A DNA stretch of 64,000 bases, taken from Siphonodentalium dalli. Its lineage: Eukaryota; Mollusca; Scaphopoda; Gadilida; Siphonodentaliidae. Every line of letters begins with the position of its first letter. Position 1 is the first letter of the stretch. The position numbers and the translations under genes are program-made. The notes below the pieces were generated by a model. It saw only the letters and a list, made by a program, of their open reading frames with translations. It was not told the DNA's origin and did no database searches. The stretch spans positions 40,858,918 to 40,922,917 of the forward strand of contig CP136062.1 in the NCBI GenBank assembly GCA_032622095.1, written 5' to 3'. Shown here one piece after another: positions 1 through 64,000 of the stretch.

Positions 1-602
1 ATTAAATCCTTTTCAACCTAGAATCAGGGTCCACGCTGGCTTGAAATTTACTTTTGCCAAATATTTTGCCAAATGAAAATAATTTTTTCCAAATGCCGTT
101 AGAAGTTGCCAAATGCTATCAGTTTCTACAACAGTGTGTCTTTTATGTTGACTAATAAGACAATCGCTGCTTGAGCGACCTTTTGATATCAATAGGAAAG
201 CAGTTCATTATTAATAATTCTCGCCTCAATACTTGGGTTTATCATACTAGAACAATAAACCTAGGCTACAGTGTGATGTCTTACAAAGATTGCAGGTCCA
301 TATCACTCTCTCCAAATATGTGTGGCTACTTTGTTGCTCTCCTATCTACTATCTGCAAAGGTTGCTTTGCCATTTGTAAAGTATTTTACCAAACGTTTTA
401 AATCAAATGCGTTCAAGACTAAATATCCTGTCTTTATTCGGACGTTGACTTTAAAACGCTTATTTTTCTAACTCGTTTGTATTAGTAGCGTATAAACAAG
501 TGTCCCAATTTCGCATTTAAAAATAAAACACCAATTTGACAGCATATAACACTATAGTATACTGAAACATTATGATATACCATATGCCGTATATAGAGGA
601 TC

Positions 603-740
603 AACAACGAGTTCCCAGTTGATAGCGTAATTTACAAAACGAGTCCAGTAAATTACATATGGATCGAGCCTTTGGCGTGATCCAGACCTAATTTACTGGA
701 TGAGTTTTGTAAATTTTGCTATAAACTGGGGATGAGTTGT
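603..740. repeat. short foldback (imperfect inverted repeat)
   Basis: The left arm, about 603-654, reads the complement of about 688-740 with a few mismatches, around a loop containing GGATCGAGCC. No coding potential is seen. It is probably a small MITE-like hairpin. Confidence 0.6.
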
Positions 741-1079
741 AGATTACATTTATTTCTTGATCCATAATATCCATAAAACATTCTTAAATCAATAAATGGG
801 ACATGAAAGTAACAGCGGCTTCAACAAGGCCTGTGATTACGTTTCGTGGAACGATGCGTTGCTTGCCCGCGTACATAATTAGTCCCAGATAAATAAGACT
901 CTTTGATGTATTTAATGGCGTAAATTTAATGATATCAGATACCGATTCTTCATCATTACTGGCACGTAACTTACAGAATGTAAACAAACGACACACCGGA
1001 AATCAAAGGTCGCGTTTGCGCAACAATAATACATCTGGGTAAACCTGGCACTAGTTCCTGTTATACCATGACAGAAATT

Positions 1080-1575
1080 GAATCATATTAATATGACCAT
1101 ATACGCTAGCGTGGTTAACGAACCGCAGCTAAATCACACATAAGGTGTTTTTTTAATGTTATAAAAATAAGTTCATTGATATGTATTCCTATCAAATAAG
1201 ATTCACTTTGGCCTTCCTTCGTTGGGTGATTATTATGAATTACACTCCGGACACAAGGGCTCACGGAAAAAATCAGTTGTCCGGATACGACATGACAATT
1301 TCAACCTTGTTTGGATTCTGGCCCGCCAAGACAAATGACGTCATGACGTCTTAACTGGTTTTCTGCTAATAAACGTAGGACATTGATCTAATATGAACAA
1401 ATTTATTGATAATAACTGTTTATAAATAAATACTTCAATTGTTCATAGTAATTCCCATTATTTTGGAATACAGTAATCGATAGACACAGTAATACAATTT
1501 TCCGATTACGACATTAAAGCTTTACGCCCACCGATCTACTGTGCGACAAAAGTGCTCGCATAAATTGGTGTAAAC
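1080..1575 (+). repeat. dispersed repeat, partner at about 16.52-17.25 kb
   Basis: Two blocks, near 1085-1205 (TACGCTAGC, TTAACGAACC, AAATAAGATTCAC) and 1490-1565 (CACCGATCTACTGTG, GTGCTCGC), recur in the same order near 16540-16650 and 17178-17240. The conserved order suggests two diverged copies of one interspersed element. No protein motif was seen. Confidence 0.5.
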
Positions 1576-1829
1576 AATATTTATTTCAAAAAATCAAACA
1601 TATAACACAGACACAATATACATGTACACACAAAGAGATTTATGAAGAGCATTGCACAACAAGCAAAATGCTTGTTTAAAGTCCTCTCCTCGTGGAATAA
1701 ATGTTATCTCAAGTGACAGAAATATCACTTGAGGTAAAGCAGACGGGATATATAGTTTTGTTTGATTGGAATGTTATTACATGTTTAGGATTGAGATATG
1801 GGTATACCATTGTAATACGGAAGTTAAGG

Positions 1830-1922
1830 GTGAGAGAGATAGAAAGTGAGAGAGAGCGTGACAGAGAGAGAGAGTAAGAGAGTGAGTGCGAGAGAGGGAG
1901 AGAGAGAGAGATAGAGTGAGAT
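1830..1922. repeat. GA-rich microsatellite
   Basis: Interrupted GAGA tract of about 90 bp. It creates spurious Ser/Leu-rich open frames on the minus strand. Confidence 0.85.
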
Positions 1923-3121
1923 AGGTTTGACACAACATACATTCGATACAAAATAACACAACAACATCCGTTCAGTGGGTGAATCACTTGCACGAATGCG
2001 TCACGACCACGGAAGAGAAAAAGCGGTTCATGCAAATGGAATCTAGCGCGTCACCTGAAGTGATTATGAGAAACGGCCACTATCTAAATTAAACTTCTGT
2101 ACCGCCAAGAATATTTCGGAATTTAATTTGTTTGGAAGTTCGTGAGATCCGTACAATAGAACATCGGTTGTTATCATGATATCAACAGTAACAAACTTAC
2201 AATTTGAATCTCTGGCAATTTTCTTGAACGTAGGAAAAGATAAATGATGATAGTTTCAGACATATTCAGGTCAAAGCGTTTTCCCCTAGGTGGTCGAGAC
2301 GCTCTCGAGAGAAAGCTGCCAATCCGAGCACGATATTGTATTATATCAACCATTGTCCCATATATATTGTATGAATTTCAAGACATGTAAATAGCTCGGT
2401 GGTTGGCAGATATGACTTACACACTGAACAAATGTTGGATCAAGATGTTTGAGATATTGGCGTGAGATACACGGTTTATCTTGGTCATGTGCAGTTGAGG
2501 GAGATATTGGAAAAATAACAGAAGATAAGAGAAGGAAGAGACGAAAGAAACATAACTCTACTAGTAATCCCGGGATAGGGGGAATAATTAATTCCATGCG
2601 GTTGCTCGCATGTAGTTGATGGGTCAGTATAAATATATTACTTCTCTGCGTTATGGGGCCCAAACATCGCGACATAGCGACCATAAAGGGAATTTCGAAT
2701 AAACACTGATGAGAGTTTCTAACTCAACATGTCTATACGGGTTAATGTTTATAAAATATTATGATTTGACATAACATGAGGCGTTTTATAGAAATGATTG
2801 TTCGAGGGACGACTGCCAAAATATACGCACTGAACAATCTACAATTATAAAATACGCAACAAGTATGGTATAGAAGACAATACGAATTCACCGACCACAC
2901 AGATGAGCGGACAGACGGAAGACGAGACGCGCGGACCTGAAGGCGAACATTGTGATATATATATGCTTTGAGATACACAGACAGACAGACGACCACGGCA
3001 TATGTATGTATATACCGACGAAAGTGAACGTGTTTGGGAGTTTACCTGTACATAATAAACATGGGGATAATAAGTAAAGAGTATAAGTATATTACCATGT
3101 GTCGGATCATAAGATGATAAT

Positions 3122-3700
3122 AGTAGTATTGGCTGACACTCTGGCCCACCCCCTCGCTCGGGGACACTCTGGCCCATGGGCCAGAGTGTCCCCGAGCGAG
3201 GGGGTGGGCCAGACTGTCAGTCCCCGGGCGAGGGGTTTGGATTTTTTCTGGCCTACCCCCGGCGCTCGGGGACACTCTGGCCCTTGGGCCAGAGTGTCCC
3301 CGAGCGAGGGGTTTTGGATTTTTTCTGGCCCAGCCCCGGCGCTCGGGGACACTCTGGCCCATGGGCCAGAGTGTCAGGTCCCAGAAAAAATCCAAACCCC
3401 TCGCTCAGGGTAGGATTCATCGGTCCAGAGGTTGTGTTACATTACAAAAAGTAAGGTGAGCGCTTCGAAGGATTTTTTTTTGACAGAAAAGAGCACAATT
3501 TACCAATGTATCGATTTTTCTCTCGGATTCTAATGCCAGTGTGGTAAGCGAAGGGCGCTCCCCTTCGCTGTATACATTGGACTTAGAATAATACTGAGAA
3601 AAAATAGATGTGTTGTTAAATTGTGGTACTTTACCAGTGCATTTTTTAACAAAAGCGAAAGTCTTCGAATAAATTCGAAGACGCTAGCGTTGTACAATGT
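3122..3700 (+). repeat. left terminal inverted repeat of the Polinton
   Basis: It matches the right end (13888-14292) in inverted orientation, from AGTAGTATTGG through CGAAGACGCTAGCG. It is longer than the right copy because a GC-rich palindromic unit (CCCGAGCGAGGGG, CCAGAGTGTC) is reiterated between 3133 and 3400. The outermost palindrome, 3133-3220, is symmetrical around CCATGG with one mismatched pair. Open frames across this block are by-products of the repeats. Confidence 0.9.
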
Positions 3701-3820
3701 ACTCGTAGAAGTTACCTTTCAGTGAAATATGTTAGGAGATAATGGTAAAATGGTACAGATAAAAATTTTCCCGAGTCAAATTGGTGTTTTATTCATAGAA
3801 ATATGATGTTTTTGACAAAA

Positions 3821-3907
3821 AAAGAAACACATCTGATTTGACGTTCGGAGAAATTTGGTAGAAAAACGCATCAAGTCGTCAACGAGGCCCGCGCATCCCA
3901 TATATTT
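3821..3907 (+). promoter_or_regulatory. accessory-gene promoter module, copy 1
   Basis: It begins AAAGAAACACATCTGATTTG, has TTTGACGTTCGG, GCATCAAGTCGTCAACG and CCGCGCATC, and ends in CATATATTT as a TATA box. The same order recurs at 5155-5250 (minus), 5740-5828 and 13202-13260. TGACGT is the half-site of ATF/CREB-type factors. The gene start at 3969 lies about 65 bases beyond the TATA box; two very short upstream ORFs intervene. Confidence 0.7.
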
Positions 3908-3968
3908 GATCCTCGAAGATGTTAACGTTATTAGATGCGTAAATTGTAACGTAGCGTTATTTTGAAAC

Positions 3969-4418
3969 ATGGATCCAGTAACGGAATTTCTCAAGACTAT
4001 TGATGTACAATACGACCATGTTCCTGCAACAACACAAATGTCGACTCCACTGTATGCAGGGAATGTGACGCCACGGGTAGAGCAACAACAGATACCAATG
4101 GTGTATCCGCAAACGGAACAACAACCAGTGTATACACCGCCGGTGAAAACACAACCAATAACTCTACCTGTTATATACCAAGTTATCAACAGTTCACAAT
4201 GGGAAGAACAGACAAAATTGTTACGGAATATTTGGCAGGAAATGAAGGATTTGCGAAAGCAATTAACGCAAAAACCGGCTGAATGTACAATCAACTTGAA
4301 ACCTCACACGATTGACATAGCAATTGAGGTACATGGTTTCCAGAAAGAACCTACGAAGCGATCAACATTTGGATCACTCGGGAAAGATTTAACAGTGATG
4401 ATGAAACAAAAGAAATGA
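3969..4418 (+). CDS. Polinton accessory protein, 149 aa, unknown function
   Basis: I do not recognise the family. The intact frame starts MDPVTEFLKTID. Residues about 20-75 are rich in Gln, Pro, Thr and Val and probably disordered. Residues about 76-100 (SSQWEEQTKLLRNIWQEMK) look like a charged amphipathic helix or short coiled coil. The C-terminus is basic (MMKQKK). No enzyme motif is seen. It converges on the minus-strand gene at 4712-5126; both start inside mirrored copies of the TIR and share a promoter module. A decayed histone-type hairpin follows 17 bases after the stop. A regulatory or early role is inferred only from this arrangement. Confidence 0.7.
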   Translation: MDPVTEFLKTIDVQYDHVPATTQMSTPLYAGNVTPRVEQQQIPMVYPQTEQQPVYTPPVKTQPITLPVIYQVINSSQWEEQTKLLRNIWQEMKDLRKQLTQKPAECTINLKPHTIDIAIEVHGFQKEPTKRSTFGSLGKDLTVMMKQKK

Positions 4419-4435
4419 TTTTTATATTATTTTAA

Positions 4436-4454
4436 ACGGTCCTTTTCGGATACA
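4436..4454 (+). promoter_or_regulatory. decayed histone-type 3' hairpin after the first accessory gene
   Basis: TTTAAACGGTCCTTTTCGG aligns with the intact hairpins at 4683-4698 (minus) and 6237-6252 in its 5' flank, left arm and UUUUC loop. The right arm is degraded, leaving about four pairs. The sequence after it, GGATACACTCTG, resembles the GATACACTCTG that follows the intact hairpin of the neighbouring gene. Confidence 0.5.
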
Positions 4455-4539
4455 CTCTGTATCATTATGCTATATGATGATCGTATTATAGATATGAAGG
4501 GTGGTAGTGGGGTTTTTTATTGTTAGGGAAGTTTTCTTT

Positions 4540-4623
4540 GATAAATTATGTGGACATTTTCTCCAAGTTCATGATGAATGATTTTGGTTTGGAGAAATTA
4601 TGTGAACATTCTCTCCAAGTTCA
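4540..4623. repeat. 32-bp direct repeat, two copies
   Basis: AAATTATGTGGACATTTTCT followed by CCAAGTTCA (4540-4571) recurs as AAATTATGTGAACATTCTCT followed by CCAAGTTCA (4592-4623). It lies between the 3' ends of two convergent accessory genes. Confidence 0.7.
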
Positions 4624-4682
4624 GGAAGTATGAACAAATCGTACAGTAGCAATTTCAGAGTGTATCTTTTCAAAAATTGTGA

Positions 4683-4698
4683 GGCCCTGAAAAGGGCC
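4683..4698 (-). promoter_or_regulatory. perfect histone-mRNA-type 3' hairpin
   Basis: On the minus strand this reads GGCCCTTTTCAGGGCC: a perfect 6-bp stem with a UUUC loop, preceded by CCAAAAC. It matches the metazoan replication-dependent histone hairpin, which is bound by SLBP. A purine-rich GAAAAGATA follows 10 bases later, where histone genes have the U7-pairing downstream element. It begins 13 bases after the probable stop of the gene at 4712-5126. An AATAAA lies roughly 170 bases further on. Confidence 0.8.
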
Positions 4699-4711
4699 GT
4701 TTTGGATGGTT

Positions 4712-5126
4712 TCAAAAGAAACCGCACGATGTGTTTGGGTTTGAATACAGCTGAAAGTGGTCTTGGGAACGTCGCAACCAAATTGCAAAATTGCACGGAT
4801 GGCCTGTCTGTATCCCCCAGAGCGGCAAGAATTCGTAAACTCTATGCCCTGAGAAGATTATGATAGACCACAGCAAGTCGCACCATCAATCTTGATGGCC
4901 CCAGCAATATGGTGTGGCGGAACCACCGTGGTGGCAATCCAAACACCCGATCTCTGTTGTCCGTCAACAACATAACGGTGTACCTGTAGATATCAAAACA
5001 TTTATCTACAGTCCCCGTTTCTGCTAAACTCAAAGCTTTCCATATTGACTGTGCTTCATCCCCAAACACACCTCTCACCAGCATCCCATCCTCCAAATAG
5101 CTCCGATACAGATCTCGGTAATCCAT
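4712..5126 (-). pseudogene. Polinton accessory protein, about 138 codons, one frame break
   Basis: Starts MDYRDLYRSYLEDGM, choosing the ATG just after the shared promoter. The first frame runs on to a stop at 4842. The second frame opens near 4860 and ends in CGFF and a TGA at 4712-4714, 13 bases before the histone-type hairpin, the same spacing as in the right-end gene at 13479-13848. I infer a one-base break near 4850. Similarity to that right-end gene is visible in the start (MDY..Y..SY), in GT.(D/E)K.F(D/E) and in the tail, so the two look like distant paralogues. The family is unrecognised and no catalytic motif is seen. Confidence 0.6.
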
Positions 5127-5154
5127 TTCGGTATAAATGAAGAATGGGGATATC

Positions 5155-5250
5155 TTTTTTTTATATTGAAAACGCGCGGACGTCGCCGACGACGTCATGC
5201 GTTTTTCTACCAAATTTCTCCGAACGTCAAATCAGATGTGTTTCTTTTTT
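5155..5250 (-). promoter_or_regulatory. accessory-gene promoter module, copy 2
   Basis: In minus orientation: AAAGAAACACATCTGATTTG, TTTGACGTTCGG, GCATGACGTCGTC, CGACGTCCGCGCG and AATATAAAA. It is nearly identical to 3821-3907 because it is part of the inverted internal copy of the left end. It carries two TGACGT-type sites and a TATA box about 25-40 bases upstream of the ATG at 5126. Confidence 0.75.
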
Positions 5251-5725
5251 TGTCAAAAACATATTTCTATGAATAAAACACCAATTTGACTCGGGAAAAT
5301 TTTATCTGTACCATTTTACCATTATCTCATAACATATTTCACTGAAAGGTAACTTCTACGAGTACATTTTACAACGCTAGCGTCTTCGAATTTATTCGAA
5401 GACTTTCGCTTTTGTTAAAAATGCACTGGTGAAGTAGCACAATTTACCAATACATCTATTTTTCTCGGTATTATTCTAAGTTCAATGTGTACAGCGAAGG
5501 GGAGCCCCCTTCGCTTACCACACTGGCATTAGAATCCGAGAAAAAATCGACACATTGGTAAATTGTGCTGTTTTCTGTCAAAAAATCTTTCGAAGCGCTC
5601 ACCTTACTCTTTGTAATGTAACACAACCTCTGGACCGATGAATCCTAACCTGGGACCTGTCACTCTGGCCCACCCTTCGCTGACTGTCACTCTGACCCAC
5701 CTGTCACTGATACACCCCACATCGC
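5195..5725 (-). repeat. internal inverted copy of the Polinton terminal repeat
   Basis: The sequence, including CGCTAGCGTCTTCGAA, GCGAAGGGGAGC, GTAATGTAACACAACC and CACTCTGGCCCACC, is the reverse complement of about 3400-3870 and also resembles the right TIR. Together with 3122-3870 it makes 3122-5725 a self-contained foldback unit holding two convergent genes. It may be a short non-autonomous element abutted to, or an inverted duplication of, the main left end. The outermost AGTAGT terminus is missing here. Confidence 0.85.
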
Positions 5726-5739
5726 TCGAGGTATTCTGG

Positions 5740-5828
5740 AAAAAAGAAACACACTTGAATTGACGTTCAGAGAAATTTGATGAAATACGCATGACGTCGT
5801 CAGCGGCGTCCGCGCGTTTCATATAATA
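5740..5828 (+). promoter_or_regulatory. accessory-gene promoter module, copy 3
   Basis: AAAAAAGAAACACACTTGAA, ATTGACGTTCAG, GCATGACGTCGTC, GGCGTCCGCGCG and CATATAATA in the standard order. The ATG at 5828 overlaps the TATA box and cannot be the start; the next in-frame ATG at 5864 fits. Confidence 0.75.
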
Positions 5829-5863
5829 TGGAGCGCAGTGTAGCGTTTTATTTTAGCTTTAAA

Positions 5864-6217
5864 ATGTTCTCTAAGCTAAAAGAGAAAATTTTGCTAAAAT
5901 TCTATGCCGATGCTCAATTAAAGTATTGGCAGAAGAATATTAGATATTCGGAGAGCCATAAGCTAGCCATTAGAGCTGGAGTTCAAGAATTCCTGCAAAG
6001 ACGGAGACCTAGTCCTCCCAAGGTGTATGTGGAAACTCCAGAGTGGAAACCCACGTATAAGGAGGGAGCATTATATCCAGACTTGTCTGAATTTAATCCT
6101 CCAAAGCCGCTATCAAGGTGGATTACCACTGAGGCAGCAGAATACGTGTCGGATCCATACTGGAGACCCACATATAACAAGGGAGGATTTTTTCCTGATT
6201 TGTCTGAATTTTATTGA
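5864..6217 (+). CDS. Polinton accessory protein with duplicated WxPTYxxG-PDLSEF motif
   Basis: 117 residues from MFSKLKEK, the first ATG beyond the TATA box. The N-terminal half is a basic, probably helical region ending in FLQRRRPSPPK. The C-terminal half holds two copies of a 17-residue unit, W(K/R)PTY..G...PDLSEF, one mid-chain and one ending the protein. Duplicated linear motifs of this sort often serve as bivalent docking sites; that reading is inference. No enzyme motif or known family is recognised. The promoter module lies upstream and the best-preserved histone-type hairpin starts 20 bases beyond the stop. Confidence 0.7.
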   Translation: MFSKLKEKILLKFYADAQLKYWQKNIRYSESHKLAIRAGVQEFLQRRRPSPPKVYVETPEWKPTYKEGALYPDLSEFNPPKPLSRWITTEAAEYVSDPYWRPTYNKGGFFPDLSEFY

Positions 6218-6236
6218 CTCGGCAAACAATTTAAAC

Positions 6237-6252
6237 GGCCATTTTCAGGGCC
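6237..6252 (+). promoter_or_regulatory. histone-mRNA-type 3' hairpin with ACCCA flank
   Basis: GGCCATTTTCAGGGCC forms a 6-bp stem with one A-G mismatch and a UUUC loop. It is preceded by TTTAAAC and followed directly by ACCCA, the canonical cleavage-side flank of metazoan histone messages. CAAAAGATA, 14 bases after the stem, sits where the histone downstream element would. That downstream block (AAAAGATA...CTCTGAAATTGC) is shared with the minus-strand hairpin at 4683-4698. Confidence 0.8.
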
Positions 6253-6300
6253 ACCCAAATTGTTCAAAAGATATGCTCTGAAATTGCTAAAAAACGTAAC

Positions 6301-6328
6301 AAATAAATAAAATCAATAATATTTTATT
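6301..6328. terminator. back-to-back polyadenylation signals
   Basis: AATAAA occurs on the plus strand at about 6302-6312, and on the minus strand at 6323-6328, where it overlaps the stop codon of the zinc-knuckle gene. These are the probable cleavage signals of two convergent genes. The plus-strand one is a possible backup to the histone-type hairpin. Confidence 0.6.
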
Positions 6329-6908
6329 CACTATTTTTAACTTTCTTGGAAGATTTTTTCGATAAACGTCTTTTTCTCTTTCTGTTAGGCAAAGTGGTTT
6401 GCTTAATTTCAGTATCGTTAGCGCTTTTGGCTACAGCATTTATCACTTCCATCTGCGAATCATCCGTGTTTAGAATAGTGATTTCATCATTTGACACCTC
6501 GGTTGAGGCGTATAATTCACCACTCTCAGTTTTCACATCCGCGATCTCGTTAATTGACATCGCGGTTGAGTTCCATTGTTCCCCACTTTCAGCTTTCATA
6601 TCCGCGATCTCGTTAGTTGATGTCTCAGTTTGATCAATGTCCATTACATCACATGGTGTGAGATAATCGTTGTCTGGTGTGTCCGTCCAAGGAGACTTCC
6701 CAGGAGTAGATTCACTCACCATCAATGATGATTTTTTCATCTGATCAATCTTATTTTTCGTAGTACCATCACATTGAAAAGCCCAATGTGAACTCGAATT
6801 GCATCTAAAACAGTTACCATATGGTGGTATCCACTTTGTATTCTTTAAAACTTCTAATGCAATTTTTCGTAAATGTTGTATGTTGTTACTCTGCAATCGT
6901 GGATCCAT
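6324..6908 (-). CDS. Polinton zinc-knuckle accessory protein, 194 aa
   Basis: Residues 33-46 form a perfect CCHC zinc knuckle (C-x2-C-x4-H-x4-C), typical of single-strand nucleic-acid binding. Residues about 80-160 are acidic with about three degenerate copies of a unit like S.NEIAD.K.ESGE. The C-terminus (RKRKRRLSKKSSKK) is a strong nuclear localisation or nucleic-acid-binding tail. The frame is intact and starts MDPRLQ, echoing the MDPVT start of the gene at 3969. It is divergently transcribed from the structural block out of the palindrome at 6942-7056. The message ends at an AATAAA overlapping the stop; no histone hairpin is seen. A nuclear or replication-accessory role is plausible but unproven. 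Confidence 0.75.
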   Translation of the reverse strand: MDPRLQSNNIQHLRKIALEVLKNTKWIPPYGNCFRCNSSSHWAFQCDGTTKNKIDQMKKSSLMVSESTPGKSPWTDTPDNDYLTPCDVMDIDQTETSTNEIADMKAESGEQWNSTAMSINEIADVKTESGELYASTEVSNDEITILNTDDSQMEVINAVAKSANDTEIKQTTLPNRKRKRRLSKKSSKKVKNSE

Positions 6909-6941
6909 TGTGAGCGTTCGGTGCGTTATTCAGTCGTCATT

Positions 6942-7056
6942 GAAATGACGACGTGATGAAAAAGCGCGTCGCTTTTATGCTCTGACACGGACGATGACTG
7001 CGCATGTCCGTGTCAGAGCATAAAAGCGACGCATTTTTTCATCACGTCGTCATTTC
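6942..7056. promoter_or_regulatory. palindromic divergent promoter
   Basis: Arms 6942-6992 and 7006-7056 are 51-bp near-perfect inverted repeats (two mismatches visible) around a 13-bp spacer. Each arm holds CATAAAAG, a TATA-like box, and ACGTCGTCATTTC near its outer end. One half faces the zinc-knuckle gene (ATG at 6908), the other the first capsid-block gene (ATG at 7060). It is the only obvious promoter for the ten genes to its right. Such a strong hairpin could also be a replication signal. Confidence 0.75.
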
Positions 7057-7059
7057 ACG

Positions 7060-7355
7060 ATGAAGCGCCTTGTGCCATATTCAGATAGCGAAAGCGAACG
7101 AGATAATTCTACAATTGCATAGCGAACTACTCCGGTTAGAGTAAATTCTACAATTGCACAGCGAGCTACTCCAGCTAGAGCAAATTCTACATTTGCTAGT
7201 TTTCAACCACTCAACGATAATGGTCCGCAACCAATTCCATCAGTTCAAGAAGCAGAACATTCCCCGTTGGTTCAACGATACTCAAAAATTATGAATCTTT
7301 CATGGCTTTGATGGCATTTGATCGTAATTTTAATAAACGTAAAAGTAAAAAGTAA
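7060..7355 (+). pseudogene. small Polinton core-like protein, interrupted
   Basis: Starts MKRLVPYSDSESE, an opening I associate with small Polinton/adintovirus proteins (from memory of the family). A tandem STIA.R.TP unit follows; the first copy contains an in-frame TAG (7120-7122) where the second has Gln. The first frame ends at 7309-7311, but the neighbouring frame continues to 7353-7355 with a basic tail (FNKRKSKK), so a one-base break near 7295 is likely. The basic tail fits DNA binding inside the virion. It is first gene of the structural block. Confidence 0.6.
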
Positions 7356-7391
7356 TTAAGTCATTTGACATTCAACTGTTAAAGAGTAAAG

Positions 7392-7735
7392 ATGGCGAAA
7401 AAAACTCCACTGATTAAAAAATATGGTAGTTTTGTAATGGCTATGAATCAGGCACCAACTCATTTTCGGAAAAAAAATGATAAAAGATGCCCCAAAGAGA
7501 GTGATTGATTGCATGTCAGAATGCTGTAAAAATATTTTAAAAGGCAATGTAAAACTAACAGAAGCTCAGAAGCGCAAACTTCGTCCGAGGTGTAGACATC
7601 TCAGAGAACTTGCAAGTAAATCAACATCTTTGAAACGAAAAAAACAAATTTTAAACCAGATAGGAGGTTTTTTTAACACTTCTTATGCTAGCACCGTTGC
7701 TTGGTAAAGCAGTCGCTGAAATACTTCGCAGCTAA
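7392..7735 (+). pseudogene. Polinton core-like protein (LKGNVxLTxxQKRKLR family), two frame breaks
   Basis: The middle frame holds CMSECCKNILKGN, LTEAQKRKLRP and a Lys/Arg-rich stretch, then GGFF. This matches a small basic protein family common next to Polinton capsid genes. An N-terminal part (MAKKTPLIKKYGSF) is open in a different frame from 7392, switching at the A-run near 7469. The hydrophobic C-terminal part (LMLAPLLGKAVAEILRS) switches frame at the T-run near 7670 and ends at 7733-7735, two bases before the next ATG. It probably packages DNA or contacts membrane. Confidence 0.65.
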
Positions 7736-7737
7736 AC

Positions 7738-8477
7738 ATGAAGAAAATGGTCGCTGTTCCCTTCAAAATGTTGGATGACATTAAAAAATGGAGAATGAGT
7801 CTAACTAATCCGATATTACAACCTAATCCTGAAATTACGAATATTTCAAAACTAAGCAGAGATTTGAATTCAGTTTCTGATCAAAATTTGTCAGAATCTG
7901 AGAAGGTTCAATTATATGGTACAACTTTGCACAAATTGAAAACTTCTCAAAAATCAGTTAGAGCTATTTCAGCCCCGAAAACAGAACAGCCATTTAATCA
8001 TCATCATAGGGATATGCTAGAAAGTATTCCGCTAAAGATGAGAAAAAAAGCTGAACAACTTTTACAACTGATTTCAAAACATCCACAAATGAAGTTTGAT
8101 GAACATGGACAATTAAAATATGGTGAAAAAGTTATTAGAGGATCAAATATTGTTGATCTCCTCAATGATATTGTACGACAAAGATAGGTTTCGAACCAAC
8201 AGGTTGGCAAACCTTTTCACAAGGATTGAGCGAGCTTAATGTACCTCAAGATTTTGTAGGGAACAGAAACCGCTGGCTTTGGATTAAAAAACATTTGAAA
8301 GATGATTCAGATGATGATTTTGAAACTCCGGTACAAAGCATAACACCAAAACGATTTGATTCTCATCGATTCACACCAATGAAAGGTATAAAAGCAAGAC
8401 ATTCAAAAACTAAAATAGCAGATAGGTTGACACCAAAGGGTATTAAAACAGAAAAAACACAATGGGATCCATACTAG
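7738..8477 (+). pseudogene. Polinton conserved capsid-associated protein, one frame break
   Basis: The first frame (149 codons, MKKMVAVPFKMLDDI) ends at 8185-8187. A second frame then continues through PTGWQTFSQGL, LSELNVPQDFVGN and a basic, Thr/Pro-rich tail to 8475-8477. The order of a helical N-terminus, a GSNI.DLL core and an ELNVP motif matches a conserved Polinton protein encoded just before the integrase, whose function I cannot name. It overlaps the integrase start by 16 bases. Confidence 0.65.
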
Positions 8478-9545
8478 ATGAACAGTTATCTAAATTTTCT
8501 ATAATCCGAAGAAAATTGGAAGTTATGGCGGTGTAAAGAAGCTTTTTGATGAAGCGAAAAAGCAAAATAAAAAAATAAAACTCATAGATGTGAAGAAATG
8601 GTTGCAATGTCAGTCGACATATACTCTACACAAACCAATAATTCGAAAATTCCAACGTAGAAAGACTGTTGTAGCTGGGATTGATATTCAATGGCAGGCA
8701 GATTTAGCTGATCTTCAGAATTTGAAAAAACATAATGATACTTACAGATATCTGTTGTGTGTGATAGACGTTTTTTCAAAATTTGCGTGGGTATTGCCAA
8801 TCCACGATAAATCTGGACATACTTTGATCGAATCATTCAGGAAAATTTTGAAATCTTCAAAACGTAAACAAAAATCGTTTCAAGCTGATAATGGTTCTGA
8901 ATTCAAAAATGAAAAGTTTTTGAAATTTCTGCGATCAGAAAGAATTCATTTCTTCACAACTGAGAATCCAGAGACTAAAGCAAGTATTGTCGAGCGATTT
9001 CAAAGAACTTTAAAACTCGCATGTGGAAGTATTTCACACACAATAAAACTTCAAGATATATTGATGTTTTACAGCCCCTAGTCGATTCTTACAACAATAG
9101 TAATCACCGTAGCATAAAATCTAAACCGTCGGAAGTTACTTTGAAAACTGAAGCTGAAATTTCCAAAAATCTATATGGAACAGGGAATAAAAAAGGAAAA
9201 TCTACACTGAAAGTGTGTGACTTGGTTCGTATTAACAAAACCAAAAGAACATTTGAAAAGGGTTATTTACCAAACTGGACTCGTGAAATTTTCAAAGTTG
9301 ATAAAATTTGTAAAACTAATCCAATAACATACAAAGTTTCTGATCTTGATGGTGAAGAGATTGATGGATCATTCTACAAACATGACATCCAGCATATAAA
9401 AGACAGTAAGGTGTATGAAATAGAATCAGTTATCGATAAAAGAACGAGAAGAGTGGGTGGTAAAACAGTAAAAGAAATTAAAGTTCATTGGCTTGGATAT
9501 CCAAAAAAGTTTTACAGTTGGATCCCAGCTTCAAATTTAGTATAA
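8462..9545 (+). pseudogene. Polinton rve-type integrase with chromodomain, two frame breaks
   Basis: The integrase inserts the element by DD(E) strand transfer, as retroviral enzymes do. Three consecutive frames carry it: an N-terminus from ATG 8462 to a break near 8493; the catalytic core (8497-9010); and the C-terminal part (about 9015-9545). In the core, WQAD supplies the first Asp, QADNGSEF the second, and ASIVERFQRT the Glu, with 34 residues between the second Asp and the Glu. The last 45 residues (VIDKRTRR, VHWLGYP, SWIPASNL) are a chromodomain, the usual C-terminus of Polinton integrases. The second break is in the TTTAAAAC run near 9010. Total of about 360 codons is near family length. 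Confidence 0.9.
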
Positions 9546-9558
9546 AACAGAATTAATC

Positions 9559-9858
9559 ATGTCGCAAAATCATTCAGATTCAATTAGTCTCGATGAACCA
9601 TCACAATTTAAGTTCTGTGGTGAAAAAGTTGCTAAGAACCAAGTCACCTACTTCACGCATATAATTATTATTTATATCATAATAATTACATCTATTGTAT
9701 ACATTAGTATCCAGAGCGCAAACAAAGAATTGTGGCTTATTCTTCTAAGTAGTTCTCTAGCTTATATTCTACCAATACCTGGACTGAAATTATTGAAAAA
9801 TACTGAGAGAAAAATATTCATTCTACATAACTCGCATATTCTGGTGGATCACATTTGA
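9559..9858 (+). CDS. small Polinton membrane protein
   Basis: 99 residues. Residues about 31-51 are a strongly hydrophobic Ile-rich transmembrane helix and 58-72 (LWLILLSSSLAYILP) a second hydrophobic segment ending in the P.PG turn seen in related Polinton proteins. A small two-segment membrane protein between integrase and penton is a recurring feature of these elements. The last ~20 residues (after NTERK) do not look conserved and might reflect a frame change. It is probably a virion membrane or morphogenesis protein. Confidence 0.65.
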   Translation: MSQNHSDSISLDEPSQFKFCGEKVAKNQVTYFTHIIIIYIIIITSIVYISIQSANKELWLILLSSSLAYILPIPGLKLLKNTERKIFILHNSHILVDHI

Positions 9859-10383
9859 CAGATACAATTCAAGGTGTAATTGATAGTACAGTAAGCAGAA
9901 TGATTCCAGAACTGAAATTCGAATTCGGATATTCCAAAGCACAACAACGAGTTAAAATTTCAACCAATAGTTATACCAAAGTATGTCTTGTACTCCCCAG
10001 AGCTCTTTTGGATAAACTTGGTTACAGAACAGAATCAAACACTGTCACATTTGCTACTCCTTCGATAACATTTCCATATGGAGTTGATTTAAATGCGGAG
10101 CATAATCAATTGTTTGTTTATTCTTACATTGCTGATTATACAATTCTTAGTGATGTTGAAGCACCGATATTACGAGTGACATCATTCGAGAGTAAAAGAA
10201 TACATGATGGTAAACATATTAAGCATGAATTCAAAAACTTACAGTATGTACCAGTATCAAAGTCTAGCTTTGATACCATAAATGTATATATAACTGGTGA
10301 TACTGGTTAAACCAATTCAGTTTATTGGTGGAAAGTCTATGGTAAAGTTGCATTTCCGACGCCGAAGTAATTTGTATTTATGA
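9855..10383 (+). pseudogene. Polinton minor capsid protein (penton, single jelly roll)
   Basis: Forms capsid vertices in Polinton and adintovirus virions. Family features visible are ELKFEFGYS near the start, YSYIADYTILSDVEAPILRV in the middle, YVPVSKSSFDTI and the DTG turn near the end. The main frame stops at 10308-10310, but the next frame continues with FIGGKSMVKLHF and a basic tail, ending at 10381-10383, so a one-base break near 10308 is likely. The start is uncertain: the first in-frame ATG is 9900, and the frame is open from 9831. The stop overlaps the next gene's ATG as ATGA. Confidence 0.85.
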
Positions 10384-10760
10384 TTATCCCCGTGTATAGA
10401 GGCGTACCTAGACAGTATGGTAATGGAATTGGTTCACTATTCAAAGCTGCAATGAGAACAGTACTAGCGTTTCTAAAACATATTGGTCAGATTGCTAAAC
10501 AACAAGTATTCAAGCATGGACTTGCTGCAGTCGAAGATATCATTCATCGTGGTAAAAGTCCAAAAGAAGTATTTTTGAAACAAGGTAAAGAAGCATTGAA
10601 ATCTTTTGGAAGGGAAACAATAAAGAAAATATCAACACCAAATGGCATAAATAGATCATCGCGACCTTTGAAAAATCATTCTTCTCGCAAACGAGTTAGA
10701 AGTAAGTCCATTAAAACGCCTGTAAAGAAATCACAACGATCTCTCGATATATTTGATTAA
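10380..10760 (+). CDS. Polinton basic core or membrane-active protein
   Basis: 126 residues, intact. It starts MIIPVYRGVPRQYGNGIGSL; the (Y/R)G.GIG.LF opening followed by an amphipathic helix (FKAAMRTVLAFLKHIG) is typical of a protein encoded between penton and major capsid protein in Polintons. It is reminiscent of adenovirus minor core or membrane-lytic proteins. The C-terminal third (SSRKRVRSKSIKTPVKKS) is very basic, suggesting DNA contact. It overlaps the penton stop (ATGA) and ends two bases before the capsid ATG. Confidence 0.65.
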   Translation: MIIPVYRGVPRQYGNGIGSLFKAAMRTVLAFLKHIGQIAKQQVFKHGLAAVEDIIHRGKSPKEVFLKQGKEALKSFGRETIKKISTPNGINRSSRPLKNHSSRKRVRSKSIKTPVKKSQRSLDIFD

Positions 10761-10762
10761 TC

Positions 10763-12064
10763 ATGATGATGCAACATGGATCATGCGAATGCAGCAAGTC
10801 CGAGTTAGATGCTTCTGATGTTCCACCAACAATGACAACGATGTTGGAATCACAATGGATAGAACATCATCCGATTAGCTCTTTGAATAATTCCGCACCG
10901 GTAGAATTTGTAATTTCACCTCAAACTGAAAAATGGACAGATGTAAATCAACCATATTTGTACCTGAAATTCAAAATCACAAAAGCAGATGGAACAAACT
11001 TGGTTGATGGTACTGATGAAATTGCGCCTATTAACAACTTTTTCCATAGTATGTTCAGTAGTATTGATATTTACCTAAATAACAAACTTGTAACGGCGAA
11101 CGGAGATACCTATCCTTATCGAGCCTGCATGGAAAATCTCTTGGCTTATTCTGATGAATGTAAAGAAAATCAACTTGCCGCACTAGAAATGTGGTATCCA
11201 GACACCGCTAAACAGTTCACCGAAAACACTAAAGCTGGTGGTAATGATGGATTGAAATCTCGCCAAGCAATCATAGCAGGTAGTAAAACGGTAGAATTGT
11301 GTGGTCGTTTACACACAGATATATTTCTACAAGAGAAATACTTACCAAATGGAATTGAGATAAGAATTCGTCTCAATAGAGCGAATCCAAAATTCTTTTT
11401 AATTGGTCAGGCCGACGGAAAAATTGTATTTGAAACGGCAGTTTTCAATGTTCGTACAATTACGCTGATGCCAGTAGTAGCAAATAACTTGAACCAAACA
11501 ATAATACAGAAAAATATGAAAATACCGATTAGAAGAGTTGAAGTAAAAACATTCACTATTGGTGCAGGGCTTAGATCAAAAATTGAAGATCACCTTTTTC
11601 AAGGACAAATGCCAAAGAGACTTTTCATAGGCTTGGTATCAAAGAAAGATATGAATGGCGATATTGATACGAACCATTTCATTTCCAACACTTCAATCTG
11701 AAAAAGCTTGAAGTTAGTCAGGACGGACATACCATCCATAACCGACCATTTGAACCAAACTTTGAATCAGAACAATGCCTAAGATCTTATTTATCACTGT
11801 ATCAGTCTTCGGGTATGTTTGGACATAACAAATCCTTTGGTTTGAATCTCGAAAAATACATGAATGGTTATTGTTTCTGGGGTTACGACCTCACACCTGA
11901 CCAAGGGGCAGGAAGGACATTTGCATCCTATAAACACCGGTAACATAAGGTTAGAGCTTCAGTTTGCTGCAGCTCTAGCTTCAGTGATCAACGTGATAGT
12001 CTATGCTGAGTTTGATAATCAACTTGAAATCAACAATTTGCGAGAAATAATAACAGATTATTAA
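10763..12064 (+). pseudogene. Polinton major capsid protein (double jelly roll), two frame breaks
   Basis: This protein forms the hexon-like shell; in animal genomes such copies are often annotated F54H12.2-like. The first frame (312 codons) shows ESQWIEHHPISSLNNSAPVE, TEKWTDVNQPYLYLKFKI and GRLHTDIFLQEKYLPNGIEI. It shifts near 11680: the original frame stops at 11699-11701 while a second frame carries the next ~85 residues, including GMFGHNKSFGLNLEKY, to a stop near 11941. A third frame ([26 protein letters not shown]) completes it to 12062-12064. Combined length, about 430 codons, fits the family. Confidence 0.93.
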
Positions 12065-12068
12065 AAAC

Positions 12069-12524
12069 ATGGATGGATTGCATTTGGAGGAAAAATTGAG
12101 AGAGCAAGTTGGAGGACTCGATTTCATTCCATATGTTTCTATCCTTGACAAAGTTCGGAAAACTTTCGAGAAATGTTCCGTTCATGAAATACAAAATCAA
12201 ATTTCAAAAGAAGTGACACTCAATTGTGAAGGATGTAAAATAGATCATCCAAGTCAGACACGACATTTACTTTGTCTTTGGACACCACCTATACAATGGG
12301 TAGATATGTTCATTGATATAGCACTACTTAAATTGAACATCTACCGAGTTATGGAACAATGGTATCCAGAAATAGAATCATTTACACCACAAGAGAAATT
12401 TGAGGCATTCAAACTTTGGAAAGATATAAAGGAAGTTATTCATGCAAACTGTAACCAATTTAATTCGGTTTTTATTGACTTGTGGTGTGAAAAAGTAAAA
12501 AAATACTACGAAGATGAACACTAG
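12069..12524 (+). CDS. Polinton Cys/His protein, 151 aa
   Basis: Intact. Residues 53-69 hold C-x2-C-x3-H-x5-H-x2-C around a DHPSQ core, a likely metal-binding site that I recall as conserved in proteins of invertebrate Polintons. The remainder is helical with many aromatic residues (WTPPIQWVDM, MEQWYPEIESF). Function is unknown. It lies four bases after the capsid stop and overlaps the protease start by 11 bases, so it probably belongs to the late structural set. Confidence 0.65.
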   Translation: MDGLHLEEKLREQVGGLDFIPYVSILDKVRKTFEKCSVHEIQNQISKEVTLNCEGCKIDHPSQTRHLLCLWTPPIQWVDMFIDIALLKLNIYRVMEQWYPEIESFTPQEKFEAFKLWKDIKEVIHANCNQFNSVFIDLWCEKVKKYYEDEH

Positions 12525-13044
12525 CGAACTTCAGCATATACTAGACAAATCATCCTACCTCTGTTCATTGTATGGTGTAGTGTGTGCAAAAGATCAGTTA
12601 CCACACGAGAAACCTCATCATGTAAAAACATACATAGTAAATACACATACGTCAGAAAAGCCAGGAGAACACTGGGTTGCCATTTTCTTCAATGGGAACA
12701 TTGCAACATATTTCGATTCGTTTGGGATACCAGTTATTGATAAATGTATCAAATCATTTATTCAAAGAAATTCGATCGAATGTAAAATAAACGTTGGGCG
12801 GTTTCAACATCACGGTACAAACGTATGTGGTATCTACTGCATATTTGCTTTACATTTCTTGAAAAGCGGATATGGTATACAAGTATTAGTTGAAATGAAT
12901 TTTGATGGTGACTACTTCAAAAATGATAGAAAATTATTTGATTGCTTTCGTAGAAACTATGAACACTTACGAAAAGAATCAGAAACATTACCCAAAACAT
13001 GTATTTCACAAACTTGTAAGACTTACTGTGAATTTCAGTGTTGA
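12514..13044 (+). CDS. adenain-like cysteine protease
   Basis: 176 residues, intact. This maturation protease of Polinton and adenovirus-type virions cleaves capsid and core precursors during assembly. The catalytic set is readable in order: His53 (GEHWVAIFF), Asp68 (YFDSFG), Gln98 (RFQHHG) and Cys105 (NVCGIYC). The seven-residue spacing from Gln to Cys is the adenain spacing. Length is close to the Polinton family norm. It is the last gene of the structural block, and an AATAAA lies about 80 bases after the stop. Confidence 0.92.
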   Translation: MNTSELQHILDKSSYLCSLYGVVCAKDQLPHEKPHHVKTYIVNTHTSEKPGEHWVAIFFNGNIATYFDSFGIPVIDKCIKSFIQRNSIECKINVGRFQHHGTNVCGIYCIFALHFLKSGYGIQVLVEMNFDGDYFKNDRKLFDCFRRNYEHLRKESETLPKTCISQTCKTYCEFQC

Positions 13045-13122
13045 TAAAATGTGTCCATTACCAATTGTTTAAATATGTTAAAATCATAATCATTTTATAA
13101 ATATGTTGATTCTTAATTCAAA

Positions 13123-13128
13123 AATAAA
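13123..13128 (+). terminator. polyadenylation signal of the structural block
   Basis: AATAAA within AAAAATAAAAG, 79 bases after the protease stop. I see no other clear AATAAA in the tightly packed intergenic joints from 7060 on. Confidence 0.6.
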
Positions 13129-13201
13129 AGTTATGTTGTTGAAAAACAGTATCTGTTTTAATGATCGTCTTCGGCAATGTCGATCAAGATCTTAATTCAC
13201 C

Positions 13202-13260
13202 AAAAAGAAACACATTTGAAATGACGTCGCCAATGACGTCCGCGCGTTTTACATATAACA
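13202..13260 (+). promoter_or_regulatory. accessory-gene promoter module, copy 4
   Basis: AAAAAGAAACACATTTGAA, ATGACGTCGCC, AATGACGTCCGCGCG and ACATATAAC: the same module as at the left end with the middle shortened. It contains two complete TGACGTC sites. Unlike the other copies, the predicted ATG (13479) is about 225 bases downstream, with at least two tiny upstream ORFs. Confidence 0.7.
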
Positions 13261-13478
13261 AAACCCCATTTAGAGTATACCATTTAGGGTGGCATGTAAC
13301 CCATGCTCCACAAGCAAGCATCAAATGACTAGAAAACACTCACAACCAAACTCAACAAACGCTCTTCAGCGGCACTATATCACTCAACCGTGGGTTGTAG
13401 GAGAGGGCTTACAGCCCTTTCAAATCTTCCCGGGGGGATCTTCCCAAACCCAAACTCTCGTATATCATTTCCTCCACG

Positions 13479-13848
13479 ATGGATTACCCTAAAACTTATC
13501 TTGGATCTTATGTCAGAGCCATCCGTGTATCGGCCCGAGGGACATTGTGGTGTGGGAGACCCTTTCCTGAGCAGTGTATGGTACAGGTGAAAAGTTCTTT
13601 GAACTATTCACTTTTGTCTGTGCAACTTGGGCTCGGAATCCTACACTGTTCAGTGTACAGGAGATAGAACACATCGAATGGCTTGGAGAGAGAAAAAGCA
13701 GTACAGATTAGACGTATCCCCATTGAAGGGTGTGAGTATACCGCAAGGTATATTTCCATCTCTCATCGAGGGTTCGCTTGTGTTTCGGGAGTTGGATCAA
13801 GAGGATGGATTTGAGTTCCTAAAGACCCCATATCCACTTTTCTTGTGA
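13479..13848 (+). pseudogene. Polinton right-end accessory protein, paralogue of 4712-5126, two frame breaks
   Basis: Starts MDYPKTYLGSYVRAI. Three overlapping frames read sensibly in succession: about 13479-13575, 13575-13690 (GTGEKFFELFTFVCATWARN) and 13690-13848 (YRLDVSPLKGVSIPQGIF, ending PYPLFL). Similarity to the minus-strand gene at the other end lies in MDY..Y..SY, GT.(D/E)K.F(D/E) and the C-terminal region. No known family is recognised. The shared promoter module is upstream and a histone-type hairpin with decayed right arm starts 13 bases after the stop. The two paralogues sit next to opposite termini. Confidence 0.55.
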
Positions 13849-13861
13849 TCTGACGTAAAAC

Positions 13862-13878
13862 GGCCCTTTTCAGATGGC
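13862..13878 (+). promoter_or_regulatory. decayed histone-type 3' hairpin
   Basis: AAAACGGCCCTTTTCAG is identical to the left arm, loop and 5' flank of the perfect hairpin at 4683-4698, but the right arm reads ATGGC instead of GGCC. The position relative to the stop is conserved, 13 bases. Confidence 0.6.
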
Positions 13879-13887
13879 TCTTGCATG

Positions 13888-14292
13888 CACATTTTCACAG
13901 CGCTAGCGTCTTCGAATTTATTCGAAGACTTTCGCTTTTATTAAAAATGCACTGGAAAGTAGCACAATTTACCAACACGTCTATTTTTTCTCGGTATTAT
14001 TCTAAGTTCAATGTGTACAGCGAAGGGGAGCGCCCTTCGCTTACCACACTGGCATTAGAATCCGAGAAAAAATTGTGCTCTTTTCTGTCAAAAAATCCTT
14101 CGAAGCACTCACCTTTCTCTTTGTAATGTAACACAACCTCTGGACCGATTAATCCTACCCTGGGACCTGTCACTCTGACCCACCCCTGGCTGGCTGGCAC
14201 TCTGGCCCACCCCCTCGCTCGGGGACACTCTGGTCCATGGGCCAGAGTATCCCAGAGCGAGGGGGTGGGCCCGAGTGTCAGCCAATACTACT
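13888..14292 (-). repeat. right terminal inverted repeat of the Polinton
   Basis: Inverted match to 3122-3700, ending GAGTGTCAGCCAATACTACT. It carries one large imperfect palindrome (about 14192-14283, centred on CCATGG), where the left end carries several. Confidence 0.9.
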
Positions 14293-14930
14293 GATCATCC
14301 AGAATGCGGTAAACTACCATTTGTTATGAATGAAGCCGGCGCATTCACGTCGGCAAGTCGTGCTTGTTTACGTTCAACAGAAATGTGGTCAATGTTTAGG
14401 GTCATAGTCTGCTCCCCAGTTCAGACTCAGTGAACGAACGGTGACAAGTCACCGCTGTCAACGCACCTCGTGTGAGCGGTTCGTGATTGTCCGGGTTACG
14501 TACAATGGGTCGAACACAAAATACTTGTTGCGGTCCGTGTATCAGGTAATGGGTACATTATGGGGTCACTGGTACAAGGATGTATATGATTGAATGCACA
14601 GCATAATGAAAAATTACATGTAACTAGTAGTCAAAATTTTTTATTTTATTATTGCATGGGACGACAGGCAATCGGCACAAGTAATGAGCTCAGTCGATAT
14701 TGAGTATAGGACCAAAATAAAAAATGGAAATAAACATAGAGAATAACATCAATTGATGATATGTTAGTGTATAGGGTGGTGTTTGTATATTATATCCATA
14801 TTTAGGTCGACATAAATTACTAGAAGAGATATATTGTCTCATAAGGGCGATTAGCATTACTATTTTATCATGATGATGATGGGAAATTAAAATAAGATAT
14901 AATTTGGGAAGGGGTAGATCCAAAATACAA
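14293..14930. other. flank without recognised features
   Basis: No gene, tRNA or clear repeat recognised between the Polinton right end and the small frame at 14939. Base composition is ordinary AT-rich. Confidence 0.5.
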
Positions 14931-14938
14931 ACTTTACC

Positions 14939-15139
14939 ATGTTAGGGAAGTATAGTTTGTATACAACAATTGCTCTAGCTATAGGCACCTTAGTTGGTGT
15001 TCAGGGATACCATGGTGGTGGGTGTTGGTTCGCTTCTAGATGGTATGATACTGGGACAGGACAATTTTATAACTTTGACATATTACACAGGCAGGCCAAG
15101 ATGAATAAATCACCGGATTCTCGAAAATATCTTCAGTAG
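14939..15139 (+). CDS. possible small secreted peptide or first exon
   Basis: 66 codons starting MLGKYSLYTTIALAIGTLVG: a short basic start, a hydrophobic core and a plausible cleavage after VQG, as in a signal peptide. The following YHGGGCWFASRWYDTGTG is rich in Gly and aromatic residues with a single Cys. I recognise no family. It could be a stand-alone secreted peptide, a first exon whose donor I cannot place, or a chance frame. Nothing nearby supports transcription. Confidence 0.25.
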   Translation: MLGKYSLYTTIALAIGTLVGVQGYHGGGCWFASRWYDTGTGQFYNFDILHRQAKMNKSPDSRKYLQ

Positions 15140-15285
15140 TCAAGAATCCAGTAGTTTATTCACATTGACCTGTTAATTAAGCTATGTATACATTGGTCCA
15201 GATACAAGGATTATCTGGAACTTATATGCCATAGCAGACTATATACAGAAAGGCACACGGGTGTGTGACTCAGACGGGGACACAG

Positions 15286-16323
15286 TTAGTAAGCGCCCAA
15301 TGATTCATCCAATGCATCGATGTGCCTGGCAGTGGTAAGTTTTTCGACAGAACATCCTAATGACCTTCTGACATAAATTTTACCATCGAAGGTCCAACAC
15401 TCCGCTATTTTCGAGTCCTTTTTTAGCATGCGTGCACGTTTAAATATTCTGGCACGCGTAATGGTGGGGTCCTCGTTTACAAACAGCCTGCCAGGATATT
15501 CAGATGAATTGAAATCGTTCAGTGCACGCGTCTCATGTCATAGACTGATTTTCTGCAGCGGTAGGAAGGGAGCCGGAATATTATTTGGCTAGGAGGTGGA
15601 GCACTGGCTGAAGCTCCTTGTTTCACTGGTGGCCCTACACGGTGGCTGCGTCCTATGTGTTTCTCTTTTATCGGAATGCCCAATTTAGTTACAACATCTT
15701 GTACTATTTTGTCAGTTGATTCACCTGGGGTTTCAGTAATACCAGAGAGACGGAGATTTGTGCGCATTCCATATTGTTGAAGGTCGTCTATTTCCGCGCG
15801 GAGCTCGTATTTCAATTTTCTCGCGCGTTTCAACTTCAGTTTTAAGTTTTAATTCCAGTGCGTTTATTTTGGCATCGCATTTAGACAGTTCTTTGTTTAG
15901 GATATCCATTGTTACTATGTCGTCCTTACATACTTTGGCGATTTAATTCTTAGCGATTGATGAAGCTACTGACTGGACTAAGGTCTGCATCACTTTTGCC
16001 AGAGCTTCTATTACCCTGGTGCTGGTTAGAGCTTTGATTAGGCCACTCTCAAAATATGCCTTTGGTCCGAAGAATTAATTTGACTCACGATCAGCCTCAT
16101 CTTCGGATAGAATTGGGCTATTAATCAGGTCACTTTGATAGAATGGCTTCGATTTTTTTGCTTTCCATGAACCCCGAAGGGGAAATTGGCGATTCGGAAA
16201 CATCGCGGTCCTTCCTCTTGACATGCACGGGCCCGGAGACACCGGTGGTAGAGTCAGGATTTTACACCGTATATGTACTGTTTTTTTCAAGGCTTGATGC
16301 CGAAATCTCGGGCTGTTGATCAC
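15286..16323 (-). pseudogene. LINE (L1/Tx1-like) ORF1 remnant
   Basis: On the minus strand, from ATG 16323 to TAA 15286-15288, several frames together resemble an L1-type ORF1 nucleic-acid chaperone. After a poorly conserved N-terminus (stop near 16075) comes a coiled-coil stretch (ELSKCDAKINALELKLKTEV), then the RRM-like domain (NLRLSGITETPGES, KEKHIGRSHRVG, IIFRLPSYRCR). The C-terminal domain (LFVNEDPTITRARIFKRAR, WTFDGKIYVRR) follows. At least two stops and two frame shifts interrupt it. No reverse transcriptase ORF2 follows at lower coordinates, so the copy is truncated or ORF1-only. Confidence 0.75.
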
Positions 16324-17272
16324 TCATAACGAATGAATACACAGTAATAATCAGGAGGGTCAATTAACAAAGAGCTACTATGGGTGAGCAGTTTACAATG
16401 GCGAAGTCGCTAACGATTATTATCCAATCTGCCGTCGAAAATATCAGTCCACAATAGTATGCAGTGAATGACCGAGAATTATATTTACATCGAGAATAAA
16501 TTCAAAACAACAGCGTCGTATTAAATAATATGATCATACGCTAGCATAATTAACGAACCAAAGCTAAACCACTCACATGAGCGTATCTGTAGCGTCTAAA
16601 ACAATTCTTATCAATATCACTTTATAGATTCCCACCAAATAAGATTCACATGCATAAGGCTTATATTTCGTGTCGGTAATTATAAATAGTTATATACATG
16701 TATGTTATCGAGAGTGGAACTGGACCTAACCATTATATTACTTGGCGTGCTGGGGGAGCTCTCCGCTTGAGATACTCATTACGCAGGCTAGATGGAGACG
16801 AGTGTCCATTTCATAATGTTTATTTCATTCATAACATGTCATCATGTCGATTTCAACGACAGTCGACAAACAACGTCTTCGTGTAAGTTTCCACATTGAC
16901 CGAATTCGAGTGGAACTGAATGTATCTTGTGCTTTGTTCATAAGTATTTGATTTCATTCTATTCAAGAAAATAGGATATATATGGATAAACAGAACCATG
17001 TACGTACTATACTGACTTGTGATAATAATTAAATCATTATTAAATATCATTTTATATATTTATATATTTTATGGACTAGTTACTTGGCCTTACAAATAAC
17101 AAAACACATACATGATTGTATGACGTTTATATAAATAGGATAATGTTGCACATCGACTGATTTGTGTTGGCCTCTTGACAGCCGATTACATTAATGCTTT
17201 AACACCACCGATCTATACTGTGCTACAAAAGTGGTCGCGAAAATTCAAAACAGCAGTGTCGTATTAGATAAT

Positions 17273-17413
17273 AATTGGCGACGTCACAATATCAGATATA
17301 GTCTATATACGATCCAAAGCGTCCGGCTTTGGTTCGTTAATAATTGGTGACGTCACAAAATCAGATATAGTATATATATATACGGCCCAAAGCGCCCGGC
17401 TTTGGTTCGTTAT
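17273..17413. repeat. tandem duplication of a ~70-bp unit
   Basis: AATTGGCGACGTCACAATAT ... CCGGCTTTGGTTCGTTA is followed directly by a second copy with small changes, including a TA-expansion. Each copy has GACGTCAC and a short GC-rich palindrome. Confidence 0.75.
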
Positions 17414-17467
17414 AATGAGTTTTAAAGTGCACGATGAAACATGATGATTTGAACACTCATCATCAGC

Positions 17468-17527
17468 GCTCGATGGCGAGACGGCTTGGAGTTGAACCCC
17501 TAGCTGACTGAGCTACCGAAGACATCG
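17468..17527 (-). repeat. tRNA-related SINE head fragment
   Basis: On the minus strand GGTAGCTCAGTCAG resembles a pol III A box, and GGGTTCAACTCC a B box, but they are only a few bases apart, so the anticodon region is missing. This is a truncated tRNA-derived repeat, not a tRNA gene. Confidence 0.4.
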
Positions 17528-17744
17528 AGTCACAAAGAAACCAGGAAGTTGGCAGGAATCCCCGGGAAAATGTTTGCAAGAAACCTAATGAATTGAACAT
17601 TTTCTCTGGGATTCTATGGTTCGTTTGACGTTGTAGACATGATCAGGATTGCATGGATGTGTGTTAGAGTCAGAAGCCGCCATCGCCCGCCGCCGCCGCC
17701 AACCATATTGGCCACAAGCCGCCGCCAGTACCTAATGCGCACAA

Positions 17745-18292
17745 GATTGTCCACTTATAAATGGACAATCGGTACCTAAAATGGTCGTTAATAAATGGAC
17801 AATCCGACCACGCGTGGCACGCGAGCTTGCGATTGTCCACTAAATCACGACATATATAGATAATCGTGCATGTTAGCTTCATATTAAATCTGAAGGGTAA
17901 TAAGTCTATAAAGAATGTACCTTTAATAAATGACGGAGATTTGTATGAGAAATTTACAACACCACAACAGATCAACTTTTGTGAAATATAAGTGAAATTA
18001 TTCCCTTGGGTGGGTGGGCTCTTTAAAAACACTTCTTCGAATATTTCCGTTATTTCGTCAAAAACTCTTCTTCAAATATCTCCGTTATTTCGTCAAAAAC
18101 ACTTCTTCTCATACAAATCACCGTTATTTAGCAAATTAACATTATTTATAGAGTTATTGCCCTTCATGCAGGATTAACAAAACATGTCTTCATTTAGTGG
18201 ACAATCCCAAGCTCGCGTGCCACGCGTGGTTGGATTGTCCATTTATTAATGACCATTTTAGGTACCGATTGTCCATTTATAAGTGGACAATC
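17745..18292. repeat. foldback element with ~98-bp arms
   Basis: Arms 17745-17842 and 18195-18292 are inverted copies (GATTGTCCACTTATAA, GGTACC, CACGCGTGGCACGCGAGCTT). Each arm contains further GGACAAT/ATTGTCC inverted pairs. The middle repeats a block with CGTTATTTCGTCAAAAAC twice. No coding potential is seen. Confidence 0.75.
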
Positions 18293-18589
18293 CTTGAAGT
18301 ATTGCCTGCCGCCAGCCATATTATCTCTAACGCCAGCCACATGAAACAATCTTCGCCGCCGAATTGTAAAAGGGCTGAGCCGTGTGCATGGGCTCATATG
18401 TTAAGCATAACTCTACTGTGAATTACAAAAAACTAAACCGCATTACCTAATAGTGGCATACTCGCATGGACATGGCATGGTTGTTATAATATCAGAACAC
18501 CCGGGCCTCTCACTGTGGAATAGACAATTACAATGCATGCTTTCATATAACTGAATGGGACCATCCATCCACTGTTGAAAGGGTTATGG

Positions 18590-19140
18590 TATAAATTGTT
18601 TATATCGACACGACTCAGTCTCAGACATCGCTGGCATTTCTCAATATATGCACATAATATCCCATAGAAGAGAATAGAAAATAGTTTGAAATATTATATC
18701 ATTACTATCGGATTCATCATTCAATCATGCATGCATATATCGCAAGATGCCATTGATAATAGTAGTCTGAAGTCAACAGAAGTCCCAATGTATAACTTAT
18801 ACCGATTAGATGGGAAACTACATAGTACATCGATGCCAGTCCTTCGTGTATTTTCGCCATAATAGAAAAGCCCAACACCAAAATAGTACGTGTGGTCTGG
18901 AATTCCATACGGGTTCACCACAAATGCTAAAACAAACTGGGTCTATATATAAACAGGGATTAGGAAAATTTCGGAAATGAAAATACGCTGAATGAGTCTC
19001 AGTCGGCTGAGCCGCCATATTTCGTCAGAGCCACGAACGTCGCGACTGAGCCGGCTATGATAGCTAACCAGCCACGAAATTGGTTGAGCCAGCCGCGAAA
19101 ACTATTTGTCGTGGCTTCGGGGTCTAATGTGTGTCGTTTG
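18590..19140 (-). repeat. dispersed repeat, inverted partner at 35570-36440
   Basis: Matches the later copy in inverse orientation over GACTCAGTCTCAGACATCGC, ATCGCAAGATGCCAT, AAAAGCCCAACACCAAAA and GGCTGAGCCGCCATATTTCG. The later copy carries an insertion of about 320 bp (about 36020-36340). Confidence 0.7.
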
Positions 19141-19336
19141 GCTAATATACATAATTATGTATAAAATTCTGACATTGGACCAGCTGGAAGACAGCTGACT
19201 CGGGAATAATAATCAACAGAGAAGAATTTGCATGGGTTCCCTGTCGTATGCGTGTCTTGATTATATCAGTCGATGTTGGCTGTTGTACGATCTCCTAAAA
19301 TAGATTGAGAACCAGAGACAGTCACTGTTGAGCGTG

Positions 19337-19911
19337 GATGTTTAAAACATTTTGTAAAACGCGAAATCGTGATGAATTTTTAACACGTTTGATTTCTGCC
19401 CTTTTGAAATTGCCCTTTCATATCCTCCCGGGGGCTCTTCCCCAATTTCCTATTTATATAAAAACACATATGTAGTATTATGTACAACTGTATTATCAAC
19501 TTTCTCACAGACAAATCACAGATAAGAATATTAAATCAAATCATCAGATCAAGATATATAATATAAACTAGAGCAAGGATACCCTTTTATACACTTTAAT
19601 TAAAATTTAAAATGCTTTATTATAATAATAAAATAACATACAAAAGAAAAATATATATAATTATCCAAATATCATACTGATAAAAACATTTTTTGGTGAG
19701 AAGATTCGGTCGAAACCATGGGCCGAATCTTCCCCTGCCGAATCTGCCCTGGGCCGAATCTTCCCCGACCCATTTCTAACGGGTTTGATCTAAGGCTTGA
19801 ACAAGTTACCCCTCCCCACAATACACTTCCCCGCAAACAGAACATATTCCTAAAAAGTTTTACGGAAACGCGCTAAAATTCTTCACGATTTCGCGTTTTA
19901 AATACACCACT
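19337..19911. repeat. transposon-like element with inverted termini
   Basis: AAAACGCGAAATCGTGATGA near the left end pairs with TCTTCACGATTTCGCGTTTT at the right (about 19862-19911). Inside, GGGCCGAATCTTCCCC is repeated. No transposase frame is visible, so it is probably non-autonomous. Confidence 0.55.
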
Positions 19912-20009
19912 TAATTTTTTTAACTTTTCGATTAAAATCATTGACTTGAATTTTTCTTGAAACATATTTTATTTGTTTATAATAATACATATACATGCAT
20001 AATTTTTTG

Positions 20010-21064
20010 CACTGTTAGAAAAATGCCTGTCGCTTTAACGGTGTCATACCGCACAACATCGCTGACAACCTTGGACCGTTAAACATCCGGTCAGGCTGTA
20101 GCACGTTCCACGGTACAAAACGGTTTAAGTTACTGGCAGACTGTAACCAGTAACTGTCAGACCGTTGTATTTTTAACGGTTCAAGGCCGTTTAATTAACA
20201 TCAAGACCGTAACTAATAAAGGACAGACTATGCAATGGTATTTTTCACGGGTCAACACCAATTCTTTGCTTTTGGTTTAAACATATTTATTTATAAAAAT
20301 GATATGGTGACGGGATTGGAGGACAAGTGCTCTTAATTTGCTAATTTACTGTAGAATTAGCCACATTCCATGGTAACAATATCATTTCCCGGTAGGCATT
20401 ACGATTAATATATTTTAGAATGGTCGAAACTAGTATTTTTCATAACTGAAAAATACATCTTACATGTAGTTCTTCTATTACGATCATATAGTTTTGATGA
20501 AACATAAATCCTCAATGCATAAAGTGATAGACAATACTTATGAAACTTTGCAGTTTGCACATTTAAAACCTGCCCGGTTCACAAATGAACCGAAGTCAGA
20601 CCGTCTTGACATTAGTTCACAACTGTACTGGTCGCATTTTCCCAAAAAAACACTAGTTTGTAGAGCGCCCGCTATGAAATTAATAGGCAAAATGACAAAA
20701 GAAAATTCGTGAGTGATAAAGACACCGGGACGTAATTTGATTACGGACGCAACATAAGACGGATATGCATTGCACATAATGAATATCCCGGATCATTGTA
20801 CTAAATACTATTAAACAATTAATAATACATATTAAATATCAGCAGGGTCAAATTCGGTCATACTGTATGGAGTCACTGCCGTATATAATTTGGTCACCGA
20901 TAAATATGCTATTGAATTTTTACGGCATGAACTTTGCATCACGAACATTTTTAACTTAGACCATTTTCTGGGCACATAAAACAACTGATGAAACGGTATG
21001 GGACCGTCAGATTACGACGGTCCGACACAGTCGAACCGACAATATCCTGATTTTTTTGACAGTG
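20010..21064 (+). mobile_element. CACTG-ended (EnSpm/Chapaev-like) non-autonomous element, copy A
   Basis: Begins CACTGTTAGAAA and ends GACAGTG, with TG on both sides as a possible 2-bp target duplication. Both subterminal regions are dense in ACCGT/ACGGT motifs in both orientations (CAGACCGT, GACCGTTAAAC). The middle is non-coding. A second copy lies at 28299-30021 with a different middle. Confidence 0.6.
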
Positions 21065-21160
21065 TGATGTTATGGTGCTTGATGTAATGCCTTCCAGAGC
21101 TTATTGCTATAGGTAGCTATAACATTTGGTGAAGTTTGTGCGATTGTTTGTTCGTATTAA

Positions 21161-21541
21161 CCCTTTACCCAACAGAACGGCCCTGTGCCAATGCATTCTC
21201 TTATATATGCGAGTCGACCATAGGTCGCCTCGCATTTATAAGAGAATGCATTGGCTTAACACATTAAAAATTATAAAATTGTTAAACAATGTAAGAAAAA
21301 ATGGTAAAAAGTGTTTTTTTTAGGCCAATACATTCTCTTATATATGCGAGGCGACCTATGGTCGACTCGAATATATAAGAGAATGCATTGGCACAGGGCA
21401 TAACTGTAACTATCACAATGTGGTCAAGGAGCCGGTTCCAATGATATCCATATTTGTATGGTTCTATTGAGACAGACCGAAGATATTTTAGGCTGTTGAA
21501 GCTTTATTTGGCCGGTTTTGGCCGGTTTGTTGGGTAAAGGG
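21161..21541 (+). mobile_element. piggyBac-like MITE, copy 1
   Basis: Flanked by TTAA on both sides (21157-21160 and 21542-21545), with termini CCCTTTACCCAACA and TGTTGGGTAAAGGG. TTAA targets and CCC-starting ends are piggyBac hallmarks. Inside are two ~68-bp palindromes of GCCAATGCATTCTCTTATAT type around a GTCGACCATAGGTCGC loop, the second in opposite loop orientation. Non-coding. Further copies are at 26580 and 59033. Confidence 0.8.
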
Positions 21542-21599
21542 TTAACTAAAGTCGGAGCAAGGATTCTGCTGAGGGTATTTTCATCATATATGTTAGTCA

Positions 21600-24500
21600 A
21601 GTATCAGTCAGCTACTCTGAAAGGCAGTACACACTGTATATCAATGATGAATATTTGTCAACATCAGTAATATATATCTTTATTATCCTCCATAAATGTT
21701 TATATTATGAGAACAAACACAATTTGGTACATAACACAGTGTATCAGAAATTTTAGATTGCAAACATATATATCTACAACACATGTCTCAATATGAATGA
21801 CGAACCAACTGCACATGCACATATACACACACTTATGCACTACATATTGTAGACATTCCATTCTACAGCCATATCGTACTTACAGAGATACAGACGACAG
21901 CCAAACAAACAGACTGCTCGAGGTGGGCAGACATACATATATACAGACATATGTACTTACTGGTAAAACAATACACATATAAATGTGATATGAACAATTA
22001 CGAACACGCTTATAAATAACTGCATGTTATGGTCGAGTTTATATGAAGGTTTTGGTGGATCTAGTCAGGACTTGGCGTACTAGGCGTGTACACACACCGT
22101 AGATCAATGATGGATATTGGTCAACGTCAGTGATTAGTTTTGGAAGTTTATTCCACTCAGTGGTTACCGCCGGAAAAATGATTTTTTGTAATGTTCTGTA
22201 TTAAAGAAATATGACTAAATTTGCCTGGTCGCCTCAAGTTGTAACCCGACCCCTCGTTTGGTCTAGGGTGTAGCTGATAGATGGGGCTTGTTCGTTTACT
22301 ATGTTATATATACTAGTTTGTAGTTTGTGTCTCTGTCGCCTTCTATGGAGAGAAGGCCACCCCCTTCATGCAGGACTGTTTTATTAGATGCAGAGCAAGT
22401 GATGCCACTGACAATCCGTCCAGCTTCAATGTGTAGTCGATCGAGATTATCTGGGATATATTGTGGTGCGCTCCCACGCTACGTCTGAGTAATCAGATAG
22501 GGGTAATATATACCTTTTATAAATTATTTAAATTATTTTTCTGTCAAGTGGGTACGTAAGGCGCCTTATTTGAGCTAGACGAGATTCAATCGGTGTTACC
22601 ATGCAGGCCGTTGTTAAAATCGTTGAAGCCAGTGGTAGATATAAGGAACATGAGTCAAACGCAAATATGGGCAACTCTGCCGCCCCTGCTGTTTGGAATA
22701 AACGATGCATTAACTAGAGAATTTGCCATTTTGATTTATAAAAGATGGGCCATAGTCCAGTCCTTATATACAAAACATATTCACGGTGAACATTAGTTAG
22801 TGTTATTTACATATGCGCGAAAAACAAGTGACAACAGTATAAACACGTTTAAGGTGGCCTGGACACAGCATTAAATATTCACTGTGAACATTAGTTACAT
22901 ATGCGCGAAAAACAAGTGACAACGGTTACCGTGGCCTTAGTACAAACAAGTTGAGATGAACACAACGCTTAACTTGGATCGGCCTAATTGCCGGCGTTGT
23001 AACAACACAACCGGTCGCACCTTGAGTTAATCCCCTGCCGCATGTCTGCAAAGTGAGACTAACCCAAGAAAATGCATTGGCAATTGGTTTTCGTTAAATT
23101 TCAGGAAGCGACAGTCATGAACGGCTTAAGTACAACATCGCTGATTATTATTCCAAATGACTAACTCAGGATGGGTGGGGCCGAGTGACGTTGGCACAAA
23201 GAACAAAACGTCAGTTCAATGTGTCATCCACTTAATCATATATATATATGTACATGCCTGGCGCGACGTTCACGTTTTCCAACAAAAGCTCTCTATTAGT
23301 GTTCCCCATAATAGCATCGTCTGTATCCATCTGGAGTTACTACCAGACTACACAACATTAATATTAATTGATTTCTTATATGATGACGTATTGATCGTCT
23401 GTTCATAACAGGTAATCAATAATTGGCCCTCCTGGACTCATTAATGACACATGTATAATGACAACAGATTGGCGGTAAGGGACTTAACCCGGAATTATAT
23501 TCTTTAATTAGTCTCCAACGTCGAGGAGTAACATATAACAGTATGGTTTTGTTGGTTGTGATTTATCGTCGCTTGAGTCCAACAAGGCCACATCAGTTAG
23601 AGACGTGGCTAGAGGGTCACCGATATAGTGGGCACCCAAGCTCTTATATTTAACAATATAAATATGAACTATAGAATAAGCCATGTGGAAACTATGCTAT
23701 ATGTTCTACAGCCATACATTGCATGGTGTATGGTATGGCAGTAGAACCAAAATATTAGGTTCCGCACGGAGTGCCAACTCGTTGGCTCCATGTTGATTGG
23801 ATGTGGCAATCACGTGTGTCAATCATGTGTTGAACGATAAATGATTAAATTGAAGTGAACAAAATGGCAGCCTTGAATCGCCTTCATGTATCGGTTTACA
23901 GTACCGTAAAACAGCGAAGAAAACACGACATAAAACCTGCATACACCATTATTTGTAGCCTGCTTCGTAATCGGAGTAAAAACACACATTTTGTGTTCTC
24001 CTAATAGTTACATTCCGGCTTGGTATTTCACATTTCCAGCATTACACAATTTAACGAATTGACGAAGTCGTATTTTCATCAATATTTTGTACGAAATACA
24101 TAAATATTTGCATCTACAGAGCCGTATAGACATTGATATTTCCGTTATTCGAATTTGTTGGTTAGTGTCCACTGTCACCAGAATAGGGCTTTACGGTTTT
24201 TCGGTATTTAGTCATACCGCGGTTTTGTTTTTAATACCGTGTAGTCGGTATTGGATTTCTTGAATAGTCGGTATACCGCCGCACACTATATTTTCTTGTT
24301 TTAGTCAGTTTTACGACAGCAAATGTCAATAAAATACATATTCGAGGCACTAAAGCCTGTAAGTAATGAACGAGAACGAGAACTAGCGAGACGAAACGAG
24401 AACCAGCGAGATGAAACGAGAACCAGCGATGATCAGAACAGGACAGTTGACTAATCTCTAAAAAGACAGTTAAAGACTCAGGTACTTTGTATCCTTGATA

Positions 24501-25900
24501 TTGTATGCACAGGTATACTTGCCAGTGGATAAGTTATTCAACACTGTTGGATTGTTGCACTAGTTTTCGCCAATTGAGTCTTGACAGAATTGGAAATTTG
24601 GACATACCCATTCCGATTCAGATAATGCACTCACCGAAAATAAAGGCGAAAAAATATCGAGGGTTCGCGTCAACACGCATTCTTTATTTGGACAATTGAA
24701 GAGTACGTGGAACAGCCTGGATAACATCACATGCGGAGAAACAACGAATATACCATCATAGTCCTCCACGGCGCTACAAACAGTCGGTCGCCTCCCGTGC
24801 AACAAAAGATACAGATACCGGACCGTGACGTGTGATCATAATAAGTCAGTATAGTCACTCATGATGCTTAATATTCATTAATGTTCAGCGACCATGTGTG
24901 TCTATGCGTTGAGAACCATGCTGCGAAGTCTAACTTTGTACACTTCCAACTACAGCTATATATGCTCTAATTAATCGATCCCTTTAACAAGGTTGTATGC
25001 CGTTAATTACCGTGGTTGTGCCGCTATTTGACAGCGCGCAGTTGACATGCGGTAACCGCAGGTAATCTTACTGCGGTACTAGTAATATTTTTATAACCGC
25101 GGTAACCAAGTAAATTGCCACCCGGTTAATGTTTACGACCACATTATTTTTTTAATATAATTCATTACTTCCATTCATCCAGTTCATTTGTCACAAACAT
25201 AATCTGTTTCATGTCAACATCAATTTAAATAACTTTCGCCGTTCAAAATTCCATAAAATAAGTTTTTAATCAGATGACAAATTTTGGGTGCTAAAACATT
25301 GGCTAATTTTTCTAGAACTACTTTTTCGCCGCCGAAAACGCTACTACTATTTGATTTAAACAATATTTTATTTCTTCCCAAAATTATATAATTATAAAAC
25401 ATGACACATGTATGAATAGAAGACAAGAAGGGAGGAAGAGGATTTGACAACAAGCATCAGATGCTTATATAGAGCCATCTCCTCGGAGGAGAATAGATTA
25501 CATATAGTGTTCAGTGAGAAGTGGAAGTTAAGATTAAGTGATAGGAAGAGATACAGAACATGATTAGAAGATAAATGAACAGTTGGGTGAGAACAGAGGA
25601 AAAAAGCAATTAACACATATATTTACAATGATCACTACCCTTATGCATGTTATTGTTTTACATAGAAAAATTTAAAACTATTTGCGGGTGGGATCATGGT
25701 CACGTGATCTTACCTATGTACATTGAGATGAAGGTCTCTTTATCAAATGTTCTTCTACATCAGGCAAGTAGAAATCAACACAGTTATTACCAAATTTCGC
25801 GCATTAAAATTAGACATGGCCTTGGTGGTGGTACACGGCACCCCCCTTTTTTAGTGCGGCGGATTAAGACCATTCCTAAGCGCGATATACGCGTGACCCA
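21600..25900. other. gene-free stretch with old repeats
   Basis: No convincing gene. It contains a duplicated ~60-bp block (GTGAACATTAGTTA, ATATGCGCGAAAAACAAGTG) at about 22780-22925 and a short GAACGAGAACGAG-type tandem near 24365-24430. ACCGCGG-rich inverted segments at about 24185-24290 and 25000-25110 could be the ends of one ~950-bp hAT-like element. Open frames here lack motifs. Confidence 0.5.
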
Positions 25901-25917
25901 TACCACGCAGTTCACCA

Positions 25918-26215
25918 GTATTCAGGATTCATACCCCGCTGTTGGCCGGTATACCCGTGACTCATGCCCCACTGTTAGCCAGTATTCAGGATTCGTACAC
26001 CGCTGTTGGTCGGTATACGCGTGACTCATGCCCCATGCACTGGTAGCCAATATTCAGGATTCGTACCCCGCTGTTGGCCGGTATACCTATAATACGCGTG
26101 ACTCATGCCCCACTGTTAGCCAGTATTCAGGATTCATACCCCGCTGTTGGCCGGTATACGCGTGACTCATACTCCGCAGTTAGCCGGTATTCAGGATTCA
26201 TGCCCTAATTTTAAA
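25918..26215. repeat. minisatellite, ~63-72-bp unit, 4-5 copies
   Basis: Unit of the form TATTCAGGATTCATACCCCG, CTGTTGGCCGGTATACGCGT and GACTCATGCCCCACTGTTAG, repeated with drift. Confidence 0.8.
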
Positions 26216-26579
26216 TGTTATTCTGGACTCAAATAAAAGGATGATGGGCGACATTCATGGCGACAAATTGTCGCATTTGATGCATAGGATGGGCCCATTT
26301 TAACACTTTAACCTGCATGTTCACGGGGTTATCCGTATATTATTTTATTATTATATTTACTATGTTTATACATTAGGCGCAGGTGAATGACGTCATATAT
26401 TTTTTTCTATATACATCTATGATTTTTCAAGATCGCGGGTATGGATTTTAGAGTGATTGTCACGTAACTTCCGGTTAGCAACTGTGTGGAGATTACCAAA
26501 GCACGGAATCTGGAATGGACCATCGCGATGAAACTTACGAAGAATTCCCATGTGATTTAGGCATATTTGTTTCATTTAG

Positions 26580-26971
26580 CCCTTTACCCAACAGAACGGC
26601 CCTGTGCCAATGCATTCTCTTATATATGCGAGTCGACCATAGGTCGCCTCGCATATATAAGAGAATGCATTGGCTTAACACATTAAAAATTATAAAATTG
26701 TTAAAGAATGTAAGAAAAAATGGTAAAAAGTGTTAAAAAAAGATTTTGTTTAGGCCAATGCATTCTCTTATATATGCGAGGCGACCTATGGTCGACTCGC
26801 ATATATAAGAGAATGCATTGGCACAGGGCATAACTGTAACTATCACAATGTGGTCAAGGAGCCGGTTCCAATGATATCCATATTTGTATGGTTCTATTGA
26901 GACAGACCGAATATATTTTAGGCTGTTGAAGCTTTATTTGGCCGGTTTTGGCCGGTTTGTTGGGTAAAGGG
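26580..26971 (+). mobile_element. piggyBac-like MITE, copy 2
   Basis: Same termini and internal double palindrome as copy 1. Flanks are TTAG on the left and TTAA on the right, so one target base has mutated. Confidence 0.8.
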
Positions 26972-26979
26972 TTAAACCA

Positions 26980-28290
26980 ATTTCGTTGGTTAGCATAATG
27001 AAAACCAACGAAGACGTCATGACAAGGTATCTGATGTCATTTTGGATTTATGGGCCAGAATCCAGACAAGATTGCACAATCCACGTCTTCTCATGTCGTC
27101 TCCATCGGGACCACTGCCTGATGTTGCATACATTATTGTTAGCAATATGTCGCCGATACAAGGAAAATTTGAGGCATATCATGTGCGGTTGCTCAACTGC
27201 GTTTCACGTACGATTCATATTAGACCAATCGCACCGCATCCGTTTTTGGGGGCGTCCTCCTTAGAATTTCTAACTGCCCATTTAAGCAGACCCCTTGTGA
27301 TTGAAATCACAACCAATACCTCACTGGTGCATGTGCCTCAAAGGTTTCCACATTTTGAACATGCCCAACCCAACGCCTTAAAGTCACAACGTTTGGTCAC
27401 ACGCAAGTAGGAGAATATGCGACTTTTTTTCTAAAACAACAAACTTCACATTAATTCTGGTTGCAAAATCAAACTACCAGAATAATTTCAACATATCTTT
27501 GGTCTGCATGGAATTTTAAACTTATGGTGTGCCATGCCATTTCAAACTATTGAAAATTTAACCAAAGTTGGGAGTGTAACACCACCCCGCGCCCCCTCAA
27601 TCTACCAACAAGTCCTTGGATCTCCCTGCATACCTGCCGCACGTAGCCTTTGTGTGTTATGTTTTACTGTCAGAAACTGGCGACAGGTTGTCACATAATC
27701 AGCGAAAAGCTCTTTGAGTTTTCCCAGTGGGTCGTCAATTCTAAGACATCGCCGTTCTTTGGACATGGACATAACTTGAAAGCTTTCAAGCGGATCATAC
27801 GAACAGATACCAAGATTGATTTTCTGCCACCAAATGTGAACCACAAGGGGGCTAACCGAGAACATATTTTGAATTAGTTTCCGTAAATCCTGCGTGTGCC
27901 CTGTCCCAAATGGATTCCAAGTATTACCAGGATTTGCTATCAAATTTCACATTTCCTAATGAAGATTAACACATAGACAGAATACCATGAGATGTGTGTG
28001 TGTGTGCCACGTGTTGATGTTATGTATATATTTCAGTTGCTAGTCCATATCGTGGCGTTGTTAGGTTTACTGGTGTGCGGAGAGACAGAACGTTTTGTGT
28101 CAATTTCATTGAGAAATCACTCCACTTAATTAAAATCACACTGATGCCACGAACTTCCGGTAACCATCAACTTTATTGCTTAAAGTGATGTGAAACACTC
28201 AGGTAGGGTGATCAAATAGAAATGGAGAATAATCTTGTTCAAAGTAGTTACTTTTACAAAAATTATATCTAAATTGACAACACACACCGT
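26980..28290. other. no recognised gene; possible frames only
   Basis: Two medium open frames exist: 27042-27410 (+) and 27602-27943 (-, containing VVHIWWQKINLGICSYDPLE and LGKLKELFADYV). I recognise neither, and both lack neighbours or signals that would support a gene. A short GT microsatellite lies near 27993-28007. Confidence 0.4.
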
Positions 28291-28298
28291 CATTCTTA

Positions 28299-30021
28299 CA
28301 CTGTTAGAAACAAATACCGTAGCTTTAACGGTCTGAGACCGCGCAACATCGCTGCCAACAAGTGACTGTTAAACATACGGTCAGGCCGTATCATGTTCCA
28401 CGGTATAAAACCGTTTAAGTAACTGGCAGACCGTAACCAGTAACTTTCAGACCGTTGTATGTTTTACGGTTCAACACCGTTTAATTAATATCAAGACCGT
28501 AACTAATAAAGGTCAGACCAATTTTTTTCTCTTAATTTGCTAATTTACCATATAATTAGCCAGGTTCCCATGGTGACAATATGATTTACCGGTAGGCATT
28601 ACGATTCAAATGTTTTTGAAAGGTCGAAACTAGTATTATTCGTAACTGAAAAATACACCTTAGTTCTTATGTTACGATCATAGTTTTGATGAAATGTAAA
28701 TCCTCAATGCATAAAGTGATAGACAATACTTATGAAACTTTGCAGTTTGCAAAGGATCAAGCTTGTTATCTGCCTCGTATCTAAAACATTGTCTCTATTT
28801 ATACAGTAAACAATATAGAAGAAGCAATAATTTGATTTAAATGTCACAATTTCGAGCGGAAGATGTCGCAATATTAAGCGCAAAGTATTGAGATATTAAG
28901 CGCAAAATATTGCAATAATATCTACTGCTTATAAGCGTTTCCACTTTCAGTATTATTGTGATATTGGGCGCGAAAATAGCGCGCTTAATATACCACTTCT
29001 TTTGACTGGTACTGTATATCAATAACAGCTAGTTGGGTTTGGAACATTCAAGACAACAGCAGATCCCATAATAACTGTGGCTTGGCGATAATGTTCTCCT
29101 GTATTTGCACATTTTCCGTGAAATTTTAAAGCATGATGCATCAAACTGTATACTGGTATCACGACACTTAGTATCAATATCAGTGAGTCAGCCAAAGATA
29201 GTTTGATAAGAACATCCAACCAATAGTGTACTCCCGGAAAATTGTCGTAATAACTTGACGATAACATGGCCAATGATGATAATGTCTCATATCCACACGT
29301 TTCAATGAATATTGATGAACACGGGATAAATTGGTCCGTGTAGTTGTAAAGTTGGAATTGTAGATACGTGATCATCCGTCACTGTGCGGCGTCAGTTCAT
29401 TGTTTACGGTATTGTTGTTGTTGACATTGAAGCTCTTGTGAATTACACTGGTGCGTACAGTTCATGTACATGTATGTCCTCTCTTGTAAATGTACATGCA
29501 TGTGCTTTGAAACAATTAGATTCAGAACACAGTGACTGTCAACTGGATTGTCAACATTCTAATAGTAATAGCTGCTCGTTGAGTCGTTGTTGTTATTATT
29601 GTCACTATTGATTGGCATCGAAGCTTGTGTTAATTGTACCTGTATACTCTCGTGTCAGTAAATGTGCCAGTGTTTTGATATTAAGTCACAACACTGCAAT
29701 GTCAACATCAGCACTGAGTCGAATGATAAATCGTACGGACCGCATAACACAGAATGAATGCCGCATTAATATTACATATTAAATATCAGCAGAGTAAGAT
29801 TCAGTCATACTGTATGGAGTAATTCCAGTATATTATATGGTCGCCGATAAATATGCTATTGGATTTTGACGGCATGACTTTGAATCACGAAAATATTTAA
29901 TTTAGACAATTTGCATGGGCACATAAAATAGCGGTATGGGACCGCCAAACTGATGAAACGGTATGGGACCGTCGATTATGAAGGCCCGAAACCGTCGAAC
30001 CGACATTAATTTCTAACAGTG
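28299..30021 (+). mobile_element. CACTG-ended element, copy B, with extra internal cargo
   Basis: Begins CACTGTTAGAAA and ends TTTCTAACAGTG, with TA on both sides. The outer parts match copy A (20010-21064), but about 28751-29760 has no counterpart there. That cargo contains a minus-strand frame (29019-29375) with a hydrophobic stretch (LSLADSLILILSVVIPVYSL), possibly a captured host fragment or a different transposon. Confidence 0.6.
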
Positions 30022-30075
30022 TATATATTAGTTAAATGCTGTGACTGCCCATGGCGAAATCGTTTTCGTTAGTTA

Positions 30076-30532
30076 ACACAGTGTATAAACCGTACAAACA
30101 TTAAATCGGAAGTTGTTTTCGAAAAGACGAAAAATGCTGTTTTTAGAACGTAAATGTGACAGAAATATCACAACACCACAATATCCAGGTTTCAGACGGA
30201 CACACGGTTGCACCACATCTATAAACGTAATTATATATTGTACATACACATTTGCCGATCGGAAGCGGGCTCCATTTGAGCTAAAGACTCTGTTTAATAG
30301 ATAAAAACGTCCTTTGATCACTTCAGAAAATAATTTTCTCTCAAAAATTCCCTCTTCAAATGTCATTTTAACACATATCCAGCATCTGTCGGAAATCCCA
30401 CTATATTGCAACTGAAAGACCGTTATATGTGTAACATATATGGACATGCACTTGGCTCGAGTGTATTAAAAATTTGAACGTAGAGAGTATTTATTTTGAC
30501 ACCCCGCTCTCAGTCTATGTACGCCAAGTTGT
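30076..30532 (-). repeat. ~450-bp repeat, inverted partner at 32965-33413
   Basis: The two copies match in inverted orientation, for example GTACAAACATTAAATCGGAA, TTTCAGACGGACACACGGTT and ACACTCGAG/CTCGAGTGT, with substitutions and a 3-base difference. The frame at 30073-30447 (-) corresponds to that at 32988-33509 (+). No known protein family is recognised. Confidence 0.8.
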
Positions 30533-31975
30533 TTAAGTTGATGATCAATAGTTGCCAAAAATATGTACGCCAAGTTGTGATGATGGGATTTGTGTGCAAA
30601 GACGAACCCATGAATTAGGTTTCCATATTAAAGATACTCGGCCTACCGATGGTCATTATTAAACTTATATCACAAGAGGAAGGCATTGTTCCGCTCCACA
30701 TCCGTTTACCGATTCTGGGATAGGGACCCACCCCATCCAAACTGCTCCAAATGACTATTTTACTCAGTTTTCCTTATCTATATTTTGCTATCAATGTTCC
30801 TTATCATGATTATAGAAGCATTCCTACTTTTATATACCAACAGCACTGTAAAGTTTAAAAACAATTCTCCAATAAATGTGGGCTGTAGGGTATGCTGATG
30901 GATTGACATTTTAAATCCAAGATGGCTGCAGGTGCCCATGTTTGTTTTAAACAAATTTTGGGGAACAATGGAGGCTCCCATTTAGAGGTCACGTCGAAGA
31001 TCCATATTTTCATAAAAAATCATTCAAATTTGACAGCTCCCATCTGTAGGTGATCCTCGACCCATATACCGAATATCGTTGAAATCGGTCAAAGTTTGTT
31101 TTAACACATTTGTTTTATTTGATTACAGATTTTAATAGTCTATTTTTATTTAAAGAGTTAAAGGTACTCAATCCGAAATGTCTATTTCCTTGGCATCGGC
31201 AGTAAAAGATATTTGATCCGAGTCGATGAACCGACCCATCAAAGCTCAGAGTGATCAGATCTCGATGTTTGAATTTTATTATTTAAATTTTTGTTGGTGG
31301 CCCAGTAAATAGTCGACGAGAAGACTTCTCTGAACAAATTGCGGATGAAGATGGATAACTCTAAAATCAAGTGAATATTTTGTGTCAGATATTTGACAAG
31401 AACATTTTTTGGGCAATTGTATACTATAGTTGACTGTGATTTACAATATTTTTGGGCAATTACTCGATTCTTATAACTGAAGCGGCATTTAAAAAAAATT
31501 GTTGTTGTTGGAATCTGATGATATCGGGACCATCGAATCGGATTGAGTACCTTTACGTGAAGAGTTTACATTTATTTGAAGAATCTATTATTGTGTTATG
31601 TTTTCATTTACATCTGGTTGATTAAATGATTTTAATAGAACTATTTAAATATGAGCCTTTCCATGCCAATGTGCAATTATAGATCCTTGGTTAAAACATT
31701 TAGCAAGCTGACATTTTTATTACCCCTTGGTGTCATTCCTCATTATTAACTGCTGGTGAACTCAACTCACCCTACCAAGAGTTAAGTGCATACATATTAC
31801 ATAATAGAAGCATTATTAAAACCTTAAAACCTTTTGTCCCATTATTTTGAAGAAAAATGACTCTAGGAAAAAAATTACAAGGCCAGGAAAAATGTGTAAG
31901 CATGGCTGCAGAACCAACCACCGCCCCGCCTAGTGTTCGGAAAACAATTGCAGACCCCACCCCTGACGTATACAT
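30533..31975. other. unannotated AT-rich stretch between inverted repeats
   Basis: No gene or distinctive repeat seen. A phrase like AATCCGAAATGTC / AATCGGATTGAGTACCTTTA near 31170 and 31530 hints at a weak inverted repeat delimiting about 31160-31555. Confidence 0.4.
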
Positions 31976-31979
31976 AATT

Positions 31980-32880
31980 ATACCCCCACTTTCGAAGAAA
32001 ATGGGGGGTATACTGGATTGATTGCGTCTGTCCGTCCGTCCGTCCGTCACGCTTTCTCCCTCCGTGCGTCCGTCCATCCGTCCGTCCGTCCAACTTCATA
32101 ACTCGAACAACTATGAACCGATTGCTATAATTTTTCGTATGCAATGTCCTTAGGACTACCTCTCCACATGATACTAATTGCGGTCGGTCCGACTTTTTTT
32201 TTTTTCAAGTTACACCTCATTTTCGACTTATTTTTTTGTACTTTTTCGGATGATATCTCAATTTTGGATTCTTTAATTGCAAATACCTTTTTTATGTGGA
32301 TCAGTCATATCAAGGTACAGGTTGAGTTCGAATTTGAGTTTGATCCGATGATTTTTCCAAGAGTTATTGACTTTTTTCGACTTAGAAAATTCAATTTTCT
32401 TCTTTTTTCTTTGGTTTCCGGATGATAACTCAAGTCTGGACTGTTCAATTGAAAATTCCGTATTTTTTTTGTGAGTCATTGATATTAAAATACAGGTCAA
32501 GTTCGAATTTGAGTTTGATCGGATGATTTTTCCAAGAGTTATGGACTTTTTTCGACTTAGAAAATTCAATTTTCTTCTTTTTTCTTTGGTTTTCGGATGA
32601 TAACTCAAGTTTGGACTGTTCAGTTGAAAATTCCGTTTTTTGTGAGTCATTGATATTCAAATACAGGTCAAATTCGAATTTGAGTTTGATCCGATGATTT
32701 TTCTCATAGTTATGGGCTTTTCGACTTGGAAAATTCAATTTTTCTTGTTTTTCATTGGTTTCCGGATGATCTTGCGACACCATATCGATATTATTAATCC
32801 AAATTTTTCTTTAAAATTAAAAATCTTTTTTTGTTGGGTTTACGGATAATGCGGGTTGAATTTGCCACGGTGGGGGTATG
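31980..32880. repeat. interspersed repeat with TCCG tract and ~155-bp tandem core
   Basis: The outer ends are inverted (ATACCCCCACTTTCG on the left, GGTGGGGGTATG on the right). A (TCCG)n-type tract lies at 32028-32092. From 32280 to 32790 a ~155-bp unit (TACAGGTCAAGTTCGAATTT, TTTTTCCAAGAGTTATGGAC, CCGGATGATAACTCAAG) is repeated more than three times. The same unit occurs inverted at 62800-63180. Confidence 0.8.
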
Positions 32881-32964
32881 CTAGCACTCGAGTGCACACC
32901 TCTTGTTCCATCACAGAATACAATACATATGTACAACGTCGCAACTGTTATTGTCGTCGAACAA

Positions 32965-33413
32965 ACTAGGCGTACATAGACTGACGAGTGGGGTGTCCAA
33001 ATAAATACTCTCTACTTTCAAATTGTGAATACACTCGAGCCAAGGGCATGTCCATATACGTTACACACATAACGGCCTTTCCGTTGAAATATAGTGGGAT
33101 TTCCGACAGATGCTGGATATGTGTTAAAATGACATTTGAAGAGGGAATTGTTGCGAGAAAATTATTTTCTGAAGTGATCAAAGGCCGTTTTTATCTATTA
33201 AACAGCGTCTTTTGCTCAAATGGAGCCCGCTTACGATCGGCAAATGTGTATGTACAATATATAATTACATTTATAGATGTGGTGCAACCGTGTGTCCGTC
33301 TGAAACCTGGATTTTGTGGTGTTGTTTTGATATTTCTGTCACATTTACGTTCTAAAAACAGCATTTTTCGTCTTTTCGAAAACAACTTCCGATTTAATGT
33401 TTGTACGGTTTAT
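32965..33413 (+). repeat. ~450-bp repeat, inverted partner at 30076-30532
   Basis: The frame at 32988-33509 (173 codons, containing SGISDRCWICVKMTFEEGI and VYVQYIITFIDVVQPCVRLK) is alignable with the frame in the partner. The 3-base difference keeps the frame. No homology is recognised, so I annotate it as a repeat rather than a gene. Confidence 0.8.
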
Positions 33414-33722
33414 CGCCGACAGAAACGTCCCAATTCGAGTAGTAAATATTTACAATTTAGCGTAGTTCCGACAATGTTTTCTATGGAGTGGTACGGTCGA
33501 TTTGCTTGAGATTTTCGGTGATGTTAGTAGAATGCTACATTCCTCCAGTTGGCATAGCACTTGAATACTAACTTATCAGTTTCACGCACCCGATCAAGTC
33601 CATAATATGTCTTTAATGTTCAACTTGGAACTATATTTTGCCACGGAATTATATTAATGACTAATACCGGTGTTACCGTAACGCGACATAGTAGATGTTG
33701 TCGGGTGTTTTGTTAACTCTCT

Positions 33723-33726
<4 letters not shown>

Positions 33727-33797
<71 letters not shown>
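33727..33797. repeat. (CT)n microsatellite
   Basis: About 70 bp of nearly uninterrupted CT dinucleotides. Confidence 0.97.
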
Positions 33798-33799
<2 letters not shown>

Positions 33800-33800
<1 letters not shown>

Positions 33801-35485
33801 TGCAATTCTCCAAAGCAAATGCTTGAAACCATTGCTTCATCGTCAAGGGCCTGGCGACATGGTGAGATGGGGGTTTCTCACATTTTTTGTCAACATTTTG
33901 AACGGTTTGAAATTTACTGCCTGACACATCATTATAGTTGGAAATTTCACAGCACAATAATGTTGAATTTATTCTCTTAGTTTGATTTTATAACCAGTAA
34001 TAATTGGGGGATTTGTTGTTTTTAGACCAACCGTCGTCTATTTTCTTACCCTTGGTCAAAAAGTTTGACTGACATGGCCATTAGTTTGAAACTAAGGGGG
34101 TGTCAGGTTGGAAATTGCAAACAGTGTGAAAGCGTGTGGTATATAATTTGGAACATTTCAACACAGGGGATGGGTGCAAATAGATTTACGCAAACTTAAT
34201 AGTTGGTTCACGTTCAAGGTGGTAGGGTAAAAACGTATGCGTGTGAACAGTGCATGCATGTAGTGACTCTAACAGAGCATCATTTAATAGTATGAACGTT
34301 GCTTGATTCGGATAGAGAATCGTTTACTGTTGCGAACTAATTACGTTCGTGATTTAAACCTACAACGAGATGACATCTTCTTTTGATAGCACCCATCATG
34401 TGACTGGCAGTTAGCCTTAAATAAACGACATCGTTACAACCGCGATCAATACTTATTTAATTGCTCTCATAGCCCGAACAACAATATTCTTGTTGCACAA
34501 AAGCTCTACCCATGCCACTCATTACTACGTTTTTTTTGTGTGTGAAACAAATGTGACACTATACGACCGTGGTATATCAACTCATGCCATGAAGTTGCAC
34601 TGATCAGTGTCAATGACCCCGTAGCAGTCGTCAAAATGGTTTCAATGGACCTTTCCACAGCTGTCAATCAAATAGTTATTAGCGGATATTTTCGACCAAT
34701 CAGCGACTGAGCCGGCCAATGGTTGCATTGAAAGTTCTGCTGCCATTTTTCTTCACTCCAATTTAGATATCCATGCTATATTTAAACAACTGTTTTGTTG
34801 TCAAATCATAATATACTGAGATTTATATTTGCAACATGATTTTACAAATTTATCCGTGATTATAACAATGTTTTTCATTTAGCATGACACTTGTCATAAT
34901 TTTCACATTTAATCAGGGGGGGGGGGGTCAGGAAAAAAATTACGGATACAAGGTGGAAATTTTGTGTTTTTCAGTTTTCGGGACCCACCACCCCGGGAGC
35001 GTAAGTTTTTTCCACCCAGGCCTGGGACACCCACCGGGACCGTAAGTTTTTTCCACCCAGGTATGGGACACCCACCCCCAAAATTGATGAAAATCTTGTA
35101 AATTCTACTAAATAATGTGTTGTTGGCAGGGTAAGGGTCTCGCATTGTGTCTGCACCGGAACTGAGAGAACGCTGATCAAGAACACCCACAACAAATAAA
35201 CAAACAAAGCACATGGCTGAAAATTTGCCAACAAAACTAGTGACAAAACCTTTAAAATCCCAAATATTTATGGTTATAAAGGTAAAATACCAATTTAACA
35301 GGATAGTTGTGTCCCTTATTAGCAATAGGTTAAAATATGTGCATGTGTAAGGTGAAAACACCAACAATTTGATTAAATAAACACAAATTTGATTTTGAGA
35401 TAGTGCAAATTCTTTATGGATTGCACATCTACTTGATACTCCATCGCCCTCAATGTGATGAGGATTATGTGGAGGCTACATCTAC
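33800..35485. other. no gene recognised
   Basis: AT-rich sequence. A G-run and a twofold GTAAGTTTTTTCCACCCAGG repeat lie at 34917-35085; similar G-run sequence (AAAAAAATTAC.GGATACAAGG) recurs at about 37845-37885 and 61845-61880. Frames on the minus strand around 34909-35367 are produced by this repeat. Confidence 0.5.
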
Positions 35486-35489
35486 TTGA

Positions 35490-35566
35490 TTGGGTGGGAT
35501 TCGAACCGCAGCCCATGATGGCGAGCGCGCCTTGTGACTCAAAGTCCGACGTCAATACCACCCGGC
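35490..35566 (-). repeat. tRNA-derived SINE head
   Basis: The minus strand carries GGTTCGAATCC, a perfect pol III B box, preceded by GGTATTGACGTCGGACTTTG as the degenerate A-box side. A near-identical block lies on the plus strand at 36681-36756. The cloverleaf is not complete, so it is a SINE head rather than a tRNA gene. Confidence 0.65.
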
Positions 35567-35569
35567 TAG

Positions 35570-36440
35570 ACCCGAAGCCACGACAACTAGTTTTCACGGC
35601 TGGCTCAACCAATTTTCGTAGCTGGTTATCTAGCTACGCCGGCTCAGTCGCGACATTCGTGGCTGACGAAATATGGCAGCTCAGTCGGCTGAGACGTTAT
35701 CATTCAGCGTATTTCGTTTCAGAAATTGTCCTAATCCCCGGTTATAGACACCCGCTAGTTTTGGCGTTTGTTGTGAACCCGTAGAAGTCCAGACCACGTG
35801 CAATCTTTTGGTGTTGGGCTTTTCCATTATGGCGAAGTACATGAAGGAGTCAGTAAAGGACTGGCAGGGATTACTAATTATATGTAGTTTCCCATCTATA
35901 TAATCGGTATAAGCTACATTGGGACTTCTGTCGACTTCAGACGGCTATATCATCACTGGCATCTTGCGATATATGCTTTCATCATTTGATGCTGAATCCG
36001 ATAGTATTGATATATAGAGGATATCACATGAGTTTCTATTTTATACGGAATTTATCAACCGAGTTCACTAAATTCGATTTGAGCCGAGGTTTACCGAGGC
36101 TCAAATAGAATTTAGAGGACGAGGTTGATAAATTACGTATAAAATAGGACGAGTGTGAGATACCTTTTATCACATGATCAAATAAACCCGAAGCAACGCG
36201 AAATATTCATCGAAAACAACAATCATAAACTACAGCGATCGCAAGTTATTTGAAGAACGCCGTGACGTCATCGCACGCGTTGATATTAAACGTGTCTATT
36301 ACCGATAATTATGAAACTGCTGTTATGGCCAAATTATGTGATAAATAATATTTCAAACTATTTTCTATTCTCTTCTATGGGTTATGTGCATATATTGACA
36401 AATGTCAGCGATGTCTGAGACTGAGTCGTGTCGAACTAAA
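35570..36440 (+). repeat. dispersed repeat, inverted partner at 18590-19140
   Basis: Contains the complement of the earlier copy over its outer parts. The central ~320 bp (36020-36340) is absent from the earlier copy and includes a local inverted repeat (TTATACGGAATTTATCAACC against GTTGATAAATTACGTATAAA), so it looks like a later insertion. Confidence 0.7.
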
Positions 36441-36680
36441 CAATTTATACTTTAAATATGGCTGGCGGCGGCTTGTAGCCAATATGGATGCCGGCGGTAT
36501 GCGATGGCGGCTTCGGGCTCTACACATGGCCACCGAAGCAACCCCAAAAAGGAAGCTCAAATGGCCGCTGTATTCTGACGTCGCACTTAGGAAACTACAT
36601 GTATATGCACATTTTAAGGTCTCTTTAGTATATATATAGGAGATAGAGCACAGTACAGTGGCCATTTGAGCTTCTGGTCG

Positions 36681-36756
36681 TGTGGTATTGACGTCGGACT
36701 TTGAGTCGCAAGGCGTGCTCGCCGTCATGGGACGGGGTTCGAATCCCACCCAATCC
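36681..36756 (+). repeat. tRNA-derived SINE head, second copy
   Basis: TGGTATTGACGTCGGACTTT and GGGGTTCGAATCCCACCC, matching the minus-strand copy at 35490-35566. The two SINE heads face opposite ways around the 35.6-36.4 kb repeat. Confidence 0.65.
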
Positions 36757-36924
36757 AAAAAACTTGCACCGTCTCAAAAATTAAATTTGTTTCTAAAAAT
36801 AGGCACCTGGTGTGTTGTATAGTCACAAGCCTGTTTTAAGGGCCAGCTCGGCTCGGCATGTTTCTGAGGCAATAAATATAACATTGGTACTGTGCTATAT
36901 CTCCTATATAAATAAACACAGTTC

Positions 36925-37895
36925 CAGTCCTATCCATATGGTGAAATCACTGGTGAGCAATGAGGAGCTCCCCTTAAAATCATTCTAGGCGAGTGGCGAG
37001 TAGCTCTCCTACAAAATTTCGAGGCGAGTAGTATCCCAGCAGGAGATGCCAAAGGCATCTCCCGAAGGCCTGAGGGGGGGGGAGTACGGGAGGGGTCAGG
37101 GGGCCTCCCCGGGAAAGTTTTAAAATTAGATGCTCTGAGATTGAATCTGGAGCCTTTTAATGCTCCAATCAGTGAACAACACGTTATTATGTGACTTAAG
37201 TCACTGTAGTCATGTATCGACATCGACCATTTACTTCGAGTGTTTTTTTGTCTTTTTGACAGCAAATCAATCTAATGAATGGGTCATACATGTACTTTAC
37301 CGGTATTTATTTAATAGTACTAGGGTTTCCAGTGGGATTTCAAGGAATGAGGGAACCAAGAACTGCAATATGAATTTCTATGTTAGTTACTATTTATGTA
37401 TTTTGTTGTTTTGATGTTACATTATTTATGTTGTATACAGTTGTATACAGTTTTATATGTTATATCTCACTGTGACCACTCATGACATACTTCCGGTATT
37501 CACTCAAAACACGCAGGTATCCTCTATTTATAATAAGTTAAAAAAAAAACATGATAAACTATGAGAAAAGATGAGAATGGATTTTATTTTTCATTGCAAT
37601 TTTTTTCCTCGACCAAAACCGGACCCACCCCATGGTTTCAACTGTTAAAGGGAGAATTTGTGGACAAAAAATTAAAATATAGAGCCCCCTCACTTGCATA
37701 AGGCTATAACATGCACTACTATATGAATCTGATTGTTTCAATTCATTTTGAAGCTGTAATTTGTCTTAGAAATGATTTTGGAAAAAATTGCATGACATCA
37801 GAAACAATCTGCATTCCGGGCTCGGGGACACCCACCCACCCGGTCCTTGTATCCTGTAATTTTTTTCCGACCCCCCCCCCCTGATTTAATGGCAA
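36925..37895 (+). repeat. dispersed repeat, inverted partner at 61840-63930
   Basis: Shared blocks, inverted between copies, include GGAGATGCC..AGGCATCTCC, GATGCTCTGAGATTGAATCT, TAGGGTTTCCAGTGGGA, ACTTCCGGTATTCACTC, CCACCCCATGGTTTCAACTG and GCATTCCGGGCTCG. The partner is split by a ~1.1-kb insertion. Confidence 0.8.
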
Positions 37896-38039
37896 AACGA
37901 ATGTGTGTTCTCTGGTTTAGATATATTAAAGAGTTCAGGGATCTGCCTGTCTGTTCTGATCTGTTTGCGATTTTTCTTTTAGTGCGAACACTGACATGGG
38001 CAATATGAGGATTCATTGGTGTCCAGTTGTTATAGTAAA

Positions 38040-38410
38040 ACCGAATCCAATTTTGTTTTAGACTTGAATTTTTTTAGACTTAGATTGAAACTTTTAAACT
38101 TTTTTAAATTTAAAATTTGAATTTTCTTTTTAGATTTTTAGATTGAAACTTCTTGCTCAAAATTTTGAAATTTTTAAAAAATAAAATCTAAAAATAAAAT
38201 ATAAAAATAAAATTAAATTAAATTTTTAAATTAAATCTAAAAAAAGTTTAAAAGTTTCAATCTAAAAGTCTAAAAAGAAAATTAAAAACTTAGAATTTTT
38301 TTTAAATTCGATTTAATTTATTTTTAATTTAAAAAAATATATATAATTTTTTTGTTCAACAGCAGATCAGAGATAAATCTAAAAATTTAATTTAAATAAA
38401 ACTTTTTTAA
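38040..38410. repeat. very AT-rich region with internal inverted repeat
   Basis: TTAGATTGAAACTTTTAAAC (near 38080) pairs with GTTTAAAAGTTTCAATCTAA (near 38250). The block is almost pure A/T, built from shuffled AAATTTAAA-type words. Confidence 0.7.
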
Positions 38411-38929
38411 ATCAAACTGTTTAAGATATCAAAATTTGCACGAATCATATACATGAGTCTGTTTCAGATAGTTAACAAAAGGGCAAGTGCTGATGTGTTC
38501 ACTTCGGAAGTCTATCTCGGGTGATAGATAATATTTATGTGGATAAAGTATTTTTACCAGTGGGCGTTACTACCGCTGTGGGTCTGGCCTCTGTGGAAAG
38601 CTACATTAACACATGACTTAAATATCGATTTGGGTCATTGAATTTTTAAGTGTGTGAATCCCGAAGGCGATCGCAGTGAGTGCGCGTACATGATCGGCTT
38701 GCAGTGACATACATGTAGGTGATTCGTCGCTTTTTATGAAGTGGATGCTACAGTTATTGGTTGATGAACATCGGAAACGTTCGTGTAAACCGTATATAGT
38801 GATTTGTACTAATTCTTACGGGAGCTATTTGTGTGAATGCAGATGGTGTGTTATTCAAACACGAGAGTCGCATATAGCTAACGTTTGCTATTCAGGGAGT
38901 CTCAATAAATAATCATTTGGTCCTGCATT

Positions 38930-39330
38930 GATTCTAAGTGAAGAACCACTTGGTTAGTTCAGAACCTACTGGTTTAAAAACTGGTTCCATCGTGTGGAAC
39001 CAATAACCGTATTCAGAACCTACTGGTTACAAATACGAGACAAACGTTCAGAATCATCGGTTCTGGTATTTGGTTACGAGCGAATAATAATTTATTTCCC
39101 AAATAGGTTCTATTTAAGTAACCAAAAGTCGTGCTCACAACCTACTGGTTCACAAACTGGTTCACCACGGGGAGTCAAATAAAGAATTATTTGGTTATTA
39201 TGTTGGTTCCAACTGGTCTAGAGGCAACTGATACTATATATGACTACCATGAACCAAATGGTTCACTACTTTGGTTACAAGTACGGGACAAGCTGAAGGA
39301 CCAATGGAAACCAGTTGGTTACAAATAATT
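38930..39330. repeat. degenerate GAACC..TGGTT repeat
   Basis: Words such as GAACCTACTGGTT, AACTGGTTCC, CCAAATGGTTCA and CCAGTTGGTTACAAAT recur in both orientations. It could be a decayed satellite or subterminal transposon sequence. Confidence 0.55.
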
Positions 39331-39844
39331 ATAAGAGTGTATGTTGAGCTGTGCTGCACAGAATTGAAAACCCACTTGCCAAAATTTATGTTAGATTTGG
39401 AAATAAAAATATGTTTACTGTACACTAATTGTTAGAGCTTACCTTTTGCTGTTACGGAACGATATTTCATAAGTACGAAAATAATGAAATACTTTCGTCA
39501 CCTAACTTCGTCTTGAATGTCGATCTATTGAGCGCTTTTATTAATTAGCTTTCTGACTCATGCTTTCAGTCTCCATTTGGGGTAAAAAAAAGTTTAGCCA
39601 AAAGTTTAGCCAAATGAAATTTTTATTAGCCAAATTCGAAAAATATTAGCCATTGGCTAATTTGGCTACCGACAGCGTGAACACTGGCTGTGCATGACTA
39701 GGTGTCATCTGGTGCGTCCAAGAGGGAGCGGCAAGTGATTTGCTATCGGTAGTGGATAAAGTGATACAAACCTGAGTTAAAATTAACTTCCACACAAAGA
39801 ATGGCGTGCATGGGTTTTCATGAGACACAAACACTATGCTGCAT

Positions 39845-40480
39845 GGCCACTAAAATCATCCTAATTAGACGCCACGCGGGCGGTTCGTGCTGCTCGCTTC
39901 ATTGGCGGCGAACATAATCGGCGATGGTGAGATATTGAGGGTTAATTGCCAGGGTTTGTTGGGCAATATTCCTTATTACTTCATGAATCTAGTCCATATT
40001 AGTTCCGCTATTATATATTTTGTGGAGTTCTTTGTGGTACGATTGCGACAATATTGAAATTCTGGAAAGTTAGGGGTTAATAGCGACACCACTGTGGGGC
40101 CGCGGCCCCCGTCCATGAATGGACGGGTTTTGATGTGAACCCACCCCAATGGTTTGGCCACTAAAATCACCCCTGACGGCCCATGGGCGGTCTTGTCTGG
40201 TTTGCTTCATCGCGACAAACACACCGTGATGTCGGTATTTCAAGTGTTAATTGCCTGCCATGGCTTTGGTGGGCGATTCTCACTTTTTCTTTCGTCTGCA
40301 AGTAATGTCAATGTGGATACCATATTGAAATTCTGGAATGTTAGGGGGTTAGGGGGTTAATAGGGGGTTAATATCGTCACACTCCTGCGTGGCCGCGGCC
40401 CCAAACGGTGCGTGTATGCGTATTCCTGAAACCTGTACTGTTCTGGTCTCTAAAATCCCGCCAAAACATCATGCGGCCGG
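39845..40480. repeat. ~285-bp tandem duplication with a third decayed copy
   Basis: GGCCACTAAAATCA ... ATATTGAAATTCTGGAA.GTTAGGGG ... GGCCGCGGCCCC is repeated from about 39845, from about 40155, and partially from about 40435 (CTAAAATCCCGCC). Non-coding. Confidence 0.75.
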
Positions 40481-41133
40481 TCTGGGCTGATTCGGATCCT
40501 AGCAGTTGCGGGCGGTTTTTAGTCATGACACCCTGTCAATATATTTGGGGTGTTATTATGTGATTCTGGGTTGGAATAATACGATTTCATTGATAACAAA
40601 GAAAAGTAAAATTCATTTCGAGCTAACATTTACTCCGCGATGCCCATGCGAAATCTATTGGCACAGGGTAAGTGAACATTTAGCGTATTATATATCTCGC
40701 CGTTGGGCGAAATGAATGTGTTTACGTCATGACGATCAAATGTCGCATCCCAAAGATGCATGGTTTCGCATGCTGGTCTCGATATCTATGTATGATAAAT
40801 AGGTCAGGACAATAAGGAATTGAATTAGAGCAGTCGAGTGTGTCTCATCTCATTGTTATGTTATTCGGAAATGTAGATGTGTTCAGTAGGAGGACCGTAT
40901 AACAATGTCAGGTACTTTATTACTGCGAGAGCTCGATGACTTCCCACACGGAATCAACAAAATAAATATATAAGAATGTCCAGAAATATATCATATCTGG
41001 TAATCGTTTCTAATGACCGTCATTGCGTTCCATTTTCAATATTTTATGTCACGTTGTACTTATAATTTAGTTGTCATAATGATTTTAATTCGCAGTAATC
41101 TAATCAATCACACTTTCTCTAGATCAACGGGCT

Positions 41134-41272
41134 CTGTCACGCAGTCGACGGGTGGGGCCTTGTCACACAGTCGACGGGTGGGGGCTTGTCACACAGTCGA
41201 TGGGTGGGGCCTTGTCACACATTCGACGGGTGGGACTCTGTCACACAGTCGGCGGGTGGGGCTCTGCTCCTG
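41134..41272. repeat. ~27-bp minisatellite, five copies
   Basis: Unit TGTCACACAGTCGACGGGTG followed by GGGCCT or a variant. Confidence 0.85.
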
Positions 41273-41880
41273 AGACCCCACAATAAATAAATAAAATAAT
41301 AAATTCATAACTCTGGGCCATCCCAGGACATAACCAAGGATTTAAAATGGTTAAAATTTTATTGCATCCTGATTTGATTCCAGAGGGTGGGGGCAGCATA
41401 TTTGAAGGACATTTTACAATATGTCACAATGTTAGATCTGGGTTCTTCTGAAATTTGATACCTAAAACTATATTTTGTGTTCTTCCAACAAATCAAATCC
41501 CGCAAGCACATAGGTGACATCTTATTTAATTCTTAATATTTCAATAGCCGTAGTCCTTAGTATTCGCACTTAAATGGGTGGTACATTGTCTTTGAGGAGG
41601 AAGTCTTCATATGACGAAATGTAGTCATTATATATAAATCGTGATGCTCGAAATTGGATACCTTCATGTTTCCTGTTACTTTCCTCTGTGCAAATTTAAA
41701 ATGCCACACTAAGGGACAAAACTTAAATTAGATAAAAAAAATGTATGGAATATTGTAATCTTGGACAGGTGGTTCAAGTTGTGTCCTATACGTTTCAGAA
41801 CATTTATCTGACGTGATGCCTTCTTCCGTGTGTAGACACCGGAGTTAGTGTCATAACAAGTCTATATATTATGGGTGAAA

Positions 41881-43304
41881 GGAAGGGTATTGTATTATTC
41901 ATCTTACATATGTCGCGTTGAAACATACTGAAGTACTAAAGTTATGACAAATTGCTATTGTTTTGGTCAGTGCTAATCTTTTCCAAAATTTATCAAAATT
42001 ATGTTGTATTTTTTAAGATATCCAACAGGTAAATCATTATTAATTTGTCAATTTTGAGTGTATCTCCCCAAATGTTGTCACATATTTGCAAACATCATCC
42101 ACATATCTATTTGTATTATAACGGATGTATTTGTAATACATACGGATCTAAAATCCGTATTATAGGAATACGGACCTAGCTCTGTACATGAATCGTAGCA
42201 AAAATTGTAAATAAAAACAAATAGCAGCACTTTTTCTAAACTATGCTTTATAGCGTTTATCAATGACAAACACAGAAGATCTCCGATCAAGTTATGGTCG
42301 GGCCAATGTTATATATTTACACACTAAGTGTTGTCATCACTAAATCCAGCATTCTGATTGGTCGGCGCCCACGTGACTAGTTGCAGTTATTTCTCGGTGA
42401 ATGCGTAACGCCTCATAAAACCAAGCTAATAACACCATCGATACGTCATTAGGTTTGGAAAGACGAACGCGTAATGCTTTGGGCGCATTTTGGCTCGCGC
42501 AGGATTGACTTAATACATCATCGGGTTTCAACATGAAGAGAAATTGTTCCTATTAACTTTTGCCAAGGGTGCTATTGGGTATTTTGGGCTGATCTTGTCA
42601 CGATACACTTTTCGATTTAAATATATTTACAAAAGCGGCTTTTTCGCTAAATGTATATAAATATAAGGATTAACTGTCATGTGGACTATTTTTATGGAGA
42701 TGTAACGGTGAGGTAAGTGGACATAACTTGTATGTAAAACCCTTCGATGGTGTTATTAGCTTGGTTTTATGAGGCGTTACGCATTCACCGAGAAATAACT
42801 GCAACTAGTCACGTGGGCGCCGACCAATCAGAATGCTGGATTTAGTGATGACAACACTTAGTGTGTAAATATATAACATTGGCCCGACCATAACTTGATC
42901 GGAGATCTTCTGTGTTTGTCATTGATAAACGCTATAAAGCATAGTTTAGAAAAAGTGCTGCTATTTGTTTTTATTTACAATTTTTGCTACGATTCATGTA
43001 CAGAGCTAGGTCCGTATTCCTATAATACGGATTTTAGATCCGTATGTATTACAAATACATCCGTTATAATACAAATAGATATGTGGATGATGTTTGCAAA
43101 TATGTGACAACATTTGGGGAGATACACTCAAAATTGACAAATTAATAATGATTTACCTGTTGGATATCTTAAAAAATACAACATAATTTTGATAAATTTT
43201 GGAAAAGATTAGCACTGACCAAAACAATAGCAATTTGTCATAACTTTAGTACTTCAGTATGTTTCAACGCGACATATGTAAGATGAATAATACAATACCC
43301 TTCC
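41881..43304. repeat. large inverted duplication, 561-bp arms
   Basis: Arm 41881-42441 and arm 42744-43304 are reverse complements with no length difference: matching words keep a constant coordinate sum (85185) throughout, including identical 70-codon frames on opposite strands. The 302-bp spacer is unique except for a 35-bp block (42663-42697) that is inverted at 43303-43337, making 42663-43337 look like a 675-bp terminal-repeat element. The frames themselves show no recognisable protein. Confidence 0.9.
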
Positions 43305-43429
43305 ATAAAAACAGTCCACATGACAGTTAATCCTTATGTAAACAAAAGCAAAAAACGTTACGTTTCCTGGCTTTTGTTTAGATCCGGATATGGTAAACAT
43401 AAAGAGCGTTATTTGTTACTGTTTTCCTG

Positions 43430-43990
43430 ATATGGAAATAATAAAGAGCGTTTAAATCATGTTTGTGTGATTAACCAATAGAATTGCGCTGTGTTATGTA
43501 AACAGAAGCACAACTTCTGTAGCACGAGCAGTCTCTTGTTTACGTACACCATCGTACGTCTTGACAACAATATACTATTTACGCGCTGATTATGTTTGGT
43601 ATATGAACACAACTATATATATATTGGTGTTCCTTCTGTTGATGGCGATTTGAACAAATATAAATATTTCTGCAACGAACACCGCCCGTGCCTTTAATAC
43701 CGAACAGTACACGCACCATATTGGAACTATCAAATATGCGTAGGACGATTCATAACAAACCGAAGCCAGGGGTCAGTAGAGTGAGTGGTTTGGGTGGCTA
43801 GCCCGGGATTCTCGAAAGGGCCGAGAGGCACCTCTCTTTAATCCCGCCAGGGGTCATATTAGTACATTGCCCTTTTATACCGAACAGTACACGCACCATG
43901 TTGGAACTATCAGATATGCGCAGGACGATTCATAAAAAATCGAAGCCAGTGGTCATATTAGTACATTATCCGGCCCGCTCATAAATGTGA
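43430..43990. repeat. dispersed repeat (partner at 61334-61640) with local duplication
   Basis: TGATTAACCAATAGAATTGC, AACAGAAGCACAACTTCTG, CATCGTACGTCTTGAC and ACGCGCTGAT recur at 61380-61530. A ~90-bp block (ACCGAACAGTACACGCACCA, CAGGACGATTCATAA) is duplicated at about 43700 and 43875. Confidence 0.75.
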
Positions 43991-44139
43991 GATTGAATCC
44001 ATTTTACGGATCCAACACAAGAAAGATTTATGTGGTTATCAAATCTAATCCTAGGTTTTGGGGCTTTGTTTGAAGCGGGCCGGCCAGATGACGAGATAAC
44101 ATGTGACAGGCGATAGATTAAGGTGATATTAGTTGGTCT

Positions 44140-44783
44140 TAGACGGAACTAGAATGATTGTGAATCTCTTCTGTTACGAGGAGCTGTAATTAAAGCACTC
44201 TTTCCTGAATATTGATCGATGGAAATACAGATCTGACATAAGAGCTCTCACTGTGTCATCCGCACGTTCCTGTCGATCTTATCAATGATAGTCTTCAATG
44301 GGTAATTAAGAGGGAGGTAAAGTGGCAACATTTAAATGGGGAATTCAGTGATAATTTCCAGGACAAGATTACAAAATATTTACAAACCGTAGAATAATGC
44401 TTAATGTCTTATTGGAAAGTTTAAGCATATACCAGTGACAAGGCGATGCAGATTTTTCATTTTATGTTTTGTTTTGTGAATTATTTTAAACAATGATAAA
44501 CAATCGTGACCTACTTTTTAATAATGTCCAATAATAACCAACCTGGGATGGAATTCAAAATTCCGCTTCACGTTGTTACTTGATAAGTATTCAAACTTTC
44601 CAAAAAGGTACTATAATATCACTTGCGCTTTGTGAGGTTTGATCAAATTTTCCCAAAAATTAACACTGAATTCTCCATCAAATGTTGTCACTTTACCCCC
44701 TCTTAAAACGACACATAATCTTCAATGACACACAGTCCGATTTGAGACCATACAATCACTAGCTCCATGTAAATTGTATATAC
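44140..44783. repeat. macro-repeat block A (copies at 49520 and 50165)
   Basis: TGATTGTGAATCT, CACTCTTTCCTGAATATTGA, CTGTGTCATCC and GTCTTCAATGGGTAATTAA recur at 49545-49700 and 50185-50300, and partly at 52750-52815. This copy is expanded by about 430 bp of unrelated sequence. It is interrupted right after TGTATATAC by the Penelope-like element. Confidence 0.7.
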
Positions 44784-44839
44784 TAAATGGGAATAAAATA
44801 AAGTAACACCATTTAAGACTCATTTGAGTTTTTAAAAAA

Positions 44840-44875
44840 CACGAGCTTTCGGCTATCTAGTAGCCTTTATCAAGT
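44840..44875 (-). ncRNA. possible degenerate hammerhead ribozyme of the Penelope-like element
   Basis: On the minus strand TTGATAAA, then a 5-bp hairpin (GGCTA...TAGCC), then GAAAGCTCGTG. Penelope-like elements often carry hammerhead ribozymes with a CTGATGA box, a stem and a GAAA box near their ends. The first box here differs at two positions, so activity is doubtful. Confidence 0.3.
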
Positions 44876-44958
44876 ATGAAGTGAACAAATAGTGAAAAGT
44901 CGTTGACGTTGAAAGTGTCCCTCACGATGACGTGCATAACAAGAGTGACGGAAAGCGT

Positions 44959-47500
44959 CTACGTCGCGGCTGCTCCCGAGTGCCGAATTCCCCGGAAATT
45001 ATGCAGTACAACGTAATGTGAGAGAAAACCATAGTCCCTGTTTAACCCTTTCCGGATGGTATCCATGTAGGTTATTAATTTCAACTCTACTGTTTTCCTT
45101 GCTCTCAGTCGTTTCAATCCTGCTCTGAGAACTCTGACCTTAAGGTCTTCCTCTGAATGGCGAGAAGAGTTAAAATGTTCTCCCACGGGAACGAATATAT
45201 TTTCTGATGTTATGTCATGCCGATGATGCCGGTGTCCATTCATGCGGCCTCTGAGGGTTTGGCCCGTCTCTCCGATGTAGATAAGCCCGGGACACTGTCT
45301 GCATGTCAGAGCATAAACAACACATTCAGAGCTGCACGAGAATAACCCACTCGGTGTGATAGATTTCCCGGTACTGTTGGTCAGAGTTCCATTTGTCACA
45401 GAAGAGCATGTTGCACAATTCCATATTCCGCACGGGTATGTTCCGTTCTGTTGGTTGTTATGCAAGTTATGTGCTCTAACTAGACTCTTTCGGAGGTTCG
45501 GAGGTTGTCGATATGACATTAAAGGTAATTCAGGGAAAATATCACGCAGTTTGTCATCATTTTGAAGCACACATTGTAGGTCCTTGGCGATAGTTTTTAG
45601 TTTTTGTAATTTTGGATGAAATGTGACTACCAGTGGTATTTTTGATGGAGTATTCTGATGGTTGTCGTCGGAATTATACTGAAGTAGTTCCACCCTGTCC
45701 TTGACAACTGCTTTTTGTATCTCTCTGTTTACAACTCTCTGCTTATATCCCAGGTTGACGAAGTTCTGCTGAAGATGCCCGATTTGTATGTCCCGCGTTT
45801 TCGAGTCACTGCATATCCTATTATAACGTAGAGCTTGGCTGTATATGACGGACGATTTAGTGTGATCGGGGTGGAAACTGTTCGGGTTCAGGTAAGTAAA
45901 TTTGTCCGTAGGTTTGCGATAGACTTTCGTGTTGATGTGGCCGTTTACAATGCTGACAGTGACATCCAAGAAGTTGACAGACTGTTTAGAATGCTCCATT
46001 TTGAGATTTATATCAGGGTGTTGGTCATTAAATGCCGCGTGGAATTCCTTCAGTCTATCTTCGCCATGTTCCCAAGTGAAGAAAATATCATCTATGAACC
46101 TGTAGTAGTTCGATGGCTTGAGGTCCGATGACTGAAGAAAAGTAGTTTCTAGATTGTCCATGAATATATTAGCGAATTGAGGAGCCATAGGCGTACCCAT
46201 GGCTGTTCCCTTAATTTGAACGAAATTGTCGCCGTGATACTGGAAATTGTTGTGTGTAAGAACAAACTCTGATAGTTTTAGAGTGACTTCCACTGGGAGA
46301 GAAGAGCCGATGGTTGTTCTTTCAATCGCACTTTTGATAGCAGCTAACCCGTTCCTGGTAGGAATATTTGAATATAATGCTTCTACGTCCATAGTTACAA
46401 GAATAGTCCCTTTCTCAACCGCATCGATACTTGCCAACTTGTTGAGAAAGTCTGTTGTGTCTTTAAGATAGCTTCTAGTAGACTTAACAATCGGTTGAAG
46501 TTCCTTATCTATTCTGCGTGAAATGTTCTCAGTTAACGTTCCCAGACCAGATACAATCGGGCGCCCTGGGTTGTTTTCCTTGTGTATTTTTGGAAGTATA
46601 TAGAAATATCCAGGTTTAGGTTGCGACGGAATATCATGCTGTATGCTCTCGCGAATTGTTTCTGGAAATGATTTCAACAATTTATTTAGTTCACGTTTAT
46701 ATTTCGGCGTCGGATCTTCCATCACATGAGCGTAATAATTCTCGTTCGAGAGTTGGCGTTTTGTCAGAATCCATAACTACTGTGGCACCTCCTTTATCGG
46801 CGGGTTTAATAACCAAATTCGTATTGTTCTTTAACTATTTCACAGCTTTGCGTTCCTGATATGACATATTGTATCGGGTTTTGTTACGTTTGTTTAGTAT
46901 TTCGCTCACAGCACGATTTCTAAATGTAGATATGTAAGTATCTAGACAATCACTGCGCCCAGATGGGGGAGTCCGTGTAGACTGCTTCTTAGAAACATCC
47001 CAAGCGTCAGAACAATTATCGGCGAGAGAAGTTTAATTGTCATCAGTTTCATCTTTCTCATTGCGTTCGTGAAAATATTCTTTCAGTCTCATTCGGCGGA
47101 AATAAACTTCCAATTCACCACATAGATTAATTTGATCAAGATTGGTAGTTGAGCAAAACGAAAGTCCCTTTTCTAAAACACTGTTTTCATGGGAGTCCAA
47201 CTGGTGAGATGAAAGGTTTATAACAATGTCTTTTCGTTCTGTTTCAGTGTCGTCAGATTGTCGAGACATAGAATCAGTTTGGCGGACATTTGAATGAATT
47301 AGTGCTTGTAACTTTTTGTGTTTCCGATGCATATGTTCATCGAGAGATTTCTTGTAAATGTCAGGAAAATTGAAACTAGTGCCACTTACATTTTCAAAAG
47401 AAAGTCCGAATTCCTCCTTCAGTCGACGTTGTCTACTGTAACATATGTCGATAACATGATTTCTCAGTTTAGCTGAAGTTCTGTCACATAGATTATTAAA
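44959..47500 (-). pseudogene. Penelope-like reverse transcriptase with GIY-YIG endonuclease
   Basis: The main open part (44959-46725, 588 codons) has LPKIHK (44-49), MDVEALYSNIP (first catalytic Asp, 113), GTAMGTPMAP (173-182) and YRFIDDIF with catalytic Asp212-Asp213. NFLDV follows at 251-255. A C-x4-C-x2-C cluster (432-440) precedes the GIY-YIG nuclease (VVYALTC 469-475, YIGETGQTLRGR 483-494). Upstream sequence continues the protein: VIKPADKGGATVVMDS, then a TAG at 46835-46837, a stop at 47033-47035, and a frame break in an A-run near 46775. The N-terminal part (47033 to about 47495) has ENSVLEKGLSF, typical of this family. The copy is recently dead. Confidence 0.9.
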
Positions 47501-47605
47501 TGAGTCTTAAATGGTGTAACTTTATTTTATTCCCATTTATTATTGACACAGACTCATACGGCATATACTTCAATAATGTCTAGATTGTATATACCAGAAC
47601 GTAAA

Positions 47606-49180
47606 TAGAACCCACCCATGACCCCATTTATTGGAGGTTTGGTGGCCATAGAACCCACCCATGACCCCATTTATTGGAGGTTTGGTGGCCATAGAACCCA
47701 CCCATGACCCCATTTATTGGAGGTTTGGTGGCCATGGAACCCACCCATGACCCCATTTATTGGAGGTTTGGTGGCCATAGAACTCACACATGACGCCATT
47801 TATTGGAGGTCTGGTGGCCATAGAACTCACACATGACCCCATTTATTGGAGGTTTGGTGGTCATATAACCCACCCGTGATCCCATTTATTGGAGGTTTGG
47901 TGGCCATAGAACCCACCCATGACCCCATTTATTGGAGGTTTGGTGGCCATAGAACCCACCCATGACCCCATTTATTGGAGGTTTGGTGGCCATAGAACCC
48001 ACCCATGACCCCATTTATTGGAGGTTTGGTGGCCATAGAACTCACACATGACCCCATTTATTGGAGGTCTGGTGGCCATAGAACTCACACATGGCCCCAT
48101 TTATTGGAGGTTTGGTGGTCACAGAACCCACCCGTGATCCCATTTATTGAAGGTTTGGTGGCCATAGAACCCACCATGACCCCATTTATTGGAGGTTTGG
48201 TGGCCATAGAACCCACCCATGACCCCATTTATTGGAGGTTTGGTGGCATATAACCCACCCATGACCCCATTTATTGGAGGTTTGGTGGCCATAAAACCCA
48301 CCATGACCCCATTTATTGGAGGTCTGGTGGCCATATAACCCACCCATGACGCCATTTATTGGAGGTTTGGTGGCCGTAGAACCCACCCATGGCCCCATTT
48401 ATTGGAGGTTTGGTGGCCATATAACCCACCCATGACGCCATTTATTGGAGGTTTGGTGGCCATAGAACCCACACATGACCCCATTTATTGGAGGTTTGTT
48501 GGCCATATAACTCACCCATGACGTCATTTATTGGAGGTTTGGTGGTCATAGAACCCACCCGTGATCCCATTTATTGGAGGTTTGGTGGTCATAGAACCCA
48601 CCCGTGATCCCATTTATTGGAGGTTTGGTGGCCATAGAACCCACCCATGACCCCATTTATTGGAGGTTTGTTGGCCATATAACCCACCATGACCCCATTT
48701 ATTGGAGGTCTGGTGGCCATAGAACCCACCCATGACCCCATTTATTGGAGGTTTGGTGGCAATATAACCACCCATGACGCCATTTATTGGAGGTTTGGTG
48801 GCCATAGAACCCACCATGACCCCATTTATTTGATGTTTGGTGGCCATAGAACCCATCCATGACCCCATTTATTGGAGGTTTGGTGGCCATAGAACTCACA
48901 CATGACCCCATTTATTGGAGGTTTGGTGGCCATAGTACCCACCCATGACCCCATTTCTTGGAGGTTTGTTGGCCATAGAACCCACCCATGACCCCATTTA
49001 TTGGAGGTTTGGTGGCCATAGAACTCACACATGACCCCATTTATTGGAGGTCTGGTGGCCATAGAACTCACACATGACCGCATTTATTGGAGGTCTGGTG
49101 GCCATAGAACCCACCCCCATGACGTCATTTATTGGAGGTTTGTTGGCCATAGAACCCACCCATGACCCCATTTATTGGAT
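47606..49180. repeat. 43-bp minisatellite, about 36 copies
   Basis: Unit AACCCACCCATGACCCCATT, TATTGGAGGTTTGGTGGCCA, TAG, with variants such as CTCACACATGAC and GTTTGTTGGCC. The period is not a multiple of three, so it yields spurious frames in every phase. There are no unique spacers, so it is not a CRISPR array. Confidence 0.95.
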
Positions 49181-50301
49181 GTGTGATGACCAGATATATC
49201 GACTTTCAAAAGATGAAGTTTTAAAACGTTTGAATTTCCGTCAAGCTTGCTAAAATTCCAATGATGGTATCTTGTAAAAAGCGTCCATGCTTCCGTCGTT
49301 CAAATAACGTGGATCATAAAGAGCGTTCTCCATCATGATATTTGTGCGTTTTTCAGTGTAAAACCGACGGGTTATTTTGTGAATTTTCGCGATGACTGTG
49401 CCATACGAATGGTGGTGATTGCAAGAATTGTCCATATGTGGTATAAGCTGAACATTTACTGAAATTTGGACTAAATTGGTATCAAATGAGACAGTGCATC
49501 TGTAAAGTTTGATTTATTTTTCTCACGAGCGACTAGCATGATTGTGAATCTGTTATATTATGAGGTTTTTATAATGAAAGCACTCTTTCCTGAATATTGA
49601 TCAACGGAAATACAGAACTGACACAAGAACACTGACTGTGTCATCCACACTCACTATCTCTATCGAAGATAGTCTTCAATGGGTAATTAAAACTACATTT
49701 AATCTTCAATGACCCACGTTCCGGTTTGATACCATAAAATCACCAGCTCCATGTAAATTTGTATATACCAGAACGTAAATAGACCCCACCCATGACGCCA
49801 TTTATTAGAGGTTTGGTGTAAATAGAACCAACACATGACCCCATTTATTGGAGGTTTGGTGGCCATAGAACCCACCCATGACCCCATTTATTGGAGGTTT
49901 GGTGGCCAGATATATCGACTTTCAAAAGATGAATTTTTAAAACGTTTTAAATTTTCGTCAAGTTAGCTAAAATTCCAATGATGGTATATTGTAAAAAGAG
50001 TCCATGCTTCCGTCGTCCAAATCACGTAGATCACAAAGAGCGTTCTGCCATACGAATGGTGGTGATTGCAAGAATTGTTCATATCTGGTATAAGCTTAAA
50101 AATGACTGATGAAATTTTGACTAAATTGGTATCAAATCGGAGAGTGCATCCGTACAGTTGGAATTTTTTTTCAGGAGCGACTAGAATGATTGTGAATCTG
50201 TTTTATTATGAGGTTTGTAATGTAAGCACTCTTTCCTGAATATTGATTGACGGAAACACAGAACTGACATAAGAGCTCTCACTGTGTCATCCACACGCTC
50301 C
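49181..50301. repeat. macro-repeat blocks B and A, second and third units
   Basis: Block B (ATATATCGACTTTCAAAAGA, CCAATGATGGTAT, GTCCATGCTTCCGTCGT) occurs at 49190-49510 and 49905-50160. Block A occurs at 49545-49785 and 50165-50301. A short minisatellite segment of about three units lies between them (49786-49905). The order A, minisatellite, B is kept, so this is a higher-order tandem repeat. Confidence 0.75.
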
Positions 50302-52451
50302 AATTCCGTGTGAGCCCGGGAGAGACTAGGCCACCGCCTCACTGCGAGAGGTAAAAATCCCCTAATGTGGCACCCTGTTTGTCGTGGGGTGCATCCCGTG
50401 AGGTGTGGTGTAGGAGTCCTGGATGTACCAGGGCGGTTGTATCACGTGGGGCACCGAACTGCGAATACGAATTAGCTCATGGTCCTCTTTGGTCATACAC
50501 CTCTTCAAGATGGTGGTTGAGTTGTCCCGGCTCAGTCAATCGGCTAGTCACGCCTCTCCACAGTGTTTCAGATAAAATTTTGGTTATATGTTGTATTGCT
50601 CGTCTGATGTTTGAAGTATTGTCGTCTGTGTTTTCATGTATGTTGTTTCTGTTCTCTCTTGTCTCTGCTGTGGTCGTCCTGATGATTGTTGAGTGTTGAA
50701 TCCTGTATTGTTCACGCCTGTCTCGCTGTGGAGAGGTACCGGGAGGCTGCTATATGCAGTGGCTAAACGGGTCACCGAATTTTTGCTTTTCATATAGCAT
50801 CTCAAAACAAAAAACAACGTCTTGCTCGTAAGAATGACGATTCACCAAGTTCCAATGATGTTGTGGTATTCCCACAGTAGTTGGTTCTTGGCTTCGACCC
50901 AAATATGAAACGACCTTCTATCTTTGTTATCGATAAAACGCTACAAAGCATTGCTGGTCAATTGAAATATGTCAAACCAATCAGGATTGGGCCAATAAGT
51001 GGTTCTCTCTTGATTGAATGCTCAAAGAAAGTACAATCTGATGCTCTGCTAGAGTTAACAACTATTGCGCAAACACCAGTATTGGTTACTCCTCACAAGA
51101 TATTAAATAGTAGCAGAGCTGTGTTGCGGTCCCGCGATATAGCTGATTCTTCGGAATCAGAGATATTGGCGAAGTTGGCACCACAGGGCGTTACAGAAGT
51201 CCATCGATTTACAAAAAATGTTGATGGTATTCGAGTTCCTCTGAATAGTTATCTTCTGACCTTCAATCGGTGTGAACATCCACCAACATTGAAGGTTGGG
51301 TACATGAAGATCGATATAAGTACGTATGTTCCAAATCCATTACGATGTCTTAAATGCCAGGGCTATGGCCATGGCCAGGAACATTGTAAAAGTAAAGAAA
51401 CCATTTGTGCACGCTGTTCTGTTTCTGGTCATGATTATAAGGATTGTACTAATCCTAAAAAATGTTCGAACTGTCAAGGTTCACATGCTACAATGGATCG
51501 TTCATGTCCCATCTGGGACTATGAATTCAAGATACAAAGATGTAAGGCTGAGAAACATTTATCGTACATGGATGCTAAGAAATTAGTTGGTGCCAGTCCA
51601 TCAATTTCTCAAGTTACATACTCGGCTGCCGTTTCTAAGAAAAAGTATGTTAATGCCAGCACTCAGACAGAGAATCAAACAAAATCCGTCAGTATATCAT
51701 TAGTAACACAAGTTCAGGAGAATGATATTTCTCCTCTTCCTGAACGCCTGTCTCACAGGCAATGGATACAGCTACTGTAGTTTTCACGTCTGCTCCGAAA
51801 CCAACTAAGGATGTTGATCCAGTTGTTCCAAAACAAAAATCTCCAAGGTCTGTCAAGTTTTTTGACTCTCAGAAGCAGTCGTTGAACATTCAATTTTGGA
51901 AGTTTGGTGCGATGCTTCGAGAGAAGGGGTCATCTTTGGATGGGAACCACATTGCATTTTGGAATCAGGCTGGCTGTTGGGCAAGGGATCATCTACCGGT
52001 GATCCAGCCACCGATTGTCAACTTGATGAATATAATTAAGACTCACGCCAGATTCATCAGATGTCATAAATATCTTATCAATCATCCCGCAATCGAGTGT
52101 GACCGCTACTGGAAATATTTTGATATACAAGAGTATTGATACATTATTTATATTTGATGAAATCATTTCATGTAGGTTTTCTGTTTGCTGTTTTCAAAAA
52201 AGTATTGCTATGTGTTCTGTTTTACATGTGTTTGCACAATGGTCAGTTTCTTAATGGTTCTGGCCACAATCGAGCACTCACGCACTAATTTGGTGTTTTT
52301 ATTTGTATATATTTTGTTTCGTTTTAGTCTAATTCACTGTCATTTCTAACTACAGTTACTTCACTCGATTTTGATCATCTGTTTCTTCTCGTCGTGATAT
52401 GGCTTTGTTGCTAAAACGACGTTAAACCACAATCAATCAATCAATCAATAT
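50302..52451 (+). mobile_element. ORF1-only non-LTR retroelement with 9-bp target duplication
   Basis: ACACGCTCC occurs at 50293-50301 and 52452-52460 and brackets the element exactly. The 3' end is GACGTTAAACCACAATCAAT with further CAAT repeats, a tail typical of invertebrate non-LTR elements. The 5' end is GC-rich (GTGAGCCCGGGAGAGACTAG). It encodes a Gag-like zinc-knuckle protein but no endonuclease or reverse transcriptase, so it must have been mobilised in trans. It sits inside a macro-repeat unit. Confidence 0.85.
50785..52139 (+). pseudogene. Gag-like ORF1 protein with three zinc knuckles
   Basis: The main frame (50881-51780) has a folded N-terminal region and a CCHC cluster: Cys156-Cys169, Cys176-Cys189 and Cys195-Cys209. 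This arrangement is typical of ORF1 of Jockey/CR1/I-type LINEs and binds element RNA. The same frame is open upstream from about 50785 (KKQRLARKNDDSPSSND) but for a TAG at 50878-50880. At the C-terminal end another frame from 51762 (PKPTKDVDPVVPKQKSPRS, FWKFGAMLREKG) runs to 52137-52139, so a one-base break near 51760 is likely. Total is about 450 codons. Confidence 0.75.
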
Positions 52452-52896
52452 ACACGCTCCGGCCAATAGTCTTTAATCTGTAATTAAAGCGACAACTAAT
52501 CTTCAAGCATCAAATTAAACTGGTAATTACGCGCCTTTCTTCTGATCGAGTCCATTGTTGGTGGCTTACTATAATAAGGGTGTCCTTTGAATTTACCCCC
52601 CCCCCCCCCAAAATTAAAGACAAAACGTTCAAACAATGGGAAACTTCATTTATTGTTTGGAAGCTTCAAACTGATGCACTGGTGTAAAAGTTTGAACAAC
52701 GATAGAAAAATATCCTAATCTTGGTCTATACATGGGATATATTCAATCATTATTTCCTGAATATTGATCGCCTGAACCCAGAACTTACATGAGAACGCTC
52801 ACTGTGTCATCCACACTCGACGGCCGATAGTATATCCACGATAATCTTCAAAGCAGCATTGGCATTATTTGTTTACAAATAACCTAATTCTCAGAT

Positions 52897-53122
52897 GTTG
52901 GTCAGGCAGCTGTTCACTGCGCATTCATGTTTACATCGCTTTTCATTGGTTGGTCAGACAGCTGTTCACTACGTCATTCATGTTTACATCGCTTTTCATT
53001 GGTTGGTCAGACAGCTGTTCACTACGTCATTTATGTTTACATCGCTTTTCATTGGTAGGTCAGACAGCTGTTCACTACGTCATTCATGTTTACATCGCTT
53101 TTCATTGGTTGATCATTCAGCT
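52897..53122. repeat. ~53-bp minisatellite, four copies
   Basis: Unit TTGGTCAGACAGCTGTTCAC, TACGTCATTCATGTTTACAT, CGCTTTTCATTGG. Its open frames are spurious. Confidence 0.9.
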
Positions 53123-53129
53123 GTAAAAT

Positions 53130-53900
53130 TTGCGGAAAAAATAACCGTTTTTTATCACAATTGTTCTGACCCTAGTTGAAGCAAGACGTCCGATTTAGAT
53201 TTGAATTTGATTTGAAAGTCCTCATATAAGAGGCAGTTTTTTTTTCCCCCACCCACCCGCCCATTTAAACCAGATGTTATTTGAGTTAGCATCTGGAAGA
53301 CGTTAAAAGTAGACTAAATTTAAGGAATAGGTTCAAAGTTTTAGTATTTAAATAATCGAATTGTCATTTTACCACCGGTGCCTTCTGGTTTGGATGTGTG
53401 TATGGGTTTTTGAAATACATGTTCTATTATTTCTAATTATGTATATATTGTACAAGTGTCTGTTGAATATAATTTCAAGCATGCTTTGTGTTGTCTGAAA
53501 AAGTTATTATTTCTGCATGGTGTCTTGTATGTGTGTAGGCAAGCATTCATAAACTCATATTCATATTAAATAATTGAATGTTAAGATGAGACAAGATGTA
53601 ATACACTAAATTATATATCTCGTCTCATCTTAATAGTATAAATTAAAGTATTTATCTGGTCTCATCTTAATATTCTGTTCTATAGTGACTATGCATGTTT
53701 GCATGTTTGTTGTATCTGTCGTCTTGTAACAATTAGTCTCAGTCCGGCAATAAATAATTAATCGTTAATTAATTGTCATTATTCTGACCCTCTGAGAATT
53801 TAATATTTTAGCCGCAAACTAAACAAAGTAATTATTAAGGAATAATTTTCAATTCATGATATAATTACACAGTATATTTACACTCACAGATGCATTCGTA
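53130..53900. other. no gene recognised
   Basis: AT-rich sequence. TTAAGATGAGACAAGAT near 53580 and ATCTCGTCTCATCTTAA near 53617 form a small foldback. Confidence 0.5.
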
Positions 53901-53908
53901 CTGTGGAA

Positions 53909-54635
53909 CATGAATGCAGGACGTTGGTTGGTCGATATTACGTCACATGACGTCGCGTGATGACCCCAACTTGCATCCATTTTTGTGTAGATGCAACTTG
54001 CACCGAGCCACGATAATAACGTTGGAAATGGGCACTTAAAACTCGTTTAATCTGCCAGTTGACTCGGTTGAGCGTAAATATAAGTAATGGATGTTGATTT
54101 TTTTGCGTTCCATAGAGTATGGATGCAAGTTGGTCTGACAACTTAATGTGTCAGACCAACTTGCATCCATACTCTATGGAACGCAAGCAAATCAACATCC
54201 ATTTCTTAAATAAACTCATTTGGATCGATTCACAGGTTTGTGATCAGCACTCTATGTATTTATAATTATATCAGGAATGAATATTATGTCTTATGATTAT
54301 ATCTAATTAAGAAATGGATATTGATTTTCTTGCGTTCCATAGAGCATGGATGCAAGTTGGTCTGACATTTTGTGTGCGCGAAAGCGTTCCACGCATAAAA
54401 TTATCAGACCAACTTGCATGCACACTCTGCATGGAACGCAACAAAATCAACATCCATTACTTATATTTACACTCAACCGAGTCAACTGTCAGATTAGAAG
54501 AGCATTAAGTGCCCATTTCCAAATTTATTTTCGTGACTTGATGCAAGTTGCGTCTACACACAAATGGATGCAAGTTGGGGTCAGCGCGCGACATCATGTG
54601 ACGTAATTTCGTCCAACCAATGTCCTGCATTCATG
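53909..54635. repeat. foldback element with nested palindromes
   Basis: CATGAATGCAGGACGTTGGT at the left pairs with ACCAATGTCCTGCATTCATG at the right. Inner blocks (ATGGATGCAAGTTG, GTTGACTCGGTTGAG, GGAAATGGGCACTTAA) are likewise inverted. Two local palindromes, each about 60-70 bp or more (ATGGATGCAAGTTGGTCTGA and its complement), lie at about 54118-54180 and 54345-54430. Non-coding. Confidence 0.8.
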
Positions 54636-54639
54636 TTTC

Positions 54640-56130
54640 GCAACGCGAAAGCATGTGTGCATGAGAGTAAATATAAAACAATAATAACATAAAAATTCAT
54701 TTTCAGTTGAAATATGATCAAATAGTAGAACATTGACAACAGTAGGTAACGTTGCTGTGACGTCACACGTTGCATTGGCAATATTCCTACCCACAACGTT
54801 CACTTCCACCCTAGTGTAATTATCCTATTTAAAACGTCCGCTATTTGGACGCTAATTAATGACAAAATAAAAATATAGCAAATTAAGAGGGTGTAATTAT
54901 TAACTTTGTCGCGTTCTATATAATTGGAGTCTGAATAGCAGTAAATGTGTATACATTGGCTCCATTTTCTACACGTTTGCAATATTAGGAAAACACACAC
55001 ACAAAAACGACCGCTATTAGATATATACATTTTCACCCAATTTTGTTGAAATTTCCAAAAGCATTTTTTCATAAGCGAGGCCCAGAAATTCCATCCGGAA
55101 AGCTCTAGATCGACCGACAGGCAAAAGCGCCACTTCGTTTAAACCACGGCTATATTGATGATTGCATGATGATTTATTTATTTCAGACAAAACTGTCCAT
55201 ATATTAGTAGTCCTATAATTATGACATTTAATTTACATTATGATGTTAAATATACAAGCCAGTAAATATTATCTCCCTTGGTGTGCTGTCACACTCAAGT
55301 CAGCACAAAATCACAGCTGGCAGCTGAATGGTTGTAATTAATGCTAAAACAAGAACAAATCAAAACCACCATGGAAATATTATACCTAGATGAATATTGA
55401 TCCAGAGTGGGTGAAATAATTAAACTGGCATTTAATGGGGGTATATTTGGAAATTTGGTGATGATTTTTTGTGCGGAATTAGGGTAGTATATCGAAAGCG
55501 GTAGATTTAAAGACGGAAAATGCACATGGACCTATTAATTGTTTGGGCCATATTGGGTCCGAAGAGTCATTCTTTAAAATTGACTAGGTAAGAAAGTTCC
55601 AGCATTCACAACGAATCAAGTATAGCCCCGGATATTAACACTGTCGCCTATGGGGAATAATTGGTGTACTGTGACCTTAGGTACAGCGAAGCCGTCACAA
55701 TACGAGTGACCTTGCTCAAGTGTCACAACTTGGCTCGAGATTTGAACAGCGTGCGATTATATTGACACATCGCATAATCTGACCAAGCCACAGTTGTGGG
55801 AGAGTCAATAGTCCTCCGGTGGGCGGCGATGTCATGCCGGTGTGTCATACTAGGCGTAGCTCCCGAAAAAATTAGGGGGTAGACTGTTTTGTCATATACT
55901 CAAATGTTTTGTCATTTTTCCATTTTCCTGCATTGAAATATAGGTCACTCAGCACAAATAGGGCCTCATATATGATGTGTTTCGGGCAGGAATGTGAATT
56001 TCAGCACAAAAGTTGAAATTTTCTCTTAAAATCACATGTAAATGAGTGTTTTTGCCAAAACATTTGTCCGAAACTTACACGAATTTGCAGTTTTGCCAAA
56101 ATTGAGGGGGGGGGGGCTCATACGCATATG
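54640..56130. other. no gene recognised
   Basis: Ordinary AT-rich sequence without recognised genes or clear repeats. Confidence 0.5.
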
Positions 56131-56136
56131 CGGCGT

Positions 56137-56668
56137 GTTGACACTAGAGTTAAATCCCGGGAACGGGAATTTCCCGGTTCCCGGGTCTCATACTCATTCC
56201 AATTTCCCGGGAATATTATTTGTAGGAACCGGGAACAGGGTGCCCTTTTAACACTTGAAATATCATACATCAGTGGACACCAACGGCATATAATTTCATT
56301 TAATTTGTCCACCACGTTTCAAGTCCCGAGATGCCACAAGAATTTAGCAATTTTGGCAATATTTTAACATTTCGCTTGAAGTTCGGTAAGTCGGAACGAT
56401 GGTTTTATGTTTTCTACCTTGTGTTGTGTTACATTGTATACAATATAATACAACCCAAGGAGGTCACATTTAACAATTTGGAATATCCTTTAGTTAATAT
56501 AAATTATCCCTGTCACCCACACTAGCCAAATTGCGCATATAACCTGTGTTGTCCAACTTGTGTACATGCATTTCACGGGAGCATTCCTGATTCTCGGTTC
56601 TGAAGGGGTTTCATTCACGATTCCTGTTTTTCAATTCCCGGGCATATATTAAACTCTAGTTGACACTA
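56137..56668. mobile_element. hAT-like MITE with CCCGGGAA-rich ends
   Basis: The left end (GACACTAGAGTTAAATCCCG) and right end (CCCGGGCATATATTAAACTC, TAGTTGACAC) are imperfect inverted repeats. The left subterminal part contains tandem palindromes of GGGAATTTCCCGG type. No transposase is present. Confidence 0.5.
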
Positions 56669-56669
56669 T

Positions 56670-59030
56670 TAAAAGTCGAACGGGCTAACCACTGGACTAA
56701 CCACTGTAATCACATTACAGAAACAAATTTGGCCACTCTAGGAAATTCTAACCTGATGAAGTCGCGGGATAATATACACAGGGGGGCCATTCGGAATATT
56801 TTACTGACCTTTTTAGAAGGTTTGTAGGTCATACTGCCCAATGGGATTGCATAGGTTACACTTCCCTTCGACGTGAAGCCGTGATCACATTACAACATCT
56901 TCATTGGTCACGCGGGGGCATAATAACCGGACCTAACCATATGAAGTCACTGGATAATATGCACGTGGGAGCAGTTGACCATTTGGAATCGTGTTTACTT
57001 TACTGTATTATGTTCTTTTAGACAATGCCGTGCGTACTATAGGTTACAGTGAAGTAATTGAGGGAGGGCGCCCTCCAACGGATTTTTGACCAAGATGGAA
57101 GAGAGTACTAAATACACACTGCTCCCTGATTGGTTAATTGGATATCTTATATTTATAGATAAAAATGAAGGAAATCATTCCTGCTTGGATTAAAAAAAAT
57201 CAGAAAAAACATTGGCTTATGACCAATGTTGTGCTTTCATGTTTGAAATTTTCAGTGTGAGGTGTAAAATATCAATGTTTTTTTACTGCGATCCTGACGC
57301 TACTTTCAAAAACACGAAATTTAAATGTAAAAGTCATGCTCAACGATATCAATTTTTTTTTTCAAAAAGTTTGCACAGATGACAGTCTTTCATATAATAT
57401 ATGCCTTTCACACTTGTATATATTGACAGCAGTGGGCTGTTAAAGGTTAGTATGGAGGCCTATGGGAAATAATTACTTCACTGTAACCTATAAGGTATGT
57501 AGGCCACACTGTCCGTATGGGATTTCGTTGTACGTTTATCCGCCGTGGTCGTGAAGAAATCATAACCCCGCTTGTTCTTTGTTTCGCTCGAGGTATGTAC
57601 GGTGACATTGATATTAACTGTTAGCATCAATGTCATATGCCCATTTTGAATAGACGCTTTTGTGGAGATATATACCCAAGCGGGTTATAACCTACATATA
57701 CTCAAAGAACGAACCCCAAGTGTGACATGCGTCTGGTTCATGTGGTTAAAAGCGTCGAATATTAGTCGAGCGCAGTGATATAATTCGGAGTCGCGTGCTT
57801 CGCTTTTACTGGACCCATTCGGTCTTTAAAAAACCCGAAACTGACGAATGTACTGTGAATGGACCTGAAGTAAGGGTTAGAGCACAAGACTTGTTCTTTA
57901 CCAGAATCAATTGTGTCGAAGACGAGATTTATTCTGGTAAAGAACTATTCGCGTGCTCTGTCCGACAATTGATCCCACATAATGCAATCAGCTGGAACTG
58001 TGCCGTTGAGCGTGTTTTGACCACGACGCACGACGCCCCAATTGGACACAATTATAGCCGGTTAGCCACGCACAGCAACGTGATAAACATGAACTGATCG
58101 CCGTTTAATGTTAATAGATATGTCCGAAACAACACGGACTGGTCCCACTTTGAAGCGCCCGTGTGATTTAATTTGTCTGTTATGAGTTGCGTGTGCCTGA
58201 CAAAGTGATAATCACTGAACTATTCCTTCTCCACCCTTGGAAATTGGTGTGCTTTACCAAAAATCAGGGAACGATTGTAACAATGGGATTGTGCTCTAAT
58301 GTCATTTAAGGTTATTGAATAAACAGTGCCACGCTTGTCATCCTATAAACCGCTGTGGCAAGTAAACTTTGTTACGGCCACGGGTGGAGACTAGAACTGA
58401 GTTGGTACATGTTTTTTATTAATTATTTTTCTTCGAGCACAACTCCAGATCCACAAGGTGAATGATGAACCCAGCATCAACCAAATGTCAACAGTTGGGG
58501 TAAATAGGCTCGATGTATTGTAAGAATAAGAAATGGTCGATGTGTACACTGTGTGTAGACGAAAGTGAACGCTGATTTGCGGTAAACAGTCAAAATAAAA
58601 GTCGCTCAATTCAGACTGTCTACGGTACGTATATTTCCGTCTTTTCTTCCAATTGTGTAAAAATCCCAGCCCGGGTGCCAATCTGCCTCAATGAGGGATG
58701 TGTTTCGCTACAATTTCGTACTAGTTACGTTTCAGTGCCGTGTCAACTTCTCTCGTAAATCAAGGTTAAACCTCCTATTTTCGTGCTAAAAACACGTCAC
58801 GTTTGCGATCAAAAGCACGTTATTCAAACTATACGATGTCGTATTTAATAACAAAAACATGTTTTGGATGCCTTAATATCCCATTCCTGTGTTTTCTCGA
58901 TATACGAGCCCGATTTCAAAGCGTGGTGCTCCAACAGAATTGAACTCCCGATAAAATCTGACAAACTAGCATTGAACGCCCGGTATTTTTTTTTATTATT
59001 TGTATTGAACGTCTAGTAAACTTTCGATTA
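56670..59030. other. no gene recognised
   Basis: A 100-codon frame at 57795-58097 (+) and a 96-codon frame at 58391-58681 (-) show no motifs. GGCC(C/A)CACTGCC-type phrases (TAGGTCATACTGCCCAATGGGA near 56825; TAGGCCACACTGTCCGTATG near 57500) suggest an old diverged repeat. Confidence 0.45.
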
Positions 59031-59032
59031 CA

Positions 59033-59419
59033 CCCTTTAACCAACAGAAGGGCCCTGTGCCAATGCATTCTCTTATATATGCGAGTCGACCATAGGTCGC
59101 CTCGCATATATATAAGAGAATGCATTGGCTTAACACATTAAAAATTATAAAATTGTTAAAGAATGTAAGAAAAAATGGTAAAAAAAGATTTTTTTTAGGC
59201 CAATGCATTCTCTTATATATGCGAGGCGACCTATGGTCGACTCGCATATATAAGAGAATGCATTGGCACAGGGCATAACTGTAACCATCACAATGTGGTC
59301 AATGAGCCGGTTCCAATGATACCCATATGTGTATGGTTCTATTGAGACAGACCGAAGATATTTTAGGCTGTTGAAGCTTTATTTGGCCGGTTTTGGCCGG
59401 TTTGTTGGGTGGTAAAGGG
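59033..59419 (+). mobile_element. piggyBac-like MITE, copy 3
   Basis: Same double-palindrome structure as at 21161 and 26580. The left flank is TTAC plus A before CCCTTTAACC; the right flank is TTAA after a GGTAAAGGG end with a small duplication, so this copy is slightly more decayed. Confidence 0.8.
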
Positions 59420-60244
59420 TTAATCGGATTATGCATCTTTAACTTTGAGCTTACTAAGAGTAGTAAGAAAACAGAAAATATATATGCAATCAGCATTGAA
59501 ATGCCTTTTACGGTCGGTTAGCATCATGTTGCACGTTTCTAACTTGATTTTCACATGCCACAAATGTACATTTTTTACGTTACGTTACGTTGTATACCTG
59601 GCTTTATCATATCAGGATATGGTAAACACAAAGAGCGTTATTACTTGCGCCAGTCTATGCTGGATGCAAGTAATGTTTGCATCAATTATAATTTATATCC
59701 ACATATTATACATAATTTCCATTGTTATCTGGTTTTATTTTGGTAATAAATCGTTCATAAATGAAAAGTAATGAATGATTTCTTTCTGGAAACCGATAAA
59801 GACGCCATGACGTCACGACGCACATCAGGACGTCACAAGCTACATGGGCGCGCAAAACACCAGCCATGATTGCGTCGATGTCCAGACAGCTGAGACTCGT
59901 ATCACACGGGCAGGCTAAACCATTCTATCTGCCAACAACTTCGAGATTTATTATTATAAATATATATATACTGCATGAACAATACAAGTGGGCAATAGTA
60001 CGGCCCAGTAGAAGCTTATTTTATGTAACTTGAAACTCGGGAAATGTGTTGAGATCATGTCTAAATGATGCGTGCGGAATCGTTTTTTTTTTTCGCAGAG
60101 ACAGTGAGGTACGAACATTTTTCTGGAAACTTTCTTTGAAGTTCAAAACATTTTCGAAAGATCCTGGTGCATATAAATCATGTCCGGCCAAACAGTCGAG
60201 CGCGTGGTTTAATTGAGAAACAATTGCACATAAAAAAGTGAATG

Positions 60245-60790
60245 TTGAATCATATTGATTATTAAAGATGGATTATCTCTTTAAATAACAAATTTGAAAT
60301 AGTTGCGTGGGTATAAAATAATAAATAAGAACCGAAGACCGCTGTCCGGAAAGGCTTCTATGAATTAATATTGATTTTATTTCGAATATTTTTTGGGCCC
60401 GCTTATTTGTCTATTTTTAGAACAGACCATTCGGGTGATACCATTTAGCGATAAAGCGCATTAGGCTGTTCCTATGACTATGTACCGAACGTCAAATGTC
60501 CCAGATTGATTAGTTGTATTGTTTTATTCAATATTTATAAGCGATAATGAGTATAATTAACGTTTATTTGTGACAAAATTACACAATCAAATGTATGGTC
60601 TCTGTTAACAGTAACCCTATTGTTCGTTAGCTAAACAACCACACCTTTTTAGACCAGAAAATATTCGAAATAAAATGAATATTAATCGATAGAAGCATTA
60701 CCGGACAGGAGTCTTCGACTCAGATCTAATATTGTATACCCCGGTAACTATATAATACATGTTTACAAAGAGATAATCCACCTTTAACGC
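60245..60790. repeat. foldback element with ~140-bp arms
   Basis: GATGGATTATCTCTTT and GAAGACCGCTGTCCGG, AATATTGATTTTATTTCGAA on the left are inverted at TTCGAAATAAAATGAATATT, CCGGACAGGAGTCTTC and AAGAGATAATCCACC on the right. The middle is unique and non-coding. Confidence 0.75.
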
Positions 60791-61333
60791 AATAGACATT
60801 TTGATGATATGCTCCCGAAGACTGTATAGATCAGTCGCTAAGGGCATGTTCACACTGACACACTGTTAATCAAAGACTAGCCAATGGTCGCGTGTCTTTT
60901 ATTTGTTTGTGTCGGTATTTGTAATTTACTTTGATGGTTTTTGCCGCTGAAGTGCAATGGCATACACACTTGATATCATTCTAGTCAAACTAGTAATTTA
61001 ACCCAATTGGTATATAATATATATATATTAGCATCATCGGCAACCAATCGTCTCCACGCCCTTCATGTGAACGATGTCGATATTGTTCTATAACTATCCC
61101 AAACAACTCCTACGTATTACTAAGACTATCATTAGTGTAATAGATCAACTTGAGATATTATGTCCGTATACTCAACTATTCAGCGATGGTTGAACTGAGA
61201 TTTGATATCTAGATTGTTTTCAAACGAGGGGCCAGCACCCATGGTTCAAACTGTTGTTGGTAAGACACCACAAAACATGCCAAATGTGTGATGGCCGCAA
61301 GTATAGGCAGCTCCAGTGAGTGCATTCTAGTTT

Positions 61334-61640
61334 GTTACTGTTTTCTTGATATGGAAATACTAAAGTGCGTTTATATCATTTGTGTGTGATTAACCAATAG
61401 AATTGCGTTGTATTATGTAAACAGAAGCACAACTTCTGCAACAGAAGCACAACTTATGTAACACGAGCCGGCTCTTGTTTAAGTACGCCATCGTACGTCT
61501 TGACGACAATATACTATTTACGCGCTGATGATGTTTGGCATATGAACAAAACTATCTATATTTTAATATTTCTTCTGTCGATTTAAACAAATATGAATAT
61601 TTCTTAAACGAACGCCGCCCGTACCTTTAATGCAGAAACG
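61334..61640. repeat. dispersed repeat, partner at about 43410-43690
   Basis: See the partner's shared words. This copy has a 20-bp internal duplication (AACAGAAGCACAACTT twice more). Confidence 0.75.
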
Positions 61641-61839
61641 GTTGAATAATATTGATGTTGTTTTATGCTGTTTTGGTCCTTCAAAAGACAAAAAACTAGT
61701 CTGCAAATGGCCACCAAAAACTAAAATATGCAATGGAAATGTCTGATTTATTTTCTCACAGTCTTTAATGATTTCAGAATGTAAACTGAGCGCATACCCT
61801 AGTTGGGTTCATAAGTTAGATAAATCAGTGCGTTTGCAG

Positions 61840-63930
61840 GGAGGGGGTCGGAAAAAAATTACAGGATACAAGGACCGGGTGGGTGGGTGTCCTCGAGCCC
61901 GGAATGCAGATTTTTTCTGATGTCATGCAATTTTTCCAAAATCATTTCTAAGACAAATTACAGCTTCAAAATGAATTGAAACAATCAGATTCATATAGTA
62001 GTGCATGCTATAGCCTTATACAAGTGAGGGGGGCTCTATATTTAAATTTTCTGTCCACAATTTCTCCCTTTAACAGTTGAAACCATGGGGTGGGTCCGGT
62101 TTTGGTCGAGGAAAAAAATTGCAATGAAAAAAAATCCATTCTCATCTGTTCTCATAGTTTATCATGGTTTTTTTTAACTTATTATACATAGAGGATACCT
62201 GCGTGTTTTGAGTGAATACCGGAAGTATCTCATGAGTGGTATAAACACTATCTACCAAAGTGCTTACTATATAAATTACTTGATAGCTCTGGATAGTTGG
62301 TCAAAAGACTGGATCAATATAGGTCCATTAAATCTAGGAACATATTACGTGGAGTTAACAATATGTGCTGAAGACTGCTTCCCTTGAGTAACATAAATAG
62401 AGACAATAAAAATTTAAAGTAAACTCAACTGTGCATATCTCTGAACTCCAAATGCTTATCGTGGTGATTGAATTCGGCAGAAAACAAAATGAAACAATAA
62501 ACTAAAATAAAACAAAAGAAAACCAAACATAATAACATAACGTAAAATATAAAACGGTATACAACTGCAATCAACATAAATAAAAGGTCGGCCGACCACA
62601 GTGTCCCCCGACAACGTGGCAAGTTGAAATGTTCTATGTAGAAAGGGTTAATAATTCCGTAAAAAAATAATTACATATTACAATATATACATGATGCACA
62701 TCTGGAATATGTGGGTAACAATACTCTGAAGTTTCAAATATCTACGATCAAAAATGTAGGAGGAGTTGATTGTACCATGAAGGTACCCTCATACAGAAAA
62801 TTATAAAAAATATTTTTCAAAGTAGAAAGGCCCATAACTCTGGGAAAAACCATTGGATCAAACTCAAATTCGAACTTGACCTGTATTTTGATATAAACAA
62901 CCAACAATAAAACATTATTTCCAATTAAACAATGCAAACTTGAGTTATCATCCGGAAACCAAAGAAAAAATTGAAGTCGAAAAGCCCATAACTCTGAGAA
63001 AAATCAATTGATATCAATGACTCACAAAGTCGAAAAAAGTCCATAACTCTATGAAAAATCATCAGATCAAATTCAAATTCGAACTCAACCTGTATCTTGA
63101 TATGACAGATCCACATAAAAACGGTATTTGCAATTTAAAGGATCCAAACTTGAGATATCATCCGGAAACCGAAAAAGTGAGAATTTTTCTCAGTTTAAAA
63201 AAAGGTAAATAACTCCATAAAAGAACACCTGCATTCTTGGTTGAGACACCTACATACCAAGTTTCAATCAAATCGGACGATCATTACTGGGGTTATAACT
63301 CCGGACGGACGGGCGGACGGAGCTGATTACAAGAGTCCCCCAAAAATAATTTTTAGGGGGACAATAATGTAACATAAATACAACAAAATACATAAATAGT
63401 AACTAACATAGAAATTCATATTGCTAAAAAGTTCTTGGTTCCCTCATTCCTTGAAGTCCCACTGGAAACCCTAGTACTTTTAAATAAATACCGGTAATGT
63501 ATGACCCATTAGATTGATTTGCTGTCAAAAAGCTGAAAAACCGTTGGCCTCATTTGTTTATATTAATGATATCAGTCAAGATATTGAATAAACGATAAAA
63601 ACAGTGACCACGTGGTCGAAGTACATGGTCGATGTCGATACATGACTACAGTGACTTAAGTCACATAATAACGTGTTGTTCACTGATTGGAGCAGTAAAA
63701 GGCTCCAGATTCAATCTCAGAGCATCTAATTTTCAAAATATTCCGGGGGAGGCCCCTTGACCCCCTCCCGTACTCTCCCCCCATCAGGCCTTTGGGAGAT
63801 GCCTTCGGCATCTCCTGCTGGGATACTACTCGCCTCGACACTGATTTTGTAGGAGAGCTACTCGCCACTCGCCTAGAATGATTTTAAGGGGAGCTCCTCA
63901 TTGCTCACCAGTGATTTCCCACATGGAAAG
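61840..63930 (-). repeat. dispersed repeat copy 2, split by an insertion
   Basis: Inverted relative to 36925-37895. The match runs 61840-62240 and resumes at 63360-63930. The ~1.1 kb between includes a tRNA-free AT-rich part and the AACTTGAG/CCGGAAACC repeat family (62800-63180) shared with 32280-32790, plus a GGACGGACGGGCGGACGG tract near 63303. Confidence 0.75.
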
Positions 63931-64000
63931 GACTGGAACTGTGTTTATGTAATCAAATTGATTGTGTTTTTACTTTACACATGCACATATTTTAACCTAT

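Follow-up and report, generated by a model that had tools for sequence, protein, structure and literature searches.

The window, by which I mean the whole stretch of DNA analysed, comprises 64,000 nt of the forward strand of Siphonodentalium dalli (Mollusca; Scaphopoda; GCA_032622095.1, contig CP136062.1, 40,858,918-40,922,917). Within it lies an old and damaged copy of an element of the Polinton/adintovirus class, the two arms of whose terminal inverted repeats (3122-3220 and 14194-14292) are 94% complementary. Its features are as follows.

3122..14292, no strand: the element, a decayed copy, bounded by terminal inverted repeats
3818..3905, plus: promoter block of gene A, with AAAGAAACACA at 3821, TGACGTT and a TATA-like sequence
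3969..4418, plus: gene A, 149 aa, with homolog A' in other copies
4434..4465, plus: decayed histone-type 3' element of A, with 5' arm AAACGGTCCTTTTC and purine-block remnant, 3' arm lost
4657..4703, minus: histone-type 3' stem-loop of B, with perfect stem (4698-4683) and purine block AAAAGATA
4712..5126, minus: gene B, broken, with homolog B' in other copies
5160..5250, minus: promoter block of gene B, with AAAGAAACACA at 5247, an inverted copy of A's block
5740..5827, plus: promoter block of gene C, with AAAGAAACACA at 5743
5864..6217, plus: gene C, with homolog C' in other copies
6232..6277, plus: histone-type 3' stem-loop of C, with stem (6237-6252) bearing one A.G mismatch, ACCCA and purine block
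6324..6908, minus: gene D, 194 aa, with a weak zinc-knuckle-like match below the Pfam cut-off
6941..7057, no strand: palindrome, each arm 52 nt long, separating gene D from the core genes that read rightward
7471..13044, plus: core genes, in order a small gene, integrase, minor capsid, pX, capsid and protease, none of those checked being followed by a hairpin
8494-9542, plus: integrase, split over two frames
from 10763, plus: capsid gene, by sequence homology
13201..13257, plus: promoter block upstream of gene E, with AAAGAAACACA at 13204
13479..13848, plus: putative gene E, broken, of doubtful coding status
13858..13878, plus: remains of E's decayed histone-type 3' element, of which only the 5' arm is left

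The class of the element is evident from its core genes. The integrase of sequence L002 matches the window at E 8e-78 (tblastn), in two frames, and the window's rve integrase has a C-terminal chromodomain (Chromo PF00385, 28.1 bits, above cut-off). The L002 capsid matches at E 8e-77, the capsid piece has 360 homologs, and a double jelly-roll capsid protein is recognisable from its sequence. Searches with the type B DNA polymerases of L002 and L004 detected none in the window copy; copies of another subfamily (L046, L049) have one, so the family carries PolB and the window copy does not. The palindrome is perhaps the promoter region of the rightward core genes.

Genes A, B and C have diverged from their homologs: A is 27% identical to A' (E 4.9e-4, in a comparison of five sequences), B is 37% identical to B' (E 1.6e-8) and C is 31% identical to C' (E 2.1e-8). 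The C-terminal piece of B matches the end of B', which supports the stop at 4712. Gene C has an additional in-frame ATG upstream, at 5828. E is weakly supported as a coding gene: its reading frame is broken and no homolog was found in the other copies seen. A search of PHROGs gave nothing informative. The idea that the proteins of these genes share an origin was discarded, the pieces of A, B, C and E being similar at chance level only (best E 0.17).

What the four genes do share lies outside their coding sequences. Upstream, AAAGAAACACA occurs four times in the window, each time before one of these genes. In the other subfamily the exact sequence precedes X, a gene seen in other copies, and B'; neither A' nor C' has it upstream, and what stands before A' in L047 and L048 is a variant of it. 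AAACACA is the H1 box of histone H1 promoters. I nevertheless do not propose a histone-H1-like promoter: in the two histone loci examined, L019 and L020, AAACACA turns up once (in L020), where it is not part of a AAAGAAACACA block.

Downstream, ACGGYYNTTTTC and its extension AAACGGYYHTTTTC are present at four places and no more when both strands of the 64-kb window are scanned, at 4434(+), 4702(-), 6233(+) and 13858(+). In 200 dinucleotide shuffles AAACGGYYNTTTTC appears on average 0.02 times and at most once, and so the earlier note's assertion that the recurrence exceeds chance is borne out. So is its stop-to-stem distance of 13-19 bases, measured as 19 for A and C and 13 for B and E, and its purine-rich block common to two copies, AAAAGATA, which begins 12 nt past the stem of B and 13 nt past that of C. 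The same note had all four genes ending in hairpins of the histone mRNA type. All four 5' arms are there, but hairpins are still formed by B and C only. That of B is perfect as claimed (6 bp, -11.3 kcal/mol, equalled by 0/200 shuffles), while that of C, with its mismatch, is weaker (-7.4 kcal/mol, 9/200). A and E have decayed, and their folds are no better than chance (equalled by 39/200 and 96/200 shuffles). The Rfam histone hairpin model, RF00032, applied to all of the window with E<=1, has two matches, B at 29.4 bits (E 2.5e-4) and C at 26.5 bits (E 2.9e-3), which fall short of its curated cut-off of 34 bits; scans of short stretches around A and E gave no match there. The 3' element of A looks like a deletion remnant, since after TTTTC comes GGATACACTCTG, a match to the purine block of B.

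Better-preserved copies elsewhere in the genome give a clearer view. RF00032 yields 75 scored matches over the 2.2 Gb, 63 in histone clusters (29 of them inspected) and 12 after element genes (all inspected). Every one of the 12 exceeds the cut-off, an outcome that the earlier note's proposed search of related copies had looked for. The five best in the genome (44.2 bits and four at 43.2) follow gene C homologs belonging to other Polinton copies, and the remaining seven follow homologs of A or C. Eleven stretches of the genome, all located by way of the hairpin itself, contain 42 element hairpins; 12 of these led to the stretches, and the other 30 lie beside them. Thirty-four are fully paired by Watson-Crick rules, four have a G-U wobble and four a mismatch, so that 38 of the 42 pair at all six stem positions around a 4-nt loop. 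Compensatory change is slight: an alignment of 16 rows, covering 10 of the 42 element hairpins, has one both-sided change (GGTCCT/AGGACC), and 148 of 500 shuffles do as well.

The hairpin follows homologs of A, B and C in these copies, about 13-22 nt past the stop and always on the strand of the gene upstream. A chance origin was rejected on the shuffles, the Rfam E-values and the other copies. Further inverted repeats near the ends of the window element might invite the view that the hairpins are one more DNA-level element, serving replication or integration, for example. The constancy of strand argues against this, as do the four occurrences where shuffles give 0.02 and the RF00032 E-values in the window, in its own genome and in the distant relative L004; chance resemblance and a DNA-level role together retain almost no probability.

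Could the hairpin be a passive relic, a host histone 3' end captured once, spread with duplicated gene cassettes and functionless in the element? The element hairpins are near-identical to those of the host's histone genes, sharing their stem and loop as well as ACCCA and an AAAAAGA block, and part of the A/B arrangement in the window is the product of an inverted duplication. It is too much to ask of a relic, however, that it be kept in three gene families whose proteins are 27-37% identical. Between window and other copies the 16-mer of the hairpin keeps 100% identity for B and 94% for C, while the preceding 40 nt are 30-35% identical. Nor would a relic account for the hairpin in L004 or for its absence from D and the core genes, where it is missing after 15 of 15 sampled core ORF stops. 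I consider a relic very unlikely.

The distribution of polyadenylation signals bears on a different alternative, that the stems make no 3' ends and the hairpin serves stability or translation only, with polyadenylation occurring downstream. The earlier note had suggested a check of AATAAA, and the answer is mixed. No AATAAA or ATTAAA lies within 250 nt past the hairpin of A' or C' in any of five copies. On the other side, AATAAA is found downstream of the hairpin in window gene C and in one of four copies of B', and AATAAA or ATTAAA lies about 136 nt past X2 in 5/5 copies. Such a signal need not be decisive, because histone genes of C. elegans keep AATAAA past the hairpin and yet most of their mRNAs have their 3' end at that structure, according to the part of PMC1924863 consulted. 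Downstream polyadenylation as the general rule seems highly improbable. Gene D presents the converse arrangement, AATAAA and no hairpin, with the signal 108 nt past the stop in the window and at +31 to +33 for D' in 4/4 copies.

I propose that the element belongs to a Polinton/adintovirus-class family in which a class of genes with histone-type 3' ends uses the host SLBP/U7 pathway, and I hold this to be very probable. The first class would consist of A, B, C, X of other copies and perhaps E, each ending in the stem-loop and, 12-13 nt on, the purine block. Host SLBP and U7 snRNP would cleave their messages just past the stem, leaving short messages without poly(A) tails, made and retained mainly during host DNA replication. 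The second class would be the core genes together with D. Diverged subfamilies and a distant relative alike show the sequence elements, at these positions and tied to the same genes; that SLBP and U7 are used, that poly(A) is lacking, that expression falls in S phase (or in oocytes or early embryos) and that the label "early" applies is what the model predicts. It suggests that the hairpin-ended genes are tied to host DNA replication. The broader claim, that a lineage of animal DNA viruses or transposons has an S-phase regulon of several tailless, histone-like messages under SLBP/U7 control and conserved across diverged members, is on balance probable. Poly(A)-selected RNA-seq misses tailless messages, so such expression could have gone unnoticed.

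Most copies seen carry four to five hairpins, and gene X has tandem hairpins downstream. This would suit a decoy, hairpin RNAs that bind SLBP or U7 of the host and upset its supply of histones, the genes upstream being secondary; the effect could favour replication of the element or chromatin-poor element DNA and is compatible with 3'-end formation as proposed above. The constant distance from stop to hairpin, together with promoter and purine block, is that of working messages, and a decoy as the main function has very little likelihood.

The earlier note had also made its case depend on relatives carrying the hairpin, as the copies in this genome do, and so does L004 (CALIZB010000033.1), a Polinton-like contig binned in a bacterial MAG. 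There RF00032 scores 35.8 bits (cut-off 34; E 4.6e-7) after a zinc-finger gene. As in the window element, a small gene, here close to the end of the contig, is followed by hairpin and purine block and has TGACGTCA repeats upstream, and capsid and integrase are homologous. L004 differs in its loop, TATC, in the product of the hairpin gene, a C2H2 zinc finger, and in encoding a TBP-like protein. No hairpin was found in L002, L003 and L005, all partial sequences. A generic viral motif was rejected: three pattern scans of IMG/VR gave 1, 0 and 8 stretches. The single stretch of the first lies inside an ORF of a phage-looking contig. None of the eight of the third was taken as real: seven (L006-L010, L012 and L013) lie inside long ORFs on either strand, and L011, near a contig end, has the same sequence as L007-L009 and L013. 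IMG/VR held no capsid or PolB relatives; phage records gave no capsid match and one distant archaeal-virus match to PolB.

If the model is right, dividing cells, oocytes and embryos offer a direct test of when Polintons are expressed, and an integrated virus-like element would have a concrete means of sensing that its host is replicating DNA. The parts of PMC2781718 and PMC1924863 consulted give the hairpin, SLBP, U7 and purine-rich element as histone 3'-end signals and present the hairpin as a feature that replication-dependent histone mRNAs alone possess. With animal replication-dependent histone genes the element shares the stem GGCCCT/AGGGCC, the loop TTTC, AAAC before, ACCCA after and the purine block 12-13 nt past the stem, and this stem-loop recurs in the host's own H2A, H2B and H4 genes. 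It differs from them in that its hairpin-bearing genes are not histones, in the tandem hairpins of X and in the distance from stop to stem, 13-22 nt against 29-36 nt in the host. Histone-type 3' ends in Polintons find no mention in the part of PMC11071296 consulted, a weak test of their absence from the literature. With Polintons/Mavericks and adintoviruses the element shares the chromodomain integrase, capsid, minor capsid, protease and terminal inverted repeats and, through other copies, PolB and the ATPase; it departs from the account of them in that part of PMC11071296 in having histone-type 3' ends on a set of its genes. If they work as proposed, the hairpin is no longer exclusive to histone mRNAs, and the histone 3'-end pathway has a non-histone use conserved across diverged members of the element.

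An earlier note claimed that four genes of an element in the window (A, B, C and E) end in histone-mRNA-type 3' hairpins, and the four places it named are exactly where all 4 occurrences of ACGGYYNTTTTC in the 64 kb sit, counting both strands. A longer form, AAACGGYYNTTTTC, has an expectation of 0.02 in the window. As to the hairpins themselves, the claim stands for two genes. B has a perfect stem-loop and C one with a single mismatch, but A and E lack the 3' arm. A scan of the whole window with the Rfam histone 3' stem-loop model, RF00032, finds B (29.4 bits, E 2.5e-4) and C (26.5 bits, E 2.9e-3), both under the curated cut-off of 34 yet significant, and no other place. In A, GGATACACTCTG comes straight after the loop, the same sequence as in the purine block of B, so A seems to have lost its 3' arm when roughly 20 nt were deleted. 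Just ahead of the hairpin of gene B, and overlapping the gene's stop, is another stem of histone-like form, but weak (GGTTTC TTTT GAAACC; window 4705-4723, minus strand; RF00032 14.1 bits), an arrangement reminiscent of the tandem hairpins after gene X, found in other copies.

Features of the element in the window
3122-14292: Polinton/adintovirus-class element with terminal inverted repeats
about 5174-5701: inner inverted copy of the terminal sequence, inside the element
ORF E: coding status doubtful

Comparison with relatives identifies genes for the capsid and minor capsid, the protease and an integrase with a chromodomain. At E<=0.001 a piece of the capsid finds 360 homologs; F54H12.2-like proteins of the clam Mercenaria are among the best 120. 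Decay of this copy shows in three genes: B is interrupted by an in-frame stop and changes frame, the integrase match is split over two frames, and the capsid match extends beyond a stop. Neither PolB nor ATPase has a match in it when it is compared with relatives; since both are present in stretch L049, and PolB also in L046, the window copy either lost the two genes or is of a reduced line. Elsewhere in the window lie a separate retroelement (44962-46722, minus strand; its 587-aa ORF matches the reverse transcriptase domain RVT_1 at E 2.4e-12) and three stretches, probably copies of one repeat (21187-21391, 26616-26812 and 59051-59274), all matching the same plant miRNA families below the threshold, as is typical of long inverted repeats.

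In related elements of the same genome (2.23 Gb, 9 contigs) the hairpin recurs after the homologs A', B' and C', as the earlier note required. Counts from the RF00032 search are lower bounds, 75 of 409,530 first-look candidates having been scored; 14 control genomes gave nothing above the cut-off. Of the 75 scored matches, 63 fall within clusters of histone genes on C5 and C8, where all 29 that were inspected lie in stretches with histone genes and the remaining 34 were assigned by position alone. The 12 others, all inspected, lie without exception downstream of homologs of element genes. Five follow a gene C homolog (L014-L018; one at 44.2 bits, four at 43.2) and are the genome's top scores among the 75; most histone hairpins there score 42.2. 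Seven more, in L052-L057, follow an A or C homolog (34.8-42.1 bits).

Hairpins in the left arms of five other copies, L044-L048 (24 altogether)
A': 5 of 5, one with a mismatch
C': 5 of 5
X1 (tandem with X2): 5 of 5, once with a G-U pair, once with a mismatch
X2 (tandem with X1): 5 of 5
B': 4 of 4, one with a mismatch; L046 has no B'

These arms are 92.7-99.5% identical to one another over stretches of more than 700 nt. Together with L052-L057 they bring the hairpins to 42 in 11 stretches, of which 34 are fully Watson-Crick, 4 have one G-U pair and 4 one mismatch. Twelve of the 42 are how the stretches were found; the other 30 are free of that selection, within elements already having at least one good hairpin. 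In L044 the stem begins 18-22 nt past the stop, and the purine block starts 12-13 nt past the stem, except at X1, which is followed directly by X2. The C' ORF is 116 aa in three of the five copies and shortened in L047 (70 aa) and L048 (102 aa), so there is some damage in these copies as well. L046 and L047 (G000 C1, about 276.52-276.54 Mb) lie on the same strand about 8.3 kb apart, with 99.5% identity across 3.2 kb.

The window element belongs to a different subfamily. Compared against five proteins, A matches A' of L044 at 27% identity (E 4.9e-4), the weakest of the matches and one that tblastn did not find; B matches B' at 37% (E 1.6e-8), C matches C' at 31% (E 2.1e-8), and D, a neighbour with no hairpin, matches D' at 30% (E 4.7e-11). 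A C-terminal piece of B aligns with the end of B' (E 2.5e-6), which supports the B stop at 4712. Between subfamilies the hairpin 16-mer is identical at 16 of 16 positions for B and 15 of 16 for C, as against 30% and 35% in the preceding 40 nt, a pattern consistent with a functional element having been kept; the decayed A of the window agrees at 69% over its 16-mer. Compensatory stem changes, which the earlier note also asked for, do not exceed those of shuffles: one pair has changed on both sides, and shuffles equal this in 148 of 500 cases (on 16 selected rows, 14 of them different, made up of 10 element hairpins out of the 42, the 4 window places, L004 and one host gene).

The same genes share what lies ahead of them. 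AAAGAAACACA occurs exactly 4 times in the window, once upstream of each of A, B, C and E, in a block that also holds TGACGTT or TGACGTC, a CG-rich stretch and a TATA-like site. Neither motif nor hairpin was found at gene D of the window or at the core genes checked there; a palindrome with 52-nt arms lies between D and the core genes. The coupling is looser in the other subfamily, whose five left arms have exact AAAGAAACACA upstream of X and B' (where B' is present) but not of A' or C'; in L047 and L048 a variant of it stands ahead of A'. A similar stretch, GTGGGTTGTAGGAGAGGG...TTCCCAAACCC, perhaps an unrelated repeat, lies upstream of both gene E (window 13395-13455) and a host H2B gene (L019).

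Genes outside the set end differently. D' has no hairpin in the four copies examined and has AATAAA 31-33 nt past the stop in all four; none of 15 core-region ORF stops in L049 and L050 has a hairpin within 120 nt, and few have a poly(A) signal nearby. Within 250 nt past the hairpin, AATAAA or ATTAAA is absent after A' and C' in all five copies and present after B' in one of four; at X one occurs about 136 nt past the second hairpin in all five.

More distant relatives came from a capsid-alignment scan of prokaryote genome assemblies, which gave four Polinton-like contigs, strays in bacterial bins (L002-L005). L004 (CALIZB010000033.1), whose capsid shares 28% identity with P0001, itself closely homologous to the window capsid, has a hairpin of 35.8 bits (cut-off 34; E 4.6e-7). 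It lies 28 nt past the stop codon of a small gene for a C2H2 zinc finger, and 12 nt beyond its stem comes a purine block. L002, L003 and L005, partial contigs with core genes in the portion examined, have no RF00032 match. Between its zinc-finger gene and integrase, L004 encodes a TATA-binding-protein-like protein (1129-1692, plus strand; Pfam TBP E 1.9e-27, also PDB TBP chains).

A defined set of genes in this element family ends in what appears to be the signal by which the host processes the 3' ends of histone messages. Cleavage of their messages by SLBP and U7 snRNP, giving tailless messages timed to S phase, would be the most economical explanation. Judged from sequence, this reading is probably right, at a confidence somewhat reduced by the damage to C' ORFs and by the looser tie to the promoter motif in the other subfamily. 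The portions seen of the open-licence literature (including PMC11071296, PMC8363768, PMC12721341 and PMC11071308) hold no account joining Polintons or adintoviruses to histone-type 3' ends. PMC11071296 describes adintoviruses, some with zinc-finger genes, as well as histone-like proteins of viruses related to them, and it never uses the word stem-loop. In histone genes, according to PMC2781718 and PMC1924863, the hairpin is the mark of replication-dependent mRNAs and acts with SLBP, U7 snRNP and a purine-rich or spacer element. In C. elegans AATAAA lies past the hairpins, and the hairpins are nonetheless used as ends (PMC1924863).
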